64,000 nt of DNA from Chromera velia (taxonomy: Eukaryota > Sar > Chromeraceae). The notes under the pieces are model-generated. The model saw only the letters and a program-made list of their open reading frames with translations, had not been told where the DNA came from and did no database searches. Location of the stretch: positions 55,849-119,848 of the forward strand of contig JAHBMJ010000609.1 in NCBI GenBank assembly GCA_018398765.1, given 5' to 3'. The translations under genes and the position numbers were made by a program. Position 1 is the stretch's first letter. The number at the start of each line of letters is the position of its first letter. Shown here in pieces: positions 1-64,000 of the stretch.

Positions 1-48
1 TCAAGGGCACCAAGAATGCCGCTTCGACCATCGGCCAGGACCGGTGAC
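1..48 (+). CDS. possible C-terminal tail of a gene entering from the left
   Basis: The first 48 bases read in one frame as a short GC3-rich peptide (KGTKNAASTIGQDR) followed by TGA at 46-48. Codon use resembles the real exons elsewhere in the window and differs from the sequence after the stop, which turns low-complexity at once. It could be the last codons of a terminal exon. With only 14 codons visible, chance cannot be excluded and no family can be assigned. Confidence 0.25.
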
Positions 49-3000
49 AAACAACTGAGTTGAACAGTACTCAAACTGACCTGGCCAGTCTGGTCACTTT
101 TCGATTGATTCAATCAATGAATCGCTGACGACTAAACAGACAATCAGTCAAGGGTAGGCAGGCTGGTGTTTACAGGCTTGCAACAGCGAATTCTGTTAAT
201 CGGTCTCCATCTCAAACATATTGGAGCAATTCAGGAGAGAAGGGCAGCATTTTGTGTCTGTCTGCGGGTATCTTTCAATGACCAAAAAGTCGGGGCATAC
301 ATGCATACACGGCATTAAAAGGTTTTGCTGCTGTCACAAACACGCTTACCCCAGCCTTGAATGCGCGGGGAGAATCGACAACTCGCCACGCACAAAACCA
401 AAGTCTGACTTTATGTCCCTCCGCCCGTCTCTCCCTGTCGGGAAGATTTCGAAGAAAGTTGCCAGCGTGTGTCTATGTTTTCACCTAGATTTTCACCTGT
501 ACATACGTTCCGTCATTCCGCAAACTTGCTGACAAGGACGCAGCACAAATGTGTGTGACGAACAGTGGGACAAGAAAAGAAGTGCAACCATGCAGCGAAT
601 CTTGCAAACAGCCGTGCGTGCAGAACACGTGCATGGATCATGCAGACGCAAGAGGACAACAAGAAGGACGATGCCCGCACACGGGTAGAGCAGAAAGAGA
701 CACGCCAGCTCACGCGAGAAGAAACGAAGCCAAACCAAGCCAGTTAGAGGAAGGAAGAAAGAGCAACTGCATTCACAGGAATCAGATGAATCACAAGATC
801 AGATTGCAAGGTCAAACAGACGACTGGATCAAACTCCAATTATTTCATTCAAACTTGAATTCGTCGGACAGCCAACTATTTTGGCGCATGAATTAAGGGC
901 GGATCAAACTTTTGTCGCTGCCTTCACATAAAAAAACACCAATCATTCATGGCTCGGGGTACAATTCATGAGATGGATACAAAGGAATTAAGAGAAAAAA
1001 ATCAGATCCATCTGTCCACACGCAAGCGTAGATGCGCACCGTGGCAGAACCCTCAAACTTGAATGACACACGGCGAGTTTAGACCCCCCCCCGCCAAAGA
1101 GTCTCTCAGGACCTCTTCTCTTTTGTGGGTTCAAGAACTCAAGTCCTCTGTTGTCTCTCTGACTTTCCATCACTCTTTCTGACCCAAGAGCCATCCATCC
1201 CGCCTTCAAACAGGCAGAAAGGCAAGCAGGGACATCGGCCTACACAGGAAGAGACGAACAGACAGTAAGCTGTATTACAACAACAGCTAAAGGGGGCAAA
1301 CAAGGAACGCAAGAGCGCGTGGATGCATCGAACCGCACCCTTTCCTTCTCTGTCGAAAACCAGCCAACCCCCCTGACCCGTCTTTTTCGTCTTCCTTTTG
1401 CAACCGCATGCAGGAAAGAAGGGAGGAAGCTGATCTCGCCTCGCCACGTCTCTTTTAGAGCGGGCGAGCGGACACAGCCTGACCGAAGCATCTTAAACAG
1501 TTGAAATAAATCACGAAAGTAAACAAAACAGGGAGAAGCCCCCTGCTGCAATTCACGAATGGACAGGCAACACGGCCAATAAAAAAAAGGGGGGTTCACG
1601 CTGCCCCAATGTCGCAGGAAGGAAGGAGATTTTCCTTGACGCACTGTTCAGGTTTGCTTCATTTTCTGTTTCTTCTCCTCCAAGCTTCCACTGCTCTCAC
1701 CGAAAATGAAACAATAAATAAAATGACTTCCATTGACCAGCGGACTTCCACTGCACTCACTCCCTTCACCCTCCTTGACCGACACACCCTCAGTCTCTCC
1801 ACCTCTGTTCCCTCTCAACTGAAAACGAAGCAACCAATCAACCAACTCCTCCCAAGTCGCGTGCCCCCATCCAGCGAAGGTCAATGGTGGGAGTGATGGG
1901 TCGATACGCTCTCCCATGAATGATTTCATGGCGAAGATGACTTCATTGCTTCTTTCCCCGATTTTCACAGCTGAGCGAGAGAGAAAGGGGGGCATGAAGG
2001 GTTGTATGAGATGGGGACTTAATCTGTTCGTTTCGAGACCCGTTGGGTGAAGGGGAAGGAAAGGGAGCAGGGGAGAAAAAAGAAAAAACAGTCTAAAGGC
2101 AGCTTTTTTTGTGAAAGAAAAAGGGAGACAAGGAAGAGTATGCCAAACCCAATATGACCAAAGTGAAGCCTCTCGATCCTCGCTAGTCTCTTCTTTCTCA
2201 CCTAGAGAAAAAGACAGAGCTCACCGAAACAGCCGACACCCAAACACTCTCTGCCAACCTGTCGAGATGGCTTACCGACACCAATTTGAGTCTTGCCGGG
2301 TATACCCCCCTCCGTTCCCCTCCCCTTCCCTTCTCTGGCTACAGTGGTGCGAAGAGAATAAAACCAGAAAAGAAATGGGATGGGAGAAGGAAAACAGAAA
2401 AAAAAGTCCGGATCAGAGAGGGCATCAAACGGACTGCCGTCTCCCTGTCCCTCTCTGCTGGATTCCAGTCAACTCACCCACTCGAAGATCGCTTGAGTGG
2501 AAGGCACAGGGATCTCGTTACTGCTTAAAACCAGTGAGACGAAGAAACAGTTTCGAAGGAAGAAGAAATCCAGGTTCCATCAAGGTCAGACAGTGTCATT
2601 GCTGAAGAGGCAGAGAAGGAGAGAGAGCGAGTGAGAAAGAGAGAGAGAGAGGACAATCTTGTCCACTGACAGAAGAGTAAAGGAGAAGGACAGGCTGGGG
2701 AAGCCAGGATGGACAGACAGACAGTAGCAAGGTAGTGAGAAAGGTCAGGAAACGCTTTGCCCAGCGCTTCCTCCTCAGCCTTTCCCTCCCTTCTGATGTC
2801 TCTTCGCATGGTCCTTTCGAGAGTTAGAACTGAATTGCAATCAAACAATCAGTCTTGACACACAGGAGTGTCATGAAGAAAATCGGGCCATACAAAGAAA
2901 ACTCAAACACCAAACCCCCTACACGCATCAACATGCATGCAGGCATGAACACACTTTTCTCACACAGAAACCCTTCGCATCCCGGCCGTCTCGTCTCTTT

Positions 3001-4139
3001 TCACTGATTCTTCTTCTTCTCCACCTTTCCTTCCATTCGTTCTGGTGAATAGAGACATGGGGGCAAGATGAAAGGAGCACGGGAGACTCTCACGTTGTGG
3101 TTTTTCTTTTTTCATCATTTCCTGGCTGGCTGAATTGCGTCCCGTGCGTGCGGACTGGGTCCTCAAAAGTCGGTCGGTCGATCCATTCTCTCTTCCTCTC
3201 CTCCCATTCATTCAACCACAGACCCCGCACATGCATGCATATGTCGTCGTACCCATGGGTAACGATCAACAACGACCGCCGGTCATTCAGTCAATCCGGT
3301 TATAAAGTCTGTTGCAAAGTCTTGAAAGTCACTTTCTCACTCCTTTAAATCGCTTCTCTCTTTCTACCTCAACGTATTAAATGGGTGCCCGGAAGGAAAC
3401 TTCTCTTCCTGCACATCTGCCTGTGGTCACTCACAGCATTTTTCTGTGAGGATGAACTGTTCCTGATTCTCCAACGCGCCCTTCTTTCTGGGTGATCTTG
3501 TAAAGTCGCTCAAGTGCTCCAATGAATTGAATGACGTTGAAGGGCGTCTGACGGACAGATAAACGAAAGACGACGCAAGGCCGCTGCATTTTTTGCAAGT
3601 CCGCCTATGCAACGCCAAAGTCGGCCTTCATACAGCCAGGCGATCAGAACCGGGAAGAAAAGAAAATAGTGTGGGAGAGGGGGGGGGATGGCGGAAGCTC
3701 TCGCTTTCCCCTTTTCAATGTCCTCCAGCAGACAGATAGACAGATAGAAAGAGAATGAATTGATCGACTGATCGAATGCTCTCGGTTCTAAACAAAGACC
3801 TCTGCACACACCAATCCATCCACAAATCTCTCGCTCCTTCATTTCTGTCTTCTCTTGCCCCCCCTTCGACCCTTTTCTTGCTTTCCTTTCCACAACGTCA
3901 TTTTCGTATTTTTCGTCTTCTTTTTCCTTTTCTGTCCTTGTGGCACTTTGATGTCTAGCCGTCACCCGCCTCGCCCTTTTACGTTGAAGGCGTCCTGGGT
4001 ATTCGAATGTCTGTAAATCCAAGCAACGAATGTCTGAGCGCAATCAATGTTTTTTTCATCCAGTTTTCGCATACATGTATTCATTTATCCATTTCCACCC
4101 GGGAAACAAACAAGGAAGAAAAATCAAGTAAGCTTATCG
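49..4139. other. gene-poor flank, no supported gene
   Basis: About 4 kb of polypurine/polypyrimidine-biased sequence (runs of ctct, gaga, aaaa). Several open frames of 60-180 codons exist on both strands, but they have low-complexity Ser/Leu/Phe or Lys/Glu/Arg composition, overlap one another, and show no domain motif or coherent splice chain. Part of the right end is probably 3' UTR of the carotenoid oxygenase gene whose stop is at 4140-4142. A short GA-rich microsatellite lies around 2610-2655. Confidence 0.5.
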
Positions 4140-7100
4140 TTATCGTGGAGGAAAGTCTCCCTCCTCCCCCTTTCCCTCCCCACCCACTCCCTCTCCCTCA
4201 ACGAGAGAAGGCAAAGAAGTTGCCTCTTCCCGCCCTCTACCCAGACCCCAAGTCCCTCTCCCTCCTTTTCCCAAAGAACCTTTCTGAGCAGCTGCAGAAA
4301 TCTCCGACAGAAGAGAGACGTCTGCAGAAGGCACGAATGTCCCGTGCAATCCGTGAGGGACGGCCGCCTTCAGGGGAAGAGAGGAGATAGGGCCGCGAGT
4401 GATGTCACGAGCGTCGAAAATCACCAGCTGCATGCGAGAAGAGAGCACACCAGACAAGAGTTAGCGAGGGAGCGAGAGAGCGAGCGAAGGCAAGTGAAAA
4501 CGTGCGGATTGCTTGCCTGACGGTACGCGTTCTACTCTGCACCCCCAGATTGATCATACGGACGTGCACGAGTGCGGGACTCAGAATTTTTTTTTCGGTC
4601 TCGACGTTTCATCAAGGCAGTGCATGCAAGTTCATGCGTGGACAAGTCGAAGAACAAAATCAAACCCGAATCTCAAATTGCGGAAAGACTGATGGAAGGA
4701 CAGACAAGAAGACGCACACACACCAACGGACCGATGAGCTGTTCTTCCTGCCGTCGAACATGAACGACAGAAGGTAACCGTCGTCCTCGTCTCTCTCCTC
4801 CAGGGCGGGCAGGGGAGTCCGGGTCTTCCCCTCTGCTCCTCCTCCTATCTCTTCAAAAAGAGATGCGTCCTGCTGCTGCTGTCTGTCTACAAACTGGCAC
4901 TCCCCCAAGAATTGCCAGGGCGCAGGGAACCAGGTCTGCAGGGGGGAATGGGGAGGGAGGGAACCGTAAGGCATTTGGGGGGTTGCGAGAAAAAAACAAA
5001 AAACGATGACGAATGCAAGGAGAGGATAAAGAGACAAAGCGTACGGCTGAGTGAGCGAAAGATCGGAGAAAAAGAGAGTTAGAGAAGAGAGAAATTGAGA
5101 GCGGAGAGACCAAATCCATCCCTACCCGTCGCTGCATGTCGGTTCTTCCCAGTCCAACTTGCAAAACCTTCCTTCCCCTCCCTGTGATCTCGCCCCACAC
5201 CACCCCCACCGCACCCCAACCCCATCCCACCTGGCTACTGTTTGTTGCCAAGTCGACCTTCACCAGTCCCTGCAATGGTGCCGAGACGTACGGGTCTGCT
5301 CCCGAGAGCATGTACACGTACCGGTAGGGCCTGCCTTTGTACCTGCACACAGAGCCACGGCCATCCATCATTCGACAGTAAGATTGTCATGCACCTTTTC
5401 ACAAGAATTCCCGTCGTGCGCCCCGACGGGGTCTTCCTCTATGTATGTATGAAATCCGCGTGGACACATGGAGACAGTCAGAGGCCACCACACAGCGACA
5501 GTTCCGAGCAGTGAGGAACTGAGAGGAGAAAAGTAAGGACGGCCACCGCATTGCATGCACACAGTGATAGCTGATAGAGTCGGGTGGATAAAGAACCTAG
5601 CCCGGAAGCGCTTTGCAAACCCTTCTCTTCACCGACTAATCCACAAGCAAAAGAATGAACCGACAGCTCCTTTTTCATAGAAGCCTGTGTAGAGACAACA
5701 GTCAGTCATTTTTTCGATATCAAAACCAACGTGGACAGAGAGTCCAATGTGTCCGTCGGAACCCTTACCACATGTCCAGCCACCAAACCAGTCAGGCAGT
5801 TCTGGCTGACAGACGGTGACTACGCTTGCATATTTGCCCTCAAATACCCACCCACACATAGAAAACAGCACTCACACACCCATACAGCCCCCGCCCTCGA
5901 CCACCCACCTCCCATTGATTGTCGGGAACTCGGAGAACCTCCTTGTCAAAGGGACCGCCTCAAACTCTTCCGTCTGGGGATCCACCCTGTACCTCCACAG
6001 GGTCGCATGAGGGACTCTTCGCTCTACACCTTCCCAGTCCCAAATTGGCTTTTCCCTGTCCAGCACGAACTCCCTTCTTTGGTGGAAGTTGTGAGGCAGA
6101 GGCTCGTCGGAGCCCTTCAGCCTCAGGGGAGGGGGGTGCTTGGCAAGGAACTCGTCGGGGTCCTCCCAGAAGGCAGAGTCGAACAGGTAGCGCTTGACAC
6201 GAATGATGTCAAACACCAATTTGCCTGACAAAGGAAAAGAGAAATGGACGGATGAAGGGGCGTGGTGGATCAATTTCGTGTGGGATAAGTGCGCGAGTGA
6301 GTTGAGGTGAAGTGTGTGTGTGCGTACGCGCGCGTAAGAGACCCGCGCGCGCGCAAGAGACCGAGTGAGTGAGTGAGTGATTGACAAGAAAAATGAAGAC
6401 AACGAGAGAAAGATGCTTGAACCGAGGAGCAGAAGGTGGAACGGAAAGAAGTGCAGGATGATTGAAGGGCTGGCGGACATGCCATCCGACTCACCATTTT
6501 CCTCGAATGCGTTTGCGAAGTGGAAGACAAAGAAGTTGTCCAATTTCATCTCCTTCACCTTCGTGTCACCAGCTGTAAATTTCAACTTCACAGGCACGGC
6601 CTTCTCCTCCTTCTGCGTCTCCTTTTCACAGTCCGGTCTCTCCTCACCACCGTGTGAAGAGACAGACAAAGGCAAAGAAGGTGAAGAGGAATCCGACGTT
6701 TCTGATCTACCTCCAGCTGCCCACCTCCAGACTGCCCTTGCCCATCTGTTCAGTCTGTCCCTCTTTTTCTCCCTCCCTTTCTCCCCCGATTCCTCCCTCA
6801 CCCCCGCCTCAGGCCGTTTCAATAAATAGAGAGTCGACTCTTTGTCTGCATCGTGCTCCAGAGTCTCCCCGATTCCTCGGAGACCCAGAAGAAACTTCAA
6901 AGGCGACAGAGTCAAATGAGCGTTTACAAACAGATAGTGGCTGCAAACACACACAACACGGTAAAAGAAAATGATGATGATGGGGATTGTGGAGATGAGA
7001 TTTAGAGAATAGAAGCGAAAACCACATGACGAACCACCAAAAGTCACCCCAGGGACGAGAAAAATCACTGGGAAGATATAGAGAGGCATTTTCTGGTTGC

Positions 7101-9375
7101 ATCATGCATCAAATTGCACGGAGGGAACGAAACGACACAGGAGCCAAGGGACAAAGAGGAAAGGGTCCGAACGACGCGTCACCCAACCATGCAGGCGTGT
7201 GGCCCTCACCCTGAATTTCTTCATCTGATTTCGAAGCCCTGAAGGAAACATCCGGAGACGGATAGCGAGGGGATAAATACTCAGAAAGAGGGGGGAAAGA
7301 ACCTACTTGTCTGTGACTCCAAAGTCGTGAAGGAAGGCGACGCCCTTGATTGAGAATTTTCTCTCGCTCAAAACTTCCATGTCTTTGGAGATCTCCCAGA
7401 CGCGAACCTGCACGGAACAAAAGTGAAAACATGTTCACAATGAGTCTTCTGTTAGGAGTTGCCCCTTTCGCAGAAACTTCCTGCCCCTGTGTTCGCTACA
7501 AATGCACTCATTGCTGCGTGAAAAAGCTTTCCGCCCGCCCGTCCGCCCGCCCTGCCTGTCTCGTCAAGCTACCCACCTGGCTTGTTAGCGGTCCGATTTT
7601 TGATGAGAAGGCGACGAGGACGTCTCTCTTCGGATCGTGCACGTAGTGCGCAGCAAGGGGGATGCCTTTCTTCAACAATGCGTGGGCTTTGCACTCTCCC
7701 AGCGTCTCTAGGGTCGCTGGGTCGATGCGGTGAGGCAGACCTTGTTCCCTGCAATTTTGGATTCACGGAAAAGAGAGCGGAGAGATCCAAGCGTGAACAC
7801 GACCGAGGGTCGATGGATGAATGTACTGCATACACGGATGTTCCGATACTACAGGTTCTGGGTCCATGTTCCTTTTCTGTGTAACGTACGGAAAGGAACC
7901 ACACAAAAGACCAATCGTCATACACACACGATACACGGTACAGACATAGGGTTAGAGAGATTGACTCACCACAGGGCAAACAGTTTCTGATTCCACCAGA
8001 GAACACCCGTGTTGGCGACGTTCTTCAGGCGATAATCGAAGATGTTCTGCATCCACCCCCCTTTCTTGTGAGTCCCAAACACCCCTCTGTACTTTACTCG
8101 CCCCTCCCTCTCCTCCTCCTCAAATCCCTTCGTTCGAATGAAACGACTACGGAAGAAAGCCCTCCCCTTGTCAAACGTCACTGCCGCAACCATTCCGTCG
8201 GCATCGAACGGATGCAACACAAGATCCTCACCCTCATCCCCACTCTCTTTCCCATCCTGTAAGGTCTTCTCCTTTCCGGCACCCCTTTCTCCTCTTCGGC
8301 GCTCCTCTGAAACTTCGGAAAACGCTGAAGCGGGCACGCTCCCCACCTTAAATCGCGCGTGACCATTCCGAAAGTAGGTGCCCCGCAAGTCAGGAGGCAC
8401 ATGGCCCTCCAGCTCCCTCCCCTCTGTCTCGTCTCCATTCCGAAAACCCCGACGGTAGGCATCCATATCGTACACAAACCTGAAGACAGAAGCATCAAGT
8501 GCATGAGTTTTACATACAAACGGTAAGAACCGATGTCAGAAACGAGATTTGCAAACGGAGTGCCTCTACGTGAAAAGCTATCCCTGAGTCTGCTCGCCCG
8601 CGCACACACGAAGACGCGCACCCAAGAAGAACGATCTGAGGAGATAAAAGGGAAGCAAACTCTTTCCAATGCGAATCGTCAAGACCTCGATCTTTGAGAA
8701 TCCCCCGCAGAATCGTGAGCCACTCACGATGGGAACGCTCTGTTTTGCCGAGAGAGTAGTGGCTGCCTACAGGGGTCAAGGGGTTTGTGGCTTCCCGCTC
8801 AGCCAACTTTAAGCATCCCTCTCCACGCCGCTCCATGAATTTGGGAGAAGAAAAGACAAATCATATTTTAGTATGTTCGAGCTGCAGGACGACATTTTCC
8901 GCTCGACCTACGTGGTTGGTGTCTCGTCAATAGCGTGACCGTCCATGTCCACAGTGAGGCTGTCGCACTGCAGCGCTGCCCCCACGGCCATCTGGTGTTT
9001 CCAGAAGACCTGAAGGCGAAGGAGGCCTCCGACCTTTCCGCAGGGGAGAATGTCACCGTCGGTGCTGATGTGGGAAGAACCCACCGATCCTCTGACTTGC
9101 CCTTTGATTTTGGAAAGCTCCTCTGCGACCGCATAGGCATGGGGAGGGGGCGCTTGCGGAGAGAGAGCAGGGCTCCCTCCCGGGGGGGTCCGCCTCCTCA
9201 GGTGCTTCTCGAGGGCGTGGCTGCCAGCCTCCCCAGGACCAGGGGGGGGGCTGAAGGCGAGACCAGGAACTGACTGCAGCGAAAGGACAAACAGGACGCA
9301 GGGGACGAAGGCATTGGGAGGACAGAAGGCTGGTCCTCCCACAACGGCATAGAACAGAAATTCGAACAACCGCAT
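4140..9375 (-). CDS. carotenoid cleavage oxygenase, 10 exons, plastid-type leader
   Basis: Predicted 883-residue RPE65/CCD-family dioxygenase, which cleaves carotenoid double bonds with a non-heme iron. Exons, high to low: 9375-8912, 8766-8728, 8479-7970, 7748-7577, 7407-7307, 6940-6495, 6224-5909, 5342-5231, 4935-4732, 4427-4140; all joins are GT/AG and phases add up to one frame. Family landmarks are GHVPPDLRGTYFRNG near residue 195, HPFDADGMV, LHDFGVT, FHFANAFEENG, RPYRYVYM, EDDGYLLSFMFDG and PHGLHGTF. The four expected iron-ligand His are present: about H372, H422, H569 and H816. The protein is longer than the usual 500-650 residues because of a 90-residue Glu/Arg/Ser-rich insert in exon 6, an acidic loop in exon 9 and a Gly-rich tail. 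The N-terminus is hydrophobic with a GLAF site and then Pro-rich sequence, which suggests a signal peptide plus transit peptide. Exon 2 (39 nt) is the least certain join. Which carotenoid it cleaves cannot be told. Confidence 0.85.
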
Positions 9376-10322
9376 CTTCAACGCTTCACATATATTGATA
9401 TCATTTTGTGACTGCGTGAGTTTGGTTTGACTTGCAACTAAGAGACCTGATCCTCAGGCGGAGACAAATTAATTGCAGCGGGATGTGCACACTGTTGCGT
9501 GCTGTGAAATGCTCTTTTTCACTTCCTGCTTTTGGCAACGAAGACTTCTGCAAGAAGTTTACAGCTTTTGCACATCTCTGCACAGCATCTACGCTCTGGT
9601 GGCAGCTCGCAAAGACGTGAACTGATAATTTTCCGCTTTCTCCGAGGTTCATGCACTGACATGCAGTCATCATACGAAGGTCATAAAGCGCGGCTTGGCC
9701 CAAAATGGCCCCGGAAAGCGAAGCGGGGGGCACTTACAAAACCCGGCCGGCCCCGAAAGGCTGAATATTTGCGCCATGCGTGCGTCAGATGGCGCTTACC
9801 CCCGGGCTTTTTTCCCGGGGGTGGGGGGGGTTCGGCGTGACCGCGGCTGGCCGGCGTGCGTCAATCGTGCAGTTCTCCTTTTTCTTGCTTTCCGCGGGGC
9901 CGTTCGCAAGCTTGCTTGCGTCAGATGGCCATGCATGCACTGCATGTCCATGCAGGGGCCCGGATTCCTGAATTTTGGGCCCCCTACACGTTCGCAGGCG
10001 CAGGGGGCCGGCCGGGGCCCTCCGTCGGGCTAAGATGCAACACATGCACATGCAACATGCGTGCATGTATATATATATTATATATAGAGAAATCGAGTGT
10101 ATTAATACACTAGCTATTAATATCGCCTCATGTGCTGACATACATACGTTTCGAATTTGACCGCTGCTTGTTTGAAGTCAGACTGCGCTGAATAATTCCT
10201 GACTTGCGGACGAGGCCCGGTGACTAGAGTTTGAGGATCAGCACCCGTGTTTCAATCCGTCTACCAAGACAGGCTGGTGTCAGCAAAGCTTCAGGACGAA
10301 TCATCAACACGACGAAGCAACA
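9376..10322. promoter_or_regulatory. divergent promoter region, carotenoid oxygenase / kinase
   Basis: This 947-bp spacer separates two head-to-head start codons and must hold both upstream regions. It contains a GC-rich block (about 9660-10040) with a perfect GC hairpin at 9798-9822. Several TGCATG/CATGCA motifs lie around 9930-10060, a GGGCCC sits near 9955, and an AT stretch (tatatatatta) lies around 10066-10085. TGCATG is a known ApiAP2-type site in apicomplexan relatives; its role here is inference. No TATA box or initiator was assigned. Confidence 0.4.
9798..9822. repeat. perfect GC-rich hairpin in divergent promoter
   Basis: The arms ACCCCCGGG and CCCGGGGGT are perfect reverse complements around a C/T-rich 7-base loop, followed by a G run. 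The structure sits between two divergent genes, so it could be a strong DNA or RNA hairpin in a 5' leader. Function unknown. Confidence 0.55.
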
Positions 10323-12216
10323 ATGCCCCAGGACGAATTCATTCTAACCAAGAAGCTGGGAGAAGGCACGTTTGGGAGCGTTTACCGAGCTTTATGGACG
10401 CCAGAAAATTCTGAGGTTTCTTTCGAAGTCGCAGTGAAGCGGGTCGCCAAATGGTCCTCGGAACGCTCGCGCGAGCTCGAGGCTTTGGCCCTGCTCACTC
10501 GGAAGAAAGTTCCGAACGTTATCCCACTGCTTGACGGCTTGTACTCCAGCTGCATGGAGGTCGCAAGCAAGGGCAGATCAAAATCGAAGAAAATCTGTTT
10601 CCAGAATCTGGTGTTCCCACTCTGTGACGGTATGTGTTGAACTTCGACATTGCCTGGGTTCCCTGAAGAGAGCAAAGCCGTGAAACTACTTCAATGATAC
10701 TGCTTGCATGCAGAGTCCCTTCGCAGCTTGCTACGACAAAGGGGAGAATCTGTCTTCAGAAGCCATCGCATCTTATGCCCAGTGGAGCTCAAGGTCTGTG
10801 GCAGTCCCCTACAAAGAGTCGCCGGAAGCGAAATGAAACGGTTCCAGCTGGTCGAAGCTGGACATTCCATTCCTTTGCTTTCCTCGATTGCATGGTTCGG
10901 CCAAGAATCCATCATTGCGATTGATGCGGGCTTCTAATTGTGTGCGGCTGCCTCTTGGCACGGATTGTGAAGTGGGCCTCTAATTCCTCACCAACATTTT
11001 GGCTGCAGTCATTGACGTGGCAACTGATCAAGGGCCTCGACGGAATGCATTCAAGTTGGTGCACCCCAGAAAGGTCTTCGCTCCTCCTCTCTTGTGAGCG
11101 TTTTCTGATGTACCCATTATACTCCTGCACTTTCGAAATTGCAGGAGGCATTGCTCACCGAGACCTCAAAACTGAAAACATTTTGCTCAGGAAAGGCCCC
11201 CGTGGAAGGCTAGAGCTCTTGGTGTCGGACCTTGGATCAGCCAAGTACATTCCCCCAAACCATCGCGGAATGACGTTCGTTTGCACTAGATTTTATCGCG
11301 CTCCTGAACTCCTGTTGCACAACGAATTTTACACGACCGCGGTCGATCTATGGAGCCTCGGCTGCATCCTCTTCGAGGTGAGCCCCAACAGCTCGAACTC
11401 CTCACTGTCCCAATGCTTGGCCCGTTTCAGTATCGATCACGTTCCTCTTCCGCTTCTTTTTCACAGATGATTACAGGAAGTGTCCTGTTTCAAAATCCTT
11501 TGAAGCAGAGGCTGAGGGAGAACAATCTGGAGACAGGTGCTTCAAGAGATGGATTCGCCGAGGTGTATCAGCTGATTGACATCATCAAGCTAATCGGAAT
11601 TCCAACCGCAAAGGAGCTCCAAACCCTGCAGGACGGAATGTTGGCCAATTCGCAACAATTCGCGGCTTCTCTTCGCAACAATAATTTGGGTTTCAGGCCC
11701 CTGGACTTTTTGGAGCTCGTTGGGCATTCTCTGGATGAAGAGTAAGTGAGGCTCGCTGGGTCTGCCAGCAACTTGGGTGATGATGCGGTAGATCCTTGAA
11801 ACCGTTTTGCCTGTCCTCTCGTCTGCAGTGAGTTCCCTCTCATCGAGATGATGGAAGGGCTTCTTCGTTGGAACCCGAATGAGCGCTTGACCACCACAGA
11901 ACTTCTGTCGAATGAGTACTTCCAGGACTTTCATCAGACAGACAGCGAGATGACGAACGCCAACGTCGAGGAGAAAAAGCGCTGTGAGTCTCGTTGTCGC
12001 AGGACGTCCATGACTTCTTGCCCTCAGGCTGAAGAACAGGTTTTCTTATGGAAGAATGACGAATTTGTGGTTGCAGCTGGCAGGTCTCAGGCTTCCTATG
12101 TGGAGCAGCGCTCCGACTCTTTCCTCGATCAGATCGACGACCCAGCCGCCACTCGCATCCCCCACAGACAGGTTCCACGCAAATCTTTTCGACGGTCAAA
12201 CCGGGGTAGGGTTTGA
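10323..12216 (+). CDS. GSK3/CMGC-like protein kinase with DLG motif, 6 exons
   Basis: Predicted 442-residue Ser/Thr kinase. Exons: 10323-10629, 10714-10793, 11009-11054, 11145-11377, 11467-11741, 11829-12216; all GT/AG, with phases that close. Motifs in order are the Gly loop GEGTFGSVY (13-21), VAVK with K39, a Glu of helix C in RELEAL, the catalytic loop HRDLKTEN (D151), DLGSAK (D173), and TRFYRAPE (to E199), then LWSLGCILFEM and a C-lobe RW/R region. DxGSAK plus RxYRAPE resembles GSK3/shaggy more than CDKs or MAPKs. DLG replaces the usual DFG, which is tolerated in some active kinases. A phosphotyrosine-equivalent before RFYR is not evident (C-T-R-F). The C-terminal ~80 residues are charged and unrecognised; an unspliced stop at 12214-12216 was used, but an alternative last intron could change the tail. 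Confidence 0.82.
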
Positions 12217-14774
12217 GGAGCTCCACTCGAACCAGCGCGGGTTTGACTTGTCAAATCGATCTTCCTACTCGAGGAGGGGAGATGAAGTCTGCATGCACCG
12301 TTTCATCTCGAGTGCATACGTGCTTTCCAATTTACAGAGTAAATATGTGAGGTCTCTGCCCCTGGACCTGATGAAAGCTACGTCAAAGTGCAAAACAAAA
12401 TTTTGGAAGAAGATTGCACTGTCATTCTAGCTGCCATTACAAGAAAATACATAGTTTGAAACATTTTTACGCAGGAACTTGTACGTTGAACTAGGCGTTG
12501 AAGAAGTTTGGAAAAATGATTTATTTAGGAATGTTTAAAATTTGCATTGAATAGCTATGCTGTAGGTAGCAAGGACGTCCTTTTCGTAATTCCGTGCACT
12601 TTTTCATTCAAAATTAAACGAAAAAAAGTATATTAATAGAATTTTAAAATTTAGGTTAAGATTTTACAGGATTTCATAGCCCGGGAGTTGTGATAATATT
12701 TTACAAAATTTCATAGGATTTTAGATAGGAATCTACTAAGCGGAGTATCATATTTTAAAAACTTTAATTTATTTAGAGCCTCTCTAGGAGCCTCTTTTAG
12801 AGTGGGAGGTCTGACGGCCTTCAAAAGCCTGTTATCCGTTTGTAGATCTGCATGCTTTCATGTGTACAGTTCATGTGGGGGGGTAAGATGTAGAGACAGT
12901 TATCGGCCGGATCACCTTTAACGTCTTTGAGAGGGGAAGGGTCCTCGCCTCCAGAAAATATACGTGTGTACGCATGCTTGTGTATCAGATAGAAGGGAAG
13001 AATTTTTTTAAAAAATAAATTTTTGTATGAAGGCTATGATTAATTGAGGGTTAAATCCTAGATCCATCGATACCAGACCCCAAGCCACTAACAAGGCTTT
13101 GAGGACAACCCTATATCATGCAAAACGCTCACTCAACTTAGGTTCTATGGGGCATTTGAAGACTTGCAAGACTAGGCGGCCCCTTTGCTTTAGTCTTAAG
13201 TATGCATGCCAGACGGAGGTACCCAGTCCTCAGAAAAGACAAAACTTGCATAGCACATAACGAACCAACCCTCCCACCTGCCTTTTCCCCCATAAGAGCA
13301 GGACGCCCGACGGCACCATTTGTTTGAAACCTATGGAAGGATAAGAACAAAAGAAGACGCGCCCCCTCTGTCCAAAGCCTTCCCTCCAACCAATACCCCA
13401 CTTTTATTTATTTCAAGAGCTAGTAAACTTGCTGTCCGACGTTTAACCTCAGACCTGAAACCCGAGCCCCCCTGAGTAAAGATCGACAGAAATCTACAGG
13501 AAAGAAAACGATAAGACAAGAGAGTTACCAACCTTCTTTTCCTGTCAGCCCCTCCTGTCCCCATTGAACCCATTCAGACTCTTCCTCGCAAACCAGTCAA
13601 AACTACATTAAGATAGAATTTTAAAATTTATATTGAATCGTAGTAGTATTATTGATGATGTTTATAAATCTCTATTAGTAATACTATATTATATAAAGCA
13701 TTCGTAGGAGCATTATTAATACCGAGTTTGTGACGACGACTCTCCTACGACTCCTAGCGACTCTTGGATGATATTTGCAGTGAACGCAATGATGATTTAA
13801 CCCTAGATTCAACCCTAGATTCAACCTAGGATTCAACTCAATTCGATTGGTAGAAAACTAGGTAGAAAAGTGCGCTTTACTAGGCGTTGTCCCATGATGC
13901 TCATGCAAGTCAGAGTGAATTACCAAGTCGGCCCTAGAGTCGGCCACGACGGCCAGAGTAAACCTCTCGTAGAATGCTAAGAATGGATGGATCACCAACT
14001 TAATTGACACCAAGTGCTTCGCAGACCGAAAAGACACATTTTTCAGGAATCAGCGCTTTGCGCAAGCAGCGCAATGCTCTTCTTTCTCCTTCACTTCCCC
14101 TTTCGTTATCCCTTGTTGAATCGGTACAGCAGCGCTGCATAGGGATGATGAGTCCCGGATGACTCCCTCGGCGTGACACGGTACAGCCTTGGCAAGCGTT
14201 TTCGTATTGCTTACCGCGGAAAAATGCAAGGTATCAGAAAGCATCGGACACACGATGCGACAGAAGAATCGGGAGAGCGGAGACGCAGAGAAAGGAAGCA
14301 GAAGCGATCGAGGCTTAGCGAGTGGAGAAAGAAAGACTCTCCCTTCACTCCACTGTCTACCCTAGCGTTTACCCGGCCCCTATTTCTGCAGTCTGCGCTG
14401 TCCCCATCAAATAAAGGCCCGCTTCCACGCACAGTCCCGCTGGCATTTCACTGCGGCCACGCAAACCACCGTGACAGTATCTGTAAAGTCGGGAAGCTTG
14501 GGAGAAGGACACAAGGACGAACCCGCAGTCCACTGTGGTCCACTGAGCGGAAACTCATTCCACCAAGGGGAAACACCACCGTGACACGGAACATAATATA
14601 CACACGGTAACGCTTCCAGGCTCATGATCCGCAGTCAGCACTTTGGGCCGACTACGAAAGCACCCTTTGAGAGACAGGGCGAAAGTCAATGCAGAAAGAA
14701 GACACGCACGTAGGTGGACTGAGATGGTGTCGGAACGGAAACCCTTACGCAACCAGTGAAGGAGAGAGATATCG

Positions 14775-14852
14775 ATTGCGTCACTTTTCGAGCCTCTTTC
14801 CTTTCTGTGACGAATTGCGTCACTTTTCGAGCCTCTTTCCTTTCTGTGACGA
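14775..14852. repeat. 39-bp tandem duplication
   Basis: Two perfect, adjacent copies of a 39-base unit starting attgcgtcacttttcgag, at 14775-14813 and 14814-14852, lie about 200 bp beyond the transporter stop. Perfect identity suggests a recent slippage or duplication event. Confidence 0.9.
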
Positions 14853-14895
14853 ATTCCCCTCTTCCTGACTTTCTTCCTTTTCTTCATCTTCTTGC

Positions 14896-14934
14896 CTCCC
14901 TCCCTCCCTCCCTCCCTCCCTCCCTCCCTCCCTC
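14896..14934. repeat. (TCCC)n microsatellite
   Basis: About ten uninterrupted tetranucleotide units of tccc on the + strand (ggga on the transporter's sense strand), in the presumed 3' flank of the transporter. Confidence 0.9.
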
Positions 14935-15054
14935 TTTGTTCCCACTCCCTCACTCCTTGTTCCCTCCTTACGCTTGTCCCATCTTTTGCCCCTTCCAACC
15001 CTGGTCTTTGCCAGAGAGGGTAGAATCGTCTCTATCACGCATGGATTGTCTGCA

Positions 15055-16473
15055 CTACTCCCCCTGCTCGATCATTGACAGCCCCTCCCGGAGCGTCTCG
15101 GAGGAATTCCCGGCGGACACCATGGAGACGGACAAATCGGCATAGTCCGCTTCAGCTCCAGTCTGCGTCACCGTCCGTTCGTCCCGCCTCCCACTGAGAC
15201 TGTCCCCTACTGATTGCCCTCCTGTCTCCAAATCCTTCCTCCCCTCCTTGCCCTTTCCAGAACCTCGTGTCTTCCGACTTCGACACAGAGTCATCAATTG
15301 GAGCAGAGGATCAGCCAGCATCCCACACAGAACTCCCAAAATTACCACAGAGAGACCCGACGCCTTCATTCCACTGAAAGGAATCGCTGGCCGCCCCAGC
15401 ACGGCCGGGGCAACGAACAGGTCCACAAGCACCGAAGAGGCCAACTGTCCGAGGACCTGAGAGCAAAACTCATTCGGGCAACTGTGTGCGTGTTTGTGTC
15501 TTCAACGAAGGTTTGATGGGATCAAAGCTGCAAAAAGGAACAGAATGGAGACCGGCACGCATGCAGAACAATGATATCGATATACACTCTGCAACACGCA
15601 CGGACGCACCTGCATCGAGAAGGTGATCACAGATCCTATGCAGTCGGGGCCTGATACGAGGACCATCACGGACACGACGCAGAACCCAAACACCCCTCCG
15701 AAAAACTTCCAGGCGTCCGATGCCACAGCCGTCTCTGCAGAGGGGGAGGGCTGAAGCATCAGAGCTACGCAAGTGATCACCGTTGCAGAGGTTGTGAAGT
15801 TGAAGGCGATCGCTCTCCACGGCGTTCCGAGGGAGGAACCCAAGCGACGGTTCAGAGCGGCTTGCACGACCAGTGCAGCACCAGCCAGGACACCCGCACC
15901 TGACAAACCAACAAATGCTCCTGCGCCCAGATCCCCCGTTCCACTTCTGATTGTCTCGTACTGGAACAGAACCGTACCGACAACCACCAACACTGCCCCT
16001 GCGCCCTGAGGGAGCTTCACTCCCTGCGGCCCCCCTGCAGCTGTGCAGGACCAGACGATCCCCGTGTAGTCAACGACCAGACTCATGCCGATTTGCCCGC
16101 AGACCACTGCCGTGAAGAAGGGCCCAAACCCAATCCAGGGGGGTACGAAAACCGCCGAACCAACAAAGACAAAGCCCAAAGCCGCAGGGAAAAGGGCGAC
16201 CCATTCGCATGAACCGGAGCGGACTGTCTCCCCCAGCTTCACAAACCCCGTCCAGAGTGTTCTGTCGTTCTTCTTGCTGGTCCAAAGGACCAGAGGGAAG
16301 GAAAGAAGGGCGGCGACCAAGTAGGAGACGGAGACGCCCCAAAGCGGGTCGCCCAGAACTCGCCCCGCCCAGATATTGCACACAGCCTGCAGAGGCAGCC
16401 CCCCCGCGGAAAGAAACGGGAGAAGCGAGATCAGAAAAATGTACAGCGGACTGAGTCTCTTCTGCTCCGTCAT
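15055..16473 (-). CDS. YdcZ/DUF606-like DMT-superfamily membrane transporter, 2 exons
   Basis: Predicted 421-residue multi-pass membrane protein. Exon 1 is 16473-15610 and exon 2 is 15456-15055, joined GT/AG in phase 0. About nine to ten hydrophobic segments fill residues 10-345. The N-half (GGLPLQAVCN) and C-half (VVQAALNRRLG) carry the same L-x-x-Q-A-x-x-N motif, the internal repeat typical of DUF606 proteins in the drug/metabolite transporter superfamily. The last ~75 residues are polar, with Lys/Arg/Gly, Asp/Glu and Ser-rich stretches, presumably a cytosolic tail absent from short bacterial members. It is divergent to the megasynthase gene, with 651 bp between start codons, so export of its product or import of a precursor is possible but only inferred. 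Substrate unknown. Confidence 0.75.
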
Positions 16474-17124
16474 CTGTCTAGCAAGCTTTCAAAAGCGCTG
16501 ATATGTGAAAAGCAGGACTGACTACAAACCAGAGACGCCTATATAGTCCGCCCATCGACGGTGCAGTAGGCCCCTGGCATTCCGAGCTAGATGTCCTGAA
16601 TGGACGCACCCACCCGATTGAAACCACTGCTTGATGCAAGGCAGGGAGATAAGAGAAGATGAGAGGTGATTGCGCGAGAGATGAAGCTTCAGGTGATGAG
16701 AGAGGTCCGGTTGCAAGAGTCATTTCCATCGATTCGCATGGGCAGGGGGCCACGTCGGATGCATTATTTTTCTTGCATGCATGCATGCATGCATGGGGCC
16801 CGCGTGCATGCTGATCGACGCCACAGCTCCGCGCGCTAAAGCAACAACATGCATGCAATCAAACAACACGCGCGCGCACATGTATTAATATATATGTTTC
16901 GATACGTATATACAAGCGTATATACGTACGTATAGATCGAATCGATCGTACTGTTGGAGCTCTTGTTGATAGCAGCGCCGGCTCCTCGTGCAGCATGTAT
17001 ATACACCTTTTAGTCGTCTGCGTCGATCCACAGAAAGGAAGTACTTTGATTCATTCCCTATACATCAACGGTAACGCTCAGTGACAACAGATACATACAT
17101 CCGTTGTTCTGGCTCTAGAACATC
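16474..17124. promoter_or_regulatory. divergent promoter region, transporter / megasynthase
   Basis: Head-to-head spacer of 651 bp. It contains an uninterrupted GCATGCATGCATGCATGCAT run near 16774-16794 followed by GGGGCCCGCGTGCATGC, further GCATGC sites near 16850, a CGCGCGCG patch near 16870, alternating TATA/CGTA sequence at 16885-16935, and GATCGAATCGATCG near 16937. The TGCATG cluster plus GGGCCC recurs in the other divergent promoter at 9376-10322. No transcription start can be placed by eye. Confidence 0.4.
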
Positions 17125-18915
17125 ATGGAGAAGCAAGCTGTTTCCGATTCCTGCGCTGAGAATTCGCCCGTCGACGGGGACCTTGCCAATCTCTGGGGGA
17201 AATACGGCAACTCTCCCTTCATTTCTCAGATCCAAAGACTCTCTCAGCAACTACCCGGTGACCCCGCGCTTTCTCTACTCGACGTAAATGCTCAAATCAA
17301 AAAGACGCTTTCCTTCGCTGAAATCTATCGAGATGTTGCCCGTCTCTCTGCCAGTCTTACCCAAACTCTCAAGCTGCGAAAGGGCGACAGAGTCATCCTT
17401 TGTTTTCCTCCTGGAGAAGGAGGAATGGAGTTCATCGTTTCCTTCTATGCGTGCCTCAGCGCGGGCATCGTTGCAGTGCCCGTCTACCCACCAGAGCCGA
17501 GCAAGGCAGCAGCTGACATAGATCGTTTCTGCGACATTTCAGCCGCTGCCGAAGCCCGCATATGCCTGACAAACACAGCATACAACCGTGTTGTAACTGT
17601 TCTTCGCACTCTGTCCGGAGACAAGAGGAAGGGGGACTTCACGTGGAGTTCAATCCAATTCGTTGTCTCTTCTGGGCTGATTGAGAACAGCCCCCTCAAA
17701 GTTAAAGAAGTAGACTCATTCCAACCTGCTCCAACCACCCCAAAGGATGTTGCCTTCCTCCAATTCACCTCAGGTTCCACATCAGCCCCGAAGGGAGTGA
17801 TGGTCACCCACGGGTCCTTGCTCCACAACATCCACCTAATCGTCCTCGTTTTCGGGTTCCACTCCTCCCTTGATGACCCAACAACTCACGAGAGCGCCAG
17901 AGACTTTGGGCTCTTTCGACTCGACGAATTCTTCGAAAAACGTCACTCAATCAGTCACAAGGCAAGAGGGCATCGAGTCCGCATCTTTTCGTGGCTTCCC
18001 TTGTACCACGATATGGGTTTGATTGCAAAGGTGTGTGCGCCTTTCTTCTTCGGCCTCCACCTGCTGTTGATGAGTCCTTTGGATTTTATCAGACGACCCC
18101 AGAATTGGCTTGTCGGGATGTCTACACACAAAGCAATCGTCTGTGCAGCCCCGAACTTCGCATTTGAGCTGGCGGTCAAGCGGACTGACGATACTGTCTT
18201 ATCGACTCTGAACCTCTCTCACGTCTGCGCTTTCGTCTGCGGCGCCGAGCCCGTCAGGGCAGCGACAGTAGACAGATTCGTTCAAAAGTTTGGGACTGCA
18301 GGGGTGATGAGATGGATGGTTGCCCCTGCTTTCGGTCTTGCCGAGAGCACTCTGATCGTAACAGGACGACCCAACGACTTCACGTCTGCCAGGGTGTTGT
18401 CGGTGGACGCAGATGTTTTGCGAGTGGAGGGTGAGGTGCGACTGAGATTGGAGGGCGGAGACGGTCCACACGAGAGTGGTAGGGGTAGGGATGGGGAAGG
18501 GGAGGTTGGGAAGGTCGTGCAGCTGGTTTCGTGTGGGAGAGCACCGGGGGGCGTTGAGGTGCGGATAGTAGATGCAGAGAAGACAGTGGAGGTCCCGGAA
18601 GGCCGTGTTGGCGAGGTGTGGGTGCTCTCTGATTCCAACGCTGCAGGGTACTTCGGTATAGATCTGGAAGAAAAGACTGAAGAGACCTTTAGGGGCCAGT
18701 GCAGACTTGTAGACGGATCAATGACAGCTGGGAATTACCTGAGAACAGGAGACAGCGGGTTTCTGTTGGAGGGGGAGTTGTACATAGTGGGCAGACTGAA
18801 GGACATGCTGATTGTGAGAGGAAGAAACTATTTCCCCCAGGTCTGTCTGTCTGTTTGTCTGTCTGCCTGCCTGCCTGCCTGCCTGCCTGTCTGCCTGTCT
18901 GCCTGTCTGGCTTGA

Positions 18916-18946
<31 letters not shown>

Positions 18947-19529
18947 AAGTCTGTCTGTTTGAAAGGCCCCCAACCCCATGTTGCTGATCTCTTCATGCAT
19001 GCCAGCACAGACGTGCAGCTGTGCCCTCTGCACTCTCTTTCTTCCTTCTTTCTGACGTTGTCTGAATGACAGCATGCCCTGTTCGGCAGCGAGCCCCGTT
19101 TTGATGGTCTTTGGATGTGTGTATGTGTGCCTGATATGGACTTGAGCGTTGGTGTCCGTCCATGTCTGCCTGCAGGACATCGAGGAGGCAGTTGAAGGAG
19201 TGGACGCTGTGCGGAAGGGCTGCTCTGTCTGCTTTCCTTTGGAAGACGCGGAGGGGGGGGAACGGGTGGGAGTCGCGGCAGAATTGAGGGACGAGGCGGT
19301 GGGTGGGGGGGGGAGCGGCTTCATGGGGTGGCTGTCTCGTTTTGGGGGGGGTTCCTCGGGGAGCAAGTTAGAGGCTGTCCGGAGGGAAATCGCTGGTGCA
19401 GTGGCAAGGAAAGTCGGGTTGAGCGTTCATCACATCTGGCTTCTGAAGGCGCGGCAGTTGCCGAAGACTTCTTCTGGGAAGGTTCGCAGAAGGATGACAC
19501 GGGATCTTCTGCTCTCGAATCAGTTGGAG
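17125..19529 (+). other. FAAL loading domain of the megasynthase
   Basis: Residues 1-690, exons 1-2. Adenylate-forming signature TSGSTSAPKGVMVTH near residue 215, then WLPLYHDMGLI, FGLAEST, RTGDSGFL, and GRLKDMLIVRGRNYFPQ running across intron 1 into DIE. The LYHDMGLI and RGRNYFPQDIE phrases are characteristic of fatty-acyl-AMP ligases, which pass the acyl-adenylate to an ACP rather than to CoA. A C-terminal lysine is present in the segment ending KTSSGKVRR. This suggests that a free fatty acid is the starter. Confidence 0.85.
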
Positions 19530-22500
19530 GTCAGCAGACGAAAGAGGAATTAACAAATTCTAAGACGTTCGTCGAATTGGGAGCGCTTTGTGAAAATTCA
19601 GTGACTGTCATTTTCTCGGGCACTGCTTTCTCCCTCTGCGCTACTTTTTTTCTTTAACCAACCCTCCACGTGGAGAGCTTGTAGGTGGACAGCCGTTTGG
19701 GCACTCGGTTTTCCTTCTGATGCTGCAGCGTCTGTCTGTCTGTCTGTCTGTCTATCTGAGTGCACCATTCTTTCCCTCCGTTTCCTTCTGGATTCTGCAG
19801 GGAGTGCTCGGTGATGGAGAGACTGAGGAAATCCCAGTCGATGTTATTGAAGTGAAGGAGACGGGGAAGGAAACGACAGAACCCTCCAGGGAAGAACAAC
19901 AGCCAAACATTCCACAGATCTTCCCTCCTCTCGCTCCATCACCCCTGCTGCAACCCTCTGCAGCACCCTCTTCCTCCTCCTTCCAGTCCGCTGCCGCGCC
20001 CCCACCCTCCGTCTCTTCAGCAGCGTCTCCGTCCAACCTCATGAGCCTAACCAGGGTTCAAGGGGGGCTACCTCCCTTCCCTTCCATTCCTCCCAGGCCG
20101 CGGGAGGCCGCTTCATTCGGCAGCCGCTCTCCAGGGGCGTCTCTATGGACCCATCAGACCACTCTGTCTCCTCCTCAGAGACGGGTGGGAAGCAGGGGGG
20201 GTGATATCTCCACAGAAGCAGGCAGCGGGGGGTTCCATCCTTCTGTTACAGACGACAAAGAGACACGAGAGGACCGAGAGGGGGGAGAAGTGTCAGAGGC
20301 AGCAGTCCGATGGAGAGAGACGGTGGAGGCTGCCGTTGATGCAGCTGCACGGAGAGTGGCTTTGCGGTCTGTAGAGGGAGAGAGTGGGGCAGCCGGTGTC
20401 TCTTTGCACGATGCGGGGGGGGATGGGAGAAGAGGAGTTTTGCATGAAGGCGCACAAGCGCAGATGAAGTTGGATGCAGATGTCCCTTTGCATGAATGCG
20501 GTTTCGACTCGATTGCGGCTGTTGAATTCTCTGAGGACCTCGGCAACACCCTGGGTCTCGAGCTGGAGCCGACTCTTCTTTTCGACTATCCAACGTTGAA
20601 CGATGTGATTGACTTTCTGTCACAGCAGTGGCATTCTGAAGGGGAAGGGGAAGGGGACGCTGTCGGGATCAAAAGCTGTGGGGATGGCAGGATTGCGGGG
20701 GGATTCGTGGAGACAAAATTGGATTTAAGTTCTGACGATGATGTGATTGCAATTGCTGGTGCTGCCTGCCGCCTCCCCGGAGGTGTGCGTTGTTTAGGAG
20801 ACTTTTGGGATTTTCTTATTGGAGGACGGGAGGGAGTGACGGATGTTCCCTCGTCTCGTTGGGCCCTGAACGAATTTTGGGACGAGGACCCAGACGCTCC
20901 AGGGAAGATGTACTGCCGGGGAGGGGGATTTTTAGAAGACGTCGATCTATTTGACAACGAGGCCTTTAGAATTAGCCGGGCGGAAGCAACAGCGATGGAC
21001 CCCCAGCAGCGACTTCTGCTTGAGATTGCTCTCGAAGCTTTTGAGTCGGGGGAAAGAATGAAAAAAGACCTCGAAAAACAGCATATCGGAGTTTTTGTAG
21101 GGTGCTGTGCAAACGATTGGCAGAGTTTGAACAGGATGGGGATTGGCGCTGCAAGAAAGGGAATCCAGGTTGTCTCGCCCCTCGTTGCTACGTCTGCAGC
21201 GAGTTCCATGCTTGCAAACCGCCTCTCCTATGTCTTTGCACTGAAGGGCCCTAGCTGGACCGTCGACTCTGCCTGCAGCTCTTCCCTCGTAGCTGTCGAT
21301 CAGGCGCGTGTAGAGCTGGAGCGCGGGACCTCCACTGCCACCCTGGCAGCGGGTGTCAATCTGGTGCTTGACCCTCTGGTATCAGTAGCCTTCTGCAAGG
21401 CGCGCATGCTGGCACCCGACAGTAGGTGCAAAGCGTTCGATGCCCTCGCTGATGGGTATGTGAGAGGTGAGGGGTGCTGTGCAGTTGTGATGGAAAAAGT
21501 AAGCGCTACTAACAGACGGGGGGGGAGGGTTTTGGGAATTGTGAAGGGGTCTGCAACGAATCACGGGGGGCGCGCCGCCTCCCTGACAGCCCCCAATTCC
21601 CATGCTCAGAAAGAAGTTCTGCAAGCAGCATTAGAGTCAGCCAAGGTTCCACCGTGGGACATCGCATTTTTAGAGGCGCACGGCACAGGGACTTCCTTGG
21701 GGGATCCCATTGAGCTGAGTGCAGTCAAACAGGTCTTTGGCCGGACGCGTTCCTCCGACAGACCCCTTTTCATTGGTGCCTTGAAGACCAACATCGGTCA
21801 CTTAGAGGGAGCTGCTGGCATTGCAGGCTTATTAAAGTTACTTCTTGTCTTGATACATCGACGTGTCCCTCCCAACCTCCACTTCACAACTTTGAACCCC
21901 AAGATTGACACCAAAGCCTTCAGTTTTGCAATTCCAATAGAACCGATCCCCGTACATCCCCGCCGTTCAGAAGACCGTCTACTTGGAGGGGTCTCTTCCT
22001 TTGGTTTTGGAGGTGCAAATGCGCATGTCGTCCTGGAAGAGGCCCCTCCGAGTGTTGCAGCACGCATTCCGTCTCCCTCAGACAGAAAAGAGTGGAATCA
22101 CAGCTCTTTCCCTTGGACTGTTTTAGACTCGACGACACATGAGGCACAGTTAATGGGAGGGAACAATAGGGGGGTAGAGAATGAGGAGACTTTGGACGAG
22201 CTCCGGGCAATGACGCCCGACCAGCTCAAAGAGCACGTAACGGCGGTGGCTGTGCAGACGGCAAGCCAGGTGCTCGGTCAGTCGGCGTCGGAGCTTCCCC
22301 CTCTGGACGCTCCTCTGCAAGAGCTGGGGATCGACTCACTGGGAGCGGTGGAGTTCCGAAATGAGCTGCAGGCAAAGCTGGGCGTGCGTCTTCCGGCAAC
22401 CGCCCTCTTTGACTATCCCACCTTGCACGAGATGCGAGAATTTATTTGCAGACTAGTAAACCACCCCGAGACAGCCGCAGTAACAACTTGGGAAGGTACG

Positions 22501-25500
22501 AACGCCGGGAGGGGGGCATTAACAAGGGGGGGTATCATGCAGGTTGGAGAAGAGGGGCAGGTTGGAGTTGTGGGTGTGTCGTGTCGTCTCCCGGGGGGGA
22601 GCACGAACCCTGAAAGATTCTGGGAGATGATGATGGGCAAGACGGACTGCATGTCGGAGGTCCCTTTGAGTCGTTGGAACAACGAGGCTGTGTACGACCC
22701 CGACCCGGATGCCAACGGGTGTCTGAACGTGCGTGAGGCAGCGTTCATCGAGGGCGTAGATCTGTTCGACAACGGGTTCTTCTCGATCTCCGCCGCCGAG
22801 ACCAAGTTCATGGACCCCCAGCAGCGGCACATGCTGGAGGTCGCGTATGAGGCGTTCTGTCATGCGGGGCAGAGTCGAGAGTCTCTTCTGGGGTCCGACG
22901 CAGGCGTCTTCATCGGCAACTGCAACAACGACTGGCTGTACGTGGGGACGTCGATTTCTTCCCGCGGAGGATCAGTTGGGAGTGCCCTGTCTGGCACAGG
23001 GGTGAATCCTGCACTTCTGTCCAATCGCGTCTCCTATTGCCTTGGCCTGAAGGGCCCCTCAATGACCGTGGAGACAGCCTGTTCGGCATCGCTGGTGGGA
23101 CTGGACAGTGGAATAAAAAGTCTGCGGCTGGGCGTTTCGTCCCTGTGCCTTGCGGGAGGCGTAAACCTCTTTCTTGCACCACAGGCATTCATTGCGTGCT
23201 GCAAGGCTCGCATGCTTTCAACTGATTCTCGCTGCAAGACGTTTGACGCTGCTGCCAATGGGTATGCGCGCGGAGAGGGCGTGGGAGCAGTGGTGTTGCA
23301 GCGCTTAGCAGAGGCACGTGCAGAGAAGAAGCCGGTGTTCGCGATCGTGCGTGGGTCGGCAGTGAACCACGACGGGAGGTCTGCATCTCTGACGGCCCCG
23401 AACGGGCCCTCTCAGCAAGACGTGATTCGTTCGGCTCTTCTGGACGGGGGCGTGAAGCCTTCGCACGTGTGCTATGTGGAGGCACACGGCACGGGGACAG
23501 CTCTGGGGGACCCGATCGAGGTCGGGGCACTGAAGGCTGTGTACGGTGTGGGTCGAGAGGAGTCGATGCCGCTGGTGGTGGGTGCGGTGAAGACGAACTT
23601 CGGGCATCTGGAGGGCGCTGCGGGTATCGCGGGGTTCATCAAGCTGGTTCTCGTGTTGGGTCAGCGCAGAGCCCCCCCGAACCTCCACTTCAAGCAGCTG
23701 AATCCCCACATCGACGTTGAAGGGTTTCCCGTGTTGATGCCGACGGAGGTGACGGCTTTGGGAGGGGAGAGAAGGGGGCGTAAGCTGATTGGGGCAGTTT
23801 CGTCTTTCGGCTTTGGTGGCACAAATGCTCACGTGGTGTTGGAGGAGGGAGACAGAGATGTTTTACTGATCAAGGAAGACAGAGGGTCGACAGATGAAGT
23901 CCCGCTTGTTCCGCGTCGGAAAGTGGCCTTCATGTTTACTGGCCAGGGGTCCCAGTACGTGGGAATGTGCAAGGGGCTGTACGACTCTGAAGAGGCGTTT
24001 CGTGTTGTGGTGGACCGGTGCGGGCGGCTGCTGGAAGAGAAGAATGAGTGGGACATTTCTCTGAGACAGCTTCTCTTCCCTTCCTCCGAAGCAGAGAAGG
24101 CAGCAGCAGAGGCAAAAATGCACCAGACACGCTTTGCACAGGTAGCGCTATTTGCAGTCGAGTGCGGTCTCTTGGCGCTCTGGCGGTCGAAAGGGGTTGA
24201 GCCTGATGTGGTGATGGGCCACAGTCTCGGCGAGTACCCCGCGGCAGTGGCGAGTGGGGTGATGTCTCTGGAGGACGGTCTGATCCTCGTCGCTCGGAGA
24301 GCTGAGGCGATGCAGGCAGCGCCTCCAAAGGACGGGGTGATGGCCGCCTGTCGAATGAGCGAAGAGGAGGTGTTGGAAGCCCTTGAGAGTCTGCAAAAGA
24401 ACAGCTCCAGCGGTACTGCACAGCTCCTGGCTGACGTGGCTGTGGCAGCCGTAAACGGTCCAAAGTCGATCGTGCTCGCTGGACCTCGGGGGGGCGTGGA
24501 AGCCTTGCTGAGTCATCTGGGGATGTCGACTCGTGCAAAGTTTCTTTCTGTGTCCCACGCTTTCCACTCTCCGTTGATGAGACCTGCCCGTGAGGGATTT
24601 GAACCCCTTCTTTCCGACACTGTGGGTCGACTTCGTGAGCCTTCTGAAGGTGTCACGCTGGTGTCGAGTGTCACAGGAAAGGCGGTGTCGCGGGGTGAGC
24701 TGACGGGAGCCGAACACTGGCTGTCCCAGATTGAGCGGCCTGTGAGGTTTCTGGAAGCTGTGCGGACGTGCGTGGAGATCCTGGGGTGTTCCATCGTTGC
24801 AGAGCTGGGACCGCAGCCGGTTCTCGTGAACATGGCCCGTTCGTGTGTCTCTGCGACACCTGCTGTCGCTTCGGCACAGTCAGCAGAGGTTGGTAGCTCA
24901 TCTGAAAAGGTTGCCCCAGAGAGCGTCAAGTGGCTGTCTTCGTCTCGTTTGCTGCCGACTGACACTGAATCCTTCGCTCGAGCGATGTCGGAGGCTGTGA
25001 GTCTTCTGCAGGAACCGTCTGAAGCTCCTGTCATCTCGAAGGCAGCGGACGCCTCGCAGCAGAATCGTAGCTGGGCTGTGCAATGGGCACGGCAGGCTTT
25101 CCCATTTGCACCCAATTCCCACCCGTTCGTTGGGAGGCTGCGTGAGGATGGCGAGGGGGGACGTGAGTTCCAGTCAGCCCTGCGAGCGGACGTCCACCGG
25201 CTGATCGACGACCATCAAGTGAAGGGAAAGGTGCTGATGCCGGGTGCAGGGTTTGTGGAGATGATGGCTGCGTGTGTGTCGGCAGGGCTGAAGGCCGCAG
25301 AGAGTTCGTCTTCATCTTCGTCTCCCTCAGAGTGGGCATGGGCAAGGGACAGAGGTGCGCTGGCGCCTTCGCCTGTGTGTCTAATGGATGTGGAGATTGA
25401 GCGTCCAATGGTGCTTCCTCTGTCGAGCGATGCAAGTGCCAGTGCACAAACTGAGTCTCGTCGGACTGTGGAGGTATCGTTGAGCAGTGGAAGAGACGTG

Positions 25501-28500
25501 ACGGTTCGGTCGCGTGTGGGTCTTCCGGGTTCGAGTTCGGGTTCTGGAGGTGCCGACGGAGCCGTGGCAGAAGAGGAAGAGGCAGAATGGGAGGTGCACG
25601 CACGTTGCAGCTTCGCGAATCCTTCAGGGTCAGAGGGCGTGGAGTTCGAGAGGGAGCAGGAGGATCTCGTGGGGCTCCGTGCGAGCATGGTGAAGGAAGA
25701 GCAATTTGATGCGAAGGAGATCTACGCGGCTGCATCCCGCCGTGGGTTGAGTTATGGTCCTCGTTTCCAAACGATGCGAGGTCTTTGGCGGGGGGGCACA
25801 GGAGAGAACAAAGAAAAGAAAGAGGAGGAGGCAGTCCTTGCTCTCCTTCAGCTGTCTGGTGATTCTGACTCCGGCAGTGCTGACGTCGACCGATCGTTCC
25901 GTCTGCACCCTGCGCTTCTCGATGGCGCTTTCCAGGCTGCAGGAGCACTGCTGACAAATAGTGAGCAGAGCTCGACTGGCAGCGATGCGATGTCTCGGGT
26001 GATGGTGCCTGTCTCCCTGGAAAGAGCTCTTGTTGGATGCCTGATGGCGACAGAATCAGAGGTGTTTGCACATGTGAAGCTCCTTGAGCATTCCTCAGAT
26101 TCAGCGACATTTTCACTGCGTCTGTGCACGGCCACCGGCCGCACAGTAGCAGAGATAACGAGACTTCAGGTGCGTCCGATCGATCTGAGAAGCCTCTCTG
26201 TTCCTCGGGGGCTTCTCTGGCAGGTGTCCTGGAAGTTCTTGTTCAATGCTGCAAACGGCGTCATGCTGCCATCAGAGACAGCTGACCATGAGGCATCGAC
26301 TCCCCACCCAACACAGAATCTGCTTTTCCTCAGCACCCCACCTCCACTCGTTGAGAAACTATTGCGGAGTCATCCGTCCTCAAAAGTGGTCCCTTTCGGT
26401 GGCATGCCGGACGGTATGAATCTGTTTCGTCTTCTCAGTGATGAACAATGGGCAGAGGTGCTGTATCTGGGGTCTCTCTCAGCTCGTGAATCGAGCAGTG
26501 AAGCATCAGACCCCGCCTCTGTGGTGTGGGAGTGCATTCAAGTACTGCAGGCACTGTCCTCCCCAGAGTGGCCGAAGGACCTCCCGCGACCGCGTGTGCG
26601 GCTTGTGACTGCGGGAAGTCAATTCTTCGACGATGGAAGCACAGTCAGTGAGATTGAGGGAGGTAAAGGTGTGAGCCCGTCCCCCCCGACAGGGTCACTG
26701 GCAGCAGCTCCTGTGCACGCAGGGGTGCTGGGTCTTGCCAGGACTGCAGGTCTGGAGCTGCAGGCGTCGGGGGTGCAGGTGGGGTCTGTGGACGTGGACA
26801 TGTCGAGGGGTGTGGGGGCGGGAGTAGCGGAGCTGGTGCAGATGATTGAATCAGAAGCAAGCCCGATGGAAAGGGCATCTTTGACTCGGTTTGAGTCAGA
26901 GATAGCCCTGAGGAAAGGCAAAGTGTTCGGTGCTCGTCTAATGCCGAGAAAGCCCTTCCAAGATGCGGCTGGGAGTCTGACAGCACAAACGTATCTGATC
27001 ACAGGGGGTCTTGGAGGTCTGGGTCTGGTGGTTGTGAATTGGCTTTTGGATGAAGGTGCGAAGCGTCTGGTGCTGGTGTCGCGGAGGTCCGCGCCTGACG
27101 CAGAGACGGCCGAGCGTCCAGAGATGCGTCGGTTGCAGAGAGCGGCAGCTGAGGGGACGGTGCAGGTGGAGGTGAGATCGTGCGATGTGTCTTCGGCCGA
27201 GAGCTGCGAGCGTCTTCTGGAGGGTGTATGTGGAGCCTCACTGGCAGGCGAGAGTCTGAAGCAGGGTGAGGGTGCTTTCGGTATCGTGCACGCAGCGGGA
27301 GTTCTTGCAGACGCGCAAGTGAAGGATCAGACAGAGGAGGGCGTTCGTCGGGTGTACGCTTCGAAGGTCAGTGAGTGGCTGGGTAGGGGATTGAGAGAGC
27401 GATGTATGCATGGGAAGTGTGAGAGGAAAAATATGTTGCTTGTACATGATCCCTTGTCAATGCATGGTCATTATTTAATTTTCTTTGCCGTCTGCTTGTT
27501 TCCTGCCAGGCTGCCTTTTGTCTCCTTTTGTCTCTCTTGTGCTTGGTGGGTGGATGCATACACAAATACAGATGAATGTTCACTTGCGTATGTGCTTGAC
27601 TGTTTGTAGGCAACCGAAGCCTGGAACCTCCACAGAGCGCTGCAGCATCAGGGACTAGAGGACAGGTTGGAGTCTTTTGTGATGTTCTCTTCTTCGTCCT
27701 CCCTGCTGGGCAACTTCGGGCAGGCCAACTACAGTGCCGCCAACGCCGCTCTGGATGCGCTGGCGGCCTTCCGCGTGCGGGCGGGCCTGCGGGCAGTGAG
27801 CATTCAGTGGGGTCCCTGGGAGGAGCAAGGCATGGCTCCAAGCGTTCTGGGGGCCTACCATCTTGGCGGTCTTGTGGGTCTAAGCAACGAAGTTGGGCTC
27901 CGAGTGCTGGGTGACGTCACGCGTGCGTCACTGTCCTCCGTGACAGTCCCAGTTGTTGGGTGTCAGCAGCTGAAGTGGAAGGCGTTCATGAGACGGTACG
28001 ACGAGCCCCCTCCTTTCTTTGAGGAGGTGCGAAAACTCGTGGTTTCCTCATCCGCTACCGGCCCGTCAGCCGAGGTGCAAAATTTGCTTCGGATGATGTC
28101 TACTGAGCAGCTGAGGGAGCATGTGAGGGGCGTGGCACTTCAGACGATGAGCCAGGTCCTTGGAATGTCACCCTCGAGGTTGCCTCCCCTGGACACGCCC
28201 CTGCAAGAGTTGGGGATTGATTCCCTGGGGGGAGTGGAGATGCGAAACGAGTTACAGGACAGGCTTGGAGTGCGAATTCCCGCAACTGCTGTTTTCGAGA
28301 ACCCAACAATGGAAGGAATGATCGAATTCATCTGCAAACTGCTCAAAGATCAAATCAATGCAGGGACCGGAGAGGGCAGGCCGGCCGAAGAGGATAGAGG
28401 GGAACCAACTGAGGAGTCCCCCTCTCTTCGCCTGCACCGGGCAAGAGAGGCGGCTCACGGTTTCCATCCTCTTGACGACGTTGAGTCTCTGCGCAACGAA

Positions 28501-30291
28501 TTGTCCTTTGACGTCTCTGTTCTGCATCCCCCCACGCCTGCCGTCAGGGTACGGAATGTGCTCCTCACTGGAGTCACTGGGCTTGTGGGCCGATTCCAAC
28601 TTAGCGCTCTTCTTGAATCAAAGGCATGTCCTACAGTCAGAGTGCACTGCCTCGTTCGGGCGCCCGATCAACGGGCGGCAATGCAGCGCGTCAGAGATGC
28701 ACTACGGGAAGCCAAAATTTGGAAACCATCCTACGAATTCCGCATTGTTGCTGTGCCTGGCGACTTCGGCCTTCCTCTCCTGGGTCTCTCCGAAGAAGAC
28801 TTCGACCGTCTGTGCAAGCAGATGGACAAAGTGTACCACACCGGAGCGGATGTGAGCCTGATGGGCTCATACTCCCGCTTGCGAATTCCAAATCTGGTGG
28901 GCGTGAAGGATGTCATCAAGCTCTGCACGACACACAGACTGAAGCCTCTCCACTTCGTTTCCACTCTCGCGATGTGGCCTGCAGTGTTTGCTCTCTTCAG
29001 TCGAGAGTTTGCAGGACGCACAATTCCGGAAGACGGAAGCGTCCCTGACCCTGCGGAGATGCAGAAGCACTTCCCTCCCGATGTTGTTGGATATCCCTGG
29101 ACGAAGATGACGGCTGAGTGGCTTCTCCAGAGAGCCAAGGAGCTCGGCTTGCCAATAGCGATCTACAGGCTCCCGAGTCTGTTTCTCGCATGGGAGTCGG
29201 GATATACGAACACAAGCAAAGGAGACTACGCAGCTGCCCAAGCGATCGCCTCGATCCAGGAAGGCTGCTTCCCCATCGGGGTCTCTGGAGCTCCGTTCAC
29301 TCCAGTGGACACAGTCGCGCAGATGATAGTCAGTCCTTTCGTTCTGTGTTTTGTTCCGTTTGCGGAGAGACGTAACACAAGCACTTAACTGGAAGTCTTT
29401 GGTTTTTGGTTCTTTCTCGTCTTGTCCATTTCATTCTCTCCCTTGATGCATCATCCAGGAAGGGATATCGAGCTTCGTAACGCTTTGTCTCGGATGCCTT
29501 TTCCTACTGCCCTGCCGGACGCTAGTGTTTTCTTTTCGTTCTGTTCTCTGCAACTTTTCTCACCAATAGACATACCTCCCAGATCAGAACTGAGTATGTT
29601 GTTTTGTCCATTTTCTCACTTGCGCAACAAAATGCAGGTCGAGGCTTCCCTTCTCGACAAGCGGCTCCACTGGATGTACCACCTGATGAACACCAGAACG
29701 TTCACAGGGAAGGAACAGGAGAGATGGGCACAGTCCCTCGGGCTGTCTCTGAAGGCAAAGCCGATCGAGGAGTTTGAAGAGGCCATCTTGAAGAGGCAAT
29801 CCGCAATGGCGAAGTTTCTTCCAATGATGCAGGTGGGTCGGTCGGTTGGTCTGCAAATCGGCTGAATGTCCGCTAATCGGATGTCTGTGGTTTTTTGTAG
29901 AACTCTCGACGCCGGCAACAGAGAGCTTGTTTGATTGAAGCACGAGGGAGGCACACCGAGTTGTCAAAGTCGATTGTGTCCATGTGTTTGTTGTGGATAG
30001 TGATTCATTGTCACCTTTTGTGCGTTGGTGAATGAATGCTTGCAGTACTGGCGGCGGTACTGGTTCCACATCGACAAGGAGACGGAGGAACGGAGAGCAC
30101 CTCTACCTGTGATGAACAGGAACATCTTCGAGGACCTCCCGCACATGAGGTGGCCATCTGGGGAGGAGACGCTGACAAACTCGTGAGTGGAAGGAGTGAA
30201 GGACAATTTCCTTTCGTGTTTCTTTCATCTGGTCACTTTCTTCATTCTCTTGTTCTTCTCTTTGTAGCATCGCGCTACATCTACACAAAGA

Positions 30292-30336
<45 letters not shown>

Positions 30337-32680
30337 AGAACCTCTTGGGAATTGACACTGAGTGTACCTGAATGCCTGCCCGGCTCTTCATATCTCTTCC
30401 ATTTCCCGACCCCCTGCATCCATAACTCCATGTCTGTCCCTCTGCCTGCCCGCCTGTCTGTTTCTGCAGATTCATCTACTGTTGCCAGAACCACCTGTAC
30501 CCGTCAAACTCCCTGGCTCTGTCTCTGACCCCCGAGTCAGTGGTGGACAACGCAGCCCGGGGACTGGCGGCCTGTGGAATTGACGGCCCCAGATTGCCCG
30601 AGTGGATCGATACCGCAGACGCAGAAGCTCTCCGTAGGAGCGGGTCCGACTTGGAAGATGCAGACACACTCGAACAGACGCCAAGTTTCATGCCTGCACT
30701 CGCACGTCTCTGTGAGGCAGCGACTGCGGACAAATCGGAAGAGGCCTCGGCAGAGGCTTCTCAAGGCAGCGCCGCCCTTTCTTCTATCAGCCCGGCATTG
30801 AGGTTGAGTTTTCAGGGTCGTTTCTCTCTGTTGACAAAGGCCCGGCAGATGGTCATGAATTTGATGTTCCTTGCAGAGGCAGAGAGAAGGTACCCCGAAA
30901 TCAGGAGCGTCGATGTGGCACCTCCGATTGTGATCATCGGAGTGGCCAGAGTGGCTGGGCAGATTCTCTGCAGAGTTCTGGCTGAGGACCCGCAGAATTG
31001 TGCGCCTGCATTCTGTGAGATGGCAGCTCCATATGGGGCAGACGGAATCTACCTGCAGCTCCTTGATCGTCCGAAAGAGCTTCAGGCGGTTGCACCGAGT
31101 GGGTGTGGGTGGGGGTTTGGTCACAACAGGACGGAGGCCTTGAGGGATCCTCGCACCCGGTTCGCGCGTGAGCAACTCGAATTCATCCACGGTCGGGCCT
31201 CCTCTCGAGACGGGGAGGCAGACTGGCAACGTCTGAAACTTTTCGGCCCCACTCTCGCAGATGAGGTTGGTTAGTCTGTCTGCTCGATGTTGGAGGTCCC
31301 TGAATAGGCTTTTCCCCCATAGATCCATGGAAGAGAAATTCTTTGTCGATTTCACGTTGCAAGTGACGCTCTCTCTTGTCAGACAGGCCACTGTTCTGTT
31401 TTCATTTCTTAAAAGACAAGCCAGACGTTGTTGAGCTTTTGCAATCATTTTGTCGATCAAACTCTTCTTTCATTCCCTTCTCTCGGAGACCTTTGTTTGG
31501 CTCATTTTGCGATTGCAGGACAGCATGATCCTCGATCACTCCTTCAGGACGCTCTCCTTCGCTCTTGCCTTTGGGGTTCCTGAGTATAGGAACTGGTTGA
31601 AGGAGGGTGAGTGCCTCGAGCTACAGAAGGTCTACCGTCTCCACAGACGGTTCCTCCAACATCTGCAGTGGCAGAGGTCTCAGCGAGTGGGGGAGAAGGG
31701 GAGGGCTGGAGGGCCCAAGAAGTCCAAGAGCGTTGTGGCACGGCTGGGCTCCAAGCTCGGCCTTGCGGGAGGAGACACACATGTGTCTGCCTCTGCCTCT
31801 GCAGCAGCGGCTCGGGGTCCAGGAAAACAGGGACCGGAAGGAAAGACAAGAAGAGACCCTTCAGAACTACAGCAGCAGACAGGAGGAGGGGGAGGTCCCC
31901 AGCGGTGGGTTCTGAAGAGTCCCTACCATGCGGCTTCCTTGGGCGCTCTGTTTGAGGAATACCCGGATGCAACTGTCGTCTGTGTGCACAGGTCAGCCGG
32001 CCAAAGGAAAGAGACAAACGAAACATTTAGAATGCCCGGTTTCTTGTTTTGCGCTCTCTTCTGTATGAGTCGGATGTTTTTTGCGTTTTAATGTCTGGAT
32101 CACGCTTCCTAACAATTTTGCATTTACCTCTGCTCTCAGAGATTTGACGGCCGAAGCGACGGAATGGGCGACGACGGCCCTGACACTTCGGCGGGGTCTC
32201 TTCGAAGGAGGGCAGAAGGCGCCGGAGAGCACAGGGAGGGAGGAGCTGGACACGTTGAGACTCCTCGAAGCGTCCCTGCAGAAGTATCGACAATCGCATC
32301 CCGAAAGAAGAGAACAGTTCATCGATGTGGACTTCGAGGACGTCATGAGGAATCCACTCGCAGTGACAGAGAAGATCTACAAACAGCTGAACCTCACCCT
32401 TTCCAAGCGAGCGAAGACGCAGATGGGAGAGTACCTAAGTGAGTTGAGACCATTGAAAGACGAAATCATCAGCAAGAGAGTGGGGGACGGGGACAGTGAG
32501 GAAACACTCTCGAGAGTCCGTCTCTCGAAGGAGATAGTCGCAAATGCATTTTCTGACCTCGACAGTTGGAATCGAAATCAAGAAGAGGGCAGAGAGGGGG
32601 ACGCGAACACAGGGGAGGGCCGTGCCCGTTCCTCTTCAATTCGGGGTTCCTGGTCTCGCATGCTGTCGGGACTCAAGTGA
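17125..32680 (+). CDS. multidomain FAAL-PKS-thioester reductase-sulfotransferase megasynthase, 9 exons
   Basis: Predicted ~4,498-residue type I polyketide/fatty-acid synthase. Exons: 17125-18840, 19176-19529, 19801-27366, 27610-29328, 29638-29832, 30046-30182, 30470-31265, 31519-31991, 32140-32680; GT/AG throughout, and phases sum to one frame ending in TGA. Domain order with approximate residues: FAAL 1-690; ACP1 860-970 (S927); KS1 1004-1443 (C1182, H1317, H1357); ACP2 1489-1580 (S1536); KS2 1610-2040 (C1784, H1919, H1959); AT 2062-2377 (S2165); DH 2463-2820 (H2495, D2731); KR 2830-3336 (Y3253); ACP3 3373-3459 (S3417); NAD(P)-dependent thioester reductase 3528-~3850 (Y3707, K3711); sulfotransferase-like 3920-4435. 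No ER, methyltransferase or thioesterase is visible. Expected role is to adenylate a fatty acid, extend it, and release it reductively. The two halves could be mis-joined only at introns after 29328; the matching phases argue against that. Confidence 0.88.
18841..18950 (+). repeat. (TCTG)n / (CCTG)n microsatellite at the 5' end of intron 1
   Basis: Tetranucleotide repeat on the sense strand that starts exactly at the GT of the splice donor (gtctgtctgtctg) and extends ~110 bp with tctg and cctg variants. A shorter block of the same unit lies near the acceptor of intron 2 (19731-19756). Confidence 0.9.
20311..22470 (+). other. ACP1 and AT-less extension module (KS1-ACP2)
   Basis: ACP1 carries the phosphopantetheine serine in GFDSIAAVEF (S927). 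KS1 has an intact triad: Cys in DSACSSSL (C1182), His in EAHGTGT (H1317) and His in NIGHLEGAAG (H1357). It is followed directly by a ~45-residue linker and ACP2 (GIDSLGAVEF, S1536), with no acyltransferase, reductase or dehydratase between. The extender unit must come from the AT of the next module or from a separate enzyme, or else KS1 does not extend. Confidence 0.85.
22558..28350 (+). other. extension module KS2-AT-DH-KR-ACP3
   Basis: KS2 is intact (C1784 in ETACSASL, H1919, H1959). The AT has GHSLGE (S2165) and a HAFH motif at 2276-2279, the pattern of malonyl-specific ATs. The DH has H2495 in the H-x3-G-x4-P motif DHQVKGKVLMP and D2731 in LLDGAFQ. The KR has TGGLGGLG from residue 3091, and FSSSSSLLG plus QANYSAAN (Y3253) after intron 3. 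The intron at 27367-27609 splits the KR just after the YASK lysine. ACP3 carries GIDSLGGVEM (S3417). Expected chemistry is malonyl extension, ketoreduction and dehydration to an enoyl thioester. Confidence 0.87.
28555..29832 (+). other. thioester reductase release domain
   Basis: An NAD_binding_4-type short-chain dehydrogenase fold follows ACP3. It has the nucleotide loop TGVTGLVG (residues 3532-3539), HTGADVSLMGSYSRLRIPNLVG, an HFVSTLAMW strand with the catalytic Ser/Thr, and Y-x3-K in GYPWTKMTAEWLL (Y3707, K3711), then IYRLPSLF. Exon 5 (29638-29832) adds a helical C-terminal piece. Such domains reduce the ACP-bound thioester to an aldehyde, sometimes on to an alcohol. This replaces the usual thioesterase. 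Confidence 0.82.
30292..30331 (+). repeat. (AC)n microsatellite in a megasynthase intron
   Basis: About 19 AC units, nearly uninterrupted, within the intron 30183-30469 between the reductase and sulfotransferase-like regions. Confidence 0.9.
30540..32480 (+). other. C-terminal sulfotransferase-like domain with altered PAPS loop
   Basis: Residues about 3920-4433 follow the Sulfotransfer_3 layout: a GL-x-D-G helix region, PPIVIIGVARVAGQ (4047-4060), Y-R-N-W-L, HRRFLQHLQW, RWVLKSPYH (K4294, S4295), then EEYPDATVVCVHRD (R4319). The 3'-phosphate-binding half (LKSP...HRD) is conserved. The 5' loop, normally G-x-x-R-[ST]-G-[ST]-T, reads G-V-A-R-V-A-G-Q, so PAPS binding may be lost or changed. A low-complexity Gly/Ser/Ala/Lys insert of ~70 residues separates LQW from the LKSP strand. 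Confidence 0.75.
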
Positions 32681-34323
32681 AAATCAACGGGGGTGGAAGA
32701 AACAACAATGAAAGACGTACAGGGGTGCGGGTGAGGGGTGTCAGGCGATTGAGAACGCCAAAAGGGACGAACCGAATGAAAGAAGAAAAGAAATACAGAA
32801 GTGAAATACCATACTCGGAGCAAACAAAAGCAAAAAATGAAGGAAATGAACGAACAGCAGATGGATGGTCAAAGCAGCTCAAATCTAAATGTGAAGAGAG
32901 AGATTAAAAGCTGGGGAGAGAGAAAATCAGTTCAAAGAGATTCTTGCAGCCCCCCCAAGAGTCTCTCTCAAGACGACGGTCGAGAAGCAAATTAAATTCC
33001 AAAGCGGACGTATGGAATCATGTATTCAGGATCGGCTGTCGTGGATCGAAAATAAGCGTAAATCAAAATGTTTAAAAGCTTAAAAGCATGCAAAAAGTTG
33101 TTTTCCTCGTCTGCCTCACTCCTTTTCCGCTTTAGATCAATCCGAATCGACATCATCTTCTCAGGTGCGTTTCATCTCTATTCTTTTCAATCGATCAATG
33201 TACATAATTGACTGAATCATACGATCCGCTGTCTGGTGGTCTAACAGATTGACACAAGAGCATAAATGATTAACGTTGTGATAAACTAAATTTGATTCAC
33301 TTTGAATATACATTTTAATATTATGTTATACACCAGTATAACAACAGTTTTTATAAGATGACAGTGCCGCATTATTACATACTTGTGGCACTCTTATATG
33401 CCATGAAAACCATACAACTTAAAATAATACTCAATACAGAATAATAACAACCAAAAAAATGGAAACCACCAACAAGACTGATAACAAATTGAAATGATTG
33501 TATGAACATGTTTAAAAACTTACAGTTACTTATTTTTAGAACAAATAGAGGACAAACCGGTATTAAATCGATATCAAACTTCATTTTCATCATATTTATT
33601 GTCACTATTTGCTATCGTTATTAGCATAAAAAGGAGATGACTAGCGTTTGGCGGCAATGCGCAGAGCAGTTCGGTTCTGGACGGACTAGGCTACATCCGC
33701 CTCTGATATATGGGGACGGCGGGACGTAGCATATATAACAAAAATCCCGATCACCATTTTATAAGAGCAGTTCACTTAGATTTCTAATGAATTTGATATA
33801 CCAAAATTTGAACCAATATGGCTTGCGTTATGCCGGATGATACTCTATACATTAACACAATTTTGAAATATAATTCAAATATTTACTAAAGCCGTGATAC
33901 ATGCATGACATAACGTTATAAAATTTATTTTTTTAATTGACAGTTTAAATTTAAAAGAAAATCTTTTAATTTCCTCAGAAAAATTCTTGGTATTTTTTTC
34001 ACATACAAAATGCTTTAAGCTTCAAAAGTTGAAGCTATTGCTTTCTTTGTTCTCAACAATATTTCACTCCAATATCCCAACAATACACCAGATTATGACT
34101 TCTGTGGTAAAGACAAAGGAGTACGACATAGTATGACTTTTGCACGGCCACCAAACCCTGCCTCATCCTTCAGTCGCCGCTGATAGTCGGCACCCGCCCT
34201 CTTTTAAATCTCCCCGGCCGTTAAGGTACAAAACGCACTTGTGACCATTACCAGTATTTGCATGTCTATTACAGTATGCAAGCATCAAACGGATACAGAT
34301 ACGTCTTGCCAGCTTCTGAGCTC
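32681..34323. other. AT-rich spacer with one repeat copy, no supported gene
   Basis: The first ~300 bases are purine-rich and probably include the megasynthase 3' UTR. 32990-34200 is strongly AT-rich, with only short frames. 33680-33760 is a diverged copy of the arm of the inverted-repeat element found at 43902-44392. No RNA gene was recognised. Two convergent genes end on either side, so no promoter is required here. Confidence 0.45.
33680..33760. repeat. single copy of a dispersed repeat arm
   Basis: Contains GGACTAGGCTA-ATCCGCCTCT, ATATATGGGGACG and ATAACAAAAA-TCCC-ATCA in the same order and spacing as both arms at 43902-43985 and, reverse-complemented, 44312-44392. Identity is clearly above chance by eye but was not computed. 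Confidence 0.65.
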
Positions 34324-34708
34324 TCACTGCGCGTTCAGGCAAAACCCCACATGTGCAGCTGAGTGTACAGCTATCTTTGCAACATCCTCGTGTTCAGTAG
34401 CGAGGTTCTTCAATCCGCAATCTGCAGGCAGACATACAAAGGATAAATCTGATATGGGCACTCGAAAGTACTGCAATCGGGGAAACCATTTCACGGGGAA
34501 GCGTGCTTGTCCGCTCATGCGTGCACCCCTGGCGCTAAGCAGATAGAGATGCCCAATCATAGCAAATCGGGGAAAAGCCCGGACCTTTTCTAAACATCTG
34601 CCCCTCCAACGACATTTATCCGATCCAACAAATTTGGAGACAGTCAGACAGACAGACAGACAGACGGACAGGACAGACGGACAGAAACACGGACAGACAG
34701 ACAGACAG

Positions 34709-34742
<34 letters not shown>

Positions 34743-34757
34743 GAGACAGACGGACAG

Positions 34758-34797
<40 letters not shown>

Positions 34798-34827
34798 GGA
34801 CAGACAGACAGACAGACAGACAGACAG

Positions 34828-34900
<73 letters not shown>

Positions 34901-34901
34901 G

Positions 34902-34933
<32 letters not shown>

Positions 34934-34941
34934 GGACGGGC

Positions 34942-34974
<33 letters not shown>

Positions 34975-34975
34975 G

Positions 34976-35022
<47 letters not shown>

Positions 35023-35148
35023 CAGACAGACAGACAGACAGACAGGACAGACAGACAGACAGACAGACAGCCAGACAGACAGGACAGACAGACAGGACAG
35101 ACAGACAGACAGACAGACACACAGACACACAGGACAGACAGACAGGAC

Positions 35149-35179
<31 letters not shown>

Positions 35180-35194
35180 GAGACAGACAGACAG

Positions 35195-35238
<44 letters not shown>

Positions 35239-35239
35239 C

Positions 35240-35271
<32 letters not shown>

Positions 35272-38200
35272 GGCAGGACAGACAGGATAGACAGACAGAC
35301 AGACAGATCCGACCCACCATTGAGGTCAAGCATCTTTAGTCGTCTGAGCCCCTTGAGACTTGCCCCCAGAGACTTCCACCCAGCGATGCCGATACTTGAA
35401 TTGCCTGCACCGCAGGAGGAAGGCGGCGACACCATGAAAAGACAACAAGCCTTATGTATGTACTGTGCTATCATTCAGCGCAATTTGCAGAGAGCTTGCA
35501 TTAGCGACAACTCACTCAGAAGATCCAATTCCTCATCTGTGTTGCTTTCAAAGAGACACACGCTCCCAAACGGAAGGCTCCTCTTCTTACTGTCAGTGAC
35601 GCACTCGCAAAAGGAGACTCAGAGTCTCACGCACTCCCCCACTGACCCTGAATGTCCAATTCCTCCAGCAAGGCCGGAAGCGACGGGAAGAGTTGCTCGA
35701 CAATCTCGTCATTTAGAGCGCACTCTGCAACCGAATGACGAAGAAACATTCGCAACGGTAATGCCACTCAGGTGATATACACTCGAAGCCCGAGGGAAAG
35801 AAAGAAGGCATTCTCTCCCACCCTCTCCACAAGCTTCGGGCATGCGCATGCAGAGACTGACAGAGACCCCCCACCCCTGACATCACCCGACTCTTCCCCA
35901 AACATCCCCCTGACCACTCAGGTTCAGCTTCTTCAGACGTTCGAGGCTCTTCAGACGCACTCCCAGAGACTTCCACCCAGCGATGCCGATACTTGAGTTG
36001 CCTGCACCGTAGCAGTCAAAAGTACACAATAAACCTGACGCAACAGCAATCGGCGAAAAGAAAAAGATAGGACTGCGCACCGATATGCACTCAGTGCATC
36101 TTCTCATACACGAGCCGCCTGCCTGCTGGTTTTCGCACCTTCTTCAAAATTGAACAAGGGAGGATCGAAGCACTCGATCGTGTCTCACCACGGGCTCTAA
36201 CTCCACGTGCTCGGAGTTGTAGTACCCCTAGCTGCCCCACACGAAACCTCGACTTCTGCCCCATTCCCTTCAGCTGGAATCATGAAGACCTTGAAAAGAA
36301 CGTTGACCATTGACTCTCAAGGCCCACCTCATTTATTCCCCCCCCCCCCCCCAAAAAAAAACACACTCTTGTCTTTTTTTTTCCTTCAGAAAACCGAACA
36401 GAAGCCGACTGAAATCAAGAACGGCCGACTAACAATGAAAATCCACTTCCTCGAGCGTGTCCGGAAGCAATGGGAAGAGGTGATAGAGATGGGGGAGCAC
36501 CGGCGTGCTTGTGAAACTCAGCAAATACGCACAAGCTGCAAATAAGCACGCAATGAAGCACGTGTAACCATTACCACGGATACACTTACAGGCCCATTGC
36601 AAATAACTGGCAGCGTTCTCTTCTGTCAACCTTACAGGGTCCCAGGAACGCAAGGCGCCTGCAGAAGGCCAGGCCAACGAACAAGTAAACGCTCCAGACT
36701 CACCTCTTCTAGCGGCAACGCTTTGTTCCCTGACCCACTGGTATTACAGACACAAATAAATGCTCGACTTACTGGAAAGATCAAGCTTCTTCAGATGTTT
36801 AAGGCTCTTCATACGCGCCCCCAGTGCCAACCACCCGGCCTTGCAGAGATGGGCACCGCCTGCACACCGACATGCAGGGGTTAACAACAATTTATTCATG
36901 CGACAATTATTAATAGAACAACGAACCCAGCTAGCCCACATCGATTCACTGAGCTTTGATGCATTGAAGCACAATCTCATGGCGCAACAGACAATTCGCT
37001 CACGACGGTGTGCATGAGCAAACCCCGTACTCTGCCTTTAGACACGCTGAAGAAAGAGTGAAGAGACTTCGCACGACTCGGGGTCGCTTAAAATGACTTT
37101 CCTTTCTATACCCTTCCGCTGTACCGTCGAAGAGATCGACCAGGCGAATACGAACCTCGAACAGACAACTCCTCGAGCGTGGTCGGGAGCGATGGGAAGA
37201 GACTTTCCACCTTCTGATCATACAGTGTACACGCTGCAGACAATTAAACAGACTATGAATTTATATGGGTGACATGCGTCTACGTAGGAGCCCAACTGAA
37301 GGAACGCATTGTCTCCGCACGCAAAGGGAGGCCCACAACGACTCAGAACAGCTGGCAAAAGTACAGTCAAGACTCCTTTCGCCCGAGAAAAGGCGTTTCT
37401 CCCCTGAGGCCGTTGCAGGAATGCAGACCAGACTGGCAGGACTCGTAAAGTCAACTGATCCATTCCATCTTCTCGTCCTCGTCAAACCCAACCAAGTTGC
37501 AAACACACGTTCCTGACTGCTAACCCGCATCTACAAATACCTTTCGCACACTGGCTGGTCGTCGTTGAGGAAGGCCATGCATCTACATGTATTCGCAGAC
37601 AGAGACAACCCCTCAGACTGACAGTTGAGGTTCAGCTTCTTCAGTTGTTCGAGGCTCTGCAAACGCGCCCCGAGAGACGCCCATCCTTCGGGACCGATAC
37701 GAGGGTTCTCTGCAGGACGACATACATCCAACGAAACGAATGCGTCCAGCGTGCCTCTGAGCCATGCACTGTTCCTTGATCACAGCATCATGATTGCACG
37801 GCATGTATGAGACGGTGCGCCACCTGCAGGCCTCAGGCTACACATGGGCTGATGGGTCAATTCTCCACGTGCGACCTGTAGACAGACCGGATGGATCGTC
37901 CTTGTGCAGTCTACCTCGAAGCCTCATTTTTCACACTATCCGAAGCAGCCACGTCGACAATCAAAAAATGCATTTGCAAGCGATCGACAACTGACCCGCA
38001 AGATCCAAATCTTCAAGCGCCAATGGAATTGATGGGAAAAACTGTTCGACCTTATCGTTTGTCAGCGTGCAATCTGCATGCATGCAAAGAGACCACCCAC
38101 GCAACATCCAGTCGGAGCTCAAGTCATCCTTTCCGGACGCATCCGGTTCCCGACTTTCAAATCAGTCTAGAAGCTTCTTTCCTCTCGGTAACGCCTAGAT

Positions 38201-39251
38201 AGTGGCGGACCCGCCTCAGGGTACATTCACTCATACAAACCGAGATCCACACGCATTTGAGCGGGAACAGACCCGAACCCCAGCCAATGACAGGCTCCTG
38301 AGAAATCAGAGAAACAGTCCAGACCAGTGAAATGTGTTCGTAGCCGATTCGTTACTGCAGATCCATCCAAGCACATGCACCCGGTCACAGGCATTGGACG
38401 ACACGCAGATCCCACTGACTTACCTCGAAGCCCCAGCCTCTTCAGTCCTTCGAGGCTCTTTAGACGCTCCCCTAGTGATGCCGACCCCACAATGCCGATT
38501 CTCTTGTTGCCTGCACGCCGGTGTTCGTGTATCCCCAACCAAAGCATGCATGCAAGCATGAAAGCAGCTAGACAGGCAACTTCAGGATCCAGAGGCAGCA
38601 GGCAGAAGGCGGAAAGAGTGCAAATACCAATTGGACACACAAGTCGATCTTGTCAGTCTACATACAAGAAACATGCATGAGCGTCTGCATGCCTTCATAC
38701 ACAGACCCCAATTTTTTGCCTGGGCCCTGCAGCTGCCTACGCACTGATACGTGCTGCAGCAAAATTGAAAGCACGCATTTTTACTCATTGAAGTAGGAAC
38801 ATCTCCACTCACGAAGTCTCATCTTCGATGATATCCTCTCCAGCTATTCAAACACGGCTCGCGACTGAGCGACTACTGACCCAAAAGATTCAGCTCCTCG
38901 AGCGTCGCGGGGAGCACTGGGAGGAGCTCCCTGAGGTCCTCATCCTGCAGCTCTGTAAAAAAGAAATACAGAAGGCACAAAGCCCCAATGAGATTGAGGA
39001 CAGGTGTTGTTCAGACTCCCGGACAGGAGCGAACGCTCGCAACAAAGCAGACCAACCGTCAAACGTACATTACAGACAATTACAGAGGAGCACGACCACT
39101 TCTCCCTTCACATCTGCCCACGCAGATCATGCACGCTCTCACACGCAGACGCCACTGACCGCTACAGGACAATTTATTCAGACGTTTGAGGCTCTTCAGA
39201 CGGGCTCTCAACAGGGCCCACCCGGGGCTCTTGAGATCAAACTGCCCTGCA

Positions 39252-39292
<41 letters not shown>

Positions 39293-42200
39293 CCACGCGG
39301 AAAGTGACACATCCAACCATGCATGAGATGATGGAGCGTGCTCAGCCGGGAATAGTCCATCATCTATTCCGATGCATGCATAAAAGCACACTGCCATGCC
39401 ATCTTTTCTGCATCCTTTCACTCACAAGCAGCCTCGGACACCTCAAGAGTTCCTTCCCGCATGCCCTGCAACAGAACGATAAAAACTGGAGCCACCTGTC
39501 CTGTCTTGACTCGGACTCAGCGGAATAGCCGTACCTCCCCGAGAAGACCTGATTTTCCGCGTAACTCCCTTCACCCAGCTCTACAGCCTGCTGGAGACAG
39601 TGTCTGATACAGAGAAAAGGAGAGAACAACCCCAGTGTGACTGACAATGAACATACAACTCCTCCAGGGTGACCGGAAGCGACGGGAAGAGTTGCTCGGC
39701 CGTCTCAACTCGCAAACCGCAGTCTGCAGGCACACACACCATGAAAGAAGCCTCCTTGAGATGACACGCAGCGAGGTGGAGTACATGCACACAGACGCGC
39801 GCTCCTCCTCCACCAGCTCCCAGAGCCAGTGACGCAAACACCGCTGCATCAAGCCAGATCAAACGACAAAAGTGCCGTCTCGCATCTCAGAATGACAAAA
39901 GCTTCCCTTCTGACGCATCTGCAGACATACAGAGAGCCCCGACTAACTGGAAACATTGAGTCTCTTCAATCGTTCGAGGCCCTTCAGACGTGACCCTAAA
40001 GCTGCCCACCCAGCGACGCCGAGTTCGCGGTTGTCTGCACACGCACGGTCAATGACGTGAGGGCTAAACAAGAGCAACCATCAACAGATATTTCTCGCCA
40101 GCCTCCAATCTGTGAGTCACGTTGCATCCACGTGTGAATGCCCCCACGCAAATTCTCTCTCGGGCAATCCTCATTGCACAAACAGGCTTACTCTCTCTCT
40201 ATGTCAGCTTTCTTCACGGCTGCCAAACTCACAGAAACGGCCTTGCAGACATATTGTTCACTGCTGGGACCCATCTGAGTGGGAGCGCTTTCCTCAACGA
40301 ATCCTATCTCATCTTCCGCATCATTTCCTTGTGAGCTGCACTTAACGACTACTGACGTCCAAAATCCAGATGCTCGAGTGCGGCCGGAAGCGACGGGAAG
40401 AGCTCTTTGGCCTCGGCATCATTCAGCGAAGAAACTGCAGACAAACAGCTCGTAAAAATGCACGCACAGTCATAAAGCTGCCCCACAGTCAGAACTCAAG
40501 TCAACTTTCTCATTTTTCGCCCACCACCCCCGAGCCTCGGCCCTGCAGAGGATTGCATGTCCGCGCACAAAAGACCAGACCAGTCTGTGAGCATAGAAGT
40601 CAGGCTTACACTTAAACTTCAGTTTCTTCAGTCGTTCGAGGCTCTTCAGACGCGCACCCAGATACGCCCAGCCATCGACGACAAGACTCACGTTCCCTGC
40701 ACACCGGCATTGGCGTTTCGAATATCCAAAACAACCAACACGTCCTGTCTATCACTGCGCTACAGTGCATGCATGAATAAAAAGAGTATTTCAGTCGGAC
40801 TCGCCGCATGCTGTCTTTGCATGGAAGCAGACAGATTTCTGTCCTGCCTCTTTTGAAGACCTTCAGGCACACTCACGACCTAGTGGGGAGTTTTCTAGAA
40901 ACTCGCATACAATGCAAAGGCGGCACTCCTCCCTCTTTCATCACTGTCCATTCTTCGGTGGCCCTAAGAAGAAACAAGAGCGTGAGATGACAGACACATA
41001 CTGACACGCGAAGTCCAGTTCCTCGAGCGTCACTGGAAGCAAGGGAAAGAGCTGCTCTACCTCTGCATGTTCCAACTGTGAATCTGCAGGGAAGGGAAAG
41101 AACACATGAAGAGAGTACATCCGTGCGTGAGTTGGCATGCTTGAAAAACGCAAATATACAGAAGTGACTCGACTAGCTCTGCACTCTTCGCCGCAGTCTC
41201 AATCAGCAGGAGGAAATTCTGGGGCCCCTCGCGCGACGATCGTCTTCAGAGTTCGCTGCATAAAGAATGTGAACTAGACAGTCTTTTCTTGTTTTCCACT
41301 TTACGCTGCTCACTGCAGAGGAGTCACAGAGTCCCACTCTCAGATGACTTTATCTGACTATCTGAATTACTGCACGCAACAATGCAAATTCGTCCGACAA
41401 TCGAATTCGCGATGATGATGCGTAGAAGAACAAACCAGGTTTATTCAAAATGCGAGTCACCAACTCTTGTCAACTATGTTCATTAGGCGTCTGTCAAAAA
41501 GGGAACTCCTAAAGTTCTCCTATGAATCTTTCTCTGTACCGCATCCTCCGATGGTCCGATCAAACACCTTCTTTCCACCTACCCACCCAGCCAAGCAACC
41601 GACCATCGAAGCTCAGACTCTTCAAGCAGGGGACATCCGCTCCTTCTCTTTCCGAGTCAGCTAACGTTTCCAGAAATCGACAGAAAAACGGGGATCCCCC
41701 TCTAGGGAAGAACCCCGCGGCGTGACCTGCAAGAGAGAAGTGGTACGCACTGGAATTGATAAGCACGCACAGCATGGAGAGAGGTACGCACTGGAATTGA
41801 TAAGCACGCACAGCATGGAGAGAGGTACGCACTGGAATTGATAAGCACGCACAGCATGGAGAGAGAGTGGACACACGATGGGGGAAGAAAGATTGGCAAC
41901 GAGGTGGATGATCGGCCGGTTGCGTCTGCATGGAATGGATGGAAGAGTGGGAGAATGAGGGGAGGGGAGCGTCACAAGTACCAGAGGTTTGATCCAACAG
42001 GAGAGAAGAAGTGCAAACAGAAAAATGTTTGAAGTTGAAAGACAGGCGAAACAAAATGAGAGCATGTCTGCTGTGAGGGAAAGAAACAAAAAAGTACCAG
42101 GCCTCTCGATGCATTCATCATTCACTCAGCTCCTATCAGCCGCTGACCAAATTTCAGTTCCTCTATTGACTTGGGTAGAGCTGTGAGTAGAAGGAAAACT

Positions 42201-43518
42201 TTCCCCGGGGAGAGTTTGCAGTCTGAAAAGCATGTACAGCCAGAGAAGTAGGAAGCAATGCGCATACTCGCAACATATGTATCCATCGCATTGCTCTGCT
42301 GTCTTGTGTTTGATGTGTTTTCCCTTCCCATTCGCCCCTCGCCACCAGGTCCTGAGGCGAAAATGTTTTTTTTCTTTTCAGAAAGCTCTGGCATAGATCG
42401 AGTCTTTCTCTTGTCTGTCAATGCAACTGCTCCGAAGTTTGCGAGGAAAGACGGACGATATCCGGCAACCACTTTGATCTTTTTCATGACAGAAGCTCCC
42501 GGAAGAAAATTCCTTCAGATTCCGCAGCGCTTCTTTCCCGTCTTCGGAACAGGAAAGGGAGACAGGTGTGTTCCGATCAAACAGTTGGTTTCAGAAACGA
42601 AGGAAAGTGGCGACACACTGATTCTGTTAGTGCGTCTTGGTACTGTCTTGAGGTGGCTGCTTCCCTCGTGTTCAATCAGTCAATGAAGCTATCCGCCTGC
42701 GTGAACGTCCCTGTTTTTTCTCTTCCCTTCAGATGATTCTCATTTCACTCATTCCCCCACCTCCCCGTCAAATGAAAGAAGACAAAATGTTCTGCTTCAC
42801 ATGCAAGACAGGGTCACTCACTGGATGAGTCCTTCAGCTTTCTCAAGTCGTTATCCAGGTCCAGGCTCTTCAGCTTCTGTTGAGAGGTGATCTTCCCCTG
42901 AAACGAAGGAACGGAGAGAGACGGGGGGAAGAGACTGCTTGTGGGTGCATTGCACGCACCTACACTTCGCGCTCCGTTCTAGTGCGTACGAAAAGAAAGA
43001 AGCCCTCCATGAAGTAAAGATGAAGTGGCAGGAAGGAACGAAATCTTGTCCCCCGACTGCTTTCAAAACGCTATATTGGAAAGGTCACGTCACACACCTT
43101 CTTCATAGAGCGAAGGACCAGCCATGCCACACCATACGAAGCCTTTCTTCGTAAAAGCTCCGAGACGTCCTGCGTGTAAGAAGGATGGTGAGGGTGTGAG
43201 GGAGCAAGCAGGAAAGGGAATTAAGAGGTCGAGATGTCTGAAGCAGCAAAGCGACACGGAGATGGCGAAAAGCAGGTTGCATACCAGTAGGGAAGCATGT
43301 ATGTGGTGGGCACAATTCCGGGTGGTGGGCAAGAAAATCTGCGGTTGAACCGTGTAAATTGCATGACCGACCGCGGGCACGCATCAGAGGCCCTGGATAC
43401 CTGCTAGATGCACATGCACACAGAGGAATGCACTGCAGGGACTCACCTCGGGGCATGGGTCTGCGTGATTCAGCACGATTGAGAGTGCGTCCTCAGCCAC
43501 GATCGACTGTTCTTCCAT
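34324..43518 (-). CDS. leucine-rich-repeat protein, at least 21 exons of alternating 78/87 nt
   Basis: Predicted ~574-residue LRR protein of ribonuclease-inhibitor style. Exons, high to low: 43518-43447, 43169-43098, 42897-42822, 42222-42148, 41083-41006, 40696-40610, 40434-40357, 40034-39948, 39723-39646, 39246-39166, 38952-38881, 38510-38424, 38073-37996, 37709-37623, 37233-37156, 36859-36773, 36535-36434, 36001-35915, 35724-35647, 35404-35318, 34421-34324. From the third intron on, all introns are phase 1. Odd and even exons carry two different repeats: a 26-residue type (D-C[21 protein letters not shown]) and a 29-residue type (G-N[24 protein letters not shown]). Most exons are exactly 78 or 87 nt; 81, 72, 102 and 75 nt variants occur. 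The last exon begins like a 26-residue repeat and then degenerates to the stop. No signal peptide or membrane segment is seen. A 29-residue exon expected between 42148 and 41083 was not found. Binding partner unknown. Confidence 0.82.
34641..35309. repeat. 670-bp (ACAG)n microsatellite with ACAGG interruptions
   Basis: Nearly pure gacagaca repeat on the + strand, i.e. (CTGT)n on the sense strand of the LRR gene, interrupted at irregular intervals by an extra G (ggacagac) and a few point changes. It occupies most of the last intron of the LRR gene and begins within ~15 bases of that intron's donor. All long open frames in it are artefacts of the repeat. Confidence 0.97.
39256..39291. repeat. 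(CA)n microsatellite in an LRR intron
   Basis: About 18 CA units directly beside the acceptor of the 39246-39166 exon, so the sense strand reads (TG)n up to the exon. Confidence 0.9.
41743..41866. repeat. 41-bp tandem repeat, three copies
   Basis: Unit gtacgcactggaattgataa followed by gcacgcacagcatggagagag, starting at 41743, 41784 and 41825, with copies essentially identical. It lies in the long LRR intron (41084-42147) where one 87-nt repeat exon would be expected but is absent. Confidence 0.95.
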
Positions 43519-43901
43519 CTCTCTGTCTCTCCAATTCTTTGCAACTACTCCCCGTGTCACGAATATGCATTTCAAAAGGAGACCATCAAAGTGTCGCCTT
43601 ACTCTCTATCATGCCGACCCAGACGCTCTGAATTACGCATTCAAGGGTGGGGTGTGTGAATCTGGGCTGACTCTCCGTACATTCTACGCAACTTCTTGTT
43701 CATGCAGCTACATCCATAAGTTTCAGGTATACATGCAGGGAATGCATGCACCTGCGGATATAAAGGTCAGTCGAAGTCAAGGAAAGTCGGACTAAGTCGC
43801 GGACTTTAGTTTAGTAAGATTTAGCCGTGGCCCCCTCGGTCGCGCGCGTTGTTCATGCCGTGGCCGCTGTTGGACGGCAACTTGGACCCGATTTGAATGG
43901 G

Positions 43902-44392
43902 GGACAAACTAGGTTAGATCCACCTCTCATATATGGGGACGCGGCATGCATGAAAAAACCCTCAATCATCAATTTGATTGTGAGCCATCGCCTCAAGGGG
44001 CAACTCACGCCCTGAGATTGCACGCAAAAATTTATTGTTTTAAGGGGGGTCACTGTTCACCAACAATTCTTCTTTAAGAATTAGCAAAAATTCACATGTG
44101 AATGTGCCCCCATCTACCTCCTACGGCATGCGCCATGCAGTTTCAGGCAATCCGGTGTTTCCTTCATCATACAGCTATATGTAGCTCAGATGGTAGAGCA
44201 TACATCCCATTAGTTGTATCCCATTTGTATGTACGTAGTCTTAAATTCAATTCTTGTTTCAACCTTTTTTTTTGTATTGTGTATATTGCATAAATAATAT
44301 TGAAACATATACAACTGTGATTGAGGTTTTTGTTATGCATGCCGCGTCCCCGTGTATGAGGGGCGGATCTAGCCTAGTCCGTCAAAAGGTTC
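43902..44392. mobile_element. inverted-repeat (MITE/foldback-like) element with tRNA-like core
   Basis: The arm at 43902-43985 and the reverse complement of 44312-44392 match over about 75 bases, sharing GACTAGG-TAGATCC-CC, CTCATA-A-GGGGACGCGG and CATGCAT-A-AAAAACC-TCAATCA. The ~330-bp centre includes the tRNA-like sequence and a T9 run. A third, single arm lies at 33680-33760, so this is a family. No transposase is seen, hence a non-autonomous element if mobile. Confidence 0.6.
44173..44271 (+). tRNA. tRNA-like or SINE-head sequence, probably not a working tRNA
   Basis: TAGCTCAGATGGTAGAGCA is a perfect-looking internal A box with a GCTC/GAGC D-arm. About 50 bases downstream, a TTAAATTCAATTC segment sits where a T-arm and B box should be but is degenerate, and TTTTTTTTT follows near 44263, like a Pol III terminator. 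The acceptor stem is not convincing. It is best read as a tRNA pseudogene or the head of a tRNA-derived SINE inside the inverted-repeat element. Confidence 0.4.
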
Positions 44393-45239
44393 CAGTTCGT
44401 CCCATCTGTTCTGAATCTAGGAACACTGCTCATTAATCACTTTTACTGCGGCTTATTTCTCAAGCGGCGGTAGAGTAGAACTTGGAGAACAACGAAAAGA
44501 GGGGAGAGGCAGGGCAAAAACTTTCTAAAAGTTTGTCTCCTTGGCAAAGGCTACCCTTTGACGGCAGAGAACAACTTCAAAGAGACCCCTCCCATTAATC
44601 TGCCCCTCATTTTCTCAACCTTCTTTTCTTCCTTTCCTTTCATGCGCTTGCCCCCCCCTTTTTTTCCCTTCTTGTTTGTATACAAAGAATCAATTACAAA
44701 AGAATCGCTTAGTTTGCGCCCTCCGAGTCGAAAGACCCAGAGAACGCTGCAACCTCCCTATCGAGAAGGCACTCAGGCTGGAAGGGCCCTCTGGTTCTCC
44801 TCCTGCTGTGAATTGAACAGAGAAGATTTGCGGCAACGAAACGCTGTAGCGTACAACTTGGTTAGTAGGCACTGTACTAAGCAGCTCAACACTTTAATTT
44901 ACATGTATAATAGTACATTATATACAAAACTCCTCATGCTATTACGAACTCCCAATATAACTTCTAAGTATATCTTGCCTACTAAAAGCCTCTACAGTAT
45001 CTGGGGGCAGAGAAGTAAAGTCAGAAGAAATAAAAAAAAAGGAATGAAGATTTAACTTAGATCTCAAAAAAAAAGAAATGACCTTTTAATATGGAACGTC
45101 TAGTGCATGCCTCTATAGATTTATTAAACAAGAAAGATTGTTAAGTCCAATCATAGAAGAATCAATGGAAGAGGGCGTTGAAGAATAGTTGGAAGTATCA
45201 GAACAGATGGAAGAGGAAAGAGAAGCAAGCCAGGTTGAA

Positions 45240-45560
45240 AGACAATTAACTTTGTAGACAACTTGGCAGAGGACCAGGCAGATAACTTGGCAGAGGACCA
45301 CTGGCAGGCAGAGGACCTGGCAGACAACTTGGCAGAGGATCTGGCAGAGGACTAGGCAGACAACTTGGCAGAGGACCTGGCAAACAACCTGGCAGAGGAC
45401 CTAATAGAGGACCTGGCAGACAACTGGGCAGAAGACCTCACAGACAAATTCTGAGACAATGTAACAAAAGATCTGACAGAGGGCCTGACCAAACGCGAGG
45501 CAGATTTAGTGGCCGACAAAAGGGTAAACATTAAGGCAGACACAGAAGACTATGTGGTAG
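45240..45560. repeat. imperfect tandem repeat of GGCAGAGGAC-TGGCAGACAACTT
   Basis: Roughly 10-12 diverged units of 15-24 bases. The + strand reads repeatedly L-A-E-D-L-A-D-N in one frame, with two internal stops; the minus strand reads S-A-R-S-S-A-R-L. It could be a relic of a repetitive coding exon or a plain minisatellite. No gene can be built around it. Confidence 0.75.
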
Positions 45561-46546
45561 AGGCAGAGGCAGACAAGTAAGAAGACAAAAACTACCATGG
45601 TGATGGCATGCCCAGTCACAACTGTAGCCATGTCAAGAAAAATGATGGAGTGTAGCATAGAATATAAACGGGCCGACAAAAAGGCAGAAGAGAGCCAATA
45701 AGAAATTAAATCAATACAGAAGCGGAAGACAATAAGGCAAAAGAAAAAGAATATGAACTGGAAGAATTAATATTATAAGGGTTCTAAAACGGAAGATAAA
45801 TTGGAAGACAAAGTAGAAGACACTAGCCAAAAGACTTATAAAAATGGGCATACATATTGGCAGAGGTCGGAAAACTTAAGGTTTCATTTGACACCTTGTA
45901 CAAACAAGAATAGCCCGGATATTTAAACATTCGTGTTTCGCCCTTTGAGCAAATTCTGAGATGCAACCTTTGAGTGACTTCAGTCTCCTAGTCACCCTTT
46001 CATCAGCAACGTTCCTAAGTTCCAGAGTCGGATAAGTAGTCCACTATAATGTAAGATCATGCATTATCAGCATAAACCATCATCTTATTTCATCTACACG
46101 TTTCTTTTTTAACCACTTATATATGTCCTCTAAGGCAGTTACCCATGCAGGTACATGCAGGTGATCCAACTGGTTAGGTATATCTCGTAGTATAATAATG
46201 ATAACATAAATTTGAGTTTTAACTAAAAATTAAAAAAATTAAGTAGAAAATTCATAGCTAGTTTATCCTTTTCGTGATCGTGAACGTTTTCCCACTCAAA
46301 AACAAAAAAAGTTTTACAATAAAACAAAATGTATAGACATAAAAAAACACTGTAAAAAAGAATGTAATAGCATTAGACTCACCTTTTAAGTTGCTTTTAA
46401 TTTGAATGATAACTAGAGTAGTAGCAAAAACTAGGCTAGGGAAAAAACAAATTACAAAAATTCAACAATGGAACACATACACACACAAAACTCACCTACA
46501 TAATTTTATATAATATAAAACGCGGTGCAATTCAGAAGTTGTGCTC

Positions 46547-46833
46547 TTACTTATCATAATTTGGCCCATAAGATACACTGTCAATAATATTGTATTTCAT
46601 ATCAATATCAATGGCGGCACTAAGACTTGACTTAGCGTCTTTTATATCATGTAATGCCTCGATCAGCGCCCTCTGCTTGTCAGAGTTTGCCAGTGCTTCG
46701 AGTCACATAAGGGAGGCAGAGAAGGCGTCGATTTTCTGATTCAATTTTCCTTTTCTTTTCCTGATCGTTTCTTTCAGGCTTTTAAAATTTGACCGAATGC
46801 CCTGTGGTCTCTTCTTTTTTCCCTCTCAAGAAA
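46547..46833 (-). pseudogene. coding relic with in-frame TGA
   Basis: On the minus strand, one frame reads about 85 residues of unbiased, protein-like composition (GIRSNFKSLKETIRKRKG, then LEALANSDKQRALIEALHD, then IIDSVSYGPNYDK) ending in TAA at 46547-46549, but a TGA interrupts after ASLM and another stop precedes the start. The amphipathic Lys/Glu/Leu pattern suggests a former coiled-coil exon. No family recognised. Confidence 0.4.
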
Positions 46834-47684
46834 TGCTTGCGAAATTTGGAGACTTATGTGACTTATGTGATTGATTTCCTTCTCCCAAAGTAACTTATTT
46901 TGTTTCCCTCCGGACTGCATCAACCCACCTCAATGAGGTCTGCATTAATTCGCCCCGTCTGCCTGTATCTGTACCTCCACCCCTCGGCCCCCAGAGAGAG
47001 AGAGAGGGGAGCGATGTACTTTGGAGTCTTTGAAAGACCGAAAGAGAAGATTAGGGGGTCAAAGAAGATACGAAGAGAGAGAATCTAACTAAGCTTAATT
47101 CGCACCCATCTGCTGGATAAAAGTCAAGAGAACTTTGGAGGAAGCAACTTGACTGAATGAGGGAGGCTCTGGATCGATCCCATGGAGGGAGTCAGAAGAA
47201 GCACGGGGCTGTTCTCTCTCTGTTCACTGTGTTGAGGTATTTTGTTTGCACCCTTGGCATCCTTACTTTTCCTGTTCTGGTTCTCTTTCGACGTTTTGGT
47301 TTTCCTCCGTCTTTAGATGCCTGCCGGTCTTTGATGCGAAGAATAGGGGATTGGTTTTTGCTTTACTTTTGCTTCATGTATGTGTCGTTGGAGGACGACA
47401 TCAAAAGCTCCATGCGGCCTGGTACTGACACCCCCTCCTTCCTTTTATCACTTCCTCTCTCTTCCTCGCCCCTCAAGCTGTTATCCTTACAGCCAACTCA
47501 GTCTGTTCCTCTTTCTTCATTGTTTTTTTTTTTTTTTACAACATCTACCGACCGCTTCCATAGATCTCTCACTCCCTCTTCTCTCCCCCCTTCTATCTCC
47601 TTGTCTTCTCTTCCCCTTCTCCCACTTGCTCTCCCTACTGCCCCATCCCTCTCCACGCAGACAGGCAAGCAACCCCCCTTTTCC

Positions 47685-50247
47685 TCATCCACTGACAATG
47701 GTGTTCCCCGTACCCACGAAGGCTCCAAGACGCTCTGCCAGACTCTGCCCTCTCCCTGAACCTCCGGAAGACCTGCTGGCCCCGGAAAGCGAATTTCGCA
47801 TCCTCCCACTGGACCTGTGGGTGGCTGCAACCTGGGGGGCAACAGCCGAGAGGTCCAGTGTCCCCACGCCCCCCTTGCCGTCTCGGCTTCCCCTTCCCGG
47901 AGGAGGTGCCGCTCTGGTCTCTGACAGGACACCCGGGGTGATGGCCCCAGACTGGATCACCCCCGTGGCCTCAGGAGTCGCTGCCTTGACCTGACTGCCC
48001 AAGAGATCCATTGTCGCTCCCATAGTCTCCCCTGGAGGGGAGGTGGGCATTCCTTGTGAGGTGTCTGGTGGTGGTGGTGCTGTTGCGGTGTGGAGAGTGT
48101 CGAGAGGATCGTTCGGGTTGGCGTGCACTGGGCCTAGTGTCTGGGGTCCTGTGCGCATGTAGGTCCTCTGGGGGTTGTTGTTAGAGTCCCATGGGTAGTC
48201 TGGAGCGAGGGGGTCGAGCTCTCTCTGCGTCTTTCTCTCTATCCCCTTCGGCTTCGTCATCGCCTGGGCACCCTCAATGTCTTCCACTCTGACAGGATTT
48301 TTGGTGTCCAGGTTAGGCGACTCGGTGGAACCTGTTTTGGGTAAATAGCCCGCGAGGGGGACCGTACGTTGAGGGGATGTGAGGGCATTCCATGGGATGG
48401 TTCCCACAAACCTGCCGGAGGTGGCACCCGGAATGTCGTTAGTCTCTAGAGAGTAGAAGGGTTCTCCGTGGGTCCAGACTCTAGGCCTGGGTTTGTTTTT
48501 GTGAATCGGCCCGATGGTTTCCTTCTTCTGGAGTTTGGTCTGTTCTGCTTCTGCTGACATGCGCATGGGGCCTGTGGCAAGATAATTCTGGTCGACTGTG
48601 GTCCATTGAGGGAGTTCGTAAATGGGGTCAAGTGGGTGAGTGCCGCGGACACGTGCAACCCTAGTTTGAGGTCCGGTGATGCCCTTCACCTTGAGGCACA
48701 GGTCGGGTTTGGGGTTCTGTGTGACGTATCGAAAACAGGTGTGAGTCCTCAAATGATCGGGGAAGGTGCCTTCGATATCGCCCACATTCAAATTGGCGGT
48801 TCGGAGGAGACCTGTGGAGTCTGTGACGGGTCTGAAGAGAGATTTGGACTGCGTTCCTTCGATGTCCTTGTGGGCGTTGGTTTCTCTTCTGTAGGGGGGA
48901 GGGGGCACGGGGGCCTTCTCACAGGTGGGCAGGACGTAGTGTGGGTCTACTGGGTTTGTCTGCCTGAGTGTGTAGAAGTGCGCTTGGTGCACTAGGTTGG
49001 GTGTCGCACCGTCAACGTCGTCTGTCTTCAGGGATAGGTCCAGAGGTCTGTTTCTGAGGGGCTCTGTGCTGTGTCTGATGGCAGGGGACGGTCTGGTTTT
49101 GTCCATATCAGAGACATCAAACAGGTCAGGTTTTGCCATCAAAGCGTACTTGTTTATCGGTTGAGAGAACTCAATGTCCTTCAGACGGAGGGACGAGGAG
49201 TCATCCTGCAGAAGCGAAAATGAGAATACGGAAAGGCATAGAGAAAGTGAATACACGCATGAAAAAAAGAGGACAAAAGACAAACAGACGAGGAAGCAAG
49301 AACGCATCAATGGGAGAAGAGAAGTAGACGGAGGGGAAATACAGGACTGGACGACAGGGATGGGCTCAGAAGAAGAAACCGGAAACCAGAGAAGAGAAGC
49401 AGGATCTCCATGCTCCAAGGAAACAGAAGGCGACCCTTTTACAGAAGCAGAGTGCGCAAAAGAGGATGTAACACAAGTTTGAAACAAAACCATGGTCCTG
49501 TCATGCTGCAGAGAATCGAGAAGCTTTTCACCCAACCCCAATTCAGATGGGAGTTGTGCGGTGGCTGACTTAAGGCAACCTTTCTCTTCCTACACGCATA
49601 CGCACCTACACAGTCCCAGCTCCCTCCTTAGTAATGTCGAACCTCGATGAAGGGTTCAATCAAGGGAGCGGGATCCTTCCGACAATCACGAGGTTGGTCA
49701 GATGTTGATATATACACAGTAAAGGTGCTCAAGCTCACCTTGATGAACTGTTGAGTGGGGACAGGAAGGTCCTTTGCCCTGCATTTCTCGTGAATATGGA
49801 ACGGAGCAGAACGGGAATGAAGCGGGGGCATACACCATCATTATGCACACACTGTGCAGATGGCATGCTGCGACATGTATCTCACCAACAGAAGAACATG
49901 CACCTAGCGAGTCGCACTCCCTCTGATCCTCACTCATTTACTCTTTCTCGGTCACTCACAGACACATACACACATGAAGGTGCTTCGAGAAAGGCCGCAT
50001 GACGAGAGAGCCACGCATGCATGCAGAAGCCTGCTTATACGGAAGAAACGAAATGCTCTGCTGGCATGCACGCATACAGGAAGGATTCGAATACTCCGGC
50101 AGGTATGCATATATAGATATCACTTCCCTCATCCAAGCCCCCAGCTCACTTGATGGTATCGAGGTACATCGTGTCTTCTCTCCGAGGGAAGGGGAGGCCC
50201 TCGTCCCTCGCGACCGTATCGGTAGGGAGGAACGTCGCTTGGGGCAT
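47685..50247 (-). CDS. D-[IV]-x-G-[AT] repeat protein, 3 exons, unknown function
   Basis: Predicted 552 residues. Exons 50247-50150, 49778-49739 and 49205-47685; GT/AG, and phases close. Starting in exon 3, at least five units share the pattern L-x-[VTK]-x-D-[IV]-x-G-[AT]-x-P followed ~20-30 residues later by T-x-P-[LV]-D-P-x-Y-x-L-P: DDVDGATP, NPVDPHYVLP, GDIEGTFP, HPLDPIYELP, NDIPGATS, EDIEGAQA, DPLAPDYPW. The C-terminal ~120 residues are Pro/Gly/Ser/Thr-rich and probably disordered. There is no signal peptide or membrane segment. From memory, similar D-I-x-G-A repeat proteins occur in flagellated and apicomplexan protists, which would fit a cytoskeletal or flagellar role, but I cannot name the family with confidence. 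Confidence 0.8.
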
Positions 50248-50955
50248 GGCTGCAGTCGTTGTCATTCTTTCGGTTGCTGGGAAAACTTTTGGCTTAACTT
50301 AGTGTCGTTGGCGCAAGAAGAGCTGAAACGAAAGAAACCAGAACCCGTGAAATGTCCTCCGAGATCGAGTGTTCGAACGAAGGCCTCGGTGATGGGAATC
50401 ACGTCAATTTTATACCGAGTCTCCTTCTCGAATGACTGCACGTACGTACATATACGCGAGCTCAGAATTAAGAACTTCGCGCGATCGAAAATGCGCGCTG
50501 ACCAAGTGAACCTGACACGCGCGCGCGACTTTGCGCCAGCAACGGCTAAAGCCAACTTTGTCGCCTCACTTACTTATGAGATGGAACGATAGCAGTGCTG
50601 CGAAGAGCTGTATTCCAAATTGCAGCAAAGACATGCAATAACATGCAAGGATATGCAAGGATCAACAGTAGACAGTGGTTCAGACTAACAAGAGTTGTAG
50701 GGATGGTGAAGGCTAGAATTCGTATAACAGTGATCAGATCATATCAGATCGATAGTAATCTCTAAGAGATACAACAGATTTATCGATAATGTAACCAGTT
50801 TTTGTTTTCTTTTTTAAATTGGTCTAGATTCAATTTAACTAAAACTAGGATCAAAATTTCACTTTTTGGCTTGCTAGTGTAATCTAAAATAATCTAAAGA
50901 TCAATTGATTTCACTGTATAATTTTCATAGATAAGTGTTGATCGATCATTAAATT
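50248..50955. promoter_or_regulatory. 5' flank of the D-I-x-G repeat gene, then AT-rich boundary
   Basis: 50248-50600 is GC-balanced and must include the promoter of the minus-strand repeat-protein gene. It holds CGCGCGCG near 50520 and TACGTACGTACATATACGCG near 50440, but no assignable core element. From about 50690 it becomes AT-rich up to the left LTR-like repeat. Confidence 0.3.
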
Positions 50956-51252
50956 TGTGACGTGAGTGTGGGTTGAGGGGCGAGCGGATGCGAGCACCTC
51001 GACCGACCGCCGCAATCGGTGTTGCCGCCGCGATGATGAGAGAGTCAGAGCGCGTGTGTGCATTGCGGAACCGAAGTTGAAAGTGAGCGTGCGCGTCGTT
51101 ACATACATTTTAGCCACGTAAATTTCCACCCACGTTTCTCTTACGTGTGAGCATCAGACCAGACTGACAGCAAGCCAGACGCTAGAAACACAAACAGCGA
51201 TGGTCTTTCCGACTGACAAACCTTATACTGCCTAGACCATATTCACGTAACA
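50956..51252. repeat. left LTR-like direct repeat
   Basis: 297-bp segment starting TGTGACGTGAGTG and ending CACGTAACA, so its tips are short inverted repeats (TGTGACG / CGTaACA) as in LTRs. It matches 57450-57762 in order along its whole length, e.g. CTCGACCGACCGCCG, ATGATGAGAGAGTCAG, CTGACAGCAAGCCAGACGCT and GTCTTTCCGACTGACAAACC. No gag-pol reading frame of LTR type is visible between the copies. Confidence 0.7.
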
Positions 51253-51984
51253 GGTGCTAGCAGAGTTTTTGTTCTGACAAAGGGGAGAAGACACTGTTGT
51301 TGTTCAAGACAGGCGTCGTTCGTTGATTGAACCCACGTTCAATCAAGTGAACCCATGACGTATGGTTAACAATGTCAGAGCATCAGCATGCAGTCTTGTT
51401 GTACAGTTGTTTGTGACCAGTTAGAAGTTACAGATCAGTAGAGAGCCCTGTAATACAGCAGTAGAACTCAGTAGAAAGATGAGAACATTCTTCGATAGAA
51501 CCGAAGAAGTGTTTGCGCTTGAAGGAAAGATAGAACAATAAATATCATCTCCATCATCAAGTATTCAAAAAGAGTTGTACGGACTTCGATGCTATAATTG
51601 TAGAGATGTACCGACTTGTATGTACCTTTTATCATAACAGGCCCACCGAGCAAAGAGAGATCGCCACGCAGGTAGAGCCGGCAACTTCACCTGCAGGGAA
51701 TAAGAAAAAATGCAGGTGAGCTCGTCATCTCTCTCACAAGGCATCGTCCAACATCGAGTTTGAAAAGAACCATCAGACTGTGATAAAGCAGCAGAAACAG
51801 ATAAAAACTTTGAGGTGGGGAGCATCAAAGAGTGGAGCTGTCCCTGCAGCTTCACCATTGAGGAGAGAAAAATGCGTCGCCCATAGAATTGTGTGAGGAG
51901 AGGTATGCACGGATCATGTACTAGCGAAACATTGTTTTGCTAGCATCAAAACCTTGCCAAAATTTTGCTCACATGTGGTACTTT

Positions 51985-52494
51985 TATTATTACAGACAGA
52001 GAGGATGAGATAATTCCGTGCACAAAAGTCCGTGTACAAAAGCCGCGTACAAAAGTTTTTTGCTGTTCCGCGACAAAATCTGTGCACGCGGAACAGCAAA
52101 TTCCTGCAAGCAGATTTCCGCGTGCAAAAGTTGTCCGCGTGTAAAGATTTCTTAGATTTGCATACGGATTTTTGTTTTTGGTATGCCGTATACAAAAGTT
52201 GCCATCCGTCTGTACAAGTTGTTGACTGTGTCACAAAAGGATGAATGGAGCTGATAGACTGAAACAAACATTTACAAGCGGCCGCTTTCCGTAAACCTTT
52301 ATTTATGGCATCAATAACATTTGCACGTAGAAATACCGCACACATCTTAACTTCTGCATGCAGAATCGTGCAACATTTGTGTGTGGAATTCCACATTCGT
52401 GCAGACGGATTTTAGGCCAAAACTTTTGCATACGGCTTTTGTGCACAGACTTTTATGCACGGAATTATTTCATCCTCTCTGTCTGTGATAATAC
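51985..52494. mobile_element. ~510-bp terminal-inverted-repeat element (MITE-like)
   Basis: The left arm begins ATTATTACAGACAGAGAGG, and the right arm reads the reverse complement ending near 52494; they pair over at least 70 bases with few mismatches, and weaker pairing extends to about 51920 and 52545. The body repeats a 13-base phrase, CCG-[TC]-[GA]-TACAAAAG, in several places. No coding capacity. Confidence 0.7.
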
Positions 52495-52545
52495 CAAAAT
52501 TTCGTTTAGCTACCAAACTTTCGCTAACCAGTGTCTAGCAAGCCT

Positions 52546-53495
52546 CTATGATACCTGTGCAACACATTTGTAACACTGTGCAACCTAGTGGACCACACCT
52601 AGGGACCACACTTAGTCTTATATGTAAATTTTACCCCAATTTCGGTCATCTTGAATAGGAACCTAAATGATTGATACACACAAACGGCTAAAACTACCAG
52701 ATAAAGCACATCATGCTGAATTATGTTGGGTGGTTTATATCTGTGCAATCGTGATGGTAAGTTATATTATAGTGTCTCAAAGTTGAACGATGTCATATTG
52801 CCAGGTTTTGTTCTTTTTGATTACATGTTTTTTAGTTGGTCTAAAAGGCTCTACAATGTCTGTTGTGTACTTTAAAGTGATGTTGGGCTGCTGTAGGCTG
52901 CTGTTGGGCCATTTGTACTGTTGGGCACCGCCTAACAGGCCCAACACAGCCCAACAGACCCTAAACCTAACAGAACCTGGCGACAGAGCTGGAGGAGATA
53001 AAAACATAGCCCAACATTTGAAAGACAAAGTTTTAACTAGCCCAACATGATGATCCAAAATCTGCTTCATATGCTAGTTTCAATGGTTTTTTCATATTCT
53101 ATCAGAATCTGATTCTATAACATTTTAACAGATATAGCTAAAGCAGGGGGGGCATCTGGAGTGCGGCCTAGTGTGGCCCTCTAGCCGTGCAACACGTATG
53201 TAACAGTGTGTAACACGTATATAACAGTATGCAACACTCTCATAAAATTTTTTTAATTTTCCCTAAACAGGTTAACTATTGTTAAATACAGTGTTTGCTT
53301 GTTAATGATACCCAAAGTTGTTTTTGTTATTCAGTTTTGAAGTGTTTTTGAGTGCGCTGCAGACAAAAATTTTTTTTTGATACCTTTTTTATCATCTTTT
53401 ACCAAAATTTCATAAGCTTTAAACTTTTACCAAACTTTCGCTTTACCAAACTTTCACAAGCTAAAAGTCTCTGCCAATGTTTCGCCACTGCATGA
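52546..53495. other. AT-rich intra-element sequence, no gene
   Basis: Mostly AT-rich. A GC patch at 52885-52975 contains alternating GTTGGGC and GCCCAAC words that can fold on themselves. ACCAAACTTTCGC / ACCAAAATTTC words near 53400-53450 echo the flanks of the MITE-like element (52488-52525), hinting at more copies of the same ends. No coding region recognised. Confidence 0.4.
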
Positions 53496-53498
53496 CCT

Positions 53499-53954
53499 GT
53501 GGGAGATACGGGGAGACAGAAAAGATATGGAGTCATAATGGAGAGCCCATATAAAATCCCTACTCCCTATACTAAGCAGATTGCCCCAAAGAGCAGCATA
53601 CCTCCCAGCAGTCCAAGCAAAAAGCAAAAGCTGATGACAGAAAAAGAGGTGGAGGAGGTGGAGACGGTATTCCGAGAGAGAATATCGCTCTCTCAGGTAG
53701 AGGAGACGAAGCAACAAGTGGTAATCAACGTGTTTACGCTCTTTGCACAGTCAGAGAGAGCCCAGATAGATGAAGAGTTGAAGGAGGTGATCAAGACGCA
53801 ACGTAAGAAATGGCGCCTTGCTTTTATAGATGTGGTGGGAAGAAAAACAAGTGTGTCAAAAGAGGAGAGAGTGTCGTTGATGGGACCAGCAGAGCAGAAG
53901 GCATACAAAAAGGAGTGCCGCCGTCGATCAGCCCCATCTCACGGGAGATGAAAT
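53499..53954 (+). CDS. unidentified 150-codon frame, possibly transposon ORF fragment
   Basis: Open frame of 150 codons with mixed charged composition (MTEKEVEEVETVFRERISLS, then QKAYKKECRRRS). It precedes the LINE frame, so it may be a remnant of the element's first ORF or endonuclease linker, but no endonuclease motif is seen. The region 53955-54290 after it is broken by stops in all frames. Confidence 0.3.
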
Positions 53955-54299
53955 GCTTTCCTAATGGCGATGGGATCATCTACGTCGATCTCCACAAGCC
54001 AAACCATGAAAGTTTGAAGCAGTGAGAGAGAGATGTGACTCTAGACGTCAAGCTATGACAGAAAGAGAAGGAGAAAGGCAATGGCACTCATGGAAAATTT
54101 GCCTGTGAATCGGATTCTTAATCGGACTATTTGCAGATGAGAGACGACAGGAGAGAGTGGAACTTTGAAATAAACAGTTCAGGTTGAGAGTGGTTAAGAG
54201 ATCGAGGGAGGGAGAGGAGAATGATTTGAGACTAGCTCGCGGTAGAGCTGTTTCAGCTGGGTTTTGACATGTAGTGTTAGGACCTAGCACAGCTTATAG

Positions 54300-56627
54300 T
54301 ATATGTAGACGCTTGGGGACAAGAGGCCTGACCCAGAAGGTAGACGATAAAAGAGAGAGGCATGGTTTGATTCGGAATGTAAAGCTTTACAGAAAGAGGT
54401 TAGAGAGGCAGACGAGAGATGGAAGCTAGTGAGAGATGGAAATGGAAGGGGAATAGAGTTTGATAGACTGCAGAGGCTTCTCCGGGCCTGTCATACTCTG
54501 TTTAAAAGAAAAAGAGTTGCGTGGGAGAGAGCACAAGCCCGGAGAGTACAAGAAGAATTGTTAAAAGACCCGCTTGCTATGTGGAGGAGAAAGAAAAAAG
54601 CTGCCTCAGCTGGGGGAGCCTCCCGTCCTTCTCCACATGAGTTCTCGAATCATTGGGCGGGGGTGTTTGAAGACAAGAATGAAGAGCCTCTCCTTTCCGC
54701 CCTCCCATCTACCCCTCCTCCTTTCTACCCTTCTATTTTGCCCTTCCCTTTCCATCAAATCTCCTCTGCTTTAAAGAAAATGAATAAAAAGAAAGCCTCC
54801 AGCCTTAAAGGAATCTCCCCCGCTCAGCTTGACCTTTGTTTTGCGCACTCGGCGCTCTCTCGTTTTTTACTTTTTGTTTTATTTAATTGTATGCATATCT
54901 TTGCGTACTGGCCTCCCTCCTAGAATGTGCTGCGTATCTGCCCTGTCCGTAAAGGCCCTGCTTCTCCCTCTTCCAATGAATGGAGGCCTATTCATATTAT
55001 CAACCCTTTCATAAAACTTTTTGATTTGCTGATGGACGGCCGTGTGTGCTCTCAAGTTGAGCTTGACGTTAGGCAGTTAGGTTTCAGACAAGGGGTGGGA
55101 ACGAGGGAAGGGGTAGGCACGCTTGTCTCTGCCATTCTCTCTTCTAAAAAGAAAAAGAAAGCTCTGCTGGCAGGCTTTTTTAATTTTGTCAAAGCCTTCA
55201 ATACTGTGCCGAGAGGTAAGCTGATTCAGAAACTGAGAAGAGAAGGTGTGTGTGAGGCAGATATGTGTATGATAAGTGTAATGTACAGGGAGGTCTAGAA
55301 AAAGGTAGATGGGGACTCTTTGCGTTTTTGGGAGGGCGCTGGGGTAAAATAAGGTGATACTCTCTCTCCCATTCTCTTTCTTATCTATATCAATGACCTT
55401 CCCCGTGTGTGTTCAGTTAGTAAGAACGAGGGGGCCATAGACAGAGAAGCAGAAGGAGCAGGATGGTCAGACAGCAGAATGGGGAAGGGCAGCGTCGAGG
55501 AGCCTGAGAGAGAGCCTGAACCTGTCCTCCTTGACAACTGCATCTTAGGCAGTCTGGGGTATGCAGATGATCTTTGTTTCCTTGCTCATTCCGTCTCAGA
55601 TCTGTAAAAGAAGTTCTCAGCCTTAGAAGGGTATTGCAAGGAATGAGGATTGACTGTAAACTTAAAGAAAATGAAAATCTTGCGCCTGTCTGCCTTGGCT
55701 CTAGGGCAGTCTGCAGGTAGAGTCATGTATGGTAGGAGGGAAGTTGAATGGACATCCGAATATAAATATCTGGGGTGTGTTTTCTTTAAAAAGGGGTGCT
55801 TAAACAAGATAATTGAGTCCTATATTGCTTCTGCTTTGCGGGCTCTAGGAGGGGTAATTGGATTGATTGCGAGCATAGGCCCGCTCAGCATTGATGCGCA
55901 GGTAACAGTCTTTAGAGCCTGCTGGACCCCCGTAGCGTTCTACTGCCTTGAATGTCTGCCAGTGCGGGATGCAAACCTGCTCGCTCTTGATGCTTTGCAG
56001 CTTCGGTTTGCCCGTTGGTGTGGTCATTTGTCTACTTGTAGCCTCCACCTGCCCTCTCTTTGCATCCTTGGTCTTCTTCCCTGCAAAGCCCTTCTCTGCT
56101 CCCACGTGGCTGACTGGTGGCACTCTCTTTCCATCACAATACACACTATTCCTGCAGCCATGTTGCGTACCTGGAAGAATGACTGCTGCCAACAATTCAC
56201 AAGGTCTATAGACAGGCTGCTTCATTGGGCTGATTTGTTTTCTGTCCGCTCGCTGAGGGTCGAGCCCAATCTGTCTTCCCAATACGGGCAGAATGGTCAT
56301 AGGGCACAAGGCACCGGCTCACTTTTCTTCAAGGGCAAGGTGAGACAAACAGTTACAAAGGAATGCATGAAGGCTTCTGAGGATGATGGGCAATCTTTCT
56401 CTCACTTTCCCCTCCTTGCTAGACTCACCCCTGTGCAGCGCGACTTCCCGTCCTCCCGACGTATGTTTGTCTTCCTCCTGTGCAGCAAGTCGTCCTCCAG
56501 TGTTCCTTCCGTCTCTGCCCTTCCCTGTTCTGCCCTGTTGGTTACGGATGGCTCGATCTTTTTTTTTGCGCATGCTGATATACAACCCGATGGGCGGGTA
56601 AGGTGGGCTGCCTGTTGGTTGCTCTGA
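54300..56627 (+). pseudogene. LINE-type reverse transcriptase / RNase H pseudogene
   Basis: One reading frame runs from about 54300 to 56627 without frameshift but with several in-frame stops (including 54306, 54921, 55296, 55350, 55604 and 55646). In order it shows AWFDSECKALQKEV (post-endonuclease linker), NKKKASSLKGISPAQLD, EWRPIHIINPFIKLFDLL, a palm A motif NFVKAFNTVPR, GDTLSPILFLIYINDL, the palm C motif GYADDLCFLAHS, LTVNLKKMKIL, YKYLGCVFF, and near the end LVTDGSIFFF resembling an RNase H start. This is non-LTR (jockey/I-like) order. The motif A aspartates are Asn, so the product would be inactive. Described only as a broken element copy. Confidence 0.85.
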
Positions 56628-57449
56628 TAGAAAGCTGTGCACCTATAGAGCCTGCTGCCGGTGTGTAGATGATTTTATTTATCGGCTCTCTGTTTGCCCC
56701 CGATGGACTGCTGAATAAGGCTTTTTGTAGTGGTTGGCATTAATTCAATCAGACCGCTTCACTCGTTATAACTCACCCTTTGCATCCGCCTCCTTTTCTG
56801 ATCTGGGGGTTCGCAAGTTCATCACATCGCTCTTGCACTCTCAACCCTCTCTCCTCTTTATGGTTTCTCGTCATATTGTAGTAAATGATTGATTAGATTA
56901 AGTTTGAATAACTGTCGTCCACTTAGCTTGCAGTTGGTATAATTGAACAGACCCATGCATGTATGCGCCGCCCGGGAGTTCTAACTCCACCTAGGGTTTA
57001 GCATCAATCAATCAATCATGTCTTCGTTTCAATTTGTACCTCAAGGACGCCTGAAGAAGTCACGATATGATTGTTTCGACTCGTGTTTATGTGCTTTGAG
57101 CCCTGCAGCTTCGAGCATGCAGCTAGGCAGGCAGTTTCGATTTGGTGTGAGGACACTACCACTTGAGGGCTCCGTGAGAGAGAGACGGAGCTAGATGGAT
57201 GAGGTGAGGGAGATTGCGTACAACATCTGACAGAGAAAAACGAAATTTTTTTATATATGAAAGACACCGGGGATGTTTTGTTTTCAGATTATTTCAGGTT
57301 ACAAGAGTGAACGAATTGCACTCAAGGGTGCATAGTTCAAGTTGTGTTTGCATTAAATAAGATGGATTCCCTTATTTAGACTCCTATGACATTGTTTCGA
57401 TCAGAAAGAAGAAAACGATCGAGGACGATCATCTTTGAGAGGGGGCATG
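56628..57449. other. LINE 3' region and spacer
   Basis: 56628-57000 continues as the apparent 3' untranslated part of the LINE copy and ends in (ATCA)n at 57002-57016, the kind of short-tandem tail found on some LINEs. 57017-57449 holds no gene; AT-rich patches and a GAGAGAGA stretch occur. Confidence 0.4.
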
Positions 57450-57762
57450 TGTGACGTGAGTGTAGGTCAAGGGGTGAGCGGATGCGAGCGCCTCGACCGA
57501 CCGCCGGCCGCGATCGGTGTTGCCGCCACGATGATGAGAGAGTCAGTGCGCATACGTGTATTGCGGAACCGAGGTTGAAAGTGAGCGCGTATATCGTTGC
57601 ATGCATTTTAGCCAGTGTAATAGCCATATGAATCACCAGCCGCGTTTCTGTTGCGTGTGAGCATGAGATCAGACTGACAGCAAGCCAGACGCTGAAAATA
57701 AAAACAGTGACGGTCTTTCCGACTGACAAACCTTATACTGCCTAGACCATGTTCACGTTACA
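57450..57762. repeat. right LTR-like direct repeat
   Basis: 313-bp counterpart of 50956-51252 in the same orientation, starting TGTGACGTGAGTG and ending CACGTTACA. Small insertions (e.g. CCGG near 57505 and ATAGCCATATG near 57620) account for the extra length. Flanks are AAATT before the left copy and GAATT after the right copy, a possible imperfect 4-5 bp target duplication. Confidence 0.7.
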
Positions 57763-58854
57763 GAATTAGTCATAGAATTATTAGTCTTAGTAATACTTTA
57801 TTATGATCAGCTGAACTTATAGGTCAATCGCGATCGAAGCACATTAATGCATCATATTATGAATAAGTTGAATCGTGATCATCTTGGTGAATCCAAGGTG
57901 ATCATACAGAAAATTCATGCATACAGAGCGTTGTTTTCACTTCGGACATCGACATTGCCAGCGAAACTTTGGATTGAAAGACGCCCCGTCTGACCCAGGC
58001 CTCGACACCTTAAAGATTCGGACACACAAGCAATGTGAAGAACGGCGACAAATGCCTAGCCCATTGGCAACAAGAAGAGCGAAGACGGTCCGATCGAAAC
58101 ATGAAAAGGAAGAGACAAAAAGATGCTTGGACAGAAGCCACCAAAAGACAACTACCAAGATCTAGTTTTTTAAATCTACTGGCTGCAGCAGATTGGGAAT
58201 GCGAGACACAGCGACACTGCACGGTGGACGATGCGAGAGAAAGGGAGATAGATAGATGGATAGATCGAGATAGAGAGATAGAGAGGGAGAGAAGGACAGG
58301 GAAATCACCCGAGGGAACTCAAAACCCTCTCCACGTCTCGAACACGGATGGGATACCAGAAACTGCACTCTTTTCTGTACATCCGTGCGTCTGACTCATG
58401 CGAACGTTCCAAAATTGACGCCACAAAGTCAAAAAACTACCAGCAGAACATCAGAGTCAAAACGGAAGGAAGGACGCATGCAGGAAAGGAAAACATAAGG
58501 ATCGAAACGACGAACGCAAACACCAACCAGGAAAAGCAAGCGCGCACCCAAGGAATTGGACAATTCTGTTTAAAACGCCGTGCCATACACCGCTCTCCAT
58601 CTTCTCTCACTAGACTCGCCTAGCTCATCTGTTTACACAAAGACATTCAAGTTCAAATTCATCCATCCACTCCACTACGCATAAGATCCACTCACTCATT
58701 CATTCATACAGGACAAAACAGGACAGGACACAGGGGGGCCTTTCTTCTCTCTCTTTATGGAGAACCCGCGATGGCACTACACATCTTTCCCTCCTCCCCC
58801 CCCTCCTTTCTCCTTGATTCCCGCCCTTCTTTTCTCTTACAGCAGCGCTCTCAC
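57763..58854. other. spacer, no supported gene
   Basis: AT-rich at first, then purine-rich, with AGATAGAT/GAGAGA runs at 58235-58290. Short frames on both strands are compositionally biased. 58600-58854 is probably 3' UTR of the SnoaL-like gene. Confidence 0.4.
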
Positions 58855-59065
58855 TCACTCAGCACGTTTCTGTCTGAGCCTCCCAAGCCAATTGAAGAGG
58901 CGGTATCTGAGGGACATCTTCCAAGGTCGCGCCTCCCGGAAAGGGAGGGGGTGTCCGATGGCATACAGCAACCCAAAAACCCCACCCAGCCCTCCGGTGT
59001 TCCCCGCAGTGCGGTCTGCAACATAACCTCCTGCACGCACGCACGCACGCACGCACGCACACGCA

Positions 59066-59104
<39 letters not shown>

Positions 59105-59105
59105 T

Positions 59106-59143
<38 letters not shown>

Positions 59144-61025
59144 CATGAACACATCCAAATACGCACACAGATTCACGTTCATGCCCACGCAAGCAGACAC
59201 GCACGCACAAACATACACGCAAAGAAAAGTGAAACAGACAAATGTACAGGCACCCACACACACAGATATACACACACGCGCGCGCGCACGTCAACCAAGC
59301 GACGAGAACGCGAACATAAAAAGAGAGGCACATCCAAGAGCGCGCGCTCATACACACCTACTCACATGCTCACACATAGGCGCTGTCTCTGTCATATGTG
59401 TGCGCGCGTGCGCGAAAACAAACACAAACCAACACAAGCGAACAGCGACAAGAGGAGGAACCAAACAGCGATGCGCCCTTGCTGTCTATCCTTCCTGATG
59501 ACTTCACGTGATCTCCCAGCATGTCCAGAGCCCTCACGCAGTTGGGGTACTACTTCATGTCCTCCTCAAAACAATCATACACACAGAAACGCATACGAGA
59601 CTGTCCCCAGCCATCACCAGCCATCACCCACCAGTAAACTTGATGACCTCCCCATTTTCATTGAAGGTCAGACTGAGAATTTGGGGAGGCGACTCAATTT
59701 CCGTCCCCGTGGGCTCAAACCCGAAACCTCCCTTTCCCTTGTGAGTGGCCACAGCCCTGCTGAGATACCACACTCTGGAGGGTTCCAGGGGGTCCACAGC
59801 GAAGTTGAAGTACTGGGGGTTCAGGTCAGGGAACGCCCCGTAGAGGTCGAAAGACTTTACGGCCTTCAGGTATTGATCCTTCGTCAGCGGCCCCACCACA
59901 GGGAACACAAAAGTGAAGTCCTCAGCAAGCAGGTCGGGATTCTCGAGTCCCACTCCAGTCTGCAGACAGCAAAGCAAAAGAAAGCAATTCAGGGTTTTAT
60001 CGAATCCTGTTTCAAAAATGAATTTCCAGCGATTTTACACAGGAGACTGGAATGCAGAGAGAGCAACAGAAGACAAAAAAGGAAGCCGCAAATGCAAAAA
60101 ACAATGATTTGATGCAAAGAGGCCCCCCACTCGGAGTACGTGTGTGCCCCCTAAAGGTGCCAAGTCACTACTTCTCCTCGAAACGTAAACTTTGAATGCA
60201 CGGAGGGTCTGTCGGCTGTCTGTCTGTCAGTGCGTCCGTCCGTCCGTCCGTCCGCATTGATGAGAGAAAAGGAACCCGTTCATTACTCGGAGACAAAAAG
60301 GGGCAAACTGCATCATTTGGCGTCTTTCTTTGTCACTCGAAACACATAGACGGACACGGACTCAATCACAATCACAGTCACACAGTGACAGGAAGGAGAG
60401 AAGGTAAAAGGACCCCCAGAACTCAATAGCGGATGGAAAGTAACTTCTGAAAGCTAGAAGTACAGTGTGTTCATACACAGAGAACCTATTCAAACAGGCT
60501 GCCAACATGAGATGGCAGGTACAGGAAGGGAGGAAATGCGACAAAGCTCGACACAACTCAACACAAACAAAAACCAAATGTGAACAAGACGCACAGAAAC
60601 TGTGATTTTGCGCTGTCTGCCTGTTCTGATAGAGGACCGTGAGGAGACGGCAGAGACGGGTAGAACAGAAGTAAGACACAAACGGGATACAGTCGGCCTC
60701 TTTCGGCTCTCCCAGCATTCTTATCGTGCCATCTTACTCCATCCTTCATTTCCCCCACCTGCGCTGCGTCCTTCGCGAGTGTAATCAGCCGTGCAGGAGG
60801 GATCGCGAATGGTTTGGGACTGGCCGCTATGGTCTTCTCTTCGTCCATCAACTTGTCCCGGTTGATCTCAGATACCCCACGCGGAAGGGCAAACGCCGTG
60901 GTCGTCCTGCCTGCGTGCACCTGGTTGTGGCCAGTCAACAAGAGCGTGAAGGCCGCACCCGCATCGACAAGGGCACTGCCAATAATCAGCAAAACAGCCC
61001 GCAGACTCTCCGTACTGAGGCGCAT
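58855..61025 (-). CDS. SnoaL-like (NTF2-fold) protein with targeting leader, 3 exons
   Basis: Predicted 256 residues. Exons 61025-60759, 59959-59632 and 59030-58855; GT/AG, and phases close. Residues 1-50 are a hydrophobic, signal-like leader (VLLIIGSALVDAGAAFTLLL) followed by TTTAFALPRG, which resembles the Phe-containing site of complex-plastid presequences. The body begins NPDLLAEDFTFVFPVVGPL, then LTKDQYLKAVKSFDLYGAFP, VWYLSRAVATHKG, ILSLTFNENGEVIKFTGG, and a Gly-rich GNTGGLGGVFGLLYAIGHPLP. This is the layout of algal SnoaL-like/NTF2-fold proteins of unknown activity. Related bacterial folds include polyketide cyclases and isomerases, but that does not fix the function here. Confidence 0.75.
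59037..59140. repeat. (ACGC)n then (CA)n microsatellites
   Basis: Begins within a few bases of the exon-3 acceptor of the SnoaL-like gene, so on the sense strand a (TG)n/(GCGT)n tract leads straight into the exon. Broken only by two short interruptions. Confidence 0.9.
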
Positions 61026-62280
61026 GGTGTAGCGCAGAAAAGAACCGCGACCAGAGGGGAGACCTTGGGTAGGCACGTAACAGAGGAGGACGGGGGATTG
61101 GGATGGAGGCCAGTGAGGATTAGTAGCGAGTGAGACTGAAGCAGAGATCAAATCACAGACACAGGGTGTGGGTAAAAATCGCGTCTGATCTTGAAGCTTT
61201 TTCAAGGTGGACGGCCGGGGAATTGAAGTATCGGTATATCGATACCTTCGCAATATTATCTTGCTTTTTGTCAAAGTTTTAGGAGTAACATCCGATTCCG
61301 AAATTCCGTTCATTTTCCAGTGCGTTTCTTGAAACAATTGTACAATTCAGTGTCAGAGTTTCTTTGTATATTCTTGGGCCGAAAACTCCAAAAAATTAAA
61401 AACTCTGAATAATAATTTTCTTTTGAGGAATCAACGCGGTAAGTTGAGGGGTTCCATCCTTTTCCTCAAAAATTTCCTGTTCCTGCGATTTTCCGCGCTT
61501 CATGCTGACCCGGGCCGTCACTTGTGCAGTGTTGAGTTTGCATGGTCCCTTTACTTGTCAAGAAGGAAGAGTAGCTTCTGAGCAAACGGGAAGGAAGGTG
61601 GAGGGGAAGCTGTATATATAAGAAGAGGTTCTTTCTGGTTTCTATGTTTATTAACGGTTGGGTCGAACTGCTTTCAGTCTGTTTGACACCCAGCTCCGTG
61701 CAGTCAGCCGGCACCCGTCTGCCTGTCTTCGACTTGCTCACAAGGGACTGAAGAACACTTGGCTTACTGTACATCAGTGACCCTCTGACTGTCGGTCGAT
61801 CGTTGAAGCGGGCTCAACCAACTCCTTTAGCAGCTGTTTTTTTCTCGCCGATGCGTGTATTCTCGGAGAGAAAGGCAGGTGGATGACCGCAGACACCCAC
61901 AGAGAGAGTAACTTCCCCCCCTCTCCTTCCAGTAAGCAGGTCCTGTCCTCTGCTGCTGCCTCAATCCAAGAGAAGGAAAGGGAAAGGGAGTGCTCAGTGA
62001 AGACGAAAATGGGGGAGGGCGAGGATGAGGCGGGGTGCAGAAGAGGAAGAGAGACAAATAACTTTACCCCTACGCAGAGAGCCCCTGCGCCTTCCAGTCG
62101 CCAGCAGGGGAAGAAGGACACGGGCGCACCTTCTGTTCCTGATTCCAGGTTCCTTCCTTCCCCAGCCACCCAAGGGTTGCTCTCAAGAAGGCAGCGCGTC
62201 TTCAGACTCGTTGCACGGTGGAGAGTGCAGGAAGCTACGTTGGAGTGGAGGACCTGGTCTGTTCATTCATTCATATATGT

Positions 62281-62328
<48 letters not shown>

Positions 62329-62407
62329 ATGTGGGTGCGTGGGTGTGTGGTATGTGTGTGTGTGTGTGCGTCCGTGTGTGTGCGTCCGTGTGTGTGCGCG
62401 TGCGTGC

Positions 62408-62438
<31 letters not shown>

Positions 62439-62756
62439 AGTGACTGATGGGAAGAGGGAGAGATATATGCTGTGTGTATATGATGTCTCTGATGGAGGGT
62501 TTTCGAGGAGGTCGTAAGTTGGTGTGTACGGACAGTGTGTAAGGGGTGGGTCGTATGGTGCCTCAGACTGTTACTGAGGGTGTGTCTGTTTCACTGTGAG
62601 ACGCAAACTCCTTCACAGCTCCCGATTTTCTTCTTTTCTTTTCTCTCGAACATGTTTGCTTGCTGCCATGCTGTCTCGAAATGCTTGTCCATCATCGTTC
62701 CGCTTGGGGCAGTTTCTTGTATTGATACGCCTTTTTTGTTTATTTACGAAATGCAG
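61026..62756. promoter_or_regulatory. divergent spacer, SnoaL-like / membrane protein, with unresolved first exon
   Basis: Contains the promoter of the SnoaL-like gene and the 5' part of the downstream + strand gene. 61240-61480 is AT-rich. Two candidate first exons for the membrane protein end at a donor at 62279: a frame from ATG 62025 leaves two bases and matches the phase of the next exon, while a frame from 61883 does not. A TATATA/GTGTGT tract follows the donor. No core promoter motif was assigned. Confidence 0.35.
62279..62440. repeat. (TA)n and (GT)n microsatellites in presumed intron
   Basis: GTATGTATATATATA(TA)n followed by long (GT)n with GTCC and GTGC variants. It begins at the presumed splice donor, the same arrangement as the intron-1 microsatellite of the megasynthase. 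Confidence 0.9.
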
Positions 62757-64000
62757 GTATGCGAATTTTCTGAATACCCTGAAGGTGGAGGGAGACGGCA
62801 AGAGCGTGCTGAGAGAATTTGAGTCTAAATTTCACTCGGCCCTCCGTGACCGTCTGTCCTTCGCTGGCCGTGCACCGCCGCCCTCAGCAGCGGCAGCCGC
62901 TCTGCTCGCATCCTCCTCTTCGTCCCTTTCGTCCCCTGATACCAAAGGAGAGGGACAGCAGGAGGATGGGGGAGAATGTCTCCACCCCCCCTCCTCTCAT
63001 ACCCGCATGCGTCGGTTAGGTCGGAAGGGAGGGACGGTCCTGGGGGAGTTGGAGCAGTCGATTCGCGGTTTTTTCGTGCGAGACGCGAATAGCCGTGTCG
63101 ACGAGAGTATTGGAAATTACGTCTCGAAAATTGCTTTCTGTATCAATCTGGGTTTTCTGGAGGAGCAAATTGCGTTGGTGTTGCGGTCGATTGAGGACAC
63201 CTGCCTCGTCCCTTTGCTTCGGGAAACGAGACTGAAAGAATCCATTCCCCGAGGATCCCTCGGGATCAAACTTGACGGCTTTGGTCTTTGCTGCTTTGAG
63301 CGTAAAGAAGAGCAGCAGAGAGGACCGAGCTGTTTCCAGATGTCCGTGTGGGACACCGCGGTGGCCTTGCTCCAGTGGGAGCGAGTGACACCGGTTCTCA
63401 TTGACTGTCTTGTCTGTTGTTTTGCGTGCCTGCTGGGGGTGCTGTCCTTGGTGGCCAGTACCGTTCCGTTGCTGCCCCTTTCGTTTCTCGATTGGAATTA
63501 TATCACAGGGGGCGGGGAGAGAAATCCGACTCTTCTGTCGGTCCGTCCGTTCGTTCTCAGCTCACGCGAGTCTGTGAGTGAGGGTGAGGGGGGTGCTGGG
63601 GGCGGGTGGTCGATTGTTTGTGGCAATTGTCTCGTGTTGATTTATTTTGTTTCTTCGTTAATGATCTGTGTGCTTGTCTTCCAGCCTCAAGGCAAGACGC
63701 CGATGCGTCAGAATTGGAGGAGGATTGTCGATTTGTATGTGTTTCTGTGGGTCTCGACGGTTTTGAGTTGCGTCGTTGCGGTGGTTTGGCATGGCCACAG
63801 CTCACTTTTTCTGGACAGAGGCTTGAAAGCCCTCGCTCTGTGGGGGCAGGGCGGTGCGGGGGGGGCCCTGGGGGGGGGTGAGGGTGACAATGAACTGTTG
63901 CTCGGAAATTACTGGGAAGGCGAAGTGGAGGGAGACGGGGAGGGAGAAAGCTGGAGTGGTGGAGGTTTGGAGGAGGGCTTTAAGTTCTCTGTGGGAGGGG
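62757..64000 (+). CDS. multi-pass membrane protein, partial, runs off window
   Basis: From an AG acceptor at 62755-62756, one frame stays open for ~414 codons to the window end. It begins (G)YANFLNTLKVEGDGKSVL, contains an Ala/Ser-rich linker, a soluble part (IGNYVSKIAFCINLGFLEEQ, then SIPRGSLGIKLDGFGLCC) and hydrophobic segments around 63390-63485 (one or two), 63615-63690 and 63735-63790. Gly/Glu-rich sequence follows. I recognise no family. The upstream exon is uncertain; the 3' end is beyond 64000. Confidence 0.6.

What the first reader, a model, noticed from the sequence alone, without database searches (positions are those of the whole stretch)
17125..32680. FAAL-loaded PKS fused to both a thioester reductase and a sulfotransferase-like domain
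Seen: domain motifs in the order FAAL, ACP, KS, ACP, KS, AT, DH, KR, ACP, reductase, sulfotransferase-like, all on exons whose phases join. Known: cyanobacterial olefin synthases combine FAAL-ACP-KS-AT-KR-ACP-ST-TE, where ST and TE drive decarboxylative chain release. Inference: here a reductase replaces the thioesterase and sits before the ST, so the end product could be an aldehyde, an alcohol or a sulfated lipid rather than an alkene. I know of no described eukaryotic enzyme with this exact order.
Basis: partly seen in the sequence, partly recalled or inferred. Interest (0 to 1): 0.88.

Follow-up and report, generated by a model that had tools for sequence, protein, structure and literature searches.

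The report
Lipid megasynthase with altered sulfotransferase tail
A single giant Chromera enzyme appears to pick up a fatty acid, lengthen it and release it by reduction; its tail is a sulfotransferase-shaped domain that has lost the usual sulfate-donor signature but is still conserved by selection.

Summary

The interpretation needs changing. The nearest kin is not the cyanobacterial olefin synthase but the reductase-terminated type I FAS/PKS of apicomplexans and chromerids, which end in a reductase-sulfotransferase (R-ST) cassette. Eighteen of 18 hits of an ST-scored search carry both domains (its length filter excluded proteins under about 578 aa). Sixty bacterial loci match, 47 with a complete R-ST ORF. 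A 2013 paper (PMC3908369) named this SwfB, noted two coccidian relatives and suggested a primary sulphate.

New here: the PAPS-loop motif is lost in 5 of 5 Chromera and 4 of 4 Vitrella rows, but intact in 50 of 50 bacterial and 13 of 13 rows labelled apicomplexan. The nine chromerid rows form one clade. The motif-less domain is under purifying selection in both usable pairs (Ka/Ks 0.049, 0.167).

So this gene most likely releases an aldehyde or alcohol and carries a conserved pseudo-sulfotransferase. A sulfated product is unlikely here but plausible in coccidia.

The parts
17125..32680 (+). whole gene, nine exons, 4498 aa (A0A0G4FTC3)
17125..19529 (+). FAAL loading domain (exons 1-2)
   Evidence: AMP-binding 183.6 bits on exon 1; leading NCBIfam models are fatty-acid--AMP ligases, below their cut-offs
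20443..20640 (+). ACP1, GFDSIAAVEF (boundaries mine)
   Evidence: three PP-binding stretches; motif and mapping
20737..22062 (+). KS1 with Cys-His-His; no AT, KR or DH before the next KS
   Evidence: two KS stretches; motifs; groups with KS of P0002 and P0008
22243..22455 (+). ACP2, GIDSLGAVEF
22552..23850 (+). KS2 with Cys-His-His
23926..24858 (+). AT, GHSLGE and HAFH (malonyl type by recalled rule)
25120..26181 (+). DH, HxxxGxxxxP present
   Evidence: PF21089 and PF14765, motif
26989..27825 (+). KR, split by intron 27367-27609
   Evidence: PF08659 179.7 bits spliced
28105..28359 (+). ACP3, GIDSLGGVEM
28558..29832 (+). thioester reductase R, TGVTGLVGR and GYPWTKM (exons 4-5)
   Evidence: PF07993 169.8 bits; motifs
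30046..30902 (+). stretch between R and the PAPS loop, probably the N-terminal part of the STF-type sulfotransferase
   Evidence: homologous in Chromera paralogues and other R-ST tails; the corresponding part of P0142 (166 to about 314) lies inside the range 133-632 aligned to STF9
30924..32401 (+). sulfotransferase-fold core without canonical PAPS motifs
   Evidence: Sulfotransfer_3 63.6 bits; 2zq5 E 2.5e-15
30930..30968 (+). former PAPS 5'-phosphosulfate loop, VIIGVARVAGQIL
31984..32176 (+). former 3'-phosphate site, VHRDLTAEATEWATT, across intron 31992-32139

Best explanation
This is a chromerid member of the apicomplexan/chromerid reductase-terminated type I FAS/PKS family. FAAL activates a fatty acid as acyl-AMP and loads it on ACP1. 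KS1/ACP2 (an AT-less pair, probably served by the single AT or used only to pass the chain on) and then KS2-AT-DH-KR-ACP3 extend it by one or two C2 units, leaving an alpha,beta-double bond. The R domain releases the chain from ACP3 with NAD(P)H as an aldehyde or primary alcohol. The C-terminal STF-type sulfotransferase domain belongs with R to an old R-ST cassette; on the chromerid branch it lost the canonical PAPS-binding motifs and was kept as a probably non-sulfating domain with a structural, chain-guiding or regulatory role. Shown: gene, domains, motif states, kinship, purifying selection in two paralogue pairs. Inferred: every catalytic step, chain length, loss of sulfation, and the role of the ST-fold domain.
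Against: The loop arginine is kept in 5/5 Chromera copies, K-x-P-x-H in 3/5 and HR of the 3' site in 3/5; this gene keeps all three, so unusual PAPS binding is not excluded. The Chromera loop is itself conserved as R[AV]AG[SQ] (5/5), which could be a new donor site rather than a dead one. Only two of ten paralogue pairs were unsaturated in both R and ST, and in C819/C727 Ks differs threefold along the gene (linker 0.43, R 0.68, ST 1.42). P0005 and P0142 of Vitrella are 91% identical and may be one gene, so rows are not independent. The quick tree left one Vitrella row outside. No structure of the window's own domain was made. No transcript or product data.
Confidence: 0.7

Rival explanations
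1. The ST domain is still a PAPS-dependent sulfotransferase with a diverged loop, and the enzyme releases a primary alkyl (alkenyl) sulfate: R makes the alcohol, ST sulfates it.
For: R-ST order fits alcohol then sulfate, as PMC3908369 proposed for SwfB. Purifying selection on ST. This gene keeps the loop arginine, K-x-P-x-H and HR. Motifs intact in coccidia and bacteria, so this may well hold there.
Against: The G-[TS]-[TS] of the loop and the 3'-site serine are lost in 5/5 Chromera copies; C3391 and C510 also lost the K of K-x-P-x-H, C819 and C727 the HR.
Confidence: 0.17
2. Olefin-synthase-like release: ST sulfates a beta-hydroxyl and the chain leaves by decarboxylative elimination as a terminal alkene.
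Against: No thioesterase listed; a DH that should remove the beta-hydroxyl; a reductase instead; ST fold nearest STF1/STF9, not OLS/CurM ST (relative's model); PAPS motifs lost.
Confidence: 0.04
3. The ST-fold domain is simply decaying and has no role.
For: Motif loss in all nine chromerid rows.
Against: No internal stops in five Chromera copies, and Ka/Ks 0.049 and 0.167, near those of the neighbouring R domain.
Confidence: 0.09

Closest known systems
Cryptosporidium parvum CpFAS1 / apicomplexan type I FAS and PKS (PMC2995488)
   Same: Acyl ligase-ACP loading unit, KS/AT/DH/KR/ACP domains, terminal reductase with a C-terminal extension that the paper found only in apicomplexan FAS/PKS
   Different: CpFAS1 has three modules with ER; here one DH-KR module without ER plus an AT-less KS-ACP pair. 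Whether the CpFAS1 extension is an ST was not tested here (no Cryptosporidium sequence reached)
R-ST tails of Toxoplasma, Eimeria, Cyclospora, Cardiosporidium, Gregarina and Rhytidocystis (P0003, P0132-P0134, P0137, P0122, P0141, P0004, P0006, P0135)
   Same: R directly followed by STF-type ST; BLAST alignments to the last 810 aa of P0003 run over nearly the whole tail
   Different: Their PAPS-loop motif is intact, this one's is not
Bacterial SwfB, R + ST, with SwfA PKS/FAS (PMC3908369)
   Same: Same R-ST cassette; a KS lies upstream on the same strand in 48 of 51 loci with 8 kb upstream, the fused ones included, and four loci have PKS module and R-ST in one ORF
   Different: SwfA KS is a separate clade from alveolate KS; no FAAL match in the four fused ORFs; PAPS motif intact in 50/50
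Chromera P0002 (A0A0G4HR60, contig C3391)
   Same: Same FAAL-ACP-KS-ACP-KS-AT-DH-KR-ACP-R-ST order
   Different: Weak ADH_N match between DH and KR (20.9 bits, cut-off 23.5); HSSLHA instead of K-x-P-x-H
Cyanobacterial olefin synthase and CurM
   Different: ST then TE there; here R then ST and no TE; different ST subfamily by fold of a relative

Membership tests
Apicomplexan/chromerid R-terminated type I FAS/PKS | Acyl ligase + ACP loading unit at N-terminus | tested here: met
Apicomplexan/chromerid R-terminated type I FAS/PKS | C-terminal R with TGxxGxxG and GYxx[ST]K plus a C-terminal extension shared with apicomplexan R domains | tested here: met
   extension homologous to T. gondii and Eimeria
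Apicomplexan/chromerid R-terminated type I FAS/PKS | KS domains group with those of alveolate FAS/PKS | tested here: met
   12 alveolate KS rows one clade, 100/100, in a 41-row tree; one of the 12, P0008, is counted as alveolate only by its kinship
Apicomplexan/chromerid R-terminated type I FAS/PKS | Complete KS-AT-DH-ER-KR-ACP elongation modules as in CpFAS1 | tested here: not met
   no ER match; first KS-ACP pair lacks AT, DH and KR
Swf-type R-ST protein | R followed contiguously by ST | tested here: met
Swf-type R-ST protein | Canonical PAPS loop in ST | tested here: not met
   ARVAGQ against NRTGTT
Swf-type R-ST protein | Partner KS of SwfA type | tested here: not met
   SwfA KS (13 rows) a separate clade, 100/100
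PAPS-dependent sulfotransferase | Sulfotransferase homology and fold | tested here: met
   homology: 63.6 bits PF13469 and 2zq5; fold shown only for Vitrella relative P0142
PAPS-dependent sulfotransferase | 5'-phosphosulfate loop motif and 3'-phosphate Arg...Ser | tested here: not met
PAPS-dependent sulfotransferase | Sulfotransferase activity | not testable with these tools
   needs an enzyme assay
Cyanobacterial olefin synthase | ST followed by thioesterase at the C-terminus | tested here: not met
   ST is last; no TE family among the matches at E 0.001
Cyanobacterial olefin synthase | ST of the OLS/CurM subfamily | tested here: inconclusive

The most novel reading that the evidence does not exclude
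An R-ST release cassette, shared with bacterial Swf systems, built reductive-then-sulfating chain release into the FAS/PKS of the apicomplexan/chromerid ancestor, so that coccidian FAS enzymes release primary alkyl sulfates. On the chromerid branch the ST half was converted once, under selection, into a non-sulfating domain (new loop R[AV]AG[SQ] in Chromera) with a new role in holding, gating or transferring the reduced product: a pseudo-sulfotransferase inside a megasynthase.
Probability: 0.35. Interest if true: 0.72.

Novelty: new variant of a known kind. Interest (0 to 1): 0.52.

Why it matters
[quoted passage not shown] Seeing the same position, in coccidia and chromerids, as an STF-type sulfotransferase that keeps its motifs in the parasite sequences examined and lacks them in their photosynthetic relatives gives a direct test: look for primary alkyl sulfates in coccidia and their absence in Chromera. 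It also offers a natural set of motif-less and intact versions of one megasynthase domain, and a bacterial stand-alone version that should be easier to express.

Tried and rejected
Rejected: gene split between R and ST (exon phases, database protein, fusion kept in relatives). Rejected: KS and R-ST acquired together from a SwfA-SwfB operon, since alveolate KS nest among ordinary bacterial PKS rows and not with SwfA (the comparison PKSs came from an R-based search, so the sampling is narrow). Disfavoured: a separate unknown linker domain between R and ST; in the Vitrella model it lies inside the range aligned with STF9 (which gives first and last aligned residue only; 2zq5 aligns from 222).

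Led nowhere: whether CpFAS1/CpPKS1 carry the ST could not be tested; no hit list bore a Cryptosporidium name. GHVN and GHVP transcriptomes were not identified (searched one paper). A whole-genome search for further R-ST copies with an intact motif did not complete, so five Chromera copies is a lower bound. The quick tree with motif columns (47 rows) left Vitrella P0145 and P0008 outside the chromerid clade; the careful tree without motif columns (36 rows; P0146 dropped for its long branch, 40 of 50 bacterial rows left out) put all four Vitrella rows inside and P0008 outside. A rough ORF caller found a KS-bearing ORF directly upstream in only 26 of the 47 loci with a complete R-ST ORF (42 of them with 2 kb upstream); tblastn gave 48 of 51 with 8 kb upstream, L032, L062 and L075 being without. 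Ka/Ks was saturated in R or ST or both in eight of ten pairs; single-region values there were 0.18-0.36. The 18 of 18 depend on its filters: proteins of about 578-1837 aa sharing exact words, so short free-standing sulfotransferases could not appear. Nine neighbouring ORFs gave no sign of a biosynthetic cluster.
Full report
WHAT WAS CHECKED. The finding claims one eukaryotic gene at 17125-32680 with the order FAAL, ACP, KS, ACP, KS, AT, DH, KR, ACP, reductase, sulfotransferase-like. Splicing nine exons by GT/AG sites gives 13,497 bases, one terminal stop, 4498 residues. A protein search returned a 4498-aa Chromera velia CCMP2878 protein, A0A0G4FTC3, identical to my model in every letter. The genome is therefore that of C. 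velia or a very near relative; its 177.8 Mb is near the 187.5 Mb listed for C. velia in PMC7073580 (passage). PMC7464705 (section 10 and passages seen) lists two C. velia KS proteins of 4498 aa, Cvel_3424 and Cvel_3734; which of them is this gene I did not establish.

DOMAINS. Full-length Pfam: AMP-binding 41-510, two KS (best stretch 1610-1862), AT 2067-2375, DH (2464-2581 and 2657-2817), KR 3087-3284, three PP-binding, NAD_binding_4 3531-3785, Sulfotransfer_3 4048-4406 at 63.6 bits (cut-off 27). No ER or TE family appears at E 0.001. FAAL models lead the NCBIfam list for exon 1, below their cut-offs. Catalytic motifs are present in FAAL, all ACPs, both KSs, AT, DH, KR and R (motif rules recalled). 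The KS1-ACP2 pair has no AT of its own.

THE TAIL RECURS. In the same genome the R-ST tail is at C608 (the window), C3391, C727, C819 and C510 (C510 is absent from the ST family hits and was seen by tblastn). C3391 encodes P0002 with the same full order; C819 encodes P0121, 6729 aa, the length of Cvel_19857, which PMC7464705 lists as a type I FAS. Searching R to ST, the best 8 of 127 hits carry both domains; of the other 112 listed none has both, and one, a Spirulina PKS (P0107), has ST without R. Searching long proteins with R alone, 5 of 17 have ST. Scoring the Toxoplasma inter-domain and ST part, 18 of 18 hits carry R and ST, within its length and word filters. Sources include Toxoplasma, Eimeria, Cyclospora, Cardiosporidium, Gregarina and Vitrella; GHVQ and GHVS are Rhytidocystis transcriptomes (PMC7522995, passages).

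BACTERIAL FORM. Three hits (P0147-P0149) are free-standing proteins of 803-843 aa. A scan of GTDB genomes found 60 loci out of 154 pattern matches; 47 of 60 hold a complete R-ST ORF, and in four of these R-ST is fused behind a PKS module in one ORF of 3179-3198 aa with KS, AT, DH-like, KR, R and ST matches and no FAAL match. 48 of 51 loci with 8 kb upstream have a KS on the same strand, the fused ones included. PMC3908369 (passages) described this as swfA/swfB/swfC in sponge symbionts, said SwfB resembles the last two domains of two coccidian type I FAS, and suggested a primary sulphate; its authors saw no new metabolite from the entire cluster in E. coli. PMC2995488 (parts 1 and 2 of 3 read) described the CpFAS1 R region of about 780 aa whose C-terminal half was found only in apicomplexans and without motifs; by position and by the kinship of the coccidian sequences this half is probably the ST, but no Cryptosporidium sequence was tested here.

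LOSS OF THE PAPS SITE. Over 77 aligned R-ST rows (27 eukaryotic or eukaryote-like, 50 bacterial) the loop motif R[ST]G[TS][TS] is intact in bacteria 50/50, rows labelled apicomplexan 13/13, metagenome 4/5, Chromera 0/5, Vitrella 0/4. Loop plus the 3'-site Arg...Ser: 50/50, 12/13 (P0134 has a gap there), 4/5, 0/5, 0/4; the 3' site alone is intact in one Vitrella row (P0138). Three of the 13 rows (P0139, P0144, P0146; GHVN, GHVP) are from transcriptomes whose species I could not name, and rows are not all independent genes (P0005 and P0142 are 91% identical). In a 36-row tree without the motif columns the nine chromerid rows are one clade (98/99) and the motif state changes twice, the other change being P0008. 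An earlier quick tree placed P0145 outside. All five Chromera rows form one clade at 100 in both trees. Against a simple dead-enzyme reading: this gene keeps the loop Arg, K-x-P-x-H and HR.

STILL SELECTED. Nei-Gojobori Ka/Ks: ST 0.049 against R 0.089 and linker 0.217 for C819/C727; ST 0.167 against R 0.118 for C3391/C510 (linker saturated). The other eight pairs were saturated in R or ST or both. In C819/C727 Ks differs along the gene (linker 0.43, R 0.68, ST 1.42), so the ranking of regions is not to be pressed. No internal stops occur in the ST parts of the five copies. So the domain is conserved although the donor-site signature is gone.

EVOLUTION OF THE KS. In a 41-row KS tree the 12 alveolate rows (P0008 counted among them) form a clade (100/100) nested with ordinary bacterial PKS rows, and 13 SwfA rows form another (100/100). 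The R-ST cassette is thus shared while the KS is not. KS1 of this gene and of P0002 group with the KS of the FAAL-bearing P0008 (92/87). P0008, an unnamed protein from the 'lgn' source, reads FAAL-ACP-KS-AT-DH-ER-KR-ACP-R-ST.

MECHANISM. FAAL loading, one or two C2 extensions, an alpha,beta-unsaturated intermediate, reductive release to aldehyde or alcohol; then a probably non-sulfating ST-fold domain. Domain presence, motif state, kinship and selection are shown; substrate, number of extensions, aldehyde or alcohol, and the ST-fold role are inferred.

NOVELTY. Acyl-ligase-loaded, R-terminated FAS/PKS and the R-ST pair are known. I found no paper on the chromerid ST or its motif loss: searches; 'sulfotransferase' occurs 0 times in the main texts of PMC7464705 and PMC4501334. 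The library lacks most subscription papers and preprints. PMC7073580 (passages) mentions an ST in an Emiliania PKS, so ST domains in eukaryotic PKSs are otherwise known.

Noticed in passing
15505-16488 (-): ORF of 328 aa matching DMT_YdcZ (PF04657, 95.7 bits), described as a putative inner membrane exporter, just upstream of the PKS gene
   Followed up: partly
7969-8535 (-): Open stretch matching RPE65 (PF03055, 96.7 bits; carotenoid oxygenase family by recall)
   Followed up: no
10224-10637 (+): Open stretch with the start of a protein kinase domain (PF07714, 33.4 bits)
   Followed up: no
18841-18950 and about 34600-35300: CTGT/ACAG-type tetranucleotide repeats that read as open SVCL / RQTD frames; the first lies in intron 1 of the PKS gene
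   Followed up: no
L054, L056, L058, L066: Bacterial single ORFs of 3179-3198 aa joining a KS-bearing module to R-ST, in MAGs labelled Saprospiraceae (two), Williamsia and Streptosporangiaceae; their habitat was not checked
   Followed up: partly
L016-L075: Matches to R-ST spread over MAGs labelled Alpha- and Gammaproteobacteria, Gemmatimonadetes, Acidobacteria, Rhodothermales, Spirochaetaceae, Nitrospira and others
   Followed up: partly
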